Positions 1 to 64,000 of a stretch of 64,000 bases of DNA are shown one piece after another. Position 1 is the first letter of the stretch. The number at the start of each line of letters is the position of its first letter. Under the pieces are notes generated by a model that did not search any database, was not told the DNA's origin, and saw only the letters and a list, made by a program, of their open reading frames with translations. The position numbers and the translations under genes were made by a program. Source of the stretch: Clusia tigrina (taxonomy: Eukaryota; Arthropoda; Insecta; Diptera; Clusiidae); contig OV050030.1 in NCBI GenBank assembly GCA_920105625.2, positions 347,369,477 through 347,433,476 on the forward strand, read 5' to 3'.

Positions 1-62
1 TCTCAGATGGCATGTAAAATCAACAGCCTAACTATCGACAGCGTAGTAAATGGAAAAAATTC

Positions 63-317
63 GTGGTTCAATTGGATACGGGCGCATCACATTCCATAAT
101 TAGAAGGGATCTCGTTCGGGAAATCGAGCTGCTTCTGGGAATAAGATTGCGTACGGCAACTGGTGATGATACACCGGAACTGGGAAAAGTTACACGGAAA
201 ATCACTATCGGCACCACAACAGTGAAGCACGAGTTTGTAGTTGCGGATATTGTGGACGAATTTATCTTAGGTGTGGATTTTATGCTTCGGAATGGATTCA
301 CCCTAGATTTCAAATGA
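63..317 (+). pseudogene. Ty3/gypsy aspartic protease domain
   Basis: The reading frame contains the retropepsin active-site motif LDTGAS near its start and the flap/hydrophobic pattern ILGVDFML near its end, which together define a retroviral-type protease monomer of about 80 residues. It would act as a dimer to mature the Gag-Pol polyprotein. The frame closes with TGA at 315-317, whereas in a working element it would run on into RT, so the copy is broken here. The true start is upstream in gag-pol and not in this short frame. Confidence 0.8.
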
Positions 318-535
318 CACATGTTGAAATACAGAAATTCCGTTATCCGTTGGTGAGGATACGTATGGAGGTATCCGACAAGCCATTGTATCGCGGCGGA
401 CAAAAATCCCAGCAAAGTCAGAGGCAGTTATATGGGAAAAATGGACAAGTTGTGGGTTCTGGAGAATGATGAAAAATTTGCACTGGATGACATCATAATA
501 GGAAAACTTTCGTTGAAGAACAGCAGAACAGAATA

Positions 536-1590
536 GTGCCAATAGGAGTGGTCAATATTGAAAATTCCGGTAGAACCATAGAGAAAGGACAGATAATTGA
601 AAATTGCCGGGCAATTTCGGCAATTGTAAACTGTAAAAGCCAGCCGCGAGACACAAAAATGAAGATACCAGCTAATAAAAAGGCACTCGACGATCCGACG
701 AAAGAATGGAGTAAAGACTTATCCAAAGAGCAGAGGCAGACGGCCAGCCAACTTTTGGCAAGACATTGGTCAGTGTTTGCTGAAAAGGTTAAAAACGAAG
801 GCAGAACAAAGATGGTGAAACACACAATCAACACTGGTGATGCCAAATCCATTCGTCTAGCATCAAGAAGAGTACCTCTGGCAAAGAGAGCAGAGGTGAA
901 TGCGTTGCTGAAGGAAATGCATCAGAACAACGTCATTGAGCCTTCAGCCAGCCCCTGGAGTTCTCCAGTGGTGCTATTCAAGATGAAGGATGGCTCCACA
1001 CGTTTCTGTGTAGATTATCGTAAAATAAATGAGGTAACGAAGAAAGATAGTTATCCATTACCTCGCATCGACGATACGTTGGACACACTTTCTGGTTCAA
1101 ATTGGTTTTCAACGCTGGATTTACAAAGCGGATATTAGCAAGTGGCAGTTGACGAACAAGACAAGGAAAAGACAGCATTCAGTGCCGGTGATGACTATGG
1201 CAATTATTGGTAATGCCATTCGGGCTGTGTAATGCTCCAGCTACATTTGAAGGCCTAATGGAACATGTGCTAAAGGTTCTCCACTGGAAAACCTATCTGG
1301 TGTACCTAGATGACATCATCTTTATTGGAAAGGACTTCGAGGACCACTTGAAGACTTTGGAAGAAGTATTGATGCGCAAGAAATGCTCGTTCTTCAAGAA
1401 AGAAGTCGAGTACCTTGAACATAAATTCGCACCTGAAAGAGTACACACAGATCCAGATAAGATAGACTCAGGAAGTAGTGGCCAAGACCAACTATTTTGC
1501 ATGAGCTACGCAGCTTCTTGGGTCTTTGCACCTATTACAGACGCTTTGTTCCAAGCTTTCCAGGCGTGGCTGGTAGTCTGCATGCATTAA
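536..1590 (+). pseudogene. Ty3/gypsy reverse transcriptase, broken
   Basis: The frame carries RT landmarks: the thumb-proximal SPWSSPVVLFKMKDGSTRFCV region, DYRKINEVTKKDSYPLPRID and FSTLDLQSGY, then after two stops MPFGLCNAPATFE and the catalytic YLDD box (VYLDDIIF, about 1301-1324). RT copies element RNA into DNA inside virus-like particles. A TAG at about 1136-1138, a TAA near 1211 and a frame change near 1460-1500 prevent a full protein. The region upstream from 320 to 535 reads as linker between protease and RT in other frames. Confidence 0.85.
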
Positions 1591-2594
1591 CGAGGAAGAA
1601 TTGTCCTTTTGAGTGGAAAAGCGAACAGGAGAAGGCATTCAACAGTTTGAAAGAGCTATTGTGTACAGCTCCGATCCTTGCCTATCCAATACCGGGCGAA
1701 CAATTTATTTTGGATACAGATGCAAGTGGATTCGGGATTGGAGGTGTTCTGTCGCAAGTTATTGACGGACATGAAAGAGTCATAGCCTACTTCAGCAAGA
1801 TCTTATCAAATCCAGAGCGAAATTACTGTGTAACACGGAGAGAACTTTTGGCGGTTATGCAGTGCGTGAAGCACTTTAACAAGTACTTGTATGGACAAAA
1901 GTTCTTGTTGAGAACGGATCACGCTGTTCTGCGCTGGCTATTAAAGTTCAAAAATCCCGAAGGTCAGGTTGCGAGATGGATTGAGAGACTCCAAAGCTAC
2001 GATTTAACAATAGAACATCGCAGAGGCGGAAGCCACGGGAATGGTGATGCATTATCACGACGTCCTTGCAGTATGGAATGTAAGCACTGTTCTAAAGCTG
2101 AAGGGAAAGAAGGAGTAGTCGATGTACGCTTAATGGCTGTTTTACCAGACGATGAACGAACAGCGGAAAAGATAAAAGAAGAACAACGAAATGACCCAGA
2201 TTTGGCAAAAATCGTATCAAGTAAGAATGAAGTAAAACGGCCTGATTGGAACGAAATCTCGACTGAAAGTCCCATAGCTAAAGCATATTGGGCTCAATGG
2301 AATAGCTTAAAGCACCAAGATGGATGCCTATTCCGCCTCTGGGAGAGCGAAGATGGAAAAACCACGATGAACTTGATTGTGGTACCCAAGGCAAGAATAA
2401 GCGAAATTCTCAGGGAATACCATAGTGGGCCAAACGGAGGGCATTTGGGAATAACAAAAACAGTCGAGAAAATTAAAACACGATTTTATTGGGTTGGTTG
2501 CCAGCAATCGGTAGTTGACTGGATTAGTGCTTGTGAAAAGTGTACAGCTGCCAAGGGACCGAACCTTCGCAGTCAGGGGAAAATGCATTTATAA
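1497..2594 (+). pseudogene. Ty3/gypsy RT tail, RNase H and integrase zinc domain
   Basis: It starts with the RT connection motif LRSFLGLCTYYRRFVPSF, then a Ty3-type RNase H with ILDTDASGFGIGGVLSQ, the RRELLAV helix and RTDHAVLRWLL. Next comes the H2C2 integrase zinc domain, H..GGHLGITKTVEKI..FYW ending in CEKCTAAKG. The frame is long and clean (365 residues) but stops at 2594 between the zinc domain and the integrase core. The start given is only the frame limit; the protein would continue from RT. Confidence 0.88.
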
Positions 2595-2609
2595 ACGTGG
2601 GAGCACCAT

Positions 2610-3325
2610 TTGAGCGCAATTATTGCAATGGGCATAGCAGGTCCGTTTCCAATTAGTGATTCCGGCAACAAATATGTTCTTGTCGTAATCGACTATTTTA
2701 GTAAATGGCCAGAAGTATATCCCATCCCCGATCAAGAAGCTACGACCATTGCAGATGCATTTATCAATAATTGGGTCTGCAGATTCGGAGCTCCCCTCGA
2801 GTTGCACTCGGATCAAGGCAGAAATTTCGAGTCAACGATATTCAGGGAAATGAATGAATTGATGGACAACGCAAAACTCGTACAACCCCTTTGCTACCAC
2901 AATCCGATGGAATGGTTGAAAGATTTAATCGTACGCTTGAGGAACACCTAAGGAAAGTCGTGGACAGAAACCAGAAAGATTGGGACCAACACATATAACT
3001 GTTCTTAATGGCATACCGATCGGCAACTCACGATACAACATCTACAATACCAGCTAAGACTATTTTCGGTTGTGACATAAGATTACCTGCAGATCTGAAA
3101 TTCGGTGCCTACTCATCTACGGAAAATTCATGTAGTACTAATGTAGCTGACAAACGAAGACAGTTGAATGAAATTCATGGAAACATCAGAAAGCGCACAC
3201 AACTGATGAGTGTTAAAATGAAAGCCAGATATAATGTACGAGCAAACTCTAAGGGATTTCAGGAAGGGCAGCTAGTTATGCTTCATAATCCACAAACGAA
3301 AAAGGGATTATCGCCAAAACTGTAA
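2610..3325 (+). pseudogene. Ty3/gypsy integrase core and C-terminal part, broken
   Basis: The core shows AGPFPISDSGNKYVLVVIDYFSKWPEVYP-type residues and the second catalytic aspartate in LHSDQGRNFES. At 2631-2633 the codon that should be the first catalytic aspartate reads GGC (glycine). The frame ends at 2951, and a second frame (3008-3325) holds the C-terminal segment with AYRSATHDTTSTIPAKTIFG and the later basic tail. Integrase inserts the cDNA into the host chromosome; this copy could not do so. Confidence 0.82.
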
Positions 3326-3479
3326 ACACACTGGGAAGGCCCTTATAATGTGATAAAGCGCATCAACGGTGTAGTATACTGCATCCAGTTTGTTGGAAAT
3401 GTCAGGAGCAAATTGAAAGTCGTTCATTCGGGTTGCAGTACTATCCTTGTTCGGGACAAACAAGATTAAGGGAGGACAG

Positions 3480-4014
3480 TGAAACGTGATTGCATACTTT
3501 TAGGATCCCATCTGGAGTTTGAGAATGAGTGCACCACCCTGTGTATTTATTAGTAAAGACACGAACTATTCGAAAAAAAGCTTCTTTCGTTGTAGAGATA
3601 GTGGTGTAAAGAATGTTCTCGGAAATGAAAACGTGGTATATATAAGATTCTAGAAATATCCAGAAACTTCTACGCAATTGTAGAAGTTTCTGCCTCAACC
3701 ATTCAAAGCTATAGAACCACAAGACTGTTCAAAGTCGAACACAGTCGAACAGAGACAGTGTGTAAATTAATTATTAAAAAAAGTGATTAATGAATTGTGA
3801 AATAAAGCGCAAATTGTAACAAAGTAAACTTTAAGCCTAATATTAAATGTGTAAATTGCAATAATTCAATAAAGTTAGTTATTTTAATTTAACCAGCGAT
3901 TGTTTGATTACTACACGATCCAGTGGTACGAATCCATGTACAGAGGGTTAGAGTAAATTGTCATTAGGGCAATTTCGTAACCGAATGAATTGTCAAGAGG
4001 GCAATTTCGTAACA
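3480..4014 (+). repeat. Probable 3' LTR of the gypsy element
   Basis: A purine-rich tract (aagattaagggaggaca, about 3463-3478) ends the coding part, and a TG start follows at 3480. A TATA-like stretch (about 3640-3650), two AATAAA signals (about 3802 and 3868) and a final aaca at 4011-4014 fit an LTR of about 535 bp. The last 60 bp contain a duplicated gggcaatttcgtaac. No second LTR is in the window, so the ends are inferred. Confidence 0.5.
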
Positions 4015-4089
4015 ATATGTACTTGATTTGGTGAGTTTTTTAACTACAAATATGGTAATTTTATTCCCAGCACCTTAAAAATGATAAAA

Positions 4090-4480
4090 AGGGTTATAAA
4101 AAGTTTGTGCGGTTGAAAGATTTTTCAACTACAAGAAGGAGGCAGGTATGGAAATAAGTATACTCATATGCTGAAAATCACTGAGCAATTTTCATTTTTG
4201 TCCATCTGTTTGTCTGTTGCCGCTTTTTCTACACCGTTAAAGATATTTTAATGAAAGTTTGCAAAAGTTGGACAAAGATACAGAACCAGATGGATTTATG
4301 AACCGATTTTGACAAATACCACGCCCACCTCCTATATATGGAACTTTTTGCACCTTTTTTGACTTCGGTCCAATTGATGGAATAGTGACGCAATTATGTA
4401 GTTATATTGATGTAGATCCTACTAAACAATATGCAAAAAGCGGGCGATATATATTAATGGCCACGCCTAATAACTATTAA
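4090..4480 (-). repeat. Copy of dispersed non-coding repeat (reversed)
   Basis: Read on the minus strand this stretch matches the 3' part of the repeats at 36823-37420 and 60469-62430. It shares the caatctggttctgtatct-type segment, the gcaaaatttcattaa segment, gaaaaa(g)tggcaacagac and repeated ggcgtgg words. The copy is decayed and its ends are not clear. The rest of 4015-5250 is AT-rich with no gene that I can see. Confidence 0.6.
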
Positions 4481-5249
4481 CAAATATTCATAACTTAAGA
4501 TATATTAGAGATTTATGGACGAAATTTTATAAGAAGCAGCATGTGGACATTATAAAACTAACTGCAAAAAATTAATTTGATCAAATAAAGGCCACTCCTC
4601 CCTCTATTATAATCAACTCAGGGTATCCTACCAAAAATAATATCTCATTCCACCACGCTCTTAACTACTGTGTCTGATTATTACCCCTCTTTTGTTCCGT
4701 TAAGTATCTGTATTAAGTTTACTAACTAAGTAAACTAAGTAAAGAATATACCCTAAAAAGTTAGTGTCGATCAGGCATAATTAGCATGTTCACTAAAAAA
4801 ATAATGTACTATGACAGCACTGAAATGTAATAAAATAGAGAGAGAGACTTAACGGAACAAATGTGGGGTAATTATGGCAAAAAACAAATAGAACAGACAC
4901 TTGATATTAATATATTTGTGCGAGTTCTGCTGGTGTGAGAATATTTTTAAATTAATGTATGTGTGGTAACATACGCAATTGTAACTACTGTATGCAACTT
5001 GCTTTGTCAATAAATTCGATGAGAAATAATCTTAATTTTTTGTATTTAGTTCAAAGTTTGGAGCCTAATCTCTTATTGATTTTGACATAAATGATCTTAC
5101 CTATATTTTTCCCGCACAGCAGACTTATGTATATTAAATTTAAATCAATTCACTTTGCAATTTATTCTAATTAACTCCAATAAAAATAAAATCGTAATTG
5201 ATTATGAAGTAAGGTATATTTAGTTTTGTCAAATTATGTCTAGTCCCAC

Positions 5250-5600
5250 GATATGCTTAGCTTCACAGTCAAAAAGGAAAGGAAGAAGTACGTGCCAAAC
5301 TTCTAAAGGCGAGACTGTGGACTCTCTCACTCATTGTCACGCAACGTACTCCATTGGCGTGAACATGTAGAGAACTTGCCAGTTGCGGGAACATAGCGCC
5401 CCTCTTGCAGTAACTGCAACATGATGTCAATGAAGTGAATGGCGGTGAAATGCGTCTATAAAATGGATGCAAAGTCTTCTGGAGGAGCCATATTGAATAA
5501 ACAAAGAAAATTGAAAAAGGTCTCTAGTAACTAGGTCTATAGTAACTAGGGGTTTTTGTGGATTACACCGTCATGATCGAAATTCGAAGTTAGTTTGTCG
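5250..5600. other. Unassigned GC-richer stretch, possibly LTR-derived
   Basis: This lies just past the 3' end of the minus-strand BEL pol relic, where its 3' LTR would be expected. It contains tctataaaatgg (about 5455) and aataaac (about 5497) on the plus strand and a short duplication, tagtaactagg. No matching second copy is in the window, so an LTR identity cannot be shown. Confidence 0.25.
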
Positions 5601-5819
5601 GAATCTGCCTTAGTTTATGGATTGGTTGTGTCAGTGGTCCGCTCTTAATAATGAGGTCTACCACTTGGACCCGGTCATTCTTTCCACGGTATATTTTTTC
5701 AATGCGCGCAATATATTTTTTCATTATTGTGCTGTGGTCGTGTCATGCCGGATGACCACAAGATCGCCAACTTTAGCATTAACATGGGGTCTTCCATTTG
5801 TTACGTTTGTCCAATTCCT

Positions 5820-6580
5820 TCAATAAATCGTTTTTCCATCGGTTACAAAATCTTGAGCAATAGCTCTAATATTTTGCCATCGGTTGAACAAATTGATGGA
5901 GTCGGGAGCAGTGTCAGGCTCGGCCGGAGACAATAATTGGCCACCAATTAAGAAGTGCCCGGGAGTAAGTGCTGTCAAGTCGGTTGGGTCGGAAGAACTG
6001 GTACTTAACGGACGTGGGTTCATCCATGCTTCGACCCGGGACACAATAGTTGTAAGCTCTTAAAATGTGTATTTGTTATTGTCCGATAGTTCAGCTTTGA
6101 CCGCAAATTCCTAAAGACCGCCCAGATGCGATATTGTAATCGAATCAGATTTAATTACTCTTTGGTCTACTGTTGCTTCCACTTCGGGTATCATTTGTGA
6201 GGGCCATTACGCTGTTTCCAGAACTAGCCCAGACAGACCGTGCCACCACAACACACAATGAGACAACTCATGTGCGTATTTGCCCCGAGTAGCGGTATCT
6301 GCGGGATTCGAATGAGAATTAACGTGAGCCCAGTGGCCAGTACCAACTTTCTCTTAGATAAGTGAGACGCGATTTGCAAAAAATGTTGTCCACGTACGAG
6401 CAAGTTTCTTAAGCCAATCGAGAAAAAATATCGAATCTGCCTAGAAGTAAGTTATATAGGATGTGAAAGGAAGCTGTCTCAATGCCATTTCCGATAGATT
6501 CGGTGCCAGAACTGCACCACAAAGTTCCAAACTTGGTAGAGAATCCGACTTTATTGGACTCACCTTTGATTTGGCGGTAA
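5820..6580 (-). pseudogene. BEL/Pao RNase H to integrase C-terminal relic
   Basis: Minus-strand reading gives SLPSLELCGAVLAPNL (RNase H), WTTFFANRVSLI, then HVNSHSNPADTATRG. After about 6150 it reads ISHLGGL and the frame VEAWMNPRPLSTSSSDPTDL with TPGHFLIGG, which is the domain at the end of BEL integrase (DUF5641). The H2C2 and DDE parts of integrase are not found between them, so an internal deletion is likely. Confidence 0.75.
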
Positions 6581-6764
6581 CATGGTGGTATGAAACTGAT
6601 CCATTGTCGCTAACATGGGCGTAAATAATGGCTGGACCAGGAAGAAAAACACTTCAGTATTGGCGTTCTATCTAATACTTAGAGTTTTGGCGGTGCTCTT
6701 AGCAGACAATGTTGATCGGACGGTATTCATTCAAGAGTTTCACGGTAGTTGGAAGGCCCCTTCC

Positions 6765-7300
6765 TTAGCTCGAAGCAACCTGCTGAATGTTTTTGATGTC
6801 GTCACGAGCATGAATCACAGAGGCAACCGAGTTAGCATCCGCTAGGACATCATCTACGTATATATTTTCACGCAAAATGAGAGCTTCTTTTGGAAAACGG
6901 TGGCGTTGATCAAATACCAATTGGTGGGGAGTACGTCCGACAGTTAACTCCAAAAGGTATTGTCGTCAATTCGAAGTCCTGTAACTCCTGATATGGAGTT
7001 TCTCGAGAGAATAAGCGCTGATAACCTGTCTGATTAACTAAAATTTTGTCGGTACATCTTCTGAATGTCGGCAATAAAAACAATTTTATATAAGAATGGT
7101 GAAATCCTGTTGTAGCATCGGACCAACTTGAAAAATATCTTTTAAGCTGCGACTGCTCGAAATATTACACCCAGCTTCGCGGTGGTGCGGTCACGTTTGA
7201 TGACCACATGATGGGGCAGATAATAATGTCGTAGAGCGATGTTGCCAGGAGGTTGCATTACTGGCATCATATGTCCTAAGTATATATATTCGGTTAGAAC
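6765..7300 (-). pseudogene. BEL/Pao reverse transcriptase relic
   Basis: The frame ending at 7142 carries HYYLPHHVVIKRDRTTAKL, the conserved N-terminal edge of BEL RT. The frame 6953-6765 carries the catalytic box NIYVDDVLA with FPKEALILREN before it. The middle of the palm is missing or scrambled between about 6960 and 7140. Confidence 0.75.
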
Positions 7301-7628
7301 TTGGTAGTATTTTAGCTTCAACTCTGGGCACTGTATCAATGTTCGTTCATTGCAGAAAAACTGCATACACGCGATGAACCACTTTTGTCTTAAAGATTCA
7401 TATGCGCCATGATTTATTGATTGAAGATTTCCGAGTCGTTTTTGTGTACATTTCTTCGCACTCAAAGTCGGCCTGCGAGATGCGTGGAGGCGCATAAACT
7501 TCGTCCATTTCCCAGATCTTCTTGAGTTGTACGTCAAGGGAAGCTTCTGTAAAGTGGGCAGATACAGAAGCATGGACTGATGTGTCGCGTGCTGCAGCCA
7601 AGGTGTGTATCCACCCAAATGACGTGCT

Positions 7629-8096
7629 TTATGCCACAAGTGAATTGAGGGTATTACTTTTGAGTCCTTCATGTATAATAAGAGGATTGGAGAACGATGG
7701 GTCCGCATAATCCAGACGTGACAATAAATTAAGTGGTTCAGGATCAAGCACATATGAAGAGAGTGTGACAGTGATTTTAGGATCCACGAAAGCGGAGACC
7801 ACCAGTTGGAACTTGCTATCCTGTAACGAACCAATCCAAAAAGAAGATAATTGATTCGAGTTAATTCTGACGACATCATTAAGACCGGATATCGTAGTAG
7901 CGCATCTTTTGCATGGTAAACACAACAAACGCTTTAGCCTTTTTGAGACAAAGGATGGTTCCGAAGCGTGGTCAATTAAAACAAGAACAGTATGTGTTGA
8001 TCCGAGATGGAATACTAACACAATATTTGTGCCTAAAAGAACGCCTTTTGATGTAGTGTTGAGACATGTAGTGAACTGTTGTACTGACTTTTCCAC
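7629..8096 (-). pseudogene. BEL/Pao retropepsin-like protease relic
   Basis: The frame contains GTNIVLVFHLGSTHTVLVLI, then DHASEPSFVSKRLKRLLCLP. This aligns by pattern with the BEL protease in which an (A)LID(S/P)GSE(A)SF motif follows an LLGT start. The active-site glycine position reads HAS, so activity is unlikely. The tail (LSRLDYADPSFSNPL.I..GLKSN) is the usual post-protease linker. Neighbours are gag upstream and the RT start at 7142-7300. Confidence 0.7.
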
Positions 8097-8365
8097 TATA
8101 GTGGGCTATATTTGATTGCTTTGATTTGCGCTGTAATCAATCGTCAAATTATTTGACGGATGTTTGGCCGAGGAGTTGCAATTTCTGACGAAGGGTGCAA
8201 GAGTAAATGTAGTCGAGTACGTATCGCGAAGCAGGATATAATGGTGACATTGTAGGCATTTAGAGCAAGTGTTTTTACTTGGACAGTGCTATAATAAATG
8301 ATGTTTTGACAAACAATTGAAATAGTGGCCCAACTTCTTGACAGTAGCAGTACGATCCTCTATTG

Positions 8366-9310
8366 TTAGTCGCTCAAACTGTCGACAGGCGTAAATCGGA
8401 TGCTTATGTGCACTGTACACTGAAGAACTTGTGCGCTTGATGCGATGATGCCAGGATTGTTCCCTGTAAGAGATGTAGTAGGAGAACTCAAATCGGGCAT
8501 GGCTTCAATCGTTTGGAACCATTCCGTCAAGAAATCGTCCAACTGCTTCCATTGCGTAATATCAAACTTGCTTTTTAATGACTGTTCCCAGAGAGATATA
8601 GAGCTAATCAATCACATTAAAACAAAGATGACATCCAAATAAAAGCTGTAGCGGCGCCACAATCTTGGTTGATTGTAGCGCCGCGTTACAAGTAGTAAAA
8701 CTTTGCTGCAGCTCCTTCTGAGCGGGGCCATAATCAGACTTCCAATATGGGAGGTTAAAAAGGGTCTTAAGTTGGTTGTTTATGGAGATACGCTGGGTTT
8801 CATACCTGTCTATCAGATTTTCCCACGCCGTCGTAAATCCATCATTGGTAAGCGGATCTAGCTGCACAATGTCACGAGCCTCGCAAAGTTGTCTTCTGTA
8901 GTAGATGAAAGAGTTTCTCCACATTAGATAACCGCGAATTATTTATTTATTTATATATACGAGTATATATGGCGGTGAACAGGTCACGAAATGAGGTCCA
9001 TTGTAGATAATCCCTTTGCATTTGATGATCGATGTACAGGTTCCAATAAAGCAAGTGCGATAATATTGGCAGTTTACGGCTCTGCAGCATAGTCATACAC
9101 TGTATGTAGCGGCTGTAGGCTGCAGAGTACATATTTTCTCTCATAAACTTATCTTCTTTGAGAAGTTCTCCTTCTCCTAAGCACTACAGATAACCCAAAT
9201 CAATCTGCCGCATTACTTTGGCAGGAGTGTCTTGATGCAGCTTTGAGACAAACTCATTCGATTCGTAGATATTCGAAGGCTCAATATTGTTTGACAGCGG
9301 ATGCAATGCC
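8366..9310 (-). pseudogene. BEL/Pao gag relic (DUF1759 type)
   Basis: Three minus-strand frames (9144-8947, 8924-8604, 8611-8366) give successive pieces of the BEL gag domain. These are DYLQWTSFRDLFTAIY, ARDIVQLDPLTNDGFTTAWENLIDRYE with NQLKTLFNLPYW, and then LWEQSLKSKFDITQWKQLDDFLTEWFQ. The family normally forms the capsid of virus-like particles. The frames are shifted relative to each other, and a small AT-rich insertion sits at about 8935-8965. Confidence 0.8.
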
Positions 9311-9648
9311 AATATAAAAAAAATTTATTTTTAAAATTATTTGGTGAGTCTACTTTCGCTTGTTGTAACGTTTTTCAATTTGCACACACAACTGTACACA
9401 AAAATTCAAAGACAACACACAATGAGGTATCGGATACTGTTTTCGGAGCTTAATTAAAATTTTTTTTTTTTTACAATAATCATGTAATTGTTTGGTATCC
9501 GATAAAAATAGATATAATTATACAAAACAATTTTTACTGTAAAGTTATTGGAATCTGAGTAGTGAACTGTCAAAGTTGCTCTATTTTTGGTTTTAGTTGC
9601 ACACAAACATAAACCGAAATTTTTATGTGCTTTTAATATATATTTTAT
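9311..9648. other. AT-rich spacer
   Basis: It is low in complexity, with poly-A and poly-T runs. I see no ORF, repeat partner or RNA signature. Confidence 0.6.
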
Positions 9649-9719
9649 ATTATTATTATTATTAACAGGCTAAAAGAACACCGCGACCTAAAAGATCTAT
9701 TGAGCAGCCTTGTACCCAA

Positions 9720-10052
9720 CTAAAACAGTCCTAGACTATTTATAAATTTCGTAACTGCTGTGGGCTTAATTTTAACTAGGTGATTTGGAGATATGAACCC
9801 ACTCCCTAAGTAATTATGTCTGCCTCTTACCACCGCTGGGCAAGTGCACAGAATATGTTCTGCTGTTTTCTGCTCCTCTTGACAGCGTCGACAGGAATCG
9901 TCTTCCACCACGCCTATTTTTTTCAGATGGTAATTTAGTCTACAGTGTCCTGTTAAAAGTTCAGTATAGAGTTTGTTGTCATTTCTGCTGAGGTTTAAAG
10001 AAGCACCTACCCTGATGTGTTCAGGATCAATGAGTAGTCTCGACTGCCGCAT
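9720..10052 (-). pseudogene. LINE ORF2 C-terminal zinc-knuckle region
   Basis: It reads LLTGHCRLNYHLKKIGVVED, then CRRCQEEQKTAEHILCTC. That is the CCHC-like knuckle placed after RNase H in LINEs of the I/LOA/R1 group. The frame ends at 9720 and the (TAA)n tail follows 60 bp later, so this is the natural 3' end of the element. Confidence 0.82.
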
Positions 10053-10058
10053 GCCTTT

Positions 10059-10797
10059 TTAGACTCTCCAGTAGTTTAGCAGACCTCGTTTTTCCTGTTC
10101 GCGCAACAAGTTATTTGTGAAGCTACTGTTTACCCCACAGAAGGGTTCTGGACCTATAAAGGCAGTGACTGCACCCCTTTTTGCCAAAGAGTCTGCCATT
10201 TCGTTGCCCTCATGTCCCTCATGCCCCGGTACCCACATTAGCGTAACAGAGTTTCTCGCTGCTATGGTATTGAGAACTTTAGAGCATTCCCAGACCAGCT
10301 TTGATTGCAATGAGAAGTTTATTAATGATTTCAGAACTGCCTGGCTAGCTGGGAGCATGCATATTTTGGTGTTGCGTGTACCCCTGCGTAGACATTCTCT
10401 AGCACATAACTCTAAAGCGTGGACCTCCGCCTGAAAAATGGAAGCTGTTTTTCCCATTGCAATTGCTATTTGGAAATTTGGCCCTACAATTCCAGCTCCT
10501 GCACTGCCACCCATCTGTATACCACAACTGTGAGTCCTGTTTTATTATTATTTCATTGTTTCTCCAAGCTGAACGGTCACTGATGACCACTTTGAAGTGC
10601 TTGGAGAAATCTAATTTTCTGTCCATTTTGTCGAAGACCATGAGGCACGGAGAATTCCAGACGGTGTCCAGAATCTTTGTGTGCCCCGATAGATTGCCTT
10701 CTCTAAGATGGGCTAGATTAGGTAGCCTTACGGCCGCGCTGGCCGCCATCCTTTTAACTACAAGGTGTAGAGGAGTCAGTCCAGTGATCATTCCCAA
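10059..10797 (-). pseudogene. LINE thumb and RNase H domain, frameshifted
   Basis: The frame 10797-10399 shows the linker before RNase H (GMITGLTPLHLVVKRMAASAAVRL). The frame 10514-10059 shows an RNase HI fold with TASIFQAEVHALELCA, an altered SDSQ motif (LPASQAVLKSL) and TLMWVPGHEGHEGNEMADSLA. RNase H in I and LOA LINEs degrades the RNA template strand. The first catalytic aspartate region lies at the frame break near 10515. Confidence 0.82.
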
Positions 10798-11139
10798 AGC
10801 TAGTGTGGGGCAAGTTCCAATTGCTCACGTCACACTCAAGCAGGCTATAACGTGAATCTTGTTAAGAGTCATCTGAGCTTTTGTTTGGTTTACTTTTGGC
10901 CACCATACCAACGACGCGTATGTACTATTATTGTTTTATATGACCACGCCATCATTTGTGGCCGTAGTCCCCATGTTTTACCGTACAACATATGGCAAGC
11001 GTAGGTTGCTCTTAAGGCTTTACTAGTTATGTATGATAAATGGTTTTTCCAAGTTAGAGTTTTGTCTAGGATTACTCCCAGAGATTTATTTTTTTGGACA
11101 TTGTTAAGTTCGTGGTCCCTACACTTAAGGTCCCCAGAT

Positions 11140-11358
11140 TCAGTTTCCTTCTTTTGGTGAAGGGTACCACGTTTTATTCGGATTTATCGATAGTCCTTTC
11201 TCCTGACACCAGTTTTCAGTGATATCAAGAGCTAGTTGCATGCGATCTGTTTTGGTAGAGTCAAACTTGTCTCTGACCATAATTACCAAATCATCCACAA
11301 AGCCCTGAACTTCGTATCCGAGGACATTGAGAGTTTGTAAGAGCTCGTCGATAACCAA
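11140..11358 (-). pseudogene. LINE reverse transcriptase fragment
   Basis: It contains VQGFVDDLVIMVRDKF, the catalytic box (FVDD in place of YADD), followed by ITENWCQEKGLSINPNKT, the conserved segment after the box in I/R1/LOA elements. Upstream RT is absent (5' truncation). The next segment, from about 11120 to 10800, reads as decayed RT thumb in shifted frames. Confidence 0.78.
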
Positions 11359-11999
11359 TAACCATAGTATATTTTATATAAAAAAGAGTGTTGCAGACAA
11401 TTTTTGATGATTCAACTTTCAAGCTCACGTATTTTCGGTTGTAAAACGCTGAAATATTTGTGCCCAAAATGATTATAAATATATTTAAAAAATTTTTCAA
11501 AATGTGTCCAGAAAATTGTGTTTTTTGACCGTAATAGTAAACATAAAGTTGTTTCTTTAAACTCTTGTCCTACAAAAATTTAAAATGCGCTATTTGTACG
11601 TTTAAAAGATATGTAGGTTTTTTTAAACGAACTATGGCGGCAGTCATATTCGTACTGGTATGTGTAAACATAAACAAAATTGAAAATTGTTGTTAGTGTA
11701 TTGCTAACGGTTGCGACTTCACTTCCATTTCTCTTCTGTTTTCCGCAACAGTTTCCGTATTATTTGTTTTTGCTATTGTTTATTGTGTTCATAACAGATC
11801 AGTTGTAAAAGTTGTCCTAGTGATGTAAAACTAATTGTCGAATACAAATGCAAACAAAATTCACCTCTAAAGTTTTCAACATTTATCTTTTCCCAGGAAA
11901 AATTTCTAATATTTTATATATTACTCGGAGAGAACTATTCGGTATAATGAAAGATTCCAATTATACTGCATTCCACGACAGATTTAATTTTTAAGAGAG
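11359..11999. other. AT-rich spacer
   Basis: I see no convincing gene. It may include the untranslated 5' part of the Transib-like relic that follows, but no terminal inverted repeat could be recognised. Confidence 0.5.
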
Positions 12000-13716
12000 G
12001 AAATAAAAGGACGAACCTGCCCTTCAACTGCAGATCAAAAAATCTTTGAAGACACGATTAACCAGTTTATGTACTCATTCAAGCCCAGATGGACTAGGAT
12101 TTATAGGGTAGAGGAACAATTTTTAAATAGTAGTCGTATCTGGTTAGATGCATCTAATCTTTTATTTGTGCAATGCATGAAAAACGTGGTAGGAAAAGGG
12201 TATCATTCGAAGTTTCCTGCGAAAAGTAAGAACTTACGAAACACCACTCCTTTGTCTGTTTTAACTCACGGCACAAAAATATGTTTAAGAGCTGCAGGAG
12301 GCATAGAACCTTTGAAATTGGTTCACGAAATAATTGCTTTATCTCCAGCCCGAGCAGTCAAATATAGAAAATTTATTACCAAATCTGAAAATCAAACACA
12401 AATGTCAAAAGAAGGCGCACTAGTAGTTTATATTGAAGCTAAGTTATCTCGACATCAATACAATGTCATAAAGAAGTCTGCTCCAGAAAACTTTCCCTGT
12501 TATACCGCAGTGCAGTTGGCGAAAAAGCTTGTTACCCTGCTAGAGACAGTGTGAAAATAACAGAAACGTTAAACGTATATTGATATTCAAAAATCTCTAA
12601 TCGACATTTTGGACTATAATTTAAAAAGTCTATGCTTGTATACAAAATGGGGATTTCAGCTAAGAGCTTTTAGAAACAAGCTTATACTGGGCTAGTTACT
12701 AATGATTCTTCCGTTTTCATTACATCAATTGTTCCACTGACCTTGGTTTGTGGCAGCAATGTGGTTTGGCAAAATCCTCAACAAACCTCTACCAGATTTT
12801 GCCGTCCAATCAGAATAAAATTTATCAAAGAAACTGCAAATATATCAAAAAAACGAAAAAGAAGATATAGAAGAAGAAATTGAAGACATTAAATATTCAA
12901 CTCTGCACATTGAGGAAAACTATATGGCAGAAAATCATAATCTGATGTTAACAATGTAACACTATTACCGAAACGACCTCGACACAGAAATGTTATTTAT
13001 GTGATGCCACTATTAAACAATTTAACTTAATTGATGATATAATTGCAAGAAGTGTAAAAACAGATAGTTTACAATTTGGTTTATCCGTATTTCATGGGTG
13101 GATTAGATTTTCTCAATGATTACTATACGTATCCTACCAGCTACCTATAAAGAAATGGCAAAAATCGAACTGAATCTGAAAAAATATAATCGCTGAAAAC
13201 AAAGCTCGCATTCAAAGAGAATTTAGAAACAAAACAGGGCTCATAATCGATCAGCCGAAACCTGGATTTGGAAAATTCATTGATGCAAATACAGCCATGC
13301 GATACTTTCCAAACGCAGAAATTTCAGCTGAAATAACATATATTGATATCGGGTTAATAAAGCAGAAGCATTCAAATTTCATTGCACTTTCGTGCAGCCA
13401 CGAAGTTGATATAGAAAAGTTTCGACCTTTTGCGCAAAATTCTGCTAGGTAAAGTAATCTTGGTACAACATGCCTCCTACTCTGCATAAGTAATTTATTC
13501 CTGGCAAGAGTGCAACAGATTGACCAACTCTGTGAAGAGGCACAGGAAGCATGTAACAAATACTTTAAAAAGTTCAGAGAACACCTTTCACGCAAATCAG
13601 AGAAAACTCTTGAAGATGTTTTTAACCTTTTTTTGGTTACCTCAGATCCTGTTATTTCAGGCAAGAGAGAACTCCCAAAGAAAAACTTAAAGCAAAATAC
13701 CAAAAATGGTTCTTAA
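12000..13716 (+). pseudogene. Decayed Transib-type (RAG1-related) transposase
   Basis: The longest frame is 12069-12554 (MYSFKPRW... to AKKLVTLLETV). It contains ALVVYIEAKLSRHQYNVIKK and FPCYTAVQLAKK, then continues in another frame as YPARDSVKITET. Further shifted pieces read LTLVCGSNVVWQNPQQ, RFCRPIRIKFIKETAN (about 12740-12840), KCYLCDATIKQFN, FGLSVFHGWIRF (about 12990-13110) and, at 13516-13605, CEEAQEACNKYFKKFREH. I match this order from memory to an arthropod family whose last motif resembles the RAG1/Transib catalytic glutamate region. The two catalytic aspartate motifs (a CDG type and an IDGK type) are not readable, so it is inactive. Confidence 0.6.
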
Positions 13717-14369
13717 TATGTTAAAATCGCCATCTGTGTCAATAAATGATGACGGTGAAATCAGTGATGAGCTTGTTGGGTGAAAAAAATTATGATGATG
13801 ATATTGATGAAACCAGCGATAATACCGACAGGGAGTGTGTTTAGCATACATAGATATTTTCACTAGAACTCTACTATTTACCAGAAACTTGCATATGTAA
13901 AAAACCGATATTTTGTATACAATGAAAATGAAAATATTTCCAACAACACATATCTTGAAAATTTTTTTCTTTGTTTTTATTTTTCGTGTTTTAACTATAG
14001 GGGGTTGAAGCGTCAGTTTTCGTTAAAGCGTCAGATTCGCTGAAGCTCGTTGAAACGTAAATTTTCTCAGGATGGGAATATGCGATTAGAGTTCTCCTCT
14101 ATTCCATCTAGACCGATTGTGCGTGGCGAAGAGTCACATCCTCCCCGAGGTAACCCTGCTATTTATAGCAGAACACTACGGATCTAGACTGAGGAGTCAA
14201 TAAACACCTCCCCGGATACAGGGTGTGGAGGAGCAAACCTCTATAAAAACTTATTGGTTGGAGCAAGATGTCATATGACCCGTGTCGATGCTCAGCCTAG
14301 CTGGGGACCAAGGTAAAAAAAAATAGCCCAGTCTCTAACGGAGTGCTCCGGATACTTGGCGTCCACCGG
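13717..14369. other. Spacer with unassigned GC-richer part
   Basis: 13717-14040 is AT-rich. 14041-14369 is GC-richer, with TATA-like words (ctatttatagc, ctataaaaac) and aataaac, and could be an LTR or LINE 3' piece. It has no second copy in the window. It ends exactly where the duplicated env fragment begins (14370). Confidence 0.35.
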
Positions 14370-15609
14370 TTCCTAATGAATTGGAGCACCCTTAGGTTAT
14401 TCTGAGCCTCCTTGTTCTTCTTTCTAGATTTGCAGGCCCAAAGGTTTATGACTAGTGCCAGCAAGGCTACGGTTATAGCCCCTGCTATGATCAGGTTCTG
14501 TAGTGACATAGTCACGACCTCGTTGCGTACCGTGTTTATTTCGTCGAGATTAACTTCATTAAGCTCGCGCAAATAAGGGAGGGATAACACCGACGTGAAA
14601 TCAGTAAGGTTCACTGTATGGAAAGAAGGAATTCCCGCCCTCAGTAAAGGTGTCCTTTTGGGATTTATGTAAGAGGTGCCGTTACTAAGAATTTCCGAAT
14701 CGAATGTTATTAGCACAGTGCCATTCTCCTTTACGGGCGCCCTCATTGATACCTCGACTATGGTGGATTGGCTTCTTAAAAGTATGACTCCGTCGTCGAT
14801 AGTCTAAAGAGCTGGCATGTCGTGGGCTGGAACCGAATTGCAGGATGAAGAAAAGTTCTTCGCTAAGCGACTAAGGCAGGTGTCGGATGGGTTGCGCTCG
14901 CAAAACCACATCGTCTTGTCGGATGGTTTGCAGGTTAAAGTGGGCAGGAAAGTTCTGGACTGGACAAATTTATTTTCCCTAACGACAGGAAAGACTAACG
15001 TACGCTCGCAGACTGGATCCACAATTGTGTATTTGACCAGGAAGTAAAGCTCTGTGTCACTCTGGTACAGTGAAATATTCGAGACGGCTATAATGCTCAT
15101 TACCGTCACATTTCCCGAGTGCTCCTCCCTTACTAGCTCTTCCACCTCACGGGCGTCCAATAACGTGGGATTTACGACGTTCAACCTAGCCATCGCGATG
15201 GAATTCAGGAGGTTGTTTAATTCCATCATGATCACCCTATTGCGGCTGGTCACCAAAAAGAATAGGATGGCTGAGTCGAGCCTATCCCGTTTGGTGGCTC
15301 TCATGAGCTCGTTCACGGTGTGGCTCGTTCACAGTGTGCCTAATTTGTACCTGCATTACAGTATTGACGTGTATTTGTTGCCCGTGTGATGCGATTAACC
15401 GGTCCTGAGTGCGCGTAAGAGCTTGGAAGTCATCGGCGTCGGGAGTGCCGGCAATGAATTTTAAAGCCGAACACAATATGTCAATGTCGCGGGCATGCCT
15501 ATGATGAACTTGAATCAGCTGCAGTAAGCGGCTGATCTGCTCTATGTCAGCTTCAATTAGTTTCCTCATGTCGGATTCCGGGAAGTATTGAAGGACCGTT
15601 CCCCAATAC
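14370..15609 (-). pseudogene. Errantivirus env 3' fragment, copy A
   Basis: Frames 15569-15282, 15316-14804 and 14746-14297 hold the C-terminal two thirds of a gypsy-type envelope protein (the family related to baculovirus F fusion proteins). A hydrophobic membrane segment (IIAGAITVALLALVINLWAC) lies near the C-terminus, followed by a basic KSRKK tail. The frames are mutually shifted, so no full protein can be made. At 15609 env sequence stops and a plus-strand LINE starts. At 14370 it stops against unrelated DNA, so copy A has lost its PPT and 3' LTR. Confidence 0.82.
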
Positions 15610-15614
15610 GCTGA

Positions 15615-16035
15615 CTGTTGTCAGGGGGCGGGGGGCTACCCCGGGGATCTATCGACAGCAGACAGTCGTCCGTCAAAGCAGGCCTTTTACGAAAAGAAGG
15701 CGGCCTTCAAGGTCTTGACAAAATACGAAACTCTACCAACTAGTCAGCTCAATGACGAGCAGGCCAAATCGGTAGAGTGGGCAAGGGGTGTGCTATCCGG
15801 CTTGGGCAAACCGGCGGGCACAACCCCAAAGAGACAACGTTCGGCTGAAGAGGCGGGGGAGGTCGCAAAAAGACAAAAAGTCGGCGGCCAAAAATACCCA
15901 TCCTACAGCGAAGTTGTCAAAGGTGGGGTGAGATGCTGTCCATTATTGACCGGAAGAAGGGGGAAGGGGTCATACCCAAAGAGAAGTGGAGGTGGGTGGA
16001 GCAAGCGATTGTCGAAGTCTACCTCCAAGTCTTAG
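15615..16035 (+). pseudogene. LINE ORF1 C-terminal fragment, copy A
   Basis: The frame is open from about 15615 through KQAFYEKKAAFKVLTKYETL and a basic segment (TPKRQRSAEEAGEVAKRQK) to YPSYSEVVKG. It then shifts, and a neighbouring frame reads IDRKKGEGVIPKEKWRWVEQ. This matches in layout the ORF1 of the LINE at 40519-41691, where YSEKANGP is followed by the DUF4780-type domain. ORF1 binds element RNA. The N-terminal half is missing and no clear ATG start exists. Confidence 0.6.
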
Positions 16036-16068
16036 AGGAAAACCCTGGACCATTATTATTGTAGAGAT

Positions 16069-17098
16069 GTGGAAGCAACATCGGAAGCAGCTAGACTAAG
16101 AAGAATTCTAGCGATGACACCACACATCCTGGGCTACCTTAAAGGACCAGGTGATGTATGGAGTGAATCGAGCGAGGAATCTTTGGCTCTTCTCTTAAAT
16201 ACGCATTTTCCACGCAGTAGCACGGTGGAGGGTAATAACTCGACATCTAGGGGTAGGAAGTCTGAAATAGAAAATACGATAGTTACAATCGAGAAAGTTG
16301 AGTTGGCCATGAACACCTTTGGTACATACAAATCTCCGGGTCCGGTTGGAATTTACCCTGCTTAATTTCAACAATCACGGGACATAATTATGCCCTGGGT
16401 TGTGGCTGCAATTAGAAACTGTCTTAACATGGGCTATATTCCGCTGACATGGAGAGAAACGAAGGTTTCCTTCATACCCAAGGCAGGCAGGTCCTCTCAT
16501 GTAAATCCTAAAGAATTCAGACCAATCAGTCTCACGTCTTTCCTCCTAAAAACACTGGAGAGATTGTTGGATGGACACTTACGGAAAGCTATACCAACTG
16601 GTAGAATCTCCTCGGCACAACATGCATACACGAAGAGCAAATCGACAGAGACGGCGTTACACGTACTTATTGGAATAGTGGAAAAAGCCATCCAGCAGAA
16701 AGATTTCGCACTAGCGGCGTTCATTGACAGAGAAGGCGCTTTAACAACATAATTGTGAACGCCCTAACAGGAGCGTTAGAAGGTCTGGGCGTCGATCCTA
16801 ATATGGTTGCGCTGATAGAGACGATACTCGTCAGCAGGGAGGTAACTGCCAGCTTAGGTACCTACACCTTAAGCAGATAGGTATGCAGAGGCACTCCTCA
16901 GGGAAGAGTCCTCTCCCCGTGCTCTGGAATTTTGCTACCCCTAGAGAGGGGGGGGGGGGGGGTTGCCATGTCGTCGCTCATGATGACGACTTGGCAATTG
17001 TGGTTAGAGGAAAATATCCAAACACTCTTATAGATATTTTGCGCTCTAGCATGGCCCCGCTTACTGGTTGGACGGGAAGAAGGGTTAAACCCCGATAA
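16069..17098 (+). pseudogene. LINE reverse transcriptase, broken, copy A
   Basis: Frames 16069-16365 and 16390-16752 carry TYKSPGPVGIYPA, YIPLTWRETKVSFIPKAGR and EFRPISLTSFLLKTLERL. After stops, the catalytic box region reads AHDDDLAIVVRG where AYADD is expected, so both the tyrosine and the alanine are changed. The sequence just upstream of 16069 passes straight from ORF1 into RT, so the endonuclease domain has been deleted. Confidence 0.82.
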
Positions 17099-17324
17099 TA
17101 TGGAATTAATGCTCTTTTCCAAAAAGTAGATATCCTATGGTCTCCCCGCTAATATACAAAGGTGCGAAATTCCGATGAAGGACACAGTCAAATATTAGGG
17201 GCTAGTACTAGATAGGAAACTAACCTGGAAACCCAATATTGAAGAAAGAGTTAGAAAGGCCAATATTGCTTTATACAAATGAAAAAATTCGGTCGGAGTC
17301 AGGTAGGGGTTATCCCCACGAATT

Positions 17325-18599
17325 ATGCACTGGCTGTACATTTCGGTGGTCAGACCAATATTGCTATATGGAATACTGGTATGGTGGCCAGCCACTCGGA
17401 AACAAAGCTATTTGAAGCTTCTCAGCGAGGTCCAAAGAACGGCTTTTTTATGCATCTCTGGTGCTTTAAGGACCACGCCTACTAAAGCTTTAGAAGTAAT
17501 ACTCAACCTACCTACATTAGAGCTGGTAGGGAAACAAGTGGCCGCCACATCAGCACTAAGGCTGAAATGTGCGGCGTTATGGCATCATCGGCAGATAGGT
17601 TACTCAACTATTGCGCATATCTGGAGTAGTTATATCCAACACATTGACCACTCTATACCTAATCTCAACTGCGATATGCACTTCCAGACATATATTCCGT
17701 CTAGAAGAGAGTGGCAGACACCAATGCCATGGAGAAGGGGGGAACTGAATTTCTACACTGACGCATCCAAACTTGACGATAGAGTCGTTTTTGGAGTTTT
17801 CTCACAAGAACTGGGAGTGGAACTTTCTTTCCATCTCCCCGGCCACTGCAGTATTTATGAAGCAGAGGTCCTAGCCATAAAGGAGGTAACCGTCTACTTA
17901 AATAGGCATGCCGTAACAAAAAATATTATAAATATCTACTCGGATAGCCAAGCGGCCATATTTTCAATGAATTCGGTGGCACTGAAATCAAAGGTTGCTC
18001 AGGACTGTCGAGCCCCCCTAAATGATATCAGAACCGTTTTCAAAACACGCCTTATATGGGTTCCGAGGCACAGGGATATTGCGGGAAACTGTAGGGCTGA
18101 TGACTTAGGCTGATGACTTAGGCTGATGACCAACCTTCCTTTAGGCACGGACAAATGTGTTATTGGAATACAAATTACCACCTGTAAACTGATGCTGAAG
18201 GATAGGGTCGTGCGTGAGACCAACGGGTCTTGGGCACAAGAGGGCACTTGCTTAACGACTCGCCTAATGTGGCCGGAACTTAATAGAAGGAAAACTAGAG
18301 ACTTGCTTTCCCTGTCGAAAGAGAATATCTCTAGGGTCGAGGCTTTTGTAACTGGTCACTGGCTGTTCGGCAGACATGCTCTCAGGCTTGGAGTATTCTC
18401 TCATGAATACTGCAGAGGCTGTGGGTATGAGGAGGAGGAGGAGACTGTGGAACATCTCTCTTGTAGTTGGCCCGCTCTGCCTAGAAGCAGAGCGGGCTCT
18501 TTAGGCAAATACGCTTTTAGCTCTCTTACAGAGGTGTCTGGCGCGAAGGTCAAACAAATCCTGCGCTTTATTAGGGCTTCGAAATGGTTTGACGAGTGA
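17325..18599 (+). pseudogene. LINE thumb, RNase H and C-terminal zinc knuckle, copy A
   Basis: The frame 17325-18113 contains LYISVVRPILLYGILVWWPA (thumb), NFYTDASKLDDRVVFGVF, YEAEVLAIKEV, IYSDSQAAIFS and LIWVPRHRDIAGNCRADDL. These are the RNase H catalytic segments with D, E and D present. The frame 18126-18599 contains FGRHALRLGVFSHEYCRGC and EHLSCSWPAL, the terminal knuckle. A short repeated unit at 18095-18130 separates the two frames. Copy A has TDASK where copy B has TDGSK. Confidence 0.85.
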
Positions 18600-18818
18600 A
18601 TCGGAGGTGCGTTGTGGCGCGGTGGACCCACAATGGACCCATGGTGGTCTGAGTTAGCTGGTCGTTGGACAGGCTGCCACATTAACATAGCCTAACCTAA
18701 ATAAAAAAGAAGGTTAATCATAAATATTTTACCCCTGTGATTTAAGGGTCGAAAACGGTATCAAATACCCAACTTTACAACATCGAGGTCGAAAAACTCA
18801 AAAAACGATATATTCTGT

Positions 18819-19361
18819 GGCCCATAGACGATACATCATGATCATACTCATTCGGGTACGTGTTGAATGAAGCTCCGCCACAGACGAGTGATCAAAATCG
18901 AATATCATCATTTTTTCGTAGTCGACGTTGAGTGAGGTTGTCATGTCTCTGTCGGATGACGAAGTTTTGTGTGCGAAAGCGCTTGTACTGTGCAAGGAAA
19001 AAATGTAAAAAAAATAAAAAAACGATTTTGGAAAGGCACAAAAAAAATTGTACAATAGCATTCAAGGGACTCCAGCAGAAACGCATTTTTATTATTTTTA
19101 TCCGCATACATCTTCACTCGTTGGCAGTCAAACTTAAGTGAGCAAAATTTGCATATGAATTGCCCACAAACGACGATCATCCATACGTCATGATCAACAT
19201 CGTAATAAAATTCCCCTCAAAATCTAAATGATTTAGATTTTCGACGATCAGCCAGTGATCACAGCGCGATCATGTCTGTGTGACACATCCATGCATATTT
19301 TCTGTCTTTTTCACACATACTATTAAATATGAGTATGATCATGATGTATCGTCTATGGGCC
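18819..19361. mobile_element. 543-bp element with 33-bp perfect terminal inverted repeats (copy A)
   Basis: 18819-18851 is the exact reverse complement of 19329-19361; the repeats begin ggcccatagacgatacatc. The interior has no long ORF. A short start (MSLSDDEVLCAKALVLCKEK, from 18943) is reminiscent of DNA transposase N-termini such as Harbinger, but this is only a likeness. Length and structure fit a MITE. I could not see a clear target duplication. Confidence 0.75.
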
Positions 19362-19872
19362 GCATCAGGAATATGCGACATTCCCCTGTTTAGTACAAAA
19401 TCTTGAAATATTGTTTCAAAAACTAGTATCAACATTTTTGTTGCAGCCACCATTTTTAATGTTGATGATTTCATTTGTATGTGGAGGCTAATTGCTTTGT
19501 CATTTTGTTTCTTATATTCTTAATGCTTTTACGATCATACGTTCTTCTCTATATTGATTTCATATAAAATTAAAGACGCATTTTATGTATATACACATAA
19601 ATAAAATACATGTTTACATTTGAAAGTGTTCATTTGGTTGAATTTCTTTTCTCGAATATGAATTAATAATTCAAGTCAATTTATAGAGAATTGTATTGAA
19701 ATCCTCAATATATAAATTTTTATATTTTAATTGATATTTAATATATATAATATGTATATATATAAAATTTTTTATAACAAGTTTTAATTACTGTTTATGA
19801 TCTCTCTCAAATAATTGAATATTTTGACTAATTCGGACAGAATATGCACTATGTATGTATGTAAATAAATAG

Positions 19873-20218
19873 ATTAGCTCTTCCTACTGCTGGCTAGGCC
19901 AGACGCGTCACTCCTCCGAACGCTAAGGCGTGCGGTCTGACGGCGAAGGAAGACAGTGCTGCAACTGCGACGGTTGATGAATTATAATTAGTACCTTACC
20001 TCTTCCTGCTGCTGGCTAGGCCAGACGCGTCACTCCTCCGAACGCTAAGGCGTGCGGTCTGACGGCGAAGGAAGACAGTGCTGCAACTGCGACGGTTTTA
20101 TGAATTATAATTAGTACCTTACCTCTTCCTGCTGCTGGCTAGGCCAGACGCGTCAGTCCTGCGAACGCTACGGCGTCCGGTCTGACGGCGAAGGAAGGTA
20201 TCACAGCGACAGCGGCGA
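19873..20218. repeat. GC-rich minisatellite, 122/123-bp unit, three copies (unit 1)
   Basis: ctggctaggccagacgcg recurs at 19890, 20012 and 20135. Each unit contains aggccagacgcgtc and gcgtgcggtctgacgg, which can pair in a hairpin. The third copy is shorter and diverged. The matching place in unit 2 (26948-27170) has two copies only. Confidence 0.85.
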
Positions 20219-20282
20219 TCGTCAATCAAAACAGTTATTTGCGGTAACAATTAGATTTTTATTCACTAGTGGGTTCAGAAGT

Positions 20283-21368
20283 AGTTCACAATTTAGTTTA
20301 TTATTTCGAGTTTACAGTTTCACCTTATTATTTTGAATTCAATTTAATTCACAATTCCAATTTTACTTTATAATTAAACGACCAGCTAGAGTTCACAATT
20401 TAGTTTAATATTTCGAGTTTATAATTTCATTTTATTATTTTGAATTTAATTTAATTCACAATTCCAATTTTACTTTATATTTAAACAATCAGCTAGAGTT
20501 CACAATTTAGTTTATTATTTCGAGTTTACAATTTCATTTTATTATTTTGAATTGAATTTAATTCACAATTCCAATTTTACTTTATATTTAAACAACCAGC
20601 TAGGCTTCACAATTTAGTTTATTATTTCGAGTTTATAATTTTATTTTATTATTTTGAATTTAATTTAATTCACAATTCCAATTTTACTTTATATTTAAAC
20701 AATCAGCTAGAGTCCACAATTTAGTTTATTATTTCAAATTTACAATTTCTTTTTATTATTTTCAATTTAAATTAATTCACAATTCCAATTTTATTTTACT
20801 ATTTAAACAACCAGCTAGAATTCACAATTCCAATTTTTATTATTATTTAAATGTTTAATTTACTGGTTTCAACCTCACAACCGTATTCTTTCTAACTCCC
20901 AATTGAACTTAACTAATCCCTAATTCGGAGTTCGTCACGAAGCCTCGGTTCGGAAGCCTACGTGACGTAAAGTGACGCGACAGCAAACCTCAACGCTCCC
21001 AGTTTGCGTTCCCACCACTTTCGCTTTCCGGTGCATCGACCGATCGCATTCGATTTGAGAGAATGCACTTGATCGATGCAGAATCGGCGAAATGCAGGTA
21101 ACCGAACTGCAGCACCGTCGTTTAGGTGCTTTGGGGCGGAAGTCTAACCGAAGCAAACACTTTAGAGCGAGGTGCATTGAGCGGACGGATGTCCCACACG
21201 CGCATGGTGGACGGACAGACGGACAGCTTGCACGCGCGAGATGGACGGACGGCTTGCACGCTCGAGATGGACGGACGGCTTGCACGCGCAAGCAAAAGCT
21301 GACGCTGACGGATCGTCAACTTGTACGCGCACATGACGTGCCGGCGGAAATTCACAATGCACCCTACT
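20283..21368 (-). repeat. Errantivirus LTR between units 1 and 2
   Basis: It matches the LTRs ending at 28319 and 35582. On the minus strand it starts AGTAGGGTGCATTGTG just after a polypurine tract (cttaagagggggaggaga, from 21369-21386). It holds a GC-rich part with a short repeated gatggacggacggcttgcacg motif (about 21226-21296), then about five 107-bp AT-rich units. The inner boundary (lower coordinate) is approximate. Confidence 0.75.
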
Positions 21369-21386
21369 ATCTCCTCCCCCTCTTAA
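21369..21386 (-). promoter_or_regulatory. Polypurine tract next to the LTR (unit 2 env side)
   Basis: The minus-strand sequence CTTAAGAGGGGGAGGAGA lies directly before the LTR start. This is the usual primer site for plus-strand DNA synthesis. The same tract occurs at 28320-28338 for the full errantivirus. Confidence 0.75.
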
Positions 21387-22683
21387 GCGCAGCCGTCCTC
21401 GGCTGACGGTGTAGGCGGGCCGGTAGATCTGTTGGAGCACCAATTCCTAATGAATTGGAGCACCCTTAGGTTATTCTGAGCCTCCTTGTTCTTCTTTCTA
21501 GATTTGCAGGCCCAAAGGTTTATGACTAGTGCCAGCAAGGCTACGGTTATAGCCCCTGCTATGATCAGGTTCTGTAGTGACATAGTCACGACCTCGTTGC
21601 GTACCGTGTTTATTTCGTCGAGATTAACTTCATTAAGCTCGCGCAAATAAGGGAGGGATAACACCGACGTGAAATCAGTAAGGTTCACTGTATGGAAAGA
21701 AGGAATTCCCGCCCTCAGTAAAGGTGTCCTTTTGGGATTTATGTAAGAGGTGCCGTTACTAAGAATTTCCGAATCGAATGTTATTAGCACAGTGCCATTC
21801 TCCTTTACGGGCGCCCTCATTGATACCTCGACTATGGTGGATTGGCTTCTTAAAAGTATGACTCCGTCGTCGATAGTCTAAAGAGCTGGCATGTCGTGGG
21901 CTGGCACCGAATTGCAGGATGAAGAAAAGTTCTTCGCTAAGCGACTAAGGCAGGTGTCGGATGGGTTGCGCTCGCAAAACCACATCGTCTTGTCGGATGG
22001 TTTGCAGGTTAAAGTGGGCAGGAAAGTTCTGGACTGGACAAATTTATTTTCCCTAACGACAGGAAAGACTAACGTACGCTCGCAGACTGGATCCACAATT
22101 GTGTATTTGACCAGGAAGTAAAGCTCTGTGTCACTCTGGTACAGTGAAATATTCGAGACGGCTATAATGCTCATTACCGTCACATTTCCCGAGTGCTCCT
22201 CCCTTACTAGCTCTTCCACCTCACGGGCGTCCAATAACGTGGGATTTACGACGTTCAACCTAGCCATCGCGATGGAATTCAGGAGGTTGTTTAATTCCAT
22301 CATGATCACCCTATTGCGGCTGGTCACCAAAAAGAATAGGATGGCTGAGTCGAGCCTATCCCGTTTGGTGGCTCTCATGAGCTCGTTCACGGTGTGGCTC
22401 GTTCACAGTGTGCCTAATTTGTACCTGCATTACAGTATTGACGTGTATTTGTTGCCCGTGTGATGCGATTAACCGGTCCTGAGTGCGCGTAAGAGCTTGG
22501 AAGTCATCGGCGTCGGGAGTGCCGGCAATGAATTTTAAAGCCGAACACAATATGTCAATGTCGCGGGCATGCCTATGATGAACTTGAATCAGCTGCAGTA
22601 AGCGGCTGATCTGCTCTATGTCAGCTTCAATTAGTTTCCTCATGTCGGATTCCGGGAAGTATTGAAGGACCGTTCCCCAATAC
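21387..22683 (-). pseudogene. Errantivirus env 3' fragment, copy B
   Basis: It is nearly identical to copy A and shows the same two frame breaks (frames 22643-22356, 22390-21878 and 21820-21383). Unlike copy A, its 3' end is natural, with the env C-terminal tail followed by PPT and LTR. Its 5' side is cut at 22683, where the LINE begins, at the same point as in copy A. Confidence 0.85.
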
Positions 22684-25600
22684 GCTGACTGTTGTCAGGG
22701 GGCGGGGGGCTACCCCGGGGATCTATCGACAGCAGACAGTCGTCCGTCAAAGCAGGCCTTTTACGAAAAGAAGGCGGCCTTCAAGGTCTTGACAAAATAC
22801 GAAACTCTACCAACTAGTCAGCTCAATGACGAGCAGGCCAAATCGGTAGAGTGGGCAAGGGGTGTGCTATCCGGCTTGGGCAAACCGGCTGGCACAACCC
22901 CAAAGAGACAACGTTCGGCTGAAGAGGCGGGGGAGGTCGCAAAAAGACAAAAAGTCGGCGGCCAAAAATACCCATCCTACAGCGAAGTTGTCAAAGGTGG
23001 GGTGAGATGCTGTCCATTATTGACCGGAAGAAGGGGGAAGGGGTCATACCCAAAGAGAAGTGGAGGTGGGTGGAGCAAGCGATTGTCGAAGTCTACCTCC
23101 AAGTCTTAGAGGAAAACCCTGGACCATTATTATTGTAGAGATGTGGAAGCAACATCGGAAGCAGCTAGACTAAGAAGAATTCTAGCGATGACACCACTCA
23201 TCCTGGGCTACCTTAAAGGACCAGGTGATGTATGGAGTGAATCGAGCGAGGAATCTTTGGCTCTTCTCTTAAATACGCATTTTCCACGCAGTAGCACGGT
23301 GGAGGGTAATAACTCGACATCTAGGGGTAGGAAGTCTGAAATAGAAAATACGATAGTTACAATCGAGAAAGTTGAGTTGGCCATGAACACCTTTGGTACA
23401 TACAAATCTCCGGGTCCGGTTGGAATTTACCCTGCTTAATTTCAACAATCACGGGACATAATTATGCCCTGGGTTGTGGCTGCAATTAGAAACTGTCTTA
23501 ACATGGGCTATATTCCGCTGACATGGAGAGAAACGAAGGTTTCCTTCATACCCAAGGCAGGCAGGTCCTCTCATGTAAATCCTAAAGAATTCAGACCAAT
23601 CAGTCTCACGTCTTTCCTCCTAAAAACACTGGAGAGATTGTTGGATGGACACTTACGGAAAGCTATACCAACTGGTAGAATCTCCTCGGCACAACATGCA
23701 TACACGAAGAGCAAATCGACAGAGACGGCGTTACACGTACTTATTGGAATAGTGGAAAAAGCCATCCAGCAGAAAGATTTCGCACTAGCGGCGTTCATTG
23801 ACAGAGAAGGCGCTTTAACAACATAATTGTGAACGCCCTAACAGGAGCGTTAGAAGGTCTGGGCGTCGATCCTAATATGGTTGCGCTGATAGAGACGATA
23901 CTCGTCAGCAGGGAGGTAACTGCCAGCTAAGGTACCTACACCTTAAGCAGATAGGTATGCAGAGGCACTCCTCAGGGAAGAGTCCTCTCCCCGTGCTCTG
24001 GAATTTTGCTACCCCTAGAGAGGGGGGGGGGGGGGGGTTGCCATGTCGTCGCTCATGATGACGACTTGGCAATTGTGGTTAGAGGAAAATATCCAAACAC
24101 TCTTATAGATATTTTGCGCTCTAGCATGGCCCCGCTTACTGGTTGGACGGGAAGAAGGGTTAAACCCCGATAATATGGAATTAATGCTCTTTTCCAAAAA
24201 GTAGATATCCTATGGTCTCCCCGCTAATATACAAAGGTGCGAAATTCCGATGAAGGACACAGTCAAATATTAGGGGCTAGTACTAGATAGGAAACTAACC
24301 TGGAAACCCAATATTGAAGAAAGAGTTAGAAAGGCCAATATTGCTTTATACAAATGAAAAAATTCGGTCGGAGTCAGGTAGGGGTTATCCCCACGAATTA
24401 TGCACTGGCTGTACATTTCGGTGGTCAGACCAATATTGCTATATGGAATACTGGTATGGTGGCCAGCCACTCGGAAACAAAGCTATTTGAAGCTTCTCAG
24501 CGAGGTCCAAAGAACGGCTTTTTTATGCATCTCTGGTGCTTTAAGGACCACGCCTACTAAAGCTTTAGAAGTAATACTCAACCTACCTACATTAGAGCTG
24601 GTAGGGAAACAAGTGGCCGCCACATCAGCACTAAGGCTGAAATGTGCGGCGTTATGGCATCATCGGCAGATAGGTTACTCAACTATTGCGCATATCTGGA
24701 GTAGTTATATCCAACACATTGACCACTCTATACCTAATCTCAACTGCGATATGCACTTCCAGACATATATTCCGTCTAGAAGAGAGTGGCAGACACCAAT
24801 GCCATGGAGAAGGGGGGAACTGAATTTCTACACTGACGGATCCAAACTTGACGATAGAGTCGTTTTTGGAGTTTTCTCACAAGAACTGGGAGTGGAACTT
24901 TCTTTCCATCTCCCCGGGCACTGCAGTATTTATGAAGCAGAGGTCCTAGCCATAAAGGAGGTAACCGTCTACTTAAATAGGCATGCCGTAACAAAAAATA
25001 TTATAAATATCTACTCGGATAGCCAAGCGGCCATATTTTCAATGAATTCGGTGGCACTGAAATCAAAGGTTGCTCAGGACTGTCGAGCCCCCCTAAATGA
25101 TATCAGAACCGTTTTCAAAACACGCCTTATATGGGTTCCGAGGCACAGGGATATTGCGGGAAACTGTAGGGCTGATGACTTAGGCTGATGACTTAGGCTG
25201 ATGACCAACCTTCCTTTAGGCACGGACAAATGTGTTATTGGAATACAAATTACCACCTGTAAACTGATGCTGAAGGATAGGGTCGTGCGTGAGACCAACG
25301 GGTCTTGGGCACAAGAGGGCACTTGCTTAACGACTCGCCTAATGTGGCCGAAACTTAATAGAAGGAAAACTAGAGACTTGCTTTCCCTGTCGAAAGAGAA
25401 TATCTCTAGGGTCGTGGCTTTTGTAACTGGTCACTGGCTGTTCGGCAGACATGCTCTCAGGCTTGGAGTATTCTCTCATGAATACTGCAGAGGCTGTGGG
25501 TATGAGGAGGAGGAGGAGACTGTGGAACATCTCTCTTGTAGTTGGCCCGCTCTGCCTAGAAGCAGAGCGGGCTCTTTAGGCAAATACGCTTTTAGCTCTC

Positions 25601-25780
25601 TTACAGAGGTGTCTGGCGCGAAGGTCAAACAAATCCTGCGCTTTATTAGGGCTTCGAAATGGTTTGACGAGTGAATCGGAGGTGTGTTGTGGCGCGGTGG
25701 ACCCACAATGGACCCATGGTGGTCTGAGTTAGCTGGTCGTTGGACAGGCTGCCACATTAACATAACCTAACCTAAATAAA
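22684..25780 (+). mobile_element. I/LOA-type LINE without endonuclease, copy B
   Basis: This is a copy of the LINE in unit 1, with the same frames: ORF1 fragment 22689-23109, RT 23143-23826 and the catalytic box region near 24050, thumb/RNase H 24400-25188, and C-terminal knuckle 25201-25674. It has a 16-G run where copy A has 15, and TDGSK in RNase H, which is the expected form. The differences from copy A are few, consistent with copying by duplication and not by separate retrotransposition. Confidence 0.87.
24400..25674 (+). pseudogene. LINE RNase H and C-terminal zinc knuckle, copy B
   Basis: The same two frames as copy A (262 and 157 residues), with the RNase H motifs NFYTDGSKLDD, EAEVLAIKEV and IYSDSQAA, and the knuckle CRGCGYEEEEETVEHLSC. 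These are the best-preserved parts of the LINE. The linker between the frames again contains the repeated ggctgatgactta unit (about 25170-25205). Confidence 0.85.
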
Positions 25781-25893
25781 AAAGAAGGTTAATCATAAAT
25801 ATTTTACCCCTGTGATTTAAGGGTCGAAAACGGTATCCAATACCCAACTTTACAACATCGAGGTCGAAAAACTCAAAAAACGATATATTCTGT

Positions 25894-26436
25894 GGCCCAT
25901 AGACGATACATCATGATCATACTCATTCGGGTACGTGTTGAATGAAGCTCCGCCACAGACGAGTGATCAAAATCGAATATCATCATTTTTTCGTAGTCGA
26001 CGTTGAGTGAGGTTGTCATGTCTCTGCCGGATGACGAAGTTTTGTGTGCGCAAGCGCTTGTACTGTGCAAGGAAAAAATGTAAAAAAAATAAAAAAACGA
26101 TTTTGGAAAGGCACAAAAAAAATTGTACAATAGCATTCAAGGGACTCCAGCAGAAACGCATTTTTATTATTTTTATCCGCATACATCTTCACTCGTTGGC
26201 AGTCAAACTTAAGTGAGCAAAATTTGCATATGAATTGCCCACAAACGACGATCATCCATACGTCATGATCAACATCGTAATAAAATTCCCCTCAAAATCT
26301 AAATGATTTAGATTTTCGACGATCAGCCAGTGATGACAGCGCGATCATGTCTGTGTGACACAAACATGCATATTTTCTCTCTTTTTCACATATACTATTA
26401 AATATGAGTATAATCATGATGTATCGTCTATGGGCC
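25894..26436. mobile_element. 543-bp inverted-repeat element, copy B
   Basis: This is the same element as at 18819-19361. Here the right inverted repeat has a mismatch (ataatcatg for atgatcatg). Its presence at the same place in both units shows it was there before the duplication. Confidence 0.75.
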
Positions 26437-26947
26437 GCATCAGGAATATGCGACATTCCCCTGTTTAGTACAAAATCTTGAAATATTGTTTCAAAAACTA
26501 GTATCAACATTTTTGTTGCAGCCACCATTTTTAATGTTGATGATTTCATTTGTATGTGGAGGCTAATTGCTTTGTCATTTTGTTTCTTATATTCTTAATG
26601 CTTTTACGATCATACGTTCTTCTCTATATTGATTTCATATAAAATTAAAGACGCATTTTATGTATATACACATAAATAAAATACATGTTTACATTTGAAA
26701 GTGTTCATTTGGTTGAATTTCTTTTCTCGAATATGAATTAATAATTCAAGTCAATTTATAGAGAATTGTATTGAAATCCTCAATATATAAATTTTTATAT
26801 TTTAATTGATATTTAATATATATAATATGTATATATATAAAATTTTTTATAACAAGTTTTAATTACTGTTTATGATCTCTCTCAAATAATTGAATATTTT
26901 GACTAATTCGGACAGAATATGCACTATGTATGTATGTAAATAAATAG

Positions 26948-27170
26948 ATTAGCTCTTCCTACTGCTGGCTAGGCCAGACGCGTCACTCCTCCGAACGCTA
27001 AGGCGTGCGGTCTGACGGCGAAGGAAGACAGTGCTGCAACTGCGACGGTTGATGAATTATAATTAGTACCTTACCTCTTCCTGCTGCTGGCTAGGCCAGA
27101 CGCGTCAGTCCTGCGAACGCTACGGCGTCCGGTCTGACGGCGAAGGAAGGTATCACAGCGACAGCGGCGA
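26948..27170. repeat. GC-rich minisatellite, two copies (unit 2)
   Basis: ctggctaggccagacgcg occurs at 26965 and 27087. One 123-bp unit is missing relative to unit 1, which accounts for the whole length difference between the duplication units. Confidence 0.85.
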
Positions 27171-27233
27171 TCGTCAATCAAAACAGTTATTTGCGGTAAC
27201 AATTAGATTTTTATTCACTAGTGGGTTCAGAAG

Positions 27234-28319
27234 TAGTTCACAATTTAGTTTATTATTTCGAGTTTACAGTTTCACTTTATTATTTTGAATTCAATTTAAT
27301 TGACAATTCCAATTTTACTTTATAATTAAACGACCAGCTAGAGTTCACAATTTAGTTTATTATTTCGAGTTTATAATTTCATTTTATTATTTTGAATTTA
27401 ATTTAATTCACAATTCCAATTTTACTTTATATTTAAACAATCAGCTAGAGTTCCCAATTTAGTTTATTATTTCGAGTTTACAATTTCATTTTATTATTTT
27501 GAATTTAATTTAATTCACAATTCCAATTTTACTTTATATTTAAACAACCAGCTAGACTTCACAATTTAGTTTATTATTTCGAGTTTATAATTTTATTTTA
27601 TTATTTTGAATTTAGTTACGTCACAATTCCAATTTTACTTTATATTTAAACAATCAGCTAGAGTCCACAATTTAGTTTATTATTTCAAATTTACAATTTC
27701 TTTTTATTATTTTCAATTTAAATTAATTCACAATTCCAATTTTATTTTACTATTTAAACAACCAGCTAGAATTCACAATTCCAATTTTTATTATTATTTA
27801 AATGTTTAATTTACTGGTTTCAACCTCACAACCGTATTCTTTCTAACTCCCAATTGAACTTAACTAATCCCTAATTCGGAGTTCGTCACGAAGCCTCGGT
27901 TCGGAAGCCTACGTGACGTAAAGTGACGCGACAGCAAACCTCAACGCTCCCAGTTTGCGTTCCCACCACTTTCGCTTTCCGGTGCATCGACCGATCGCAT
28001 TCGATTTGAGAGAATGCACTTGATCGATGCAGAATCGGCGAAATGCAGGTAACCGAACTGCAGCACCGTCGTTTAGGTGCTTTGGGGCGGAAGTCTAACC
28101 GAAGCAAACACTTTAGAGCGAGGTGCATTGAGCGGACGGATGTCCCACACGCGCATGGTGGACGGACAGACGGACAGCTTGCACGCGCGAGATGGACGGA
28201 CGGCTTGCACGCTCGAGATGGACGGACGGCTTGCACGCGCAAGCAAAAGCTGACGCTGACGGATCGTCAACTTGTACGCGCACATGACGTGCCGGCGGAA
28301 ATTCACAATGCACCCTACT
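27234..28319 (-). repeat. Errantivirus LTR between unit 2 and the full element (3' LTR)
   Basis: It is nearly identical to the LTR ending at 21368, including about five 107-bp units (cagctag words near 27336, 27443, 27550, 27655 and 27767). It is less like the 5' LTR at 34780-35582, which has three such units and a changed GC-rich part. The boundary at the lower coordinate is approximate. Confidence 0.75.
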
Positions 28320-28333
28320 ATCTCCTCCCCCTC

Positions 28334-29835
28334 TTAAGCGCAGCCGTCCTCGACTGACGGTGTAGGCGGACCGGTAGATCTGTTGGAGCACCAATTCCTA
28401 ATGAATTGGAGCACCCTTAGGTTATTCTGAGCCTCCTTGTTCTTCTTTCTAGATTTGCAGGCCCAAAGGTTTATGACTAGTGCCAGCAAGGCTACGGTTA
28501 TAGCCCCTGCTATGATCAGGTTCTGTAGTGACATAGTCACGACCTCGTTGCGTACCGTGTTTATTTCGTCGAGATTAACTTCATTAAGCTCGCGCAAATA
28601 AGGGAGGGATAACACCGACGTGAAATCAGTAAGGTTCACTGTATGGAAAGAAGGAATTCCCGCCCTCAGTAAAGGTGTCCTTTTGGGATTTATGTAAGAG
28701 GTGCCGTTAATAAGAATTTCCGAATCGAATGTTATTAGCACAGTGCCATTCACCTTTACGGGCGCCCTCATTGATACCTCGACTATGGTGGATTGGCTTC
28801 TTAAAAGTATGACTCCGTCGTCGATAGTCTAAAGAGCTGGCATGTCGTGGGCTGGAACCGAATTGCAGGATGAAGAAAAGTTCTTCGCTAAGCGACTAAG
28901 GCAGGTGTCGGATGGGTTGCGCTCGCAAAACCACATCGTCTTGTCGGATGGTTTGCAGGTTAAAGTGGGCAGGAAAGTTCTGGACTGGACAAATTTATTT
29001 TCCCTAACGACAGGAAAGACTAACGTACGCTCGCAGACTGGATCCACAATTGTGTATTTGACCAGGAAGTAAAGCTCTGTGTCACTCTGGTACAGTGAAA
29101 TATTCGAGACGGCTATAATGCTCATTACCGTCACATTTCCCGAGTGCTCCTCCCTTACTAGCTCTTCCACCTCACGGGCGTCCAATAACGTGGGATTTAC
29201 GACGTTCAACCTAGCCATCGCGATGGAATTCAGGAGGTTGTTTAATTCCATCATGATCACCCTATTGCGGCTGGTCACCAAAAAGAATAGGATGGCTGAG
29301 TCGAGCCTATCCCGTTTGGTGGCTCTCATGAGCTCGTTCACGGTGTGGCTTGTTCACAGTGTGCCTAAATTGTACCTGCATTACAGTATTGACGTGTATC
29401 TGTTGCCCGTGTGATGCGATTAACCGGTCCTGAGTGCGCGTAAGAGCTTGGAAGTCATCGGCGTCGGGAGTGCCGGCAATGAATTTTAAAGCCGAACACA
29501 ATATGTCAATGTCGCGGGCATGCCTATGATGAACTTGAATCAGCTGCAGTAAGCGGCTGACCTGCTCTATGTCAGCTTCAATTAGTTTCCTCATGTCGGA
29601 TTCCGGGAAGTATTGAAGGACCGTTCCCCAATACTCCGACAAGTTGGTGGCATGACGCAAATACCCGTGGTCCGTAAACAAGGCTACCTTTCCTCCGGTG
29701 ACAGGCACATAATAGGAATGGTTGTAATCATGGATGCTGCAGCGCATGTCATGCAGACCCAATAGTAACCTACAACGATGAGGATGTAAGTGGCGAGGAT
29801 GGTTATAAATTAATTATGGGGTAGTTAAGCCAGAT
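28334..29835 (-). pseudogene. env: Errantivirus env, frameshifted
   Basis: A hydrophobic leader-like stretch lies near 29800-29760, then the frames 29762-29307, 29341-28829 and 28771-28334. The family is the gypsy envelope glycoprotein, related to baculovirus F-type fusion proteins, which sits in the particle membrane. The C-terminal membrane segment and a short basic tail are visible. The two frame breaks (about 29325 and 28800) are the same as in copies A and B, so they pre-date the split of the copies or arose in a common source. No intact product is possible as read. Confidence 0.82.
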
Positions 29836-29859
29836 TCTTGTTTCATTCGTGCAGCCTGC

Positions 29860-30477
29860 CTAACGCAGATCGTCCTTATGAACCACCCTTCCCTTAATTA
29901 TGACCTTGGATCCGAGGTCCCTTTCGATCGTGGCCTGCGAATAAATCTTCGTAAGTTTGTTACCTAGCTTCCTATTCGATTTTGTGAAGACCTTATCCCC
30001 TGGTTGGAATAACCGCGTTCGCTTTCCCCTATTGAGGTTTCTCAATTCCGATTCCTGTGCGGTCTTCAACCTTTCAATCACCACGTCACTTAGCTCGTCC
30101 GGAATGGAGCGAAGTATGTCCAGTGGCCTCTGGCCTGTGACCGAGTGAATCGTACGGTTGTATCTATATACAGCAAGAAGCACTAACTCCACCGTATCGG
30201 ATGAGTGATCCGCCAGTTTTAGACATCTTGCAATGTCTGTCAACGTACTGTGGAAGCGCTCCACTTGCCCGTTCGAGATGCTGTGCAGGGGAGGGACCGC
30301 ATGAATTTTCGCTCCGAATTTATCCAGCAGTAGTGATTTGATGGTCAGGGAGTTCAAAGACTTTTCGTTCTTGCATACGACCATGCGGGTACCTTCAAAG
30401 AGATTCCAGGTTTTTAGCAAGGACCCTTTAAAATCGACTGTGGCTCGAGATCTAATCTGTTTAACGGAGGCAAACTT
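29860..30477 (-). pseudogene. Errantivirus integrase core and C-terminal part
   Basis: The frame continues that of 31572-30478 after one in-frame TAG (30480-30478). It contains EKSLNS, PPLHSISNGQVERFHSTLTD with the catalytic glutamate and ARCLK, and a C-terminal domain with GDKVFTKSNRKLGNK and VHKDDLR. Where the second catalytic aspartate is expected, before NEKSLNS, the residue is lysine (codon at 30372-30370). Integration activity is therefore lost twice. Confidence 0.85.
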
Positions 30478-31572
30478 CTAGAACTTATCCATGCATGTTA
30501 GGAAATGACTCCCTGCTGTCGAATAGATATCGATGTGGAGTATTTCTCCTGGATAGGTGGGTATAAGTGTAAGTCCAATTTTTGCTTTCCTGGGTCGGCG
30601 GTTGTATTTCGCTTCTAAGCACACCCTACAGTTCGTCACCATCTCCTTCAAACGTCGCCGAATGCTTGGGAAGTAACCGATTCTGAGGATCTGCAAGGTG
30701 TTTTCTTGTACTGAATGGTGTGCGCGGTTGTGCTCCTTTGTGATTGCTTCGACCTGCTCACTAGGGTCCACTATATTCTTGACTTCGTTTTTGCAGTACC
30801 GGAATTTTACCATGGGCAACATTTCTGGCAGGATATAGGATAGACGTTCTATAACCCTTTCGTTGCAGAAGATCCCGTTCGTCACCCCGACGTGGACGGC
30901 TTCGGTCATTAGCTTGGGGAGATCCTCCATTGATGTTATGGTAAGCTTGTGCCTTGATTGTTTCCGGAACAGGATTGACTGCACTCTTCCAGTTTTTGCT
31001 CCCTCCATGATCACAATCTGGTTTCTGAAGCAGTTCACCGGGTTAATCACCTCTGGTATGAAGCTAGAGTCGCATGACGCGTCCACGTTGTCCTCCATAC
31101 CTTCGCTTATCAGGGCGTGCATGTACTGGCGAGACAAGGCATCTGCTACCACATTAAGCCTACCGGGTTTATAATGAATCTTCGGCGCATACACCTCAAT
31201 GAACGCCCACCATCTTTTCATCTTGGAGTTGACGTTTTTATCCGACATAGCAAACGTTAGTAGCTGGTGGTCGGTATAGATATTCAGCCTTCTTACACTA
31301 TAGAGGTAATTGCAGAGTTTTTGCAAAGCCCAAAATATTGCCAGCATTTCCCTCTCGTTCGTCGCATAGTTTTCCTCAGCAGAATTCAGCGTTAGGGATA
31401 TCATGGTTATGGGGCTTCCCTGCGATAGCACAGCCCCCAACGCGTGTGAAGAGGCATCGGTGGTCAAGTCAAAAGGTTTGCTAAAGTCGGGGTACAGAAG
31501 TAGGATGTCTTCGGAGGCCAATATCGCTTTTACCCTGCTGAACGCTTCGGTAGCTTCCCCGTCGAGTTCCAC
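30478..31572 (-). pseudogene. Errantivirus RNase H and integrase zinc domain
   Basis: It starts with RNase H motifs (FDLTTDASSHALGAVLSQ, NEREMLAIFWAL, IYTDHQLLTFA), then a connection region. The H2C2 integrase zinc domain follows (HNRAHHSVQENTL...FPSIRRRLKEMV..CRVC). The frame closes at a stop at the start of the integrase core, just after HIDIYSTAG, which holds the first catalytic aspartate. It overlaps nothing upstream: the RT frame ends at 31632 and a frameshift separates them. Confidence 0.87.
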
Positions 31573-31631
31573 GGGCGTGTTTTTAGAGTAGGAGGCGCTT
31601 ACATGCCCATTCTCCCCTCGTTGATATCGCG

Positions 31632-32900
31632 TCAGAGGCTTGTGATACTTGCGTAATCCCTAATAAAGCGTCGGTAATATCCGGCAAGGCCCAGGAATGA
31701 TCTGAGGCTCCTAAGGCTCTTGGGCAGCTCGAATTGTACGATGTCGTTCACCTTTTGTGGGCAGGCCTTTATACCTTCCTTTGACACTACAAAACCCAAG
31801 AATTCCACCTCGGTCATGAAGAATTTCGATTTCTCCCGAGATGCCCTCATATTTGCTTCAGATAGCTTACCTAAAATGAGGCGCACATCTCTGAGGTGAC
31901 TCTCCCTGTTGGCAGAAAATATCAAAACGTCATCTATGTAGACGCAACAACATTTGCCGATTTCGTCGCGCAGAACATCGTCAATCGCTCGCTGGAAGAT
32001 GCTTGGCGCATTCTTCAGTCCCATGGGGAGTCGACAGTACTCGTACTTGCCGTTGTTGACGGAGAATCCTGTTTTTCCCCTATCTTCTTCTGCGAGCACA
32101 ATCTGGTAAAATCGGTTTTTCAGGTCTACAGTGGAAAAGTATTCTGATTTGCCTAAGTTGGACAAAATCACAGATAGGTCAGGTATGGGATATTTGTCGC
32201 TTTTTGTGACGTCGTTGAGTCTCTTGAAATCAAGGACGACCCGTAGTTTTCGGACGTAGACGAGCACGCCCTTTTTAGGGACCACCCACAGTGGATTATT
32301 GTACGGCGAGTAAGACTTCCGAATAATTCCCTCCTTGGGCATGGTCTCGATTTCGTTATTCACGAAGTCGGTAGCGGCGATAGGATATGGGTAAAACTTG
32401 GCGTACACTGGCTGCCTACCTTCGGTTTCGATAATTGCTACAACTCTTGTGTTAAAAGGGAGGCCTTCCTCCGGGTCGACGAACACCCTGTCCAACTCGG
32501 TTAAAAGCTGTTCCCGATCGTCCCTTTCTGTCGGAGTCCCTATGACGTCCTCACGCACGGCATTTATTTCCTGGCATGGAAATTCCTTAATGACTTCGAT
32601 GCCCTTACGGTGGAGGAAGAGTCCCTTATTGAGATCCAGAGTAGCTTCAATTTCAGTAAGGAAATCGAAACCGAGGAGAGCATCGAATGTGGCAAGGCGG
32701 GGAAGAACAAAAAACGTGGATTTCTCCTGTAGCACCTCCATCTCAAACTTTGATCTAACTAAACTAACTCCCCCTACAGACTCTACCCTGATTGGGCGGT
32801 TTACCGGCTTCACCCCCTGAAGAAAATCAAGGTCCTTAATATAATTCTTGGCAGACCCGGTGTCAATCAAGAACTTAAGGGGGCGGTCGTACAATGTCAT
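31632..32900 (-). pseudogene. Errantivirus protease and reverse transcriptase
   Basis: A 422-residue open frame. LKFLIDTGSAKNYI near the start is the protease active site. RT follows with WVVPKK, RVVLDFKRLNDVTKSDKYPIPD, FSTVDLKNRFYQI (usually DLKSGFHQI), LPMGLKNAPSIFQ and the catalytic YIDD box (CVYIDDVLIF, about 31930-31960), then FLGLAGYYRRFI. Catalytic aspartates are present. The frame shifts after YASIT, before RNase H. Confidence 0.88.
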
Positions 32901-33105
32901 TGAGAGGTATGGTAGGGAGGATCGCCCAAGCCTAAAAAATTAACCTCGTCGATAACTTCTGGCTTGTGGTGGATGAGGCCCCTTTCGCCTATTGCGACGA
33001 CGCGGGAGACCTTGCCTTACCGTCATCTCGGCCTCTGGGTCCTTTTCTTCTGGAACCATCACGTGATTCACCCTCTGGTATTTATTCGTCTGCGTTGCAT
33101 CAGGG

Positions 33106-34288
33106 CTATTTAGGTATTTTGAATGTCCTGAACACGTAATTTGACGCCGAGTGCCCTTCTTGCTGGTGCTTACCGGATGAATTGGATGGATGGAAGGGTT
33201 TGAATGACCTCTTATGGTTATTCGGCTGACCGCTGAAGGCGGGTCTACCGAAAGGTGGTCTCTGCTGCGTACCCTGGAATGTTGGGTATGCTGCTCGAGA
33301 AGTGGAAGGCCCCTCTATCTCCAATGGCGCTCCATATCCGGGTAACACTTGCCTCTGGCTCGTCCATTGACGACCATCTCGTGGTGACCGCGGTTCCCGG
33401 ATTGGTTGCGTATCATAGTATGGTGAACGAAACGACCCCTCCTGCTGCCTTGGGTTTGACCACTGTGCAATTCTGTCAGTCTGTGCGCGACTTTGGTTCT
33501 CTTCTAGCTCTAATGCCAAGGCGAGAGCGGCGGAGATATCGGTGGGCCCGGCACAAAGGACTGCAGAGCTTGTGGGCTGGTTCAGTCCGGTGACAAACAC
33601 GCTCCGAGCGATATTCCTATATTCCTCGTTCAGCATCTCCTTCTTAGCGCTGTCGTTGGCGTTGTTCATCTCGTTTTGATTCGTGAGCAACGTAAAGCGT
33701 TTCTCAATCTCATCATAATACTGTGAGACCGTCAGACGCCTCTGTCGCAGCGCCAACAACTCGTGCTGGATCGAATAGGATGATCGTTTGTCCACGTACG
33801 GGAAGTCTAGCCTAGCCATAATGGCCCTGAAGTTGCTAGGCATGTTAAAGGCGGTCAAGAGTGGATCTGCTTCCCCCACTATTTTTCCACGAATTAAGTG
33901 CACTGCCTGGTAATGCTTGGGGGTACCTTCCAAGCGGTCAAACGGGTCATACGCGCTTTGAGCAGTCCGTCGCCAGGAGGCGTAATGCGCTCGTCTATCT
34001 CCGAACTCCCTCGGAGCCTGTATCAGGACGAACAATTCGTCAGACCCCGAGTCGGCGTTTAACACCGTCTCTGTACTGCTCAATAATGGGGGCAGTCTGC
34101 TTCAAGGAATGGATCTCCAGGCGGAGTTCCTCAATGAGCTTCAAGCTCTCGTTGAAGCGACGCTCACCATCCTTGGCCGCGGCAGTGAGGGCAGTGTTCA
34201 ACAGTGCCTGATATAGGGAGACCCCCTGGGAAGTACCCCCAAACTCTGGTGCTCCCGCCTCAAGAAACGGTCCATCCACACTATGCAT
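33106..34288 (-). pseudogene. Errantivirus gag, one frameshift
   Basis: Frame 34288-34040 (82 residues from ATG, with a probable coiled helix FNESLKLIEELRLEIHSLK) and frame 34083-33106 (325 residues) together span the gypsy gag. They include REFGDRRAHYASWRRTAQSAY and FPYVDKRSSYSIQHELLALRQ, a Q/R-rich tail and a PFGRPAF region. Gag forms the particle core. The frame break is near 34050-34080. The region 32901-33105 reads as the gag-pol junction in other frames. Confidence 0.8.
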
Positions 34289-34779
34289 TTTTTCTAAATT
34301 GGATTCTATTAAGTCGCGGGTTGTGCGATAATTACAGGAAAAATATTGTAACTATAAATTGCAACAAAAAAATGTAAAAGTTATAAATAGATTAACAATA
34401 TCTTACAGGACTAGTGCAGGAGCTGATGTCTTCATTGGACTGCTGATAGCTGCTGCTGTATCGCGTAGAACTGCTCCGATTTATTACTGTGAAGATTTTA
34501 GCGAGAGCTACCTAGCCAATGGTAGTTTAGGCTACACGTCGACTTTTCCGACGGCGTATTCGCTTATCTTTAATTTAGTTTATAGGCAGTCTTACTGACC
34601 TGGAGGGTCCCGTAGGAATCGCAGATTTCAGACTCTTTTTTATGTTTTAATATCTTTCAACCTGGAGGGTCCCGTAGGAGTCGCAGCTTTCAGACTTCTT
34701 TTTATGGCACGATCTTCTAAGCTGGAGGGTCCCGTAGGCATCGCAGATTTCAGATCATTCCTCAAAGGCAAACCTACTG
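34289..34779 (-). promoter_or_regulatory. Errantivirus leader with three ~60-bp repeats
   Basis: Between LTR and gag, ctggagggtcccgtagg recurs at about 34600, 34662 and 34722, each followed by (a/g)tcgcag(a/c)tttcaga. Repeated leader blocks are known in this group (for example the gypsy insulator), but no known binding site is recognised here, so a regulatory role is only inferred. Confidence 0.55.
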
Positions 34780-35582
34780 AGTTTACAATTTCATTTTATT
34801 ATTTTGAATTTAATTTAATTCACAATTCCAATTTTACTTTATATTTAAACAACCAGCTAGACATCAAAATTTAGTTTATTATTTCGAGTTTATAATTTTA
34901 TTTTATTATTTTGAATTTAATTTAATTCACAATTCCAATTTTACTTTATATTTAAACAATCAGCTAGAGTCCACAATTTAGTTTATTATTTCAAGTTTAC
35001 AATTTCTTTTTATTATTTGCAATTTAAATTAATTCACAATTCCAATTTTATTTTACTATTTAAACAACCAGCTAGAATTCACAATTCCAATTTTTATTAT
35101 TATTTAAATGTTTAATTTACTGGTTTCAACCTCACAACCGTATTCTTTCTAACTCCCAATTGAACTTAACTAATCCCTAATTCGGAGTTCGTCACGAAGC
35201 CTCAGTTCGGAAGCCTACGTGACGTAAAGTGACGTGACAGCAAACCTCAACGCCCCCAGTTTGCGTTCCCACCACTTTCGCTTTCCGGTGCATCGACCGA
35301 TCGCATTCGATTTGACAGAATGCACTTGATCGATGCAGAATCAGCGAAATGCAGGTAACCGAACTGCAGCACCGTCGCAAACACTAACCGAAGCAAACAC
35401 TTTAGAGCGAGGTGCATTGAGCGGACGGATGTCCCACACGCGCATGGTGGACGGACAGACGGACAGCTTGCCCGCGCGAGTTGGACGGACGGCTTGCACG
35501 CGCAAGCAAAAGCTGACGCTGACGGATCGTCAACTTGTACGTGCACATGACGTGCCGGCGGAAAGCCACAATGCACCCTACT
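34780..35582 (-). repeat. Errantivirus 5' LTR
   Basis: It contains three 107-bp AT-rich units (starts 34780, 34887, 34994), then the GC-rich part shared with the other two LTRs, ending ccctact at 35582. Relative to them it lacks the tttaggtgctttggggcgg block and one copy of the gatggacggacgg repeat. The differing unit number shows that the LTRs have drifted or recombined. Confidence 0.8.
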
Positions 35583-35584
35583 AA

Positions 35585-35672
35585 CTTGTACATACATATG
35601 TTTGTACATATGTATGTATGTACATATTTATGTATGTACATATGTATGTACATATGTATTACATATGTATAT
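35585..35672. repeat. (TGTA/CATA) microsatellite
   Basis: A run of tgtacatatgtatgtac words directly flanks the 5' LTR. It is simple sequence with no gene content. Confidence 0.85.
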
Positions 35673-35837
35673 TGAATCAATCAATCATTAATCAATATTA
35701 AAAATTCCTTATTTTTATAACAAATTTATATAGAATTTGACTTTTTGTACTTTAATAATTTTACTTTCTGTATTTTATTTGTCTTCTTTTTATTTGACCT
35801 GCATGTCCCATTTTAGATTAATAGGAACAATTAATTA

Positions 35838-36042
35838 CCACCCTCTTTGGTCTAGTTGTAACCATGCTACACTCACACCCCGAGGGTCGCAGGTTCAAAT
35901 CCTGCCTCGGGCTTGGTCTCAAAAATGCTTCTTTCTCTTCGAGTCGAAAGCCTCTGGAGCTAGTACCAATTATTCACCCAACACCTTGCAGTCATAATTA
36001 ATTATGGCGCCAGAGATACTAACAATAATAATAATAATAATA
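35838..36042 (+). mobile_element. tRNA-derived SINE, copy 1
   Basis: An A-box-like tggtctagttgt and a perfect B box (ggttcaaatcctgcc, about 35893) lie in a tRNA-like head, which is followed by an unrelated body and a (AAT)n tail (about 36021-36042). A second copy is at 59691-59900 on the other strand. The head reads as a tRNA relative but carries extra sequence and no CCA-adjacent stem, so this is a SINE and not a tRNA gene. Confidence 0.8.
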
Positions 36043-36822
36043 GTTACAATAAAAATAAAAACTGAAAATTACAGTTACTTGTTGCATAATTTGGCATTTT
36101 TGTTTTCTTTCACACTGTCGTGATTACTTGAGTATGTGTGTGCCTTTCGTATAGTATAAGAACAAAACAGAGGAATCCCTCATCCGATACACATCAATAA
36201 TTTCGGATACCTACAAGCAAAAACAATATACAATACGTAAATACTCTTTGCTATAAGATTTGGTTTTAGAGAGCAATACTATTTTTGTTTTTTGGATCAT
36301 TTTCCCAGCTAGTGAATTTTGCACAAGAAGAATTTTTGAAAATAAAGCGCCTTCATGTCTAGCATTGGAGTTTTGTTTTTATTTTTTAAATATAAAGTGG
36401 AGCAGAACGACAAATATCAGCAAAATTTACTCTTTTGATTTTATATTTCATATATTCACTTTAGGAGCATACGATCAAACATTTTGTGAGTGTGTCCAAA
36501 GAAAGAATAATTGTGCACAAAAGACCAATTTTGAAATACTACAACCAAATTCTATTACAAATTATACCACTCGTATGTAAATTTAATATGTACATGTATG
36601 AACACAGATTTTACGAATTTTCATAATATATGATTTCATGTTTGAAGTAAATTTTAAAACCATATATAATGCAATAAACTACATATACGGAATCAACTAC
36701 ATATAATCGTATATAAACATTTATTTCCAATGGAAAAATGTAGTTCAACCATGATTGTATTCCAACGCATAATAAACCCCATCATAATCGAAAATCATAA
36801 TAATCAGAAGTATATAAAACGA
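36043..36822. other. AT-rich spacer
   Basis: I see no supported gene. The short open frames here have no recognisable family and AT-driven composition. Confidence 0.5.
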
Positions 36823-37420
36823 GTACAGAAGTCTGAAGTCAGGAGTTAGACCGTCTTCGAAATACCCTTTACCTTTCCTTGTGCGCGCCAATTCTTCTTA
36901 AATCATCACTAGGAGCATATCTACAGAAATTTTTGGTAGGGTACCTTGAATTGATTATATCGACCCCATTTCTTGTGTATGGCTTTGTAGGGTCCATATA
37001 TGTACGTACTAATAGAAAATTTCATCCAAAAATATTGTATAGGTGGTAAATAATATGTCAATAGTGGGCGTGGCTGTAAAAATAACATGCCCATTTTGTG
37101 TGTGGTGTTTAATAATAGTACCCGCATCAACCCCCTTTTTTGCAATCTGGTTCTGTATCTTGGTCCAAACTATACTTTTGCAAAATTTCATTAAGATTCG
37201 GTGTAGAAAAATGTGGCCACAGACAGTCAGGAGAAAGGACAAAAAAAAAATAGAAAGTGATTCTGATTATATCTGTATATACGAGTATATGTCGATACCT
37301 ATAACGCGTTCTTCTTGAAATTGCAACACTTCTCAAAAGCACAAAATTAGTATACCCTATTTACCATTTTTAAAGGTAAAGGGTATAATTTTTACCTTTT
37401 TTAAAGGTAAAGGGTATAAA
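36823..37420 (+). repeat. Dispersed non-coding repeat, short copy
   Basis: It starts aacgagtacagaagtctgaag and ends in accctatttacc...ggtaaagggtat, which can fold as a hairpin. The interior has ggcgtggctgtaaaaataac, ttctgtatcttggtcc and gaaagtgattctgat blocks. The same start and end frame the 1.96-kb copy at 60469-62430. It codes for nothing visible. The last part has a second copy of the terminal aaggtaaagggtataa. Confidence 0.8.
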
Positions 37421-38059
37421 AAGGATTTCAAGTGTTTAAAAATCAAGGAAATTTGATATTTGTGTTACGATATATAATGTTTAGTAAAACATATTTTAAT
37501 ATAAGGTGCGTATTTCTGCCAATTATATTTAACATTTACTTTAAAAAATTTCTACATGATATGTGCTGGGCTTGCCCAAGTCGACTTGCTTGCAAGTTTT
37601 TTCACAAACGCCATTCAAAATACTACAACCGACAACTCAATACATCACTCGCTTTGACGTGGAGACTTGGGTTATGGAAACTAATTAAAAAGTACAAAAA
37701 CTTCTTACCGATTCGTGTTTCTTTGTGTGTGTGAAGTTGTCTTTGGATGTGTATGCACTTATATATTAAATAGTTTGAATGAAATAACCTTTTACCTATA
37801 TTCGTGAATAATATTTGGGACTCCATTTAAGTTTTATTTTCTAAGTTTTTGCTGTCATAATTTCTTCTATTTAACTGCATGTTTTGTATATACGTATACA
37901 TTTTCATAATTTGTCATATGCTAAATTAATGGTTAGGTTTTTTATATATGAAATATATATGCAACTATAGTTAAAAGTAAATTATGTACATATTTCAACC
38001 TACATGCATATATATGGAATCCATCAACAGTTACATAAATCATTGGTGAACTAAAATAA
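37421..38059. other. AT-rich spacer
   Basis: No supported coding or RNA feature. A segment near 37590-37640 weakly repeats words seen near 36480-36545 (ttttgaaatactacaacc-like), which is not enough to call a repeat. Confidence 0.45.
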
Positions 38060-38065
38060 GTAAAT

Positions 38066-38546
38066 TTAAATAAATTTTATGTTAATTGATGTTATTTGGA
38101 ATGCATTCAAAGCCCTTAGTGCAGCTTGGCTGTCTGATAAAATACCGATATCTTTGACGGTTACCTCCTTTATCCTCGTCTGTGTATATATTGATGGCAG
38201 TATCTGGTGACGGACACTTCTCGAGCCATTCCTCTCTGGAAGGAATGCTTTCCCTAAAATTTCTTTCGAAACAGAGGGAAAAAGGAAGGTAAACAATATC
38301 ACTTGATATGTCCGTATAGGATTCTAATATGGTCGCATGTCCATATGGAACAGCTTTCCAATGTAAGCTCGCCTTGGGCAGAATGGCGGAGCATGCTGCT
38401 AAATATTTGCTGAAGAGATCTAAGGGTGGCAGATGTACTAGGATATCGAATTCCAAGGTTGGCGTGGTTTTCAAGGTGCCACTTATTGCTATTTCTGCTG
38501 ATCTTTGTGCCTTACCAACTGTTTCGTTGTAGGTCCTTTCCTGCAT
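38066..38546 (-). pseudogene. LINE thumb and RNase H start (-)
   Basis: The frame 38546-38082 has ISGTLKTTPTLEFDILVHLPPLD (linker) and INIYTDEDK (the first RNase H aspartate, usually YTDGSK). The frame 38302-38066 has VTVKDIGILSDSQAALRALNAF, the SDSQAAL catalytic segment. The sequence then runs out into AT-rich DNA, so the WVPGH segment and the terminal knuckle are missing. Confidence 0.78.
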
Positions 38547-38644
38547 TGCAGTCCACCAGGCAACATTCCAATGGGCCTGGCAACTGTAGTTTAAAGCCAG
38601 TGAGGTACCCTGGGCGTAATTCCCCCGGTTTTACCTATAGCTCT

Positions 38645-39490
38645 TTATCGGGCATAAAAAACCACCCCAGATTTCCTAGCTCTTTCTATGGTGTTTAACT
38701 TCCAAGTAAGCTTTCCATCGATTCTAAGACCCAAGTATTTCGTCTCTTCTGAAATCCCTAGAGCTTTTCCCTTAAGCGTAGTTGGATCTAATTGAGGAAT
38801 TTTATGTTTCCTAGTAAACAGAATGACCTGAGTCTTATCCGCATTTACTGCAAAACCACAGTACTCCACCCCCTTTGAAAGAATATCTAGAGCATTTTGC
38901 AACAAATCTCTCAGTGTAGCTGTGAATTTTCCAGAGACAGCAATGTTACAATCATCGGCTTAAGCCACCACCTTACATCCCTCCGCCTCTTATCTTAACA
39001 TTGTTTGTGAACAACTGTGTTCCATAGAAACGGTGAGCGAACACCTCCCTGAGGTGTACCCCAGCTCACCAACTTACGTAGGACCGATTGTCCTAGATTC
39101 GCCTCAATGATTCTGCTATTCAGCATTTTACCAATGAGGCCTACCAGGCCCGTTTCCACCCCAAGTTTAGTAAGTGATGCAGTGATGTCCTCCCCTTTGA
39201 TATTATTAAAGGCCTCCTCAATATCAAGAAAAGCAGCCAGGGTAAATTCCTGCTTGTGCAATGACCCTTCTGCAATGGACTAAGGTTATGTAGAGTTGTC
39301 TCTACAGATTTCCCCTTTGTTCCCCTTTGATTAGATTCTTGTCTAAAGTTAAGCTTAAGTTGATTTTTATCACTCTCTCTAAAGTCTTCAAAAGGAAAGA
39401 TGAGAGAGATATCGGTCTTAAGTCCCTTGGATGAGTAAGTGAGCTTTTTCCGGAACGAAGACTACTCTGGCGTGTCTCCACTGATGCCAT
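38645..39490 (-). pseudogene. LINE reverse transcriptase (-), broken
   Basis: Pieces in order: DLRPISLSSFLLKTLERV (about 39440-39380), LAAFLDIEEAFNNIKGEDI (palm, usually LDIEGAFDN), SWGTPQGGVRSPFLWN, then the catalytic box region. There the tyrosine codon of YADD is replaced by a stop (TAA, complement at 38960-38962), followed by GFAVNADKTQVILFTRK and ETKYLGLRIDGKLTW. This is a clear but dead RT. Confidence 0.85.
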
Positions 39491-39827
39491 ATATATACAA
39501 ACTTAAAGCATCCTTCGAAGATTGCTAACAGCCAGCCTTTCAGGTATCCAGCGGTTTTATGTAATTCCACTGGATAAATACAATCAGGACCAGGGGACTT
39601 AAAAGGCTTAAAACTTTCAATAGCCCATAAAAGTCTATCCTCAGATAGAGCGTATATTCAAACTTACCGACTATTTGACGTATCTTCCCTCTCATGCCCA
39701 GTAATATCTGAGCAGCCTGGGAAATGCGTGCTGAGTAGAACAGTGCCAGCCATTTATTTTGACCCTTCTATGCTTCATGGTTTGCTAGATGGACAGACAT
39801 TTGAGGGTTTTCCCAACTAGATCTACA

Positions 39828-40281
39828 TTATTCATCCCAATCTGTTTTCCTGATATTTATACCAGGCTTAGGTTTAGGTAGAGTTTTGTTAATCTCCAAA
39901 GAGATGCATCTATGGTCAGAGAAGGAGTGATTTTCTAACACCACCCACTCCCTTATTCTTCCTACAACAGAGTCAGAGGCAAAGGTGGCGTCTATTACCT
40001 CCTGCCTATTGCTTTGGACAAAAGTAGGTTTAACACCCTGGATTTGCAGGTTAGTTCCAAGCAAATAATCGAAAAGGCACTCACCCCTCATATTAGTGTC
40101 CATGCTACCCCACATGATGTGATGTGCATTTACGTCCGTACCAGTTATCAATTTTGCTCCTAGCTTTTGGGAGTGCATCACTAGATCATTAAAAATTGAT
40201 CTTGGTAGCTCTTCGTGATCGTGGGCCAGGTAGCATGACGATACCCATATCCGCTCGTTTTCCGTGCTGGATTTGCCTGAC
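39828..40281 (-). pseudogene. LINE APE endonuclease, C-terminal part (-)
   Basis: It contains VSSCYLAHDHEELP, LITGTDVNAHHIMWG (catalytic D and N), GVKPTFVQSNRQEVIDATFAS and NHSFSDHRCI (the catalytic SDH). This is the AP-type endonuclease that nicks target DNA. The open frame continues past 40281 to 40340, but that part belongs to the inserted LINE's leader and not to this protein. The N-terminal part of the domain lies at 44598-44891. Confidence 0.87.
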
Positions 40282-40518
40282 ATCCCATCGGACGCGTCGC
40301 CAGGTGGTGGATAGGGGGACCCTTGGTAGGCAAATGACATTACTTCTGAACCTCTTAGGAGGGGCGGGAGTTATGGCTGTCTGTCTATCACAATGATGGT
40401 ATAGAGAATGGGTACCATCCGCGGACCAAACTGGCTAGGGAGGAGCCCCGAACAAAAACCACTGTCTGGCGATGGACAACAATAGATTAATTACTCCAGG
40501 TGGAACCCACGCATGTAG

Positions 40519-41691
40519 AAATCCACCCGCTTCGGCGGCAGGGGCACGGATTCTGGAGTCCCAACCATCGCTAAAGTCTCTCGCCTTTATCAGCGAGAGC
40601 GCATCCTGGAGGAGACGGGGATTGTTACCGCAATCTCTTCTTTTTCAGAGACGGAGGAACGTACCCTGGATCCAGAGGGTCTGCGTCGGGAAGTCACCAC
40701 AGTGGCGGAACGACCGACCAATGGTTCAAGGGCAACGCGAACTCAAGCGAGGAGACAGAGAAAGAAGCGGCTTGATAGGCTCGTGCAGGAGAAATCCTCA
40801 CGTGGCTCTGCCGGCCCTTCTGTGTCGACTCCCTCCAAAAGGCCCAGGTCGGCGGAAGTGACACCCACAGAAGCCACCGAGCCTGCGGAGGGATTGACCG
40901 CTCCGAAAGCTCGCTCGCGAGGTAAGCGGCGGAAGATTGTTGCTGAAAACAGCATTCCCACCTGCCCTGCAGCTGTTACTGCTGGTGGCGCCACGACCCC
41001 AAAGGGTACGAGCGAAACCTCGGTGGCGGCTAATGTGGCGGGGAAGAATGTTGCCAATAAGCTGCAGCTTGCCCAGCCCCTCGTATCCAGCAAAACCATC
41101 TGCCCGGCGAAATCTCTGCCAGTGGCGGGTGGTGAGCTGGACCTTCGCCCCAGCACTTCCAAAGGTGCAGCCAAGCCATCATACAGCGAGAAGGCTAACG
41201 GCCCGCAACCAATGGCGGTGATTGGGAAGCTGGGGCCTGACCATCAGCTAACTAATGCAGAAATAAAACACTGCAAAGGTCATCTGATGCGTCGCGTCAT
41301 TGCCTCCGGTCCTAAAGCTAATGCGAGGGGCTATGAGACAAAGGACGGCACTCTACAGGTGTCGTGCGCGTCTCAGGCCAACTTTGATTGGCTCAGGGGT
41401 GCAGTCAATGACGTGCCCCCCATGAGGACCACTCGCTTGGCGGTCTATAGCGAAGCAGGCGTGTCCCTCAGGAAGGCCATCTGCTGGATTCCGGATCCCG
41501 ATCTGACGACCACAGATGTCCTTTCTTGTCTGCGTGCTCAGAACCCTGGCATCAACACGAGGCTTTGGAGAGTTCTTTCGCACACCAGGGGTAGCAACCG
41601 GTATGGTAAAGAAGGTGCTAGTCTTGTGGTGCGAATAGATGAGGCCTCTCATGGGTTGTCGGTACCGGAGCCGTCTGAGTCTATTCTTTAG
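40519..41691 (+). CDS. LINE ORF1 protein with DUF4780-type domain
   Basis: The frame is open for 390 codons from a TAG at 40516-40518 to a stop at 41689-41691. Its N-terminal half is charged and rich in S, T, P and basic residues (RATRTQARRQRKKRL, PKARSRGKRRKI), as expected for an RNA-binding protein. The C-terminal half, from YSEKANGPQPMAVIGKLGPD through HLMRRVIASGPKANARGYE to AICWIPDPDL, matches the pattern of DUF4780, common in ORF1 of LINEs of this group. No ATG is evident early in the frame, so the start is unsure and the 5' end may have been lost. Confidence 0.78.
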   Translation, partial: KSTRFGGRGTDSGVPTIAKVSRLYQRERILEETGIVTAISSFSETEERTLDPEGLRREVTTVAERPTNGSRATRTQARRQRKKRLDRLVQEKSSRGSAGPSVSTPSKRPRSAEVTPTEATEPAEGLTAPKARSRGKRRKIVAENSIPTCPAAVTAGGATTPKGTSETSVAANVAGKNVANKLQLAQPLVSSKTICPAKSLPVAGGELDLRPSTSKGAAKPSYSEKANGPQPMAVIGKLGPDHQLTNAEIKHCKGHLMRRVIASGPKANARGYETKDGTLQVSCASQANFDWLRGAVNDVPPMRTTRLAVYSEAGVSLRKAICWIPDPDLTTTDVLSCLRAQNPGINTRLWRVLSHTRGSNRYGKEGASLVVRIDEASHGLSVPEPSESIL

Positions 41692-41739
41692 GACTGTCAC
41701 TTTCCATGTCTTTCCTAAGTGAGTGGCTCGGACGATTCT

Positions 41740-42727
41740 CGTAGCTATCGCCCTTTGACGGTAACGCAGATTAACTTGCAGCATTCTAAAGCCGCCACTG
41801 AAACTTCGCAAGGAGCAGAACATTGAGGCGGCTGTTGAACATCTCAACACCGCTCTAACAAACAGCTTCGAGCTAGCCTGTCCAACTAGACCTCCTCTTA
41901 GCCGGACTCCTGCTCCATGGTGGAATCGAGAGCTTCAGGTGCTGAGGCGTGAGTCTAGAAAACTACTCAACCGGGCCCTCAAGACGAATCTTGATGAGGA
42001 CTGGGAACGATATCGACGTGTTCAGAGGGACTACAAGAAGCTAATTCGGGACTCGAAAAGGACTTCTTTTAGAGACTTCTGCAGTGATATCGAATCCGTG
42101 AGTGACATGGCAAAACTGGTGAAAGTCCTGAAAAAGGACCAAACCGCTAAGCTGGGGTCGCTCAGGAAACCTGATGGCTCCTATACGGAGGGGCAAAGTG
42201 AGACACTCAGCTTGCTGTTGGAGTGACACTTTCCAGGAAATCAGGTAAGCATAGCCCGTCAACAACCACCTTTGGTCGGAAATGTTGTCAGGGCAGCTGC
42301 GCCCTCTCGACATGATTGGTATGTCGCCAGAACTGTGGCGAATGAGGCTGCTATTCGATTTGCTATCAAATCCTTCGACAGCTTCAAGTCGCCCGGACTG
42401 GATGGCATATATCCGATTGTGTTGAAGGAAGGCATTGAGTTAGTGATGGCAGCACTGAACAAGATCTTCACTGCATGTCTCGCACTGGCCAATGTACCAC
42501 GCTCTTGGAGGATGGTGAGGGTTGCCTTCATTCCTAAGGTTGGAAGAGACGACTACACCAATCCCAAGAGCTTCAGACCTATTAGTATGACCTCGTGCAT
42601 GCTAAAAAGTTTTGAACGGCTGGTGGAGCTCCGCATGCGTAGGGAGTCTCTGAAGACCCATTTCAGCATGCCTATCAAAGCGGAAAATCCTGCGAGACGG
42701 CTCTGCAAAACCTTGTTGGAAGGATAG
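41740..42727 (+). pseudogene. LINE ORF2 start with deleted endonuclease, and RT N-terminal part
   Basis: At 41757-41790 the frame reads TVTQINLQHSKAAT, the standard endonuclease start. It then passes at once to sequence from beyond the domain (IEAAVEHLNTAL, CPTRPPLSRTPAPWW). The frame 41939-42226 (RRVQRDYKKLIRDSKRTSFRDFC) and the RT frame 42272-42727 follow (FKSPGLDGIYPIVLKEG, PRSWRMVRVAFIPKVGR, SFRPISMTSCMLKSFERL). About 200 residues of endonuclease are missing. Stops lie at 42223-42226 and 42725-42727. Confidence 0.83.
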
Positions 42728-42768
42728 AGCGAGCCATCGACAGGAAATAATACGCAATAGGCATCTTT

Positions 42769-44496
42769 GTGGACATAGAGGGTGCGTTTGACAATGCTAC
42801 TTTCGACAGTATGTGCGGCTCTGCTAGGCGGCATGGCGTAGACCGGGTCCTAGTAAGCTGGATACGTTCAATGCTGGCCCAGAGTATCATAACGGTGCGG
42901 GCGGAGGAAGATTTGCTGGTCTCGTCTGTGGTTAATAGAGGCTGTCCCCAAGGTGGGGCACTGTCTCCATTGCTCTGGTGCATGGTAATCGATCCCCTGC
43001 TTAACGCCATTAATGACTCGGGGGTATACGCTCAGGCATATGCGGATGATGTTGGCTGTCTTGTGACAGGTCCATCCCTTATGATTGTCTGCAGAAGGGT
43101 GCAGAGAACTCTGGATATGATTGACACTTGGTGCAGTGCGAATGGGCTATCGGCTAATCCTGTCAAGACTGGTATTGTCCTCTTTACCAAAAGGAGAAAG
43201 CTTGATGGACTTATTCTGCCTACACTAAAAGGAGTCACTATCCAGCTATCCAAGGAAATTAAATATCTTGGAGTCATCCTTGATAACAAACTTCTTTGGA
43301 AAGCACATGTCGAACTGAAGACATCCAAAGCACTGTCAGTTTTCTGGCAGTGTAAGGGTGTTTTTGGTAAGACATGGGGTCTTTCCCCTAGTAAGGTCCT
43401 ATGGATCTATACAGCTATGGTAAGACCTATTATCACCTATGCATCGATGGTTTGGATGAGCAGACTCTCTCTTGTAGGGGTCAAAAAAGCTCTATCAAAA
43501 CTACAACGTGCTGTGGCCATATGTTGTACCGGAGCATTTCCGACTACTCCAGGCCCGGCACTTGATGCTTTGGTGAATCTCCCGCCACTAGATGCCTTCA
43601 TCCGCGGAGAGGCCGTTAAGGCCATCTGCAGAGTGAAACATAGTGGCAAACACTACTGCCGTATTTTCACTGATGGCTCCAGGACTGAAGAAGTTTCAGG
43701 TTCTGGTGTCTTCGTGGAATCTTGTGGGACCCGTCGGTTCTTTGCCCTTGGTCTGCATGCGTCTGTGTTTCAGGCGGAGGTGTATGCGATACTTGAGGCA
43801 ATGGACTTTGTTGTGGAAAACAGGTGGATAGGCAAATCTATTTGTGTCTGCAGTGACAGCCAAGCTGCGCTCATGGCCTTGGATAGTCAGACCACCACTT
43901 CCACGATAGTCAGGTCCTGCAAATCCAGGCTAAATTGTGTTGGAAAACATAATACTCTGACGTTGACTTGGGTCCCGGGACACGCTGGCATTGCGGGTAA
44001 CGAGACCTCTAACTCCTTGGCCAGGATGGGCTCCGAGGCTGTTTTTATTGGCCCTGAGCCTGTTCTGCCACTCCCTTCCGCTGCCATCAAAGCCACTGCA
44101 AACAAGTGGGTTGTTTCGGCCCACAAGCGAGCATGGCGGGCTGAGAGAGGCTGCGGATGGATGAAAATTATGCTACCTGCTATCTCTGACCGATGGTCAC
44201 GGTTCCTTCTATATTTAGGTAGGAGGGACTGCAGGCTGTTGGTTGGCGTGATGACAGGGCACTTTCTATGGGCTAGCCACATGGAAAGGATTGGCATATC
44301 AGACAGTGCGCTGTGCCCAGCCTGTGGAGAGGAAGACGAGACGGCGGACCATTTTCTTTGCGTCTGCCCTGCCTTTGCTCGAATCAGGTTTGGGATTTTT
44401 GGCACTGATGTGCTGAGGAGTAACCAACTTGGCTCCTTGGCACCACAGGATCTACTTCTACTTCTTCGGAGGTCGGGTAGATTTAAAACAGAGTAA
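42769..44496 (+). CDS. LINE ORF2 C-terminal part: RT palm, RNase H, zinc knuckle
   Basis: A 575-residue open frame. RT: DIEGAFDNATFDSM, RGCPQGGALSPLLW and the catalytic AYADDVGCLV (about 43036-43065), then LSANPVKTGIVLFTKRRK. Thumb: MVRPIITYASMVWMSRL. RNase H: RIFTDGSRTEEVSGSGVF, FQAEVYAILEAM, VCSDSQAALMAL and LTWVPGHAGIAGNETSNSLA, with all catalytic acids present. Knuckle: CPACGEEDETADHFLCVC. The frame runs to the natural end (TAA at 44494-44496). It starts after a stop at 42725, so it is not a full ORF2. Confidence 0.9.
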   Translation: MDIEGAFDNATFDSMCGSARRHGVDRVLVSWIRSMLAQSIITVRAEEDLLVSSVVNRGCPQGGALSPLLWCMVIDPLLNAINDSGVYAQAYADDVGCLVTGPSLMIVCRRVQRTLDMIDTWCSANGLSANPVKTGIVLFTKRRKLDGLILPTLKGVTIQLSKEIKYLGVILDNKLLWKAHVELKTSKALSVFWQCKGVFGKTWGLSPSKVLWIYTAMVRPIITYASMVWMSRLSLVGVKKALSKLQRAVAICCTGAFPTTPGPALDALVNLPPLDAFIRGEAVKAICRVKHSGKHYCRIFTDGSRTEEVSGSGVFVESCGTRRFFALGLHASVFQAEVYAILEAMDFVVENRWIGKSICVCSDSQAALMALDSQTTTSTIVRSCKSRLNCVGKHNTLTLTWVPGHAGIAGNETSNSLARMGSEAVFIGPEPVLPLPSAAIKATANKWVVSAHKRAWRAERGCGWMKIMLPAISDRWSRFLLYLGRRDCRLLVGVMTGHFLWASHMERIGISDSALCPACGEEDETADHFLCVCPAFARIRFGIFGTDVLRSNQLGSLAPQDLLLLLRRSGRFKTE

Positions 44497-44597
44497 AAGG
44501 GAACCTTAAGTGCAGTACAATGGATATATACTCTGTCTGAGTGCTGCGCTTACTAGATTGTTCCGATAAAAAAATAAAAAATAAAAAAAAACCTGAC

Positions 44598-44891
44598 TCC
44601 AGACTGATAGTCGTTTGGTCAGCATCGCTGTTATTAGAGAGCTTAACAGCATTTGTCCCTCTACGTATTAGAACACACGCTCTAGGTTTACCTGTATTGC
44701 GTGTATACATCAGTTTGTATTTTTGAGTCCCTAGTCCGCACACAAGACCATGTACAACCCATGGTTCTTGAATCAGGACAATACGGTGTCGGTCTTTTGA
44801 CAGACGCAACCTTTAATTGGTGTAGATTAATTTGAAGTACCCGTAAGATCATGGTTACTGGTCTCCACCTCCACCTCCGTCTTATCAGCAT
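44598..44891 (-). pseudogene. LINE APE endonuclease, N-terminal part (-)
   Basis: The sequence VLQINLHQLKVAS is the usual start of the endonuclease, followed in a neighbouring frame by RIVLIQEPWV, YKLMYTRNTGKPRACVLIRR and ADQTTISLES. It is cut at 44598, where the A-rich tail of the nested LINE begins. The remainder of the domain resumes at 40281. Confidence 0.83.
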
Positions 44892-45083
44892 CCTCTTCGT
44901 CCGATTCCAGTAGCTCTTCCTCGTCAGTCAGAGTGGCTTGCTGATAACGAACAGACACTGCCGTCGGATGATTCCCTGCGTAACGGAACCGCCTTGCCAG
45001 AACCAGAGCCAGGTTCCACCATTGACGCTCCACCTCTGCCAGCGGAAGTGGTGTTGGCCTCCTCTTCCAGCTGAGATGAGGCG

Positions 45084-45905
45084 TCAGGGTGCACCTATTT
45101 TTCCTACATGGTTCGTTATATTGGAGACGTTCATGTCCTTTCTGTAGACCTTCAGTGTAATGGACGAGAATTTATAGGTCACGACACCATCGGATCGCGA
45201 AGGAGATTCCAACGAGTCCGTACTCACCACAAAGGTAGCACTGCTGTTCTCGCCTTTTGGCTCCTCCATTATCGTGACCTTCCACGATGATTTCGGGAGT
45301 TCAGGATTACATACCCGTAGCATCTCCAGAACCATTTGAGGGTCAGATGGTTCAGCTGGTATCCAGGCCCTCGCTCTTGGCAGGTTCGGGATATCCTCCC
45401 TCGAGATTAGCTCGAGCTTAGACCCAGGGCAAACTTCACCCATTCTGGCTATTCGGTACAGATCAGTTGATCTCTGATTGGCACATGTGATTAGATTCAC
45501 GTGGTGTTGATGCCATCCACTATCGCGACAAAAAGGAGCTGGGCCAAGATTTTCCTTGAAAATCTGGAAAAAGTGCTTGAGAGCTTGGCTTCTATTTTCT
45601 TCCAGTTTTCAACAGAAATGTTGCGTTTGTCCACAACGGCCCACAGTTGCTGGCCTCGCACAGCTTCGCTGAAGTTCTTTGGTGCGGGAATAGTCTCATG
45701 TTGTCGGGGCCTCTTGATAGTGCTGGGGTTTCTGGGCGATTCGTCTGACAGCCGACGTTTTGTCGGCGGTTTCGGTTTCGCTTACTCTGATAGTCCCTCA
45801 GTAACCCTTGCTGACCAGCTAATGGAGGCTTTTCCCAGCTCTGAAGTCTCTCCTTCCGAGACACTTCTGACACGTTACAGCAACTTCAAAGCAGCGCGTC
45901 TCGCC
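45084..45905 (-). pseudogene. LINE ORF1 with DUF4780-type domain (-)
   Basis: The frame 45500-45084 contains ISREDIPNLPRARAWIPAE, VLEMLRVCNPELPKSSWKVTIMEEP and FVVSTDSLE, parallel to the end of ORF1 of the plus-strand LINE (AICWIPDPDLTTTDVLSCLRAQNP). Upstream, the frame 45873-45592 gives a basic, S/P-rich N-terminal part. ORF1 proteins bind LINE RNA. A frame break near 45500-45590 separates the two. Confidence 0.75.
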
Positions 45906-45940
45906 TTGTAGTTGTGCCTTGTAAGCTTTACCAGCGAGGA

Positions 45941-46439
45941 CACATTAGTCGTACGCAACACAAATATAAAATCTGCAAATTATATAATAAAAAAGTTAAT
46001 AATTTCATATATTAATGATTATTTTAATATAAGATAAAATTAAGAATATTTTCATATTTCATATTGGAACTAATTTTATCAAATACTTTATACTATAGTA
46101 TTTTATTATTCTTATAATAAAAAGTATCTGCATTTAATATTCACTTAATATTTTGTCATTTTCGCATATTTCCGTTCGTGAAATTTAATTCATCCGCAAG
46201 GTAATAAACATCCTGCCGAATCAAATTACACAGAAAAACTAATCATAAGAAAATTGAAATTTCCTTTAAAAGTCTCATTCCACATGAACAATGTGTAGGG
46301 ATATTTTTATTAAACATTTCATTCTTATAAACATGCTGCTACTAGTTTCTAGCAACACGTTTTAGTACTGGAGGGGTGATTGTCGCATATTCCTAAATTT
46401 GAGTAAACCTGCTAATCTGCGAGAGAGTATGTTTGTCAT
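45941..46439. other. AT-rich spacer
   Basis: No supported gene. Some decayed BEL gag sequence may reach into its right end. Confidence 0.45.
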
Positions 46440-47357
46440 AGCATTTAATACAACGTAGCTAGGTACCAATCATTGCTTGAAATGGTTTTACAGATGTCGA
46501 CCGATTAATTGTGCGGCACCCTACATTCGACTTTACTGATGCCAAGGCAATGCATGTTGTATCTAGAAATTTCATGCATTCTTCAAAGGAAGGAAAGTCC
46601 ATGTCCATCTTTCCGTATTTTGTTCATTCCTGTATAGTTGTGGGATAGAGCTAAAATAGAATTATGGGTATTAACCAAATGTCGCTCTTTTCAGCCGACA
46701 ACCCCAGTGCTCTTAATCCGCATATGACATCATCTGCCCCATCTGATAGTCTACTTGCCTTTCTTGTCTGATAATTTAGCAACATGTATGTCTGCGATGA
46801 CTCCCAATATATTATATCGAGTGCGTAATTTTTACAAGCTTCAGGGTAATTTTCATAAATTTCTTTAATTTGTCCTACTACATTATAAGCCTGATCTGAA
46901 AAATAAGCCTTTAGTAATTGAAATATTTGGCATTTTGTATAACTACTATTTTGATGAATTGCGCTAACGTAAGAGTCGTAGGGAGCCTTCCATTCAGATA
47001 ACTCCCCAGTGAAAGGTTTAATTTTTAATTTAGGTAAAATTGAGACGTACCTGTCCCAGAGACTTGGTTTGTCAAGCCACTCAAAATCGCTGTTTGTAAC
47101 TGCAAAATATCTGCTACTGAAAACTCTTGATGACCAGTGTCAAACATGGCCGTAGAGTGTGAGAATTCCCAAGTAGTTTGCTCTTGGCGTTTAATACCCG
47201 TGTTTCGAAGTTCTCTGTCTGCTTCAATTTCAGCTAGCAACCCCCCATCGTCTTCACGTTTCTCCAGCATTGCAGCCACGATTGTTTGAAAGTCCTTCCA
47301 CAGCTCCTCCAATCGTTCCACGTGGCATTGCCAATCTTCTATTGCCGTTGGCTCCAT
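46440..47357 (-). pseudogene. BEL/Pao gag relic (-)
   Basis: The frame 47357-47025 (HVERLEELWKDFQTIVAAM...FSVADILQLQ) is the N-terminal part. After a shift near 47030, minus-strand reading gives LPKLKIKPFTGELSEWKA, YVSAIHQNSSYTKCQIFQLL and ALGLSAEKSDIWLIPII, then FEECMKFLDTTCIAL. These follow the BEL gag pattern, with (L)P..KI..F.G....W. No protease or RT follows to the left, so the element is truncated near 46440. Confidence 0.7.
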
Positions 47358-47490
47358 TAGTACTTATGAAATTTGGAATGCGTGTTCACGCGCACTTAGG
47401 CATTGATTGTTTTAATTTTAACACCTACATGATTCTTTTGAGATTGCCTACTACTCTAGAAATATTATTTAAAACTTCAATCTATGCCTA

Positions 47491-47700
47491 AATCCGGTCC
47501 GAAGGACCAAAAAATGTACGCGAATTCGGTAATTGTGGACTGTATTTGAAATAAACGCAATAAAAATATGCAATTTTACGGTTATCGAAGAACTTTATTT
47601 AATGTTTCGGTACTCTTGATACAAGGTTCTGACCTTGATGATTGTTAGTAAGCAACTGAACCATAGGTCAAGGAAAAACAATTATTCGTATGTACATATA
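47491..47700 (-). repeat. Primer site and probable 5' LTR edge of the BEL relic (-)
   Basis: The minus strand of 47491-47509 reads TGGTCCTTCGGACCGGATT, closely similar to the primer site of the intact element at 48556 and that at 59437. Sequence to the right (from about 47510) would be the LTR, but its outer end could not be found because no second copy is present. Confidence 0.5.
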
Positions 47701-47939
47701 TTACAATGCAAAGCAATAAAATAGGAATTTAAACACCAACAAATACATAATTTTAAATACTAAACAATTATTAATACAATTATTCCAAATCATAAACTTT
47801 GAAAAGTGTTTTCGATATTCTGTAAATATCTCCCGAAAATTATGATATATAACATCTTTTATAACATCTTTTTTTATGTATATATAACATCTTTTCTCCA
47901 ATATGCTTTCGAAAGATATCGTCGACTGCTATTTGGAAA

Positions 47940-48030
47940 ATGACAAGTGTATTTTTCAATCAAAAAGGTAAACGAGTAAACTCGTAATTTCGTCTGGTAA
48001 TTGAAAATGCAGTTTTCTCAATATTGGGTT
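47940..48030 (-). pseudogene. Ty3/gypsy RT relic, left of the BEL/Pao insertion
   Basis: The minus strand reads like the palm segment just after LNE(P) in gypsy RT, with a KTAFS-like ENCIF and a YEF-like RVYSF. It is split from 56621-56768 by the 8.6-kb BEL/Pao element, and the 5-bp gggtt is duplicated at the break. Confidence 0.5.
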
Positions 48031-48555
48031 TGTTCGCGCCGGAGCCCTCCTGTTAACGGCTGCTGCCTGCGCACCGTCACCATGCGACTCTGCGCGGGGC
48101 TCAGTGCGGAGAGAATTCCCCTCATTGGGTCCCGCCAAAGTCGTGTAGCAGGCCGCAGCCATCTTTATTTTAATGAGAGTGCTGACGCAGGCAGCGGAGG
48201 AGAGCTGGTCGGCAATACTGCGTGCCGAGTCAGTTGATGTTTAGCAGTCAATCACGAAACGTGTCGCATACGTTGAAGAAAGCATTTAAGTGTGAGAAGT
48301 ATAAGTTCTAAGGAAAACTGTAATTTAGGCAAATAAATTTTAAGTATAAGTTCTAAGGAAAACTGTAATTTAGGCAAATAAATTTTAAGTGATCTGTAAT
48401 TTTTACACTTTAAAAGAAAAAGATCTTTGCATTGCCACTTTTCTCAGACACTAAAATTAAAAGTGAAAATTTAAAAGTAACCAAAATTAATTTATTTAAA
48501 CAATTTAAAAAGACAAAAAAAATGGAATCGGAGAGAGACTCCGCATTGCGAAACA
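48031..48555 (+). repeat. BEL/Pao 5' LTR
   Basis: It starts TGTTCGCGCCGG and ends CGAAACA. A 45-bp unit (48300-48344, 48345-48389) is duplicated in tandem, each copy carrying an AATAAA signal (48332-48337 and 48377-48382). The primer site follows at once. Confidence 0.95.
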
Positions 48556-48575
48556 TGGTCCTTCGAGCCGGATCG
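48556..48575 (+). promoter_or_regulatory. Primer binding site of the BEL/Pao element
   Basis: tggtccttcgagccggatcg directly follows the LTR and begins TGG, complementary to a tRNA CCA end. Near-identical sites lie at 59437 (+) and 47491-47509 (-). The tRNA species was not determined. Confidence 0.85.
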
Positions 48576-48587
48576 CAGCTGCGCCCG

Positions 48588-49627
48588 GTAAGTTTTTAAT
48601 ATTTATTTTTACCTAATTTCTGTTCAATTTCAATATTGCACATCTATTTATTTATGATTTTATTTCGTAATTCGTGATTTATATTTTTTATCGCGTCATT
48701 CGCGTTTGGGTACGGTCGTCGCGGCAAACGGTACATTTCCGTATCGTCACTTGTGTGAGTGTGTGCGTGTGTGTGGATTTTGCACAGCAGCAGGTACTGG
48801 AATTTACATTTTTAAATAAATTCTCAGCACGGCCGCTGCGTAATTCGGTTCGCAGTCTGCAGCTCAAAGCGCTGCCGACGCCGGTTACGATAAGCTGTGT
48901 ACAGCTGCTTGTGCGCAGATTTTTCCACAGCCGCTGTGCATGCTATTGCCATTGCCGCTATCCGCTGTTCCGTTGTGCAGTCAATGCCCTACTTTTGAGT
49001 GTTGCTTTGTTCGTTGAAACGAATTAAGGCGGGTGTCACACTCACAACTCTTGTGGGTCAGCTGTTCGGGTTATCCGTATTGCGTGCGTATATCGCCGCG
49101 TTGAAGTCGCATCGTGGTGCAAGTAAGCGGTGGGAGCATATTGTTCTTGCTTCTACATTGGCGTGGGGGTCTACAGCTCACTGCGCTGCCCAGAGCCTGG
49201 TTACTGTACGTTGTGTACCGTTGCTGATGAACCGGTAACTTATACCGTTGCCGGTAGGTTTTTCGGACTAACGGGTCAACAACCGTTAACGTGGTGGAGG
49301 ATCGACGCTTTCGACACGAGTGCGGTGTAATTAGGTTCGCAGTCCGCAGCTCACAGCGCTGCCGACGCCTTTTTACAGTAAACCGTGTGCCAGCGGTGCT
49401 TGAACATCCCCATATTACGACGCTGAAAAATACGTACGCTCGTTGATCTCCGTACGTCACAGTTTTTGCAGCTCGCAGCGCTGCCAACTTGTACTGCCCT
49501 TTTGTCTTTGATAACCCTGTATCGGTGAACCCACGAGCGACGCAAGGTCCGGGTCACATACAGCAGCTCATAGCGCTGGTATCTCAAGTAGGGGTTATAA
49601 TTCAATTTCCTTGTTTTTCAATTGTAG
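48588..49627 (+). other. Candidate 5' leader intron
   Basis: A strong donor (cccg|gtaagt, with gt at 48588-48589) lies 12 bp after the primer site. A strong acceptor (ttgtttttcaattgtag, ag at 49626-49627) with a T-rich tract lies about 250 bp before the gag start. The interior has no ORF of note and contains five copies of a cagctca-agcgctgcc motif. Splicing is inferred from sequence only. Confidence 0.45.
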
Positions 49628-49873
49628 TTGTTCAGTGCTGTCGTCATTGCCTAGGCTTCGCGTAGTTTCATTCCTCCTGGGGATTGTCTTTAAGTTGTGT
49701 GGACTCTTCAGCGAAAATAAGGCGGGTGTTATACCGGTCACGTCAGCAGGCCAGCTGGGTACACATATAGCTGGGTAACTGGGTGTGTCGACGTGAAGGT
49801 GTAGTGTTTTCCCGTGTTTTGCTTGCGTTTTGCCATCATTGAGCTGCGTTCTCAGGTCAAGCGGTCTGCAACT

Positions 49874-52210
49874 ATGCTGACTCCGCTGATAGACGCGGCT
49901 GATAGCCTGACCGCGTTTGTGATTGAGTTCGAGCGGAACTCTTCCGCCCCTCAAAATCTTGAATATCTTCGCCTTGATCTGACTGAATTGGCAGACTTAT
50001 GGCAGGCGAAGGCTGCAGCGGTCATTGAAGCAAATTTAGACGAGAAATGCGTAGCCATTAAAGAGTCTATACGGCAACGATTCGCAGCAAGTTTTGCCAT
50101 GTATAAACAGGGTCATGCTCGGATCAGTGGACTAATACAATCCCTGACCGTCTCTCCAACGGTGCCTTCCGAGGCGTCGGCTGAGCTGTCTTCTCAATCC
50201 CACACTATTCCGGTGCCTCCTTGTGATATTGAGATTTTCGGGGGGGAGTACTCCAAGTGGATCACCTTCCGTGATATGTTCACGGCGCTGTTCCTGCGGA
50301 ACGCTCGGTTATCTAACATCGAGCGGTTGTATCACCTGAGAGCAAAGACTAGGGGGGAGGCGCGAGAAATCGTGGACCAATGCCAACTGACCAATAGCGG
50401 TTTTGAACAGGCGTGGGCGGGGCTTACTGCGCGATACGAAAATCGGCGCAAGCTCATTAATTGTCAGCTGAAGTCCCTATTCACAATGCGTACCATAGGC
50501 AAAGAAAGTGGGTCGGAGCTAAAAAGGCTGCAGCGGGAAGTGAGCAATTGCATTATGGCATTGAAGGAGCTGTCGGTGGATGTAGGCAGTTGGGATCCAA
50601 TTTTTATATACTGGAGTTCCATTCGGTTGCCGGAGAGGACCCTTTCTCTCTGGCAGCAGTCCCTTGCAGATCATGCGGATATCCCGACTTGGGTGGCGAT
50701 GGAGGAATTCCTCTCGAAACGATTCCAAACTTTGGAGGCGGTCTCTGATGTCTGCCAGACGGAGCATGCGCGGGAGCCTGGGGGGAGCCGCTCAACACCA
50801 CTCCGCAATAGCCACGTGCAGGCTCATCAGGCGATGGTCAGTCCGGAAGGGTGTAAGATATGTACACTACCAGGCCATCGGGTCTCCCACTGCTCTACTT
50901 TCATCAACGCTGATGTATCAGAGCGATGGGGATGGGTGAATCGCTTCCACTTGTGCGTGAATTGTTTGAAGGGGGATCATCGTGTGTCAAATTGCACGAG
51001 TAAATACCGATGTTTTACGTGTCAAGAGCGGCACCATACTCTGCTACACCGTGAGCCGCTCCCGAACCGGAGCATAAGAGGCCCACCACGCACGACGCCG
51101 CCTCGAGGCAGACGATCATCCAACGGACGCAACGCGGCCACCACGTTGGCTCAACCTGCTACACCTTCCTTCGTCCACGCTGCACAGGTGGTACCTGCTA
51201 CAGTCCAGGGACGATCCGGTCCATATCGAGCTCGAGGTCGGCTACCCAAACGTGTGCTATTAGGTACCGCCATTATTCACGTATGGTATCAGGGAGTCAA
51301 TTACATGGCCCGTGCATTGATCGACCCTGGGTCGGAAGGGTCTTTCATCTCAGATCAGCTCCAACGACGCCTGCGACTCCCTACGCGTACCGTGCATGCC
51401 CAAGTGTCCGGGGTGAGCAATGTGGTGGCAGCTAACGTGACAAAAGCGTGCGATTTAATGTTAGGATCACCTCTTGACAGTACTGTGCGGCTCCCGGTGT
51501 CAGCATTAGTACTGCCCACCTTGACCAGCGAATTACCCCGACTAGGGGTATCAACGCAACAATATGCCCAATTGGCCGGCTTACAACTGGCTGATCCAAG
51601 CCTTTCAAACTCTTCACAAGTTGACATTCTGATAGGGGGTGATTTATACCCGATGGTGATGCTTGATGGGTTGAAGCGTGACGTTATTGGGTCATTAATT
51701 GCACAGGAAACTGTATTTGGGTGGATCCTCACAGGACCCATGCCTGAGAACTCGACCCAGACATTCTGTGCCAGAGTAGAAGTTGACACTGGCCACCCGG
51801 TCGAAGAGCTCTTGCAGCGATTCTGGGAGGTGGAGGAACCGCCTAAGGAGAGACGGTTGTCACCCGATTTGTATTCCCGGACCACTTACAGAGAGTCTTC
51901 TGGGCGGTATGTAGTAGAACTACCGTTCAAACCAAAGCATCTGCCTGAGGAGTCGCTTGGAGCTTCTCGGCACATTGCGTTAAAGCAGTTCGAGCGCAAT
52001 GAAGGCAGGTTACTCCGTAACCCTGAGCAGAAAGACCAATATGACTCCGTGGTACAGGAGTACTTGACTCTTGATCATATGGTCAAAGTCCCGCCTCCAC
52101 CTTCAGGAGCTCTTGCTCACTATTATTTGCCTCATCATGCGGTTATGAAACCCGCGAGTACGACCACCAAACTGCGAGTGGTATTCAATGCGTCTCAAGC
52201 CAACCACTAG
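49874..52210 (+). CDS. BEL/Pao gag-protease with RT N-terminal edge
   Basis: ATG at 49874 opens a 778-residue frame. The gag domain (DUF1759 type) has IEIFGGEYSKWITFRDMFTAL and WAGLTARYENRRKLINCQLKSL. Three zinc knuckles follow near residues 325-395: CKICTLPGHRVSHC, CVNCLKGDHRVSNC, and CFTCQERHHTLLH. The protease site is ARALIDPGSEGSFI (about residue 480), and then HYYLPHHAVMKPASTTTKL begins RT. The frame stops at 52210 in the early RT domain. RT continues in the +1 frame from about 52190, so this copy is broken here, or less likely shifts frame. Confidence 0.9.
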   Translation: MLTPLIDAADSLTAFVIEFERNSSAPQNLEYLRLDLTELADLWQAKAAAVIEANLDEKCVAIKESIRQRFAASFAMYKQGHARISGLIQSLTVSPTVPSEASAELSSQSHTIPVPPCDIEIFGGEYSKWITFRDMFTALFLRNARLSNIERLYHLRAKTRGEAREIVDQCQLTNSGFEQAWAGLTARYENRRKLINCQLKSLFTMRTIGKESGSELKRLQREVSNCIMALKELSVDVGSWDPIFIYWSSIRLPERTLSLWQQSLADHADIPTWVAMEEFLSKRFQTLEAVSDVCQTEHAREPGGSRSTPLRNSHVQAHQAMVSPEGCKICTLPGHRVSHCSTFINADVSERWGWVNRFHLCVNCLKGDHRVSNCTSKYRCFTCQERHHTLLHREPLPNRSIRGPPRTTPPRGRRSSNGRNAATTLAQPATPSFVHAAQVVPATVQGRSGPYRARGRLPKRVLLGTAIIHVWYQGVNYMARALIDPGSEGSFISDQLQRRLRLPTRTVHAQVSGVSNVVAANVTKACDLMLGSPLDSTVRLPVSALVLPTLTSELPRLGVSTQQYAQLAGLQLADPSLSNSSQVDILIGGDLYPMVMLDGLKRDVIGSLIAQETVFGWILTGPMPENSTQTFCARVEVDTGHPVEELLQRFWEVEEPPKERRLSPDLYSRTTYRESSGRYVVELPFKPKHLPEESLGASRHIALKQFERNEGRLLRNPEQKDQYDSVVQEYLTLDHMVKVPPPPSGALAHYYLPHHAVMKPASTTTKLRVVFNASQANH

Positions 52211-53993
52211 CACCCTCAGCTTGAATGATGTCTTATATACGGGTCCCACCCTGCAGGCTGACTTGACCCAACTTATCGTGCGATGGCGAATGTATCAGTT
52301 CGTCTTTAATGGGGATCTGCAAAAGATGTATCGGCAGATTAGAGTAGCTCCAAAGCACACCCCGTACCAGCGAATTGTTTTTAGGGCCTCTCCTGCAGCG
52401 CCAGTCTCCGATTACGAGCTACAAACGGTTACCTTCGGAGTCAACTGTGCACCGTACTTAGCGATTAGGACATTGGAACAGCTCGCGACGGATGTCGAGG
52501 AGGACCTACCCTTAGCAGCGCGGGTACTGCGTGAATGTATGTACGTGGACGACGCCTTGGTCGGCACACATGATGTAAACGCAGCAATACAGACTCGAGA
52601 CGAGTTGATCCGTGCACTCGACTCTGCCGGCTTTTCCATGCGAAAGTGGACAGCTAATACGGAAGCCATTCTCTCCTCTTTGCCTCCGGACCACTTACTC
52701 CGAGAGGATTTTTTGAAGCTGGATGAAGCGAGTTTAACTAAGACACTAGGAATTCGGTGGAATGCAAAGACTGATCATTTCTACTTTCATCTCCAGCCCA
52801 TTTGCTTCGACCCACGAGCCACCAAACGCAAGGTGCTATCGATTATAGCTCAACTGTTTGATCCAGCCGGATGGCTGGCACCTGTTGTGATCGTGGCCAA
52901 GATTTTGATGCAACAAATTTGGGGGGACAAAACTGACTGGGACGAATCGCTGACCCTCGCTTCATCCAATCGTTGGAAGGAATTTTTAGGGGCTTATGAC
53001 GACATCTCACAGATTCGAATTCCTCGATGGGTGGGGTCTGCACCGGATGTAGATATCCAGTTCCATGCATTTTGTGATGCTTCGCAAGCGGCATACGCCG
53101 CCGCGCTGTATGTGCGGTGCCAGTGCGGCGATATTGTCACATCCCACTTATTAGTGGGTAAGTCGCGGGTCGCGCCTCTTAAGACGTTATCCTTACCTCG
53201 CTTAGAACTCTGTGGCGCGGTATTCTTATCCGAGTTGGTGGCGGCACTTCGGACAAGGGTGGGGGTCACCTCCAGTAACTTGTTTTGTTGGACGGATTCG
53301 ACCATAGTTTTGGCTTGGCTCCAGAAGTCCCCGCACATGTGGAAAACCTTCGTAGCTAATCGGGTTACCACCATTTCCAGTAAAGTAGGTGTAGAATGTT
53401 GGAGACATGTCAGGTCTGCAGACAATCCGGCTGATCTTGCCAGTCGGGGGGTAACTCCAGCAGCCCTTCTTCATAGTCATTTATGGTGGAACGGTCCGGG
53501 ATGGCTTACCCACGACTCAAATTCCTGGCCTCAGCCTTCGAAAATCGCTAACCCGGACGCCCTGGAAGAACAACGCAACGTTGCTACGCATGCCATCCAG
53601 ATCAAACAGCACGATGACTTGATGCTGCGTTTCTCATCATTGCCGCGAGCACTGCGGGTTGTGTGCTATATCCAGCGCTTTTTTAGATACGCTATACGAA
53701 AACGACGTGACCACGCCCCACCCCCGGGATCGCCTATCACGACTGCAGAGATTGTTGCCGCTACACTGCTCGTGACGACCATAACGCAGCAGATGTACTA
53801 CCCCGAGGAGTATGGATGCCTGCAGACCGGGCAACCCATTTCCAACTCGAGTTCTCTGCTCACCTTGAACCCCTTCCTTCATTCCGATGGGTCGATGGTG
53901 TGGACGCCTAGCGCATTCCACTCAGATCCCGTTCTCCGAACGGCACCCACAAATTTTGCCGTACCACGGACAATTTACACGACTGCTCGTTGA
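52190..53993 (+). pseudogene. BEL/Pao RT and RNase H
   Basis: This continues RT after the frame break. It has LNDVLYTGPTLQADL, FNGDLQKMYRQIRV, TVTFGVNCAPYLAIRTLEQL and the catalytic ECMYVDDALVG (about 52535-52567). RNase H follows with FHAFCDASQAAYAAALYVR, PRLELCGAVFLSELV and FCWTDSTIVLAWLQ, then the NPADLASRG motif. Near 53890 the frame shifts again and the last 35 residues are out of register. The overlap with the gag frame is 21-23 bp. Confidence 0.9.
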
Positions 53994-55119
53994 GTTCATC
54001 CATCAAATTTCTTTGCATGGGGGAAACCAGCTTATGCTTCGGCTCCTTCGAACTCAATACTGGGTTCCACGCGCAAAGGTTTTAGTCAAGGGTACCATTT
54101 TACGATGTAAAACTTGCCTGGTAGAAAATAAACGTAGATTGAGCCAGATCATGGCGCCTTTGCCCCCTGAACGCACCACCCTGTCTCGTCCTTTCGCCAC
54201 CGCGGGGGTTAACTTTGCGGGCCCTTTTGAAATTAAAACATTTCAAGGGCGGGGGTATAAAATGACAAAAGGCTACGTGTGCATCTTTGTGTGTTTCGCC
54301 ACCAAGGCCGCCCATTTAGAAGCTACCACGGATTTAACTACCCAGGCCTTTTTAGCCGCCCTGTCTAGATTCATTGGGCGACGGGGGTGCCCAGCTAACA
54401 TTTATTCCGACAATGGAAAGAATTTTGTGGGAGCAGAAAAGGTAGTGCGCATGGAGTTCGCACGTGTGATTCGAGAAGCTAAGGACCAGGCGACCACGCA
54501 GCATTGGTTTCACCAATTGAAATGGCATTTTATTCCTCCAAACGCTCCCCATATGGGAGGACTGTGGGAAGCCGCAGTAAAGAGCTTCAAACACCATTTC
54601 AAACGAGTGGGTGGGCAGATCCGGTACACGTATGAGGAGTTAGCAACGGTACTAGCCCGCGTCGAGGCATGCCTGAATTCTCGACCGATTAGCGCACTCA
54701 GTGACGATCCCGACGACCTCCAACCACTTACACCAGGGCACTTTCTAGTAGGGGGACCACTTCGTGCACCAGCCGTCTCGGAGGAGACCACCCCTTTTCT
54801 TTCTATTCTTAATCGATGGCGTAGGCTTCAAGTTCTCTCCCAGCAGTTCTCAGTACGTTGGAAACATGAGTATCTTCTGGAGTGCCAGCGCAGGACAAAG
54901 TGGAAGACTATCCAAGATAATGCAGCTAACGGAGATCTGGTGGTACTGCAGGATGACCACGTTCCACCAAACGAATGGCGATTGGGAAGGATCACTGAGG
55001 TTCACCCGGACTCAGACGGCAGAGTGCGAGTCGCGAAAGTGCGGACAGCACGCGGAACCGTTACGAAGCCCGTCACCAAGATGGTTCTACTCCCTCGAGC
55101 GGGAGTGCAGGCTGAGTAA
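53887..55119 (+). pseudogene. BEL/Pao integrase
   Basis: It starts in register after the second frame break. The zinc domain has HGGNQLMLRLLRTQYWVPRA and CKTCLVENK. The core has GVNFAGPFEIKTFQG, where the first catalytic aspartate is asparagine (AAC, 54211-54213). YSDNGKNFVGA (second aspartate) and GGLWEAAVKSFK (glutamate) are intact. The C-terminal domain has SRPISALSDDPDDLQPLTPGHFLVG (DUF5641) and ends at 55119. Either this copy is inactive or the residue is tolerated; the family pattern favours the former. Confidence 0.9.
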
Positions 55120-55357
55120 TCCCGGCATACGGGCTTTTGGTCGTTTCCGTAGCTAGTCCCATCCTTTGTAGCCTCTAGTTTGTAGCCTTTCCTGTTGTAT
55201 GTATACCTCGGTTCTTCCATGGAATCACTAGCCTTCCTCGTACAACGGTAGCAGTAGATCTCGCCTGGCTATGCCACGGGATAGAATGTAGTCTTGAAAA
55301 AGTTATATTTCCTACCAGTAGCATCCTAACCTTTAATACTAGCCTTCTCGTAAGCAC

Positions 55358-56020
55358 ATGCCTAATTACAAATTTGATTTTCCACAGAACTTCCTATCGT
55401 GCCGAGCTGACTGGCGTGGAAGACGCTACATCGGGCCGTGCCTTACCTGTGCTCCGAGGGTACAGTTGGTGTTCCCAGCCCCCGTGATGCTACAGGGGTC
55501 GGCAACATACCGCCCTCCGGGAGCAGTGGCGCCGTCTCGCGCCCACGATGACCATCTTGAGGCCACCACTACAGCGGCAGTGTCGCCATCGCGCCCCCGA
55601 GCCCGGTCTGCATCACCTGCCGCGCGTTCGCTACCGACGGGGCCGATGAGCGTCCGCCGCCTTCCCAATCAGGGGTCCACGCCAGGGGGCGTTGCACCAC
55701 GGACGCCCCATCCGATGTCCCGCGCCGCAGTGGAGGCTGCGACATCTCGCGCCCCACTGGTGGCTGCGACAGCCCAAACAGCAGCGGTAGTCGTACACCC
55801 GACAGCGGCTCCCCAACGCCAGTGCGAGATGTGCAAGCGCTGGGGGCACACCATCGCAGTGTGCAGGGAGTTCCTGTCCTTGTCCTCGCGGCGCAGGAGA
55901 GATGCGGTCGGAAACCGGAAGCTGTGTTTCGTGTGCCTGGGGGTGAAACACTTCACCCACAGCTGCGAACAGCCGGGGTGCTCCCGGTGCCACCGGCGGC
56001 ATCATCGCCTCTTACATTGA
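55358..56020 (+). CDS. Extra 3' ORF with triple zinc knuckles (BEL/Pao)
   Basis: A 220-residue open frame between integrase and the 3' LTR. The N-terminal two thirds are rich in P, A, S, T and R with no recognised fold. The C-terminal part has three zinc units, CEMCKRWGHTIAVC, CFVCLGVKHFTHSC, and CSRCHRRHHRLLH, in the same order and spacing as the knuckles of the element's own gag, but with different sequence. The place is where some retroelements carry env. A splice acceptor-like ttgattttccacag ends at 55387, 30 bp into the frame; the next in-frame ATG is at 55487. Function is unknown; nucleic-acid binding is likely. Confidence 0.75.
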   Translation: MPNYKFDFPQNFLSCRADWRGRRYIGPCLTCAPRVQLVFPAPVMLQGSATYRPPGAVAPSRAHDDHLEATTTAAVSPSRPRARSASPAARSLPTGPMSVRRLPNQGSTPGGVAPRTPHPMSRAAVEAATSRAPLVAATAQTAAVVVHPTAAPQRQCEMCKRWGHTIAVCREFLSLSSRRRRDAVGNRKLCFVCLGVKHFTHSCEQPGCSRCHRRHHRLLH

Positions 56021-56078
56021 GGGGTGCACCAGGATGGGAGCCGGCGGGAATAGGTCGTCATCTCTCTTGCAATACTGC

Positions 56079-56091
56079 AAGGGGGGCGGCA
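56079..56091 (+). promoter_or_regulatory. Polypurine tract of the BEL/Pao element
   Basis: aaggggggcggca directly precedes the 3' LTR TG. It is the expected plus-strand primer site. Confidence 0.75.
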
Positions 56092-56615
56092 TGTTCGCGC
56101 CGGAGCCCTCCTGTTAACGGCTGCTGCCTGCGCACCGTCACCATGCGACTCTGCGCGGGGCTCAGTGCGGGGAGAATTCCCCTCATTGGGTCCCGCCAAA
56201 GTCGTGTAGCAGGCCGCAGCCATCTTTATTTTAATGAGAGTGCTGACGCAGGCAGCGGAGGAGAGCTGGTCGGCAATACTGCGTGCCGAGTCAGTTGATG
56301 TTTAGCAGTCAATCACGAAACGTGTCGCATACGTTGAAGAAAGCATTTAAGTGTGAGAAGTATAAGTTCTAAGGAAAACTGTAATTTAGGCAAATAAATT
56401 TTAAGTATAAGTTCTAAGGAAAACTGTAATTTAGGCAAATAAATTTTAAGTGATCTGTAATTTTTACACTTTAAAAGAAAAAGATCTTTGCATTGCCACT
56501 TTTCTCAGACACTAAAATTAAAAGTGAAAATTTAAAGTAACCAAATTTAATTTATTTAAACAATTTAAAAAGACAAAAAAAATGGAATCGGAGAGAGACT
56601 CCGCATTGCGAAACA
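56092..56615 (+). repeat. BEL/Pao 3' LTR
   Basis: It is almost identical to 48031-48555. Visible differences are gcggggag for gcggagag (near 56168) and a one-base deletion plus one change near 56535-56550. It has the same 45-bp tandem duplication with two AATAAA signals. Confidence 0.95.
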
Positions 56616-56620
56616 GGGTT

Positions 56621-56768
56621 CGTTAAGTGGTATCTCATGGAAGCCGCTTTTAAGCTCTTGAAAGGAAAATAATGAATTTTTCCCTAATGCAGCAAGGACC
56701 TCATTTATTTCAGATATAGGAAACAGTTACAGCATTTAGCTTCCTATAGTCAATTACTAGTCTGTGCT
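56621..56768 (-). pseudogene. Ty3/gypsy RT relic, right of the BEL/Pao insertion
   Basis: The minus strand reads RLVIDYRKLNAVTV, then after a shift INEVLAALGKN, ELKSGFHEIPLNE, the classic gypsy RT palm. It continues on the far side of the BEL/Pao element (47940-48030). It abuts the Helitron relic directly. Confidence 0.7.
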
Positions 56769-57404
56769 GCGTTGTTTTGTGTATTTACCATTGTCCATGC
56801 ATGGTGAACTCATATAGATGGCACCGCAAGGACCATGGATCATGTTTCTAGTCACAATTTGGAATAACTCTGGATCAACGTCCCTATCTGGGATTTCGGC
56901 AGAGATTATGCTATCCATTTCTTCAGGTCTAATTTTGTTGATTAGCCAAATCAAAATATGGGCATGTGGCAGTCCACGTTTTTGCCACTCAATTGAGTAT
57001 ATCCAACAGAGAGTTTCACCAAAAACATGATGTTTGACAATCATATCAATTAGTGACTTTAATTTTTGCTTAAATACACGCGCTGTAATATCATGTCGAT
57101 CACTTGCTGCTTGGCCAGGCAATAAATATTTTATTATTTCATCCCATTTTGGATTACAGGTGAAGGTGATGAATAAGTTTGAAGAGTTAAGAATAGTCTG
57201 AAGAGTGTTATTTCGGCGCAAAATACGAATATCTCTATTTTCAAATGGATCGCCAACCATTACAATCCCAACTTCATTAACAGTGGGAGCATTGAATCGA
57301 CGCGAATGCTCTTTAACGGCTTTAATGACAATCATATAATTATCGTTCACTAATCTATCCGACATTTGATGGAACAATTGAATCAGTTGATTTTTTTCTG
57401 TCAA
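56757..57404 (-). pseudogene. Helitron Rep endonuclease domain
   Basis: It contains NLFITFTCNPKWDEI, DRHDITARVFKQKLKSLID, VFGETLCWIYSIEWQKRGL, and PHAHILIWL with the HxH metal-binding motif of rolling-circle Rep proteins. It ends at HGPCGAIYMSSPCMDNGK, before the catalytic tyrosines. The last few residues (to 56757) come from the adjoining gypsy relic. Rep nicks DNA for rolling-circle transposition. Confidence 0.87.
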
Positions 57405-57419
57405 AAAAGTTTGTAATGT

Positions 57420-57722
57420 TTATACTATTGCTCGTTGCTGAATTTGCTTAATCCGATTATAATCAGAACGAAAATTAACATGTTCTTCTGCGTCTCCTAC
57501 AAAATATATTTGCAAGAATTTGGGAGTTTCGGTTGGAATTGGAAGCAAGGAGCCAATATTATGATACACTTGGCCTTGTATTTTAAACGTTGAATTGAAA
57601 TTACGACCTCGTTCATCGACGGATGAAATTATTTTTGCAGGAAAAGATGTCATTTGAAAGCAACTATTAAATATTCTGATGTTTTTTAGAAATAATTTTG
57701 AATCTTCATTATCTCCCGACAT
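57420..57722 (-). pseudogene. Helitron N-terminal domain
   Basis: It reads IRIFNSCFQMTSFPAKI, GQVYHNIGSLLPIP, KFLQIYFVGDAEEHVNFR, the pattern of the Helitron helicase-like N domain (YNS.F.F.S, G..YH.IG.L.P, Q.Y..D). The frame ends at 57420 close to the next frame's start (57404), so only a small break separates it from the Rep domain. Confidence 0.82.
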
Positions 57723-58044
57723 TTATGATTTCAATGGCTCTAGTGGTGGATGTAATACTGGTAAAACCAGTTTTCCAGAGGCACACCACATCCCAGCGGT
57801 ATCATTTTTAAATTTTAGAGCATGACAAAAAGTACATTCTTTATCCATGTTTCCAATCATAATTTTTACGTGAGCACATTATTCAATTTCTGGATCATAT
57901 TCAAATGCGATAAGATTAAAAGATGACAATGTAAATGCTCTGGCTATCTGCATACGTTCTCTGTTTGTGAGTTGATCTAAATTGCGATTTGCATCTGTTC
58001 TATGTTGGCGTCTGTCTCTGATTGTGTTTCTCATTAATATCCGG

Positions 58045-58501
58045 ATCTTGAAACCCGTATGGAGTTACGGTATTCAACTTTGGGGATGCACCACACAAAC
58101 CAATATTAAAAGAATACAACAATTTGAAAACAAAGTTCTACGGAACATAGTCAATGCACGCTGGTACGTACGAATGTCAGACCTCCACAGAGATCTTGGT
58201 GTGAAGACGGTACACAACGAAATTACTAAAGTCGCAATCTTACATTACGAACGACTTCAACACCACATAAACGAAAAGGCATCGAAACTCTCCGAACTAA
58301 ACAAAACGGAACGACGTCTTAAGAGAACGAAGCCGAGAGACCTCACAAACTAGTAGCACCAATGAGGTGTGAATTATCCAGCTGAATATAATGAATAAAC
58401 TTAAATTGCTCGTTAGTTTTTGAATGTATAAATTAGTTGCAATATTATAAACGCTGTATACGTATAATTATAACGTTTAAATAAAAAATAAAAAAAAATA
58501 T
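58045..58501 (+). mobile_element. 5'-truncated jockey-type LINE fragment
   Basis: It codes for the C-terminal end of a jockey RT (RILKPVWSYGIQLWGCTTQ, RIQQFENKVLRNIVNARWYV, SDLHRDLGVKTV), ending at 58353. A 3' UTR and an A-rich tail (about 58478-58500) follow. tatccgg occurs on both sides (58038-58044 and 58502-58508) as the target duplication. It lies within the Helitron N-terminal coding part. Confidence 0.85.
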
Positions 58502-58771
58502 TATCCGGCAATGATTCTGATGTTCAGTAGTTTGTGCTGAACGTAATCGCTATACTCTTAATCTGGTTGCTTCATTCACTTGTAATCTTTATTCCGTGCT
58601 TAAATTTACTCGATCAGTATTTCTTTTTACGATGCCGAAGTTCTGCAACCAAGATTTGAACGACGTCGTGGCATTTTATTCTTACACTAATTAGATGTGG
58701 AGAGAAATTGTTTGGTTTTGAGTTACATGTGTTGCAATATTATATTGTTGAAAATATAAATATGATCATAT

Positions 58772-59120
58772 TGTAAAAACACATATTATATTACCCCTTT
58801 TTTAATTTTACCTTTGAAAAACAATCGAATTTAAATTTTTATGTTGTTAAATTTGTCTTCAATGTGTTTTTTATATGCGCAAAATCTAATAACTAAAAAT
58901 GAAATGTATAATATTAATACATATTGTAATTTGAATTAGTCGCTATATAAATGTAAAAACACATAATATAATCTAACTTTTTTCTCTTTTACCTTTGAAA
59001 ATCAATCGAATTTTAATATTTTTTGTTGTTAAATGTGTTTACAATGTGTTTGTTATGAGCAAAATCTAATAACTAAAAATGAGATGTCAAATATTACTAC
59101 ATATTGAATTGATATGAACC
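58772..59120. repeat. Tandem pair of ~180-bp AT-rich units
   Basis: tgtaaaaacacata starts both units (58772 and 58952), and both contain ttacctttgaaaa, caatcgaatttaa-type words and gcaaaatctaataactaaaaatgaaatgt. No coding content is seen. The rest of 58675-59213 is AT-rich. Confidence 0.75.
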
Positions 59121-59213
59121 CCTAGCGCTATCTACCGGCACCAAAAAAAAATTAAAAATGTTTCACTAAACCTAACATATAGTGTTTGTACGAAATATAC
59201 ATAAAAAAACTTT

Positions 59214-59454
59214 TGTGGCGCCATCTGGCGGATGAAATATATACTATAACCTCACAGGCCACAACACATATATATGTTGACAATTTAGTTACGATATCTT
59301 TTATGGTTCCGGAGATCCTTCGGGACGTACCTACCCACCAACGATTTTTTACATACATAGTTTTTAGAAATAAATGAACCAGCAACTAGAACAAACGTGT
59401 TTTACCATTTCTTTACTTCGCCGCTAACGCAACAAATGGTCCTTCGAGCAGGAT
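59214..59454 (+). repeat. Probable LTR end and primer site of the right BEL element
   Basis: tggtccttcgagcaggat at 59437-59454 matches the primer site of the young BEL/Pao element in all but one position. LTR sequence should end near aacaaa at 59436. A possible LTR start is tgtggcgccatctggcgg at 59214. Only the right edge is firm. Confidence 0.5.
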
Positions 59455-59690
59455 ATGTAATAATTTACATCGCGAATAAAATTTTCGGATTTTAAGATTC
59501 AAGTATTTGAGTTTTATAAATAATATTAAAGCAAATGCATATCTAATTAAACTCATCGAATGGTCCGCAATAAAACGCATAACTAACGATTCCTGCAGAA
59601 TGATGTTATTAAATCGCAATTAAGTTTAAATAAATTTTAATATAAAACTCAAGTCCTTAGTGAGAAACGCATTAATTACAAATTAAATAT

Positions 59691-59900
59691 TATTATTATT
59701 ATTAGAAATATCTTACACCATAATTAATTATGAGTGCAAGGTGTTGGGGGAATGAGTACTAGCTACAGAGGCTTTCGACTCGAAGAGAAAAGGATTTTTC
59801 TCTTTTATAGAAAGAAGCATTTTGGAGACCAAGCCCGTGGCAGGATTTGAACCTGCAACCCTCGTGGTGTGAGTCTAGCATGCTTACCACAGAGGGCGGC
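59691..59900 (-). mobile_element. tRNA-derived SINE, copy 2
   Basis: A reversed copy of the SINE at 35838-36042, with the B box (ggttcaaatcctgcc on the minus strand), the shared body and a TAA-repeat tail. A perfect 14-bp duplication, tacaaattaaatat, lies at 59677-59690 and 59901-59914. Relative to copy 1 it has an extra short block near 59785-59815. Confidence 0.9.
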
Positions 59901-59978
59901 TACAAATTAAATATAATATTATATAATATACATCGTATAAAATAAAATAAAATCGCTAAAGTAATCCATTTAAAAAAC

Positions 59979-60470
59979 GTGTCAAGTATCAAAGGTCACA
60001 TAGCTGTCATTATACACACATTTCTAACTCAGCATATATCGTCAGAATGGCTCAAGTCAAAAAGAGCGATTCAGTCTACGCCATCACAGCAATCCGCTGA
60101 CCATTCAGCTTTAGCTCCTAATATAAAACTCCCTACAATTGATCTTCCACGTATCTCTGGAGACTCTATAATTTGATTAAGATTTTATGACAGTTTTAAC
60201 GTCATTAAAAATAAGCACGAAATCCTTTCTGCCAGTCAAAAACTGCACTATTTATGCTGCTGCTTGTTAGGTGAACCATTGCAACTAATATCCAATTTGA
60301 AACCTGGGGATGCTAATTACTTTGAAGCTTGAAATCTCTTAAAAACACGTTATTACGTCATGCGAATCATAAAAGATCACCACATCAGTGCTATATTCAG
60401 TGTACAAAAGGTCAACTGTATTTAAGAGTTGGCCGCTGTATTTAAGAGTGTGCTTGATCCTATAATGAAC
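59979..60470 (+). pseudogene. BEL gag, N-terminal part
   Basis: The frame has SALAPNIKLPTIDLPRISGD, then after stops LRFYDSFNVIKNKHEILSASQKLHYL, GEPLQLISNLKPGDANYFEA, the gag pattern of BEL elements (the P.I.LP.F.G..W..F.D.F family). A frame change near 60180-60340 breaks it. At about 60468 the non-coding repeat begins, and gag resumes at 62431. Confidence 0.8.
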
Positions 60471-62430
60471 GAGTACAGAAGTCTGAAGTCGGGTTAGACC
60501 GACTTCAAAATACCCTTTACCTTTTCTTGTGGGTGCGAGTTCAACAATGAGGAGGTTTTCTTTATAAATCATCATTAGGAGCATATTCACAGTAGTTTTT
60601 GTTAGGGTACCTTGAAATGATTATATCGACAACATTTCCTGTGTATGGCTTTGTAGTGTCAATATAACCACTAATACAAAATTTCGTCAAAAAATATTGT
60701 GTAGGTCGAAAGTTATAATAATATGTCAATAGTGGGCGTGGCTGTAAAAATAACACACCCATTTTTGGTGTGGTGTTTAATGTTAGTACCCGCAAAATTC
60801 CTGTGAAATTTCGTTGAGACATCTTTAATAGGAACCTAGTAATGATTTTTGGTTAATTTTGGGCGTGGCAGTAGTAATAATCTGCCCATATTTGGAATGC
60901 ATGCTAGTACAGACCCAGTGTATACATCTACAAATTTGTTTTCATATATCATCACTAGAAGCATAGTTAGGGTATTTGTCTTTAAGTGGGGCCCCCAAAG
61001 TTCATTATATGGGAAAGAGGCGTATCCTTCCTCTGATCGACCCCGAATCTTGTATATGGCTTTGTAGGGTTCATATACGTACTAATAGACAATTTCCTCC
61101 AAAACTGTTGTATAGGTCGCAAGTTATAATAATATGTCAATAGTGAGCGTGGCTGTAGAAATAACACGCCCATTTTTTGTGTGGTGTATAATGTTAGCAC
61201 CCGCAATATTTCTGTGAAATTTCGTTGAGAAGTTTTTAATAGGAACCTAGTAATGATTTTTGGTTAATTGTGGGAGTGGCAGTAGTAATAATCTGCCCAT
61301 ATTTGGAATGCATGCTAGAACAGACCCAGTGTATACATCTACCAATTTGTTTTCATATATCATCACTAGAAGCATAGAAAGGGTAATTGTCTTTAAGTGG
61401 GGTCCCGAAAGTTCATTATGTGGGAAGGAGGCGTATCCTTCCTCTGATCGTCCCCGAATTTTGTATGTGGCTTTGTAGGGTCCATATACGTACTAATATT
61501 TTGTCCAAAAATATTGTATAGGTCGCATTTCGTCCAAAAATATTGTATAGGTCGCAAGTTATAATATTATGTCAATAGTTGGCGTGGCTGTAGAAATAAC
61601 ACTCCCATTTTTTATGTGGTGCTTAATATTAGTACCCGCAACATTCCTGTGAAATTTCATTGATAAATCTTTAATAGGAACACAATAATAATTTTTGGAT
61701 ATTTGTGGGCGTGGCATTTGTATTATGATTTCCAAATTCTGCACACTCACTGTTATGGATCCCATGTATGTTTCTGCCAATTTTTATTCCGCTGGCATCA
61801 TTACGAGCATAGGTAGGCTAATTTTAACTTTAGACCCGAAAGTTCCCTATATCAAAAGTGAGCGTGTCTTTTCTCTGATCAGACCCATTTGTTGCTGATA
61901 ACTTTATAATATCCACATGTTCCTTCCCGTAACATTTCGTCCGTAAATCTCTACCAGATCTTAAGTTATTAATATTTGTTAATAGTGGGCGTGGCAGTTA
62001 ATATATACCTCCCACTTTTGGCACAGTGTTTAGTAGGACCCACATCGTCATAACTGCCACATAATGTCACTTTTCCGTCAATTGGACCGAAGTTATAGTC
62101 ATTTTAAAAAAGGTGAAAAAATTTCCTTATATGGGAAGTAGGCGTGGTCTTTCTCCAAAGCGGCCCATATAGCAATCTGGTTCTGTATCTTTGTGCAGGC
62201 TACACTTTTGCAAAATTTCATTAAGATAGCTCTAACGGTGTAGAAAAAAAGTGGCCACAGACGGACAGACGGACGGACAAAATAAAAATTGCTTAGAAAG
62301 TGATTCTGATCATATCTGTACATATATATGTCCATGCCTACCACGCCTCCTTCTTGAAATTGCAACCCCTCTCAAAAGCACACAGTTAGTATACCCTATT
62401 TACCTTTTTTAAACGTAAAGGGTATAAAAA
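60469..62430 (+). repeat. Dispersed non-coding repeat, long copy with internal tandem units
   Basis: It has the same start (acgagtacagaagtctgaag) and end (accctatttacc...gtaaagggtataaaa) as the copy at 36823-37420. The middle holds about three tandem units of 410-436 bp; aggaacctagtaatg recurs at about 60830 and 61240, and a diverged form at about 61676. The short open frames inside the units (60849-61067, 61260-61478) are copies of one another and not genes. It sits in BEL gag without a visible target duplication. Confidence 0.85.
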
Positions 62431-62941
62431 TGTTCGGACACTAAAATCTCTTTTGATGCCAGTTGAATATTGGAATTCTTGGCTTATACATGTAATTGTG
62501 CACAGGTTGGCAAATGAAACGCGCAGATAGTGGGAGCTTTCTCTCACTAACTACAATTATCCTGATTTAAAAGACTTACAAACATTTTTAGAAGCTCGTT
62601 GTCGATCATTAGAACTGTTGATTCCACAAGCATTTAAACAAACCAATGAAATTCCAACTCGTACCAAAGTTGGCAAAATGCACTTCTGTCATGTTGCTCA
62701 GGCCGAAACGATTATAGACAGAATATGCCTTTACTGTTCTGGTCTTCACAAAGCATATCAGTGTGCTCAATTTCGCAATCTTCCAGTTTCTGTGCGCATG
62801 ACAATAATTCGCGATAAAGGTGCTTGTTTTAATTGTTTAAGTACAATACATAAAAATAACAAGTGCAAGAGCGCATCAACATGCAAATCATGTGGTCAGC
62901 GGTACCACACGCTTTTACATATTCACACCACTGATAGATAG
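62431..62941 (+). pseudogene. BEL gag, C-terminal part with zinc knuckles
   Basis: It reads LKSLLMPVEYWNSWLIHVIV and DLKDLQTFLEARCRSLELL (end of the gag domain), then knuckles: CLYCSGLHKAYQC, CFNCLSTIHKNNKC and CKSCGQRYHTLLH. This is the triple arrangement also seen in the young BEL/Pao gag and its extra ORF. The frame ends at 62941 and protease begins about 150 bp later. Confidence 0.83.
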
Positions 62942-63089
62942 CGCGCCGCTTCGACTTCGTCGCACGCCACTAAATCGCAATTTAATGGTTTCTCCAAAAA
63001 GGGGCATGCAATAACCATACCTGTAGAAACTACAACAACACAAGCAGCATTATCAGCAATAACTGAAATGCAAGCACCACCTTCTACGA

Positions 63090-64000
63090 GTGCTTTTTGA
63101 TAATGGGTCTCATTCATCGCTCATAACGGAAGCTTGTGTCCAAAAACTGCGCATAAAAAAAGAATCGGTGATATCATTGTCACAGGTATAGGATGCTCGA
63201 AAGGCACAGTGAAAGGTGTGGTCTCTGTTCAGATGGCACCGTTAAAGGAAAATAAATTATTTCCAATAAATACGCTAGTTCTCCGAAAGCTTATTGGCTT
63301 ATTGCCGACATCGCGAGTAAACACATTTTGTTGGCCGCACATTGCTGGTCTTAATATGGCTGACCCTTACTTCTACTAGCCAAGTCACATAGACATTCTG
63401 ATTGGTTCTGATGAAATGTCGACCTTATTAGAAACTGAAATTAGACAAGGCCCGACTAGTAAAACCGTCGCACAAAAAAGTGTGTTTGATTGGGTTCTCT
63501 TCGTTAAGGTTAATAACGAATGCCATCCACAGAAGACTACATCTTCCTCTTGTTCGAATGACGATCTTACAAAAGCTATAACCAAAGCCTGGCAATTGGA
63601 AGAGTTTACGGAGAAGCTCCTGAGGAGCCACTTTTTGAAACCTTTTTCGAAGACACGTACAAAGAGATGATGATGGCCGTTTTATCGTGACCTTGCCCTT
63701 TAATCAAATTCTGGGCGATCCTAGAGCTGTTGCAGTTCAAGCTTGGTTGCGCGTGGAAAGACGGCTTTGCTTTAATGAGGAGCTTCACAAAAACTACCAC
63801 GCTTTCCTGCTAGAAATGCTGAATCAAGGCCATATGGAGCCTACTAAAAATGTGCCATCAATAAATTTTTATAACCCGCACCATAGCGTGGTAAAAGAAC
63901 AAAGCGAGACCGCAAAAACTAGAATTGTGTTTAATGCTTCATAGAAAATAATTAATGGCTATTCTTTAAACGATGTTTTAATGGATTGTCGCCAATTGCA
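63090..64000 (+). pseudogene. BEL protease and start of pol, broken
   Basis: Around 63095-63130 the sequence reads FDNGSHSSLIT, the protease active site of BEL elements. The frame 63134-63379 continues (PINTLVLRKLIGLLPTSRV, HIAGLNMADP), then SHIDILIGSDEMSTLLE. The frame 63687-63944 gives the RT N-terminal edge (FNEELHKNYHAFLLEMLNQGHM, FYNPHHSVVKEQSETAKTRI). A TAG near 63943 and shifts at 63380 and 63670 break pol, which runs beyond the window end. Confidence 0.82.

Follow-up and report, generated by a model that had tools for sequence, protein, structure and literature searches.

The window, by which we mean the whole 64-kb stretch of DNA analysed, contains a single errantivirus (F) inserted in a dispersed AT-rich repeat (R), beside an old LINE. 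Inside that LINE we identified a 1240-bp copy of the already broken env gene of F, in direct orientation and replacing about 337 bp, and we found that the block between the env copies is present twice, comprising the remainder of the LINE, an inverted-repeat element, one half of R, and the 3' LTR and 3' UTR of F (Table 1). An Rfam scan and a tRNA scan of the window returned nothing.

Table 1. Positions in the window of the LINE, the env copies, the two duplicated blocks, errantivirus F and repeat R.
Feature	Position	Strand	Basis or remark
LINE 5' end (non-LTR retrotransposon, putatively R1-like), host of the env patch	14001..14369	+	Other LINE loci
e1, env fragment (gypsy-type envelope, PF07253), in place of ~337 bp of LINE	14370..15609	-	PF07253 on three pieces
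D1, duplicated block, 7074 bp	15610..22683	.	D1-D2 alignment
Remainder of host LINE, first copy: ORF1 fragment, RT, RNase H; internal deletions	15610..18704	+	LINE-locus matches, weak Pfam
Inverted-repeat (MITE-like) element, 36-bp arms, first copy	18816..19364	.	
R left half (dispersed AT-rich repeat, insertion target of F), first copy	19365..19863	+	TSD TGTA 19860-19863
LTR A, duplicate of the 3' LTR of F; inner 122-bp and 107-bp arrays	19864..21372	-	Edges from other genomic elements
PPT, 3' UTR and env fragment e2, duplicate of the 3' end of F	21373..22683	-	
D2, duplicated block, 6951 bp	22684..29634	.	LINE, inverted-repeat element, R left half, LTR B, 3' UTR, env eF
LTR B, 3' LTR of F	26939..28323	-	TSD TGTA 26935-26938
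F internal region; env broken, pol in at least 2 frames, no primer-binding site found	28324..34778	-	Pfam
LTR C, 5' LTR remnant of F, without inner part	34779..35586	-	Sister-element comparison
R right half	35587..37126	+	TSD TGTA 35587-35590; longest match, to 37126, in one empty copy (L099)
Later SINE-like insertion inside R right half	35839-36040		

F is a defective member of the errantivirus/gypsy type, in which the inner part of the 5' LTR is missing, no primer-binding site was found beside that LTR, and env is frameshifted. A first-pass annotation had placed a full errantivirus beside the array; the element is present, with its env uninterrupted at the point where the other copies join the LINE, but it is not intact. 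Pieces of F matched the pol domains RVT_1, RT_RNaseH and Integrase_H2C2 in Pfam, and PF07253 was matched by three pieces of F and three of e1 (E 7.4e-18 or better). The reverse transcriptase piece found 1322 proteins, the best among the 120 listed being 53% identical, and also matched solved reverse transcriptases such as Ty3; these protein and structure matches only confirm the family of F. Neither this piece nor the LINE RNase H found relatives in viral contigs, and the env piece found nothing among solved structures.

Sister elements were used to place the LTR edges, replacing an early estimate of LTR length of ~0.5-1.1 kb, which was dropped. The left limit of LTR C is set by sister 5' UTR matches, which reach 34775, and by LTR homology, which runs from 34779; in three sister 5' LTRs (L051, L053 and L059) a primer-binding site was recognised by eye. 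The minisatellite of the first-pass annotation, described as a separate part beside the LTR, consists of 107-bp units and, like the 122-bp array, lies inside LTR A.

The 4-bp TSD TGTA was identified at all three LTR-R boundaries, in a TATG-rich context, and two other elements were judged by eye to have TSDs of 4 bp. Of seven R places fetched, five (L096-L100) matched nearly the whole query and are empty sites, and in all five the two flanks of F directly abut. The remaining two, L094 and L095, contain a family LTR and were set apart from this count; at L094 R is joined to the same LTR edge, and the R-LTR junction is thus not unique to the window. Since the two halves of R adjoin in the empty copies, the repeated "unit" is the 3' end of F together with its host flank, including the LINE, and gag and pol were not replaced.

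This bears directly on the origin first put forward for the locus, in which a chimeric errantivirus, its gag and pol replaced by LINE and other sequence in an earlier fusion, was doubled by LTR-to-LTR unequal exchange. Such an origin would accommodate the single LTR in each block, the identity of LTR A and LTR B over their 510-bp core (0 differences), and the differences of e2 and the adjoining 3' UTR from F. However, the LINE, the inverted-repeat element and the AT-rich DNA all lie outside the LTR edge; the non-viral part starts there, with a TSD and without a primer-binding site of the sister type, and the empty sites identify it as host flank. The left end of the array, at 14370, has no LTR, and the scheme needs an insertion, a deletion, an exchange and a further deletion. 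We therefore regard it as largely refuted and highly improbable; exchange between LTRs is also unneeded, and env repeats bound the spacers. Two LTR-env copies elsewhere, at C139:2379922 and 2387149, are spaced 7227 bp apart and may represent a better example of genuine LTR-to-LTR exchange.

At the left edge of the array, env abuts the 5' part of the LINE whose remainder continues on its other side. In all five of the first LINE loci compared, 86-98% matches to 14001..14369 lie upstream of the part matching 15602 onwards, on one strand. Comparison of 25 of the 37 LINE places listed showed both sides of the patch site in 23 copies, where 234-341 bp, mostly ~337 bp (exactly 337 in 8 of the 23), occupy the position of env; L013 and L027 gave no usable left-side match and were kept out of the spacing count. 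None of the 25 carries env at the equivalent site. At the other end, LINE-locus matches stop at 18698-18704 in six of eight longer loci, no LINE 3' end being obtained for L031 and L035, and a search for a target duplication of the LINE gave none. The LINE pieces of the window matched RVT_1 and RNase_H weakly, below Pfam cut-offs; for the RNase H part, relatives with fly names show 39-49% identity, one of them being named R1DM-like, and the ORF1 piece gave 18 candidates in the protein collection, none significant.

The env patch is 99.5% identical to the neighbouring F, the next best among the genome copies listed being 93%. All three window copies share a frameshifting env insertion (net +7 bp) that is present in none of seven other copies examined, a sample of the genome env matches listed. 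Separate insertion of another errantivirus into the LINE, with later loss of both its ends, is conceivable in so far as the family is common (383 candidates with the LTR core, 40 of them scored), but e1 carries the insertion of F, differs from F at only 6 of 1240 positions, and would have had to undergo two deletions, making this origin scarcely credible. The patch instead resembles an SDSA-type event, with a donor ~7 kb away, ~337 bp lost, and microhomologies of 3 bp (TTC) and 2 bp (AC) at its junctions, judged by eye. Matches as short as 2-3 bp carry little weight alone.

Self-comparison of the window, which the first-pass annotation had called for, revealed repeats far above chance level at offsets of 7074 and 6951 bp, and the spacings and the block alignment agree in confirming the two consecutive units that it had described. 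As it had also reported, env joins the LINE at the identical base twice (15609/15610 and 22683/22684), and runs without a break through the corresponding point in F (29634/29635). Independent junctions with other breakpoints were sought; of the 46 rows listed (40 of the 442 candidates were scored), only the two units matched the env-LINE junction over its whole length. D1 and D2 differ by 36 substitutions over 6950 aligned bases (0.52%) and by gaps of 1, 123 and 1 bp, their length difference being one repeat unit of 122-123 bp. The two LTR cores of F differ at 15 of 467 positions (3.2%), indicating, by comparison with the blocks, that the insertion of F is older than the duplication. Thus, of the proposed recent tandem duplication of a chimeric unit, the recent local duplication with a shared junction is supported, and the chimera is not.

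The copy number could in part be an effect of assembly, if one LINE-env-LINE...F locus had been assembled twice, its two haplotypes joined end to end through env. The overlap would then fall in repeated env, and a divergence of 0.52% is within the range of ordinary heterozygosity. Against this, the window contains no N and sits within a 429.8-Mb sequence, and the differences between D1 and D2 spread along the block without significant unevenness (P 0.13). We consider an assembly effect very unlikely, and the LINE-env patch and the empty-site results are independent of block number.

Each spacer is bordered by 1240-bp direct repeats of env (e1, e2 and eF), which lie, as in NAHR, at both ends and between the copies. 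Over these 1240 bp, e1 differs from e2 at one position and from eF at six, and e2 differs from eF at seven; e2 agrees with e1 at all six sites at which e1 differs from F, so that the exchange point can fall in the first 315 bp of the env repeat. The 72 bp between the LTR edge and the repeat hold two differences between block 1 and F, exceeding the expectation if both were F-derived. From the divergence of D1 and D2, 4.8-6.3 differences would be expected between e1 and e2 (Poisson P 0.013-0.046), and the deficit hints at a later step or at gene conversion.

That deficit also bears on a different order of events, with duplication first. A non-homologous tandem duplication would have joined the env of F (29634) to the LINE (15610), an exchange would have added a copy, and a deletion with one end in the LINE (14369) and the other in the leftmost env would have removed most of that copy. 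The env-LINE join does equal a head-to-tail duplication junction, and e1 and e2 are closer than D1 and D2, as if they had split later. However, three events are required rather than two, and the start of the deletion must by chance lie in the same LINE as the first breakpoint, ~337 bp upstream of it. We consider this order unlikely. It is doubtful, too, that microhomology-mediated break-induced replication, switching template several times in a single event, made both the patch and the duplication; if so, the 7-kb composite unit would be an early satellite-like array from an animal transposon nest.

The locus probably arose by a local, templated env patch into the LINE, followed by unequal exchange between the patch and its source env. 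A break or stalled fork would have arisen in the LINE, and repair, through synthesis-dependent strand annealing or microhomology template switching, would have copied env from F, ~7 kb away, to give a LINE-env-LINE arrangement. The 1.24-kb direct env repeats could then misalign, and a single unequal exchange, between sister chromatids or homologues, would double the 7-kb block. We propose no selected function for the array, and suggest that it is a side effect of the repair and recombination of DNA rich in transposons.

A repeat unit that looks like a chimeric transposon can therefore form without one, where a patch made during repair creates a direct repeat that then probably drives tandem duplication, and composite elements should not be named from a single locus. 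The kind of rearrangement is ordinary, and we do not claim it as unreported; this locus is unusually readable, as the same genome also contains empty sites, further LINE copies and sister elements.

Circe is reportedly a chimeric LTR/non-LTR element. Circe-like chimeras have LINE and LTR-element sequence adjacent, as here, but in the present case the LINE took up env and the LTR element took up no LINE. Among the high-density regions of Drosophila treated in passages of Bergman et al. 2006 (PMC1794594), 13 of 23 show duplication, and these transposon nests likewise involve local tandem duplication of mixed-family clusters; the exact mechanisms are there called less clear, whereas here the direct repeat, its source and the host-flank unit are resolved. 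Direct local copying at breaks, accompanied by microhomology and by deletion, is likewise described in passages of Pace et al. 2009 (PMC2671141) on human repair duplications, but these reach up to 619 bp with deletions of 1-15 nt and donors within <5 kb, in contrast to a patch of 1240 bp, a deletion of ~337 bp and a donor ~7 kb away here; that study concerns vertebrates, and the present genome has fly-like transposons. Finally, a tandem duplication in Drosophila simulans, as portrayed in part of PMC3276153, similarly has a repeat (a transposon) at its junction, and ectopic repair is discussed there; it spans 37.5 kb with six genes, compared to 7 kb here, in which we recognised only transposon-like DNA.

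Directly to the right of e1, a 1240-bp env fragment, we identified two blocks arranged head-to-tail, D1 and D2, and the remainder of the errantivirus F follows D2 on the minus strand. The two consecutive units of 7074 bp (D1) and 6951 bp (D2) proposed in the first-pass annotation were recovered, with env joining the LINE at an identical base in both blocks, a join that is not present in F. Pairwise alignment of D1 and D2 gave 36 differences over 6950 aligned sites and gaps of 1, 123 and 1 bp, of which the 123-bp gap is a single unit of the 122-bp array; the differences were not significantly uneven in their spread (P 0.13). The number of blocks (two) is as given by the assembly, and the window sits within a sequence of 429.8 Mb. 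Searches covered a genome of 1.214 Gb in 666 contigs and scored the best 40 candidates, so that statements that a feature occurs only here hold among those.

Positions of the features within the window
Feature	Position	Remarks
e1, env fragment	14370-15609	directly before D1
D1	15610-22683	head-to-tail with D2
D2	22684-29634	head-to-tail with D1
LTR A	19864-21372	edges transferred from sister elements
LTR B	26939-28323	edges transferred from sister elements
LTR C	right edge 35586	edge transferred from sister elements
62-bp array	34598-34754	
122-bp array	19874-20197	
107-bp array	20283-20829	
Second, different LINE	40702-44496	RT and RNase H preceded by a DUF4780-containing ORF
Tandem repeat	58772-59110	unit ~180 bp
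Tandem repeat	60640-61498	unit ~411 bp

The minus-strand pieces have Pfam matches to pol domains and to the gypsy envelope family PF07253, and the plus-strand pieces have non-LTR reverse transcriptase and RNase H matches, both under Pfam's cut-offs. Among proteins, the best relative of the RNase H part of the LINE comes from Drosophila suzukii, at 43% identity. The labels SDSA, MITE, SINE and R1/LOA are candidate names here.

TGTA stands directly outside LTR A (a duplicate of the 3' LTR) and LTR B (the 3' LTR) on the left, and LTR C (the 5' LTR remnant) on the right. Alone, this target duplication is modest evidence for insertion, because the surrounding sequence is TATG-rich. The stronger test is the comparison with empty copies of R, the dispersed repeat around F: in all five fetched (L096-L100; 79-84% identical in matched pieces, 77-83% over the query), the AT-rich stretch flanking the LTR on its left (19365-19863) adjoins the DNA right of F, left matches ending at 19842-19863, right matches starting at 35589-35691, and the two lying 4-22 bp apart or overlapping by 16-20. 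Since the two halves of R are adjacent in these copies, the AT-rich DNA, the inverted-repeat element and the LINE are host flank of F, and the earlier proposal that gag and pol had been replaced by this non-viral sequence did not hold. At a locus 2.6 Mb away (L094, G000:C1:349999300-350005500), R meets the errantivirus LTR at the same edge and is 93-94% identical in matched pieces (87% over the query); R pieces 88-93% identical also occur 20 kb from it (L095). L094 could stem from an older duplication of this F insertion, or F-family DNA may have inserted there independently at the identical site.

R is additionally interrupted by a SINE-like element (35839-36040) with an (AAT)n tail, and a second, inverted copy lies at 59688-59893. 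It carries a B-box-like motif; ARAGORN called no tRNA. The five empty copies of R skip this insertion, though one of them matches a few bases of its tail.

For the LTRs, the best 40 of 383 candidates matching the core were scored and 30 loci cut out; both LTRs were found for two elements among the matches listed (L039/L053 and L042/L059). Reading by eye gave the LTR edges, the sister-element target duplications, the primer-binding sites and the microhomologies. On this reading the sister LTR ends in AATT, adjoining the primer-binding site in the 5' copy, and two sister elements carry 4-bp target duplications, TATA and TGTA. LTR C is without its inner part: several sister 5' UTR matches extend to 34775, and the LTR homology of F starts at 34779.

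In this single errantivirus family the 5' UTR and LTR contain three distinct tandem arrays, of 62, 122 and 107 bp. The 122-bp array adjoins the LTR core in 27 of the 30 loci (the window's two counted), in 5' and 3' LTRs alike, and the 107-bp array, between it and the core, has matches in nine and none in 21. Satellites derived from transposons are the subject of a review (PMC12628747). We also noted a pair of LTR-env copies from this family on one strand, 7227 bp apart (G000:C139:2379922 and C139:2387149), with the env match broken at the same place in both, possibly a tandem element with a shared LTR.

The 369 bases left of e1 correspond, wholly or partly, to the 5' portion of the LINE in all five first loci. 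Both sides of the env fragment were present in 23 of 25 LINE loci compared (from 37 places listed; two had no usable left side), 234-341 bp apart and 337 bp apart in eight, and none of the 25 had env at the corresponding position. The LINE extends from ~14001 to ~18704, matches starting at 13992-14001 in five and ending at 18698-18704 in six of the eight longer loci. The left end of the array is the same LINE as that inside the blocks. By eye, most of the five aligned LINE copies have CCGGTTC then TATC at the left break and F has AATTC then CTAATG, with TTC common to both; the right break reads CCCAAAC then GCTG in the LINE and CCCAATAC then TCCG in env, with AC common to both, inside a similar stretch.

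The three env copies of the window (e1, e2 at the right end of D1, and eF inside F) differ pairwise at 1-7 of 1240 sites, and the next closest copy among the matches listed (best 40 of 75 candidates) is 93% identical. A net 7-bp insertion, which creates a 16-bp tandem repeat where the env frame breaks, is common to all three and was found in none of seven other env copies examined. The fragment e1 is a local copy of F; with an independent errantivirus insertion as its source, sharing of these 7 bp would be unexpected.

In the simplest history compatible with the data, the LINE and R are in place first and F inserts into R. A patch of F env would then have been copied into the LINE with the loss of ~337 bp, and e1 and eF, direct repeats ~7 kb apart, would have recombined out of register, doubling the spacer. 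The array has the order expected from this model: e, spacer, e, spacer, e, rest of F. Under the model the exchange would lie within the initial 315 bp of e, because e2 carries the e1 base at all six sites where both differ from F. The cores of LTR B and LTR C differ at 15 of 467 sites (3.2%), and if changes were clock-like, the patch and duplication (~0.5%) would have about one sixth of the insertion's age.

Two observations fit this model poorly: e1 and e2 show one difference where 4.8-6.3 are expected (P 0.013-0.046), and in the 72 bp between the LTR edge and e, two sites differ between block 1 and F. Gene conversion could be the source of both. Tandem duplication first, with truncation later, could likewise account for the likeness of e1 and e2 and for the 72-bp differences.

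Elsewhere in the window, a BEL/Pao-type LTR element (48026-56620), with LTRs 99.2% identical over 529 bp and, by eye, a 5-bp target duplication GGGTT, is a recent insertion.

In published accounts, transposon clusters and nests of D. melanogaster are described as duplicated, with duplication in 13 of 23 high-density regions (PMC1794594), repair duplications in human DNA as combining microhomology and deletion, with donors <5 kb away (PMC2671141), and tandem arrays within legume LTR elements as satellite sources (PMC7004042). The locus is a clear new example of a kind of event that is already known.
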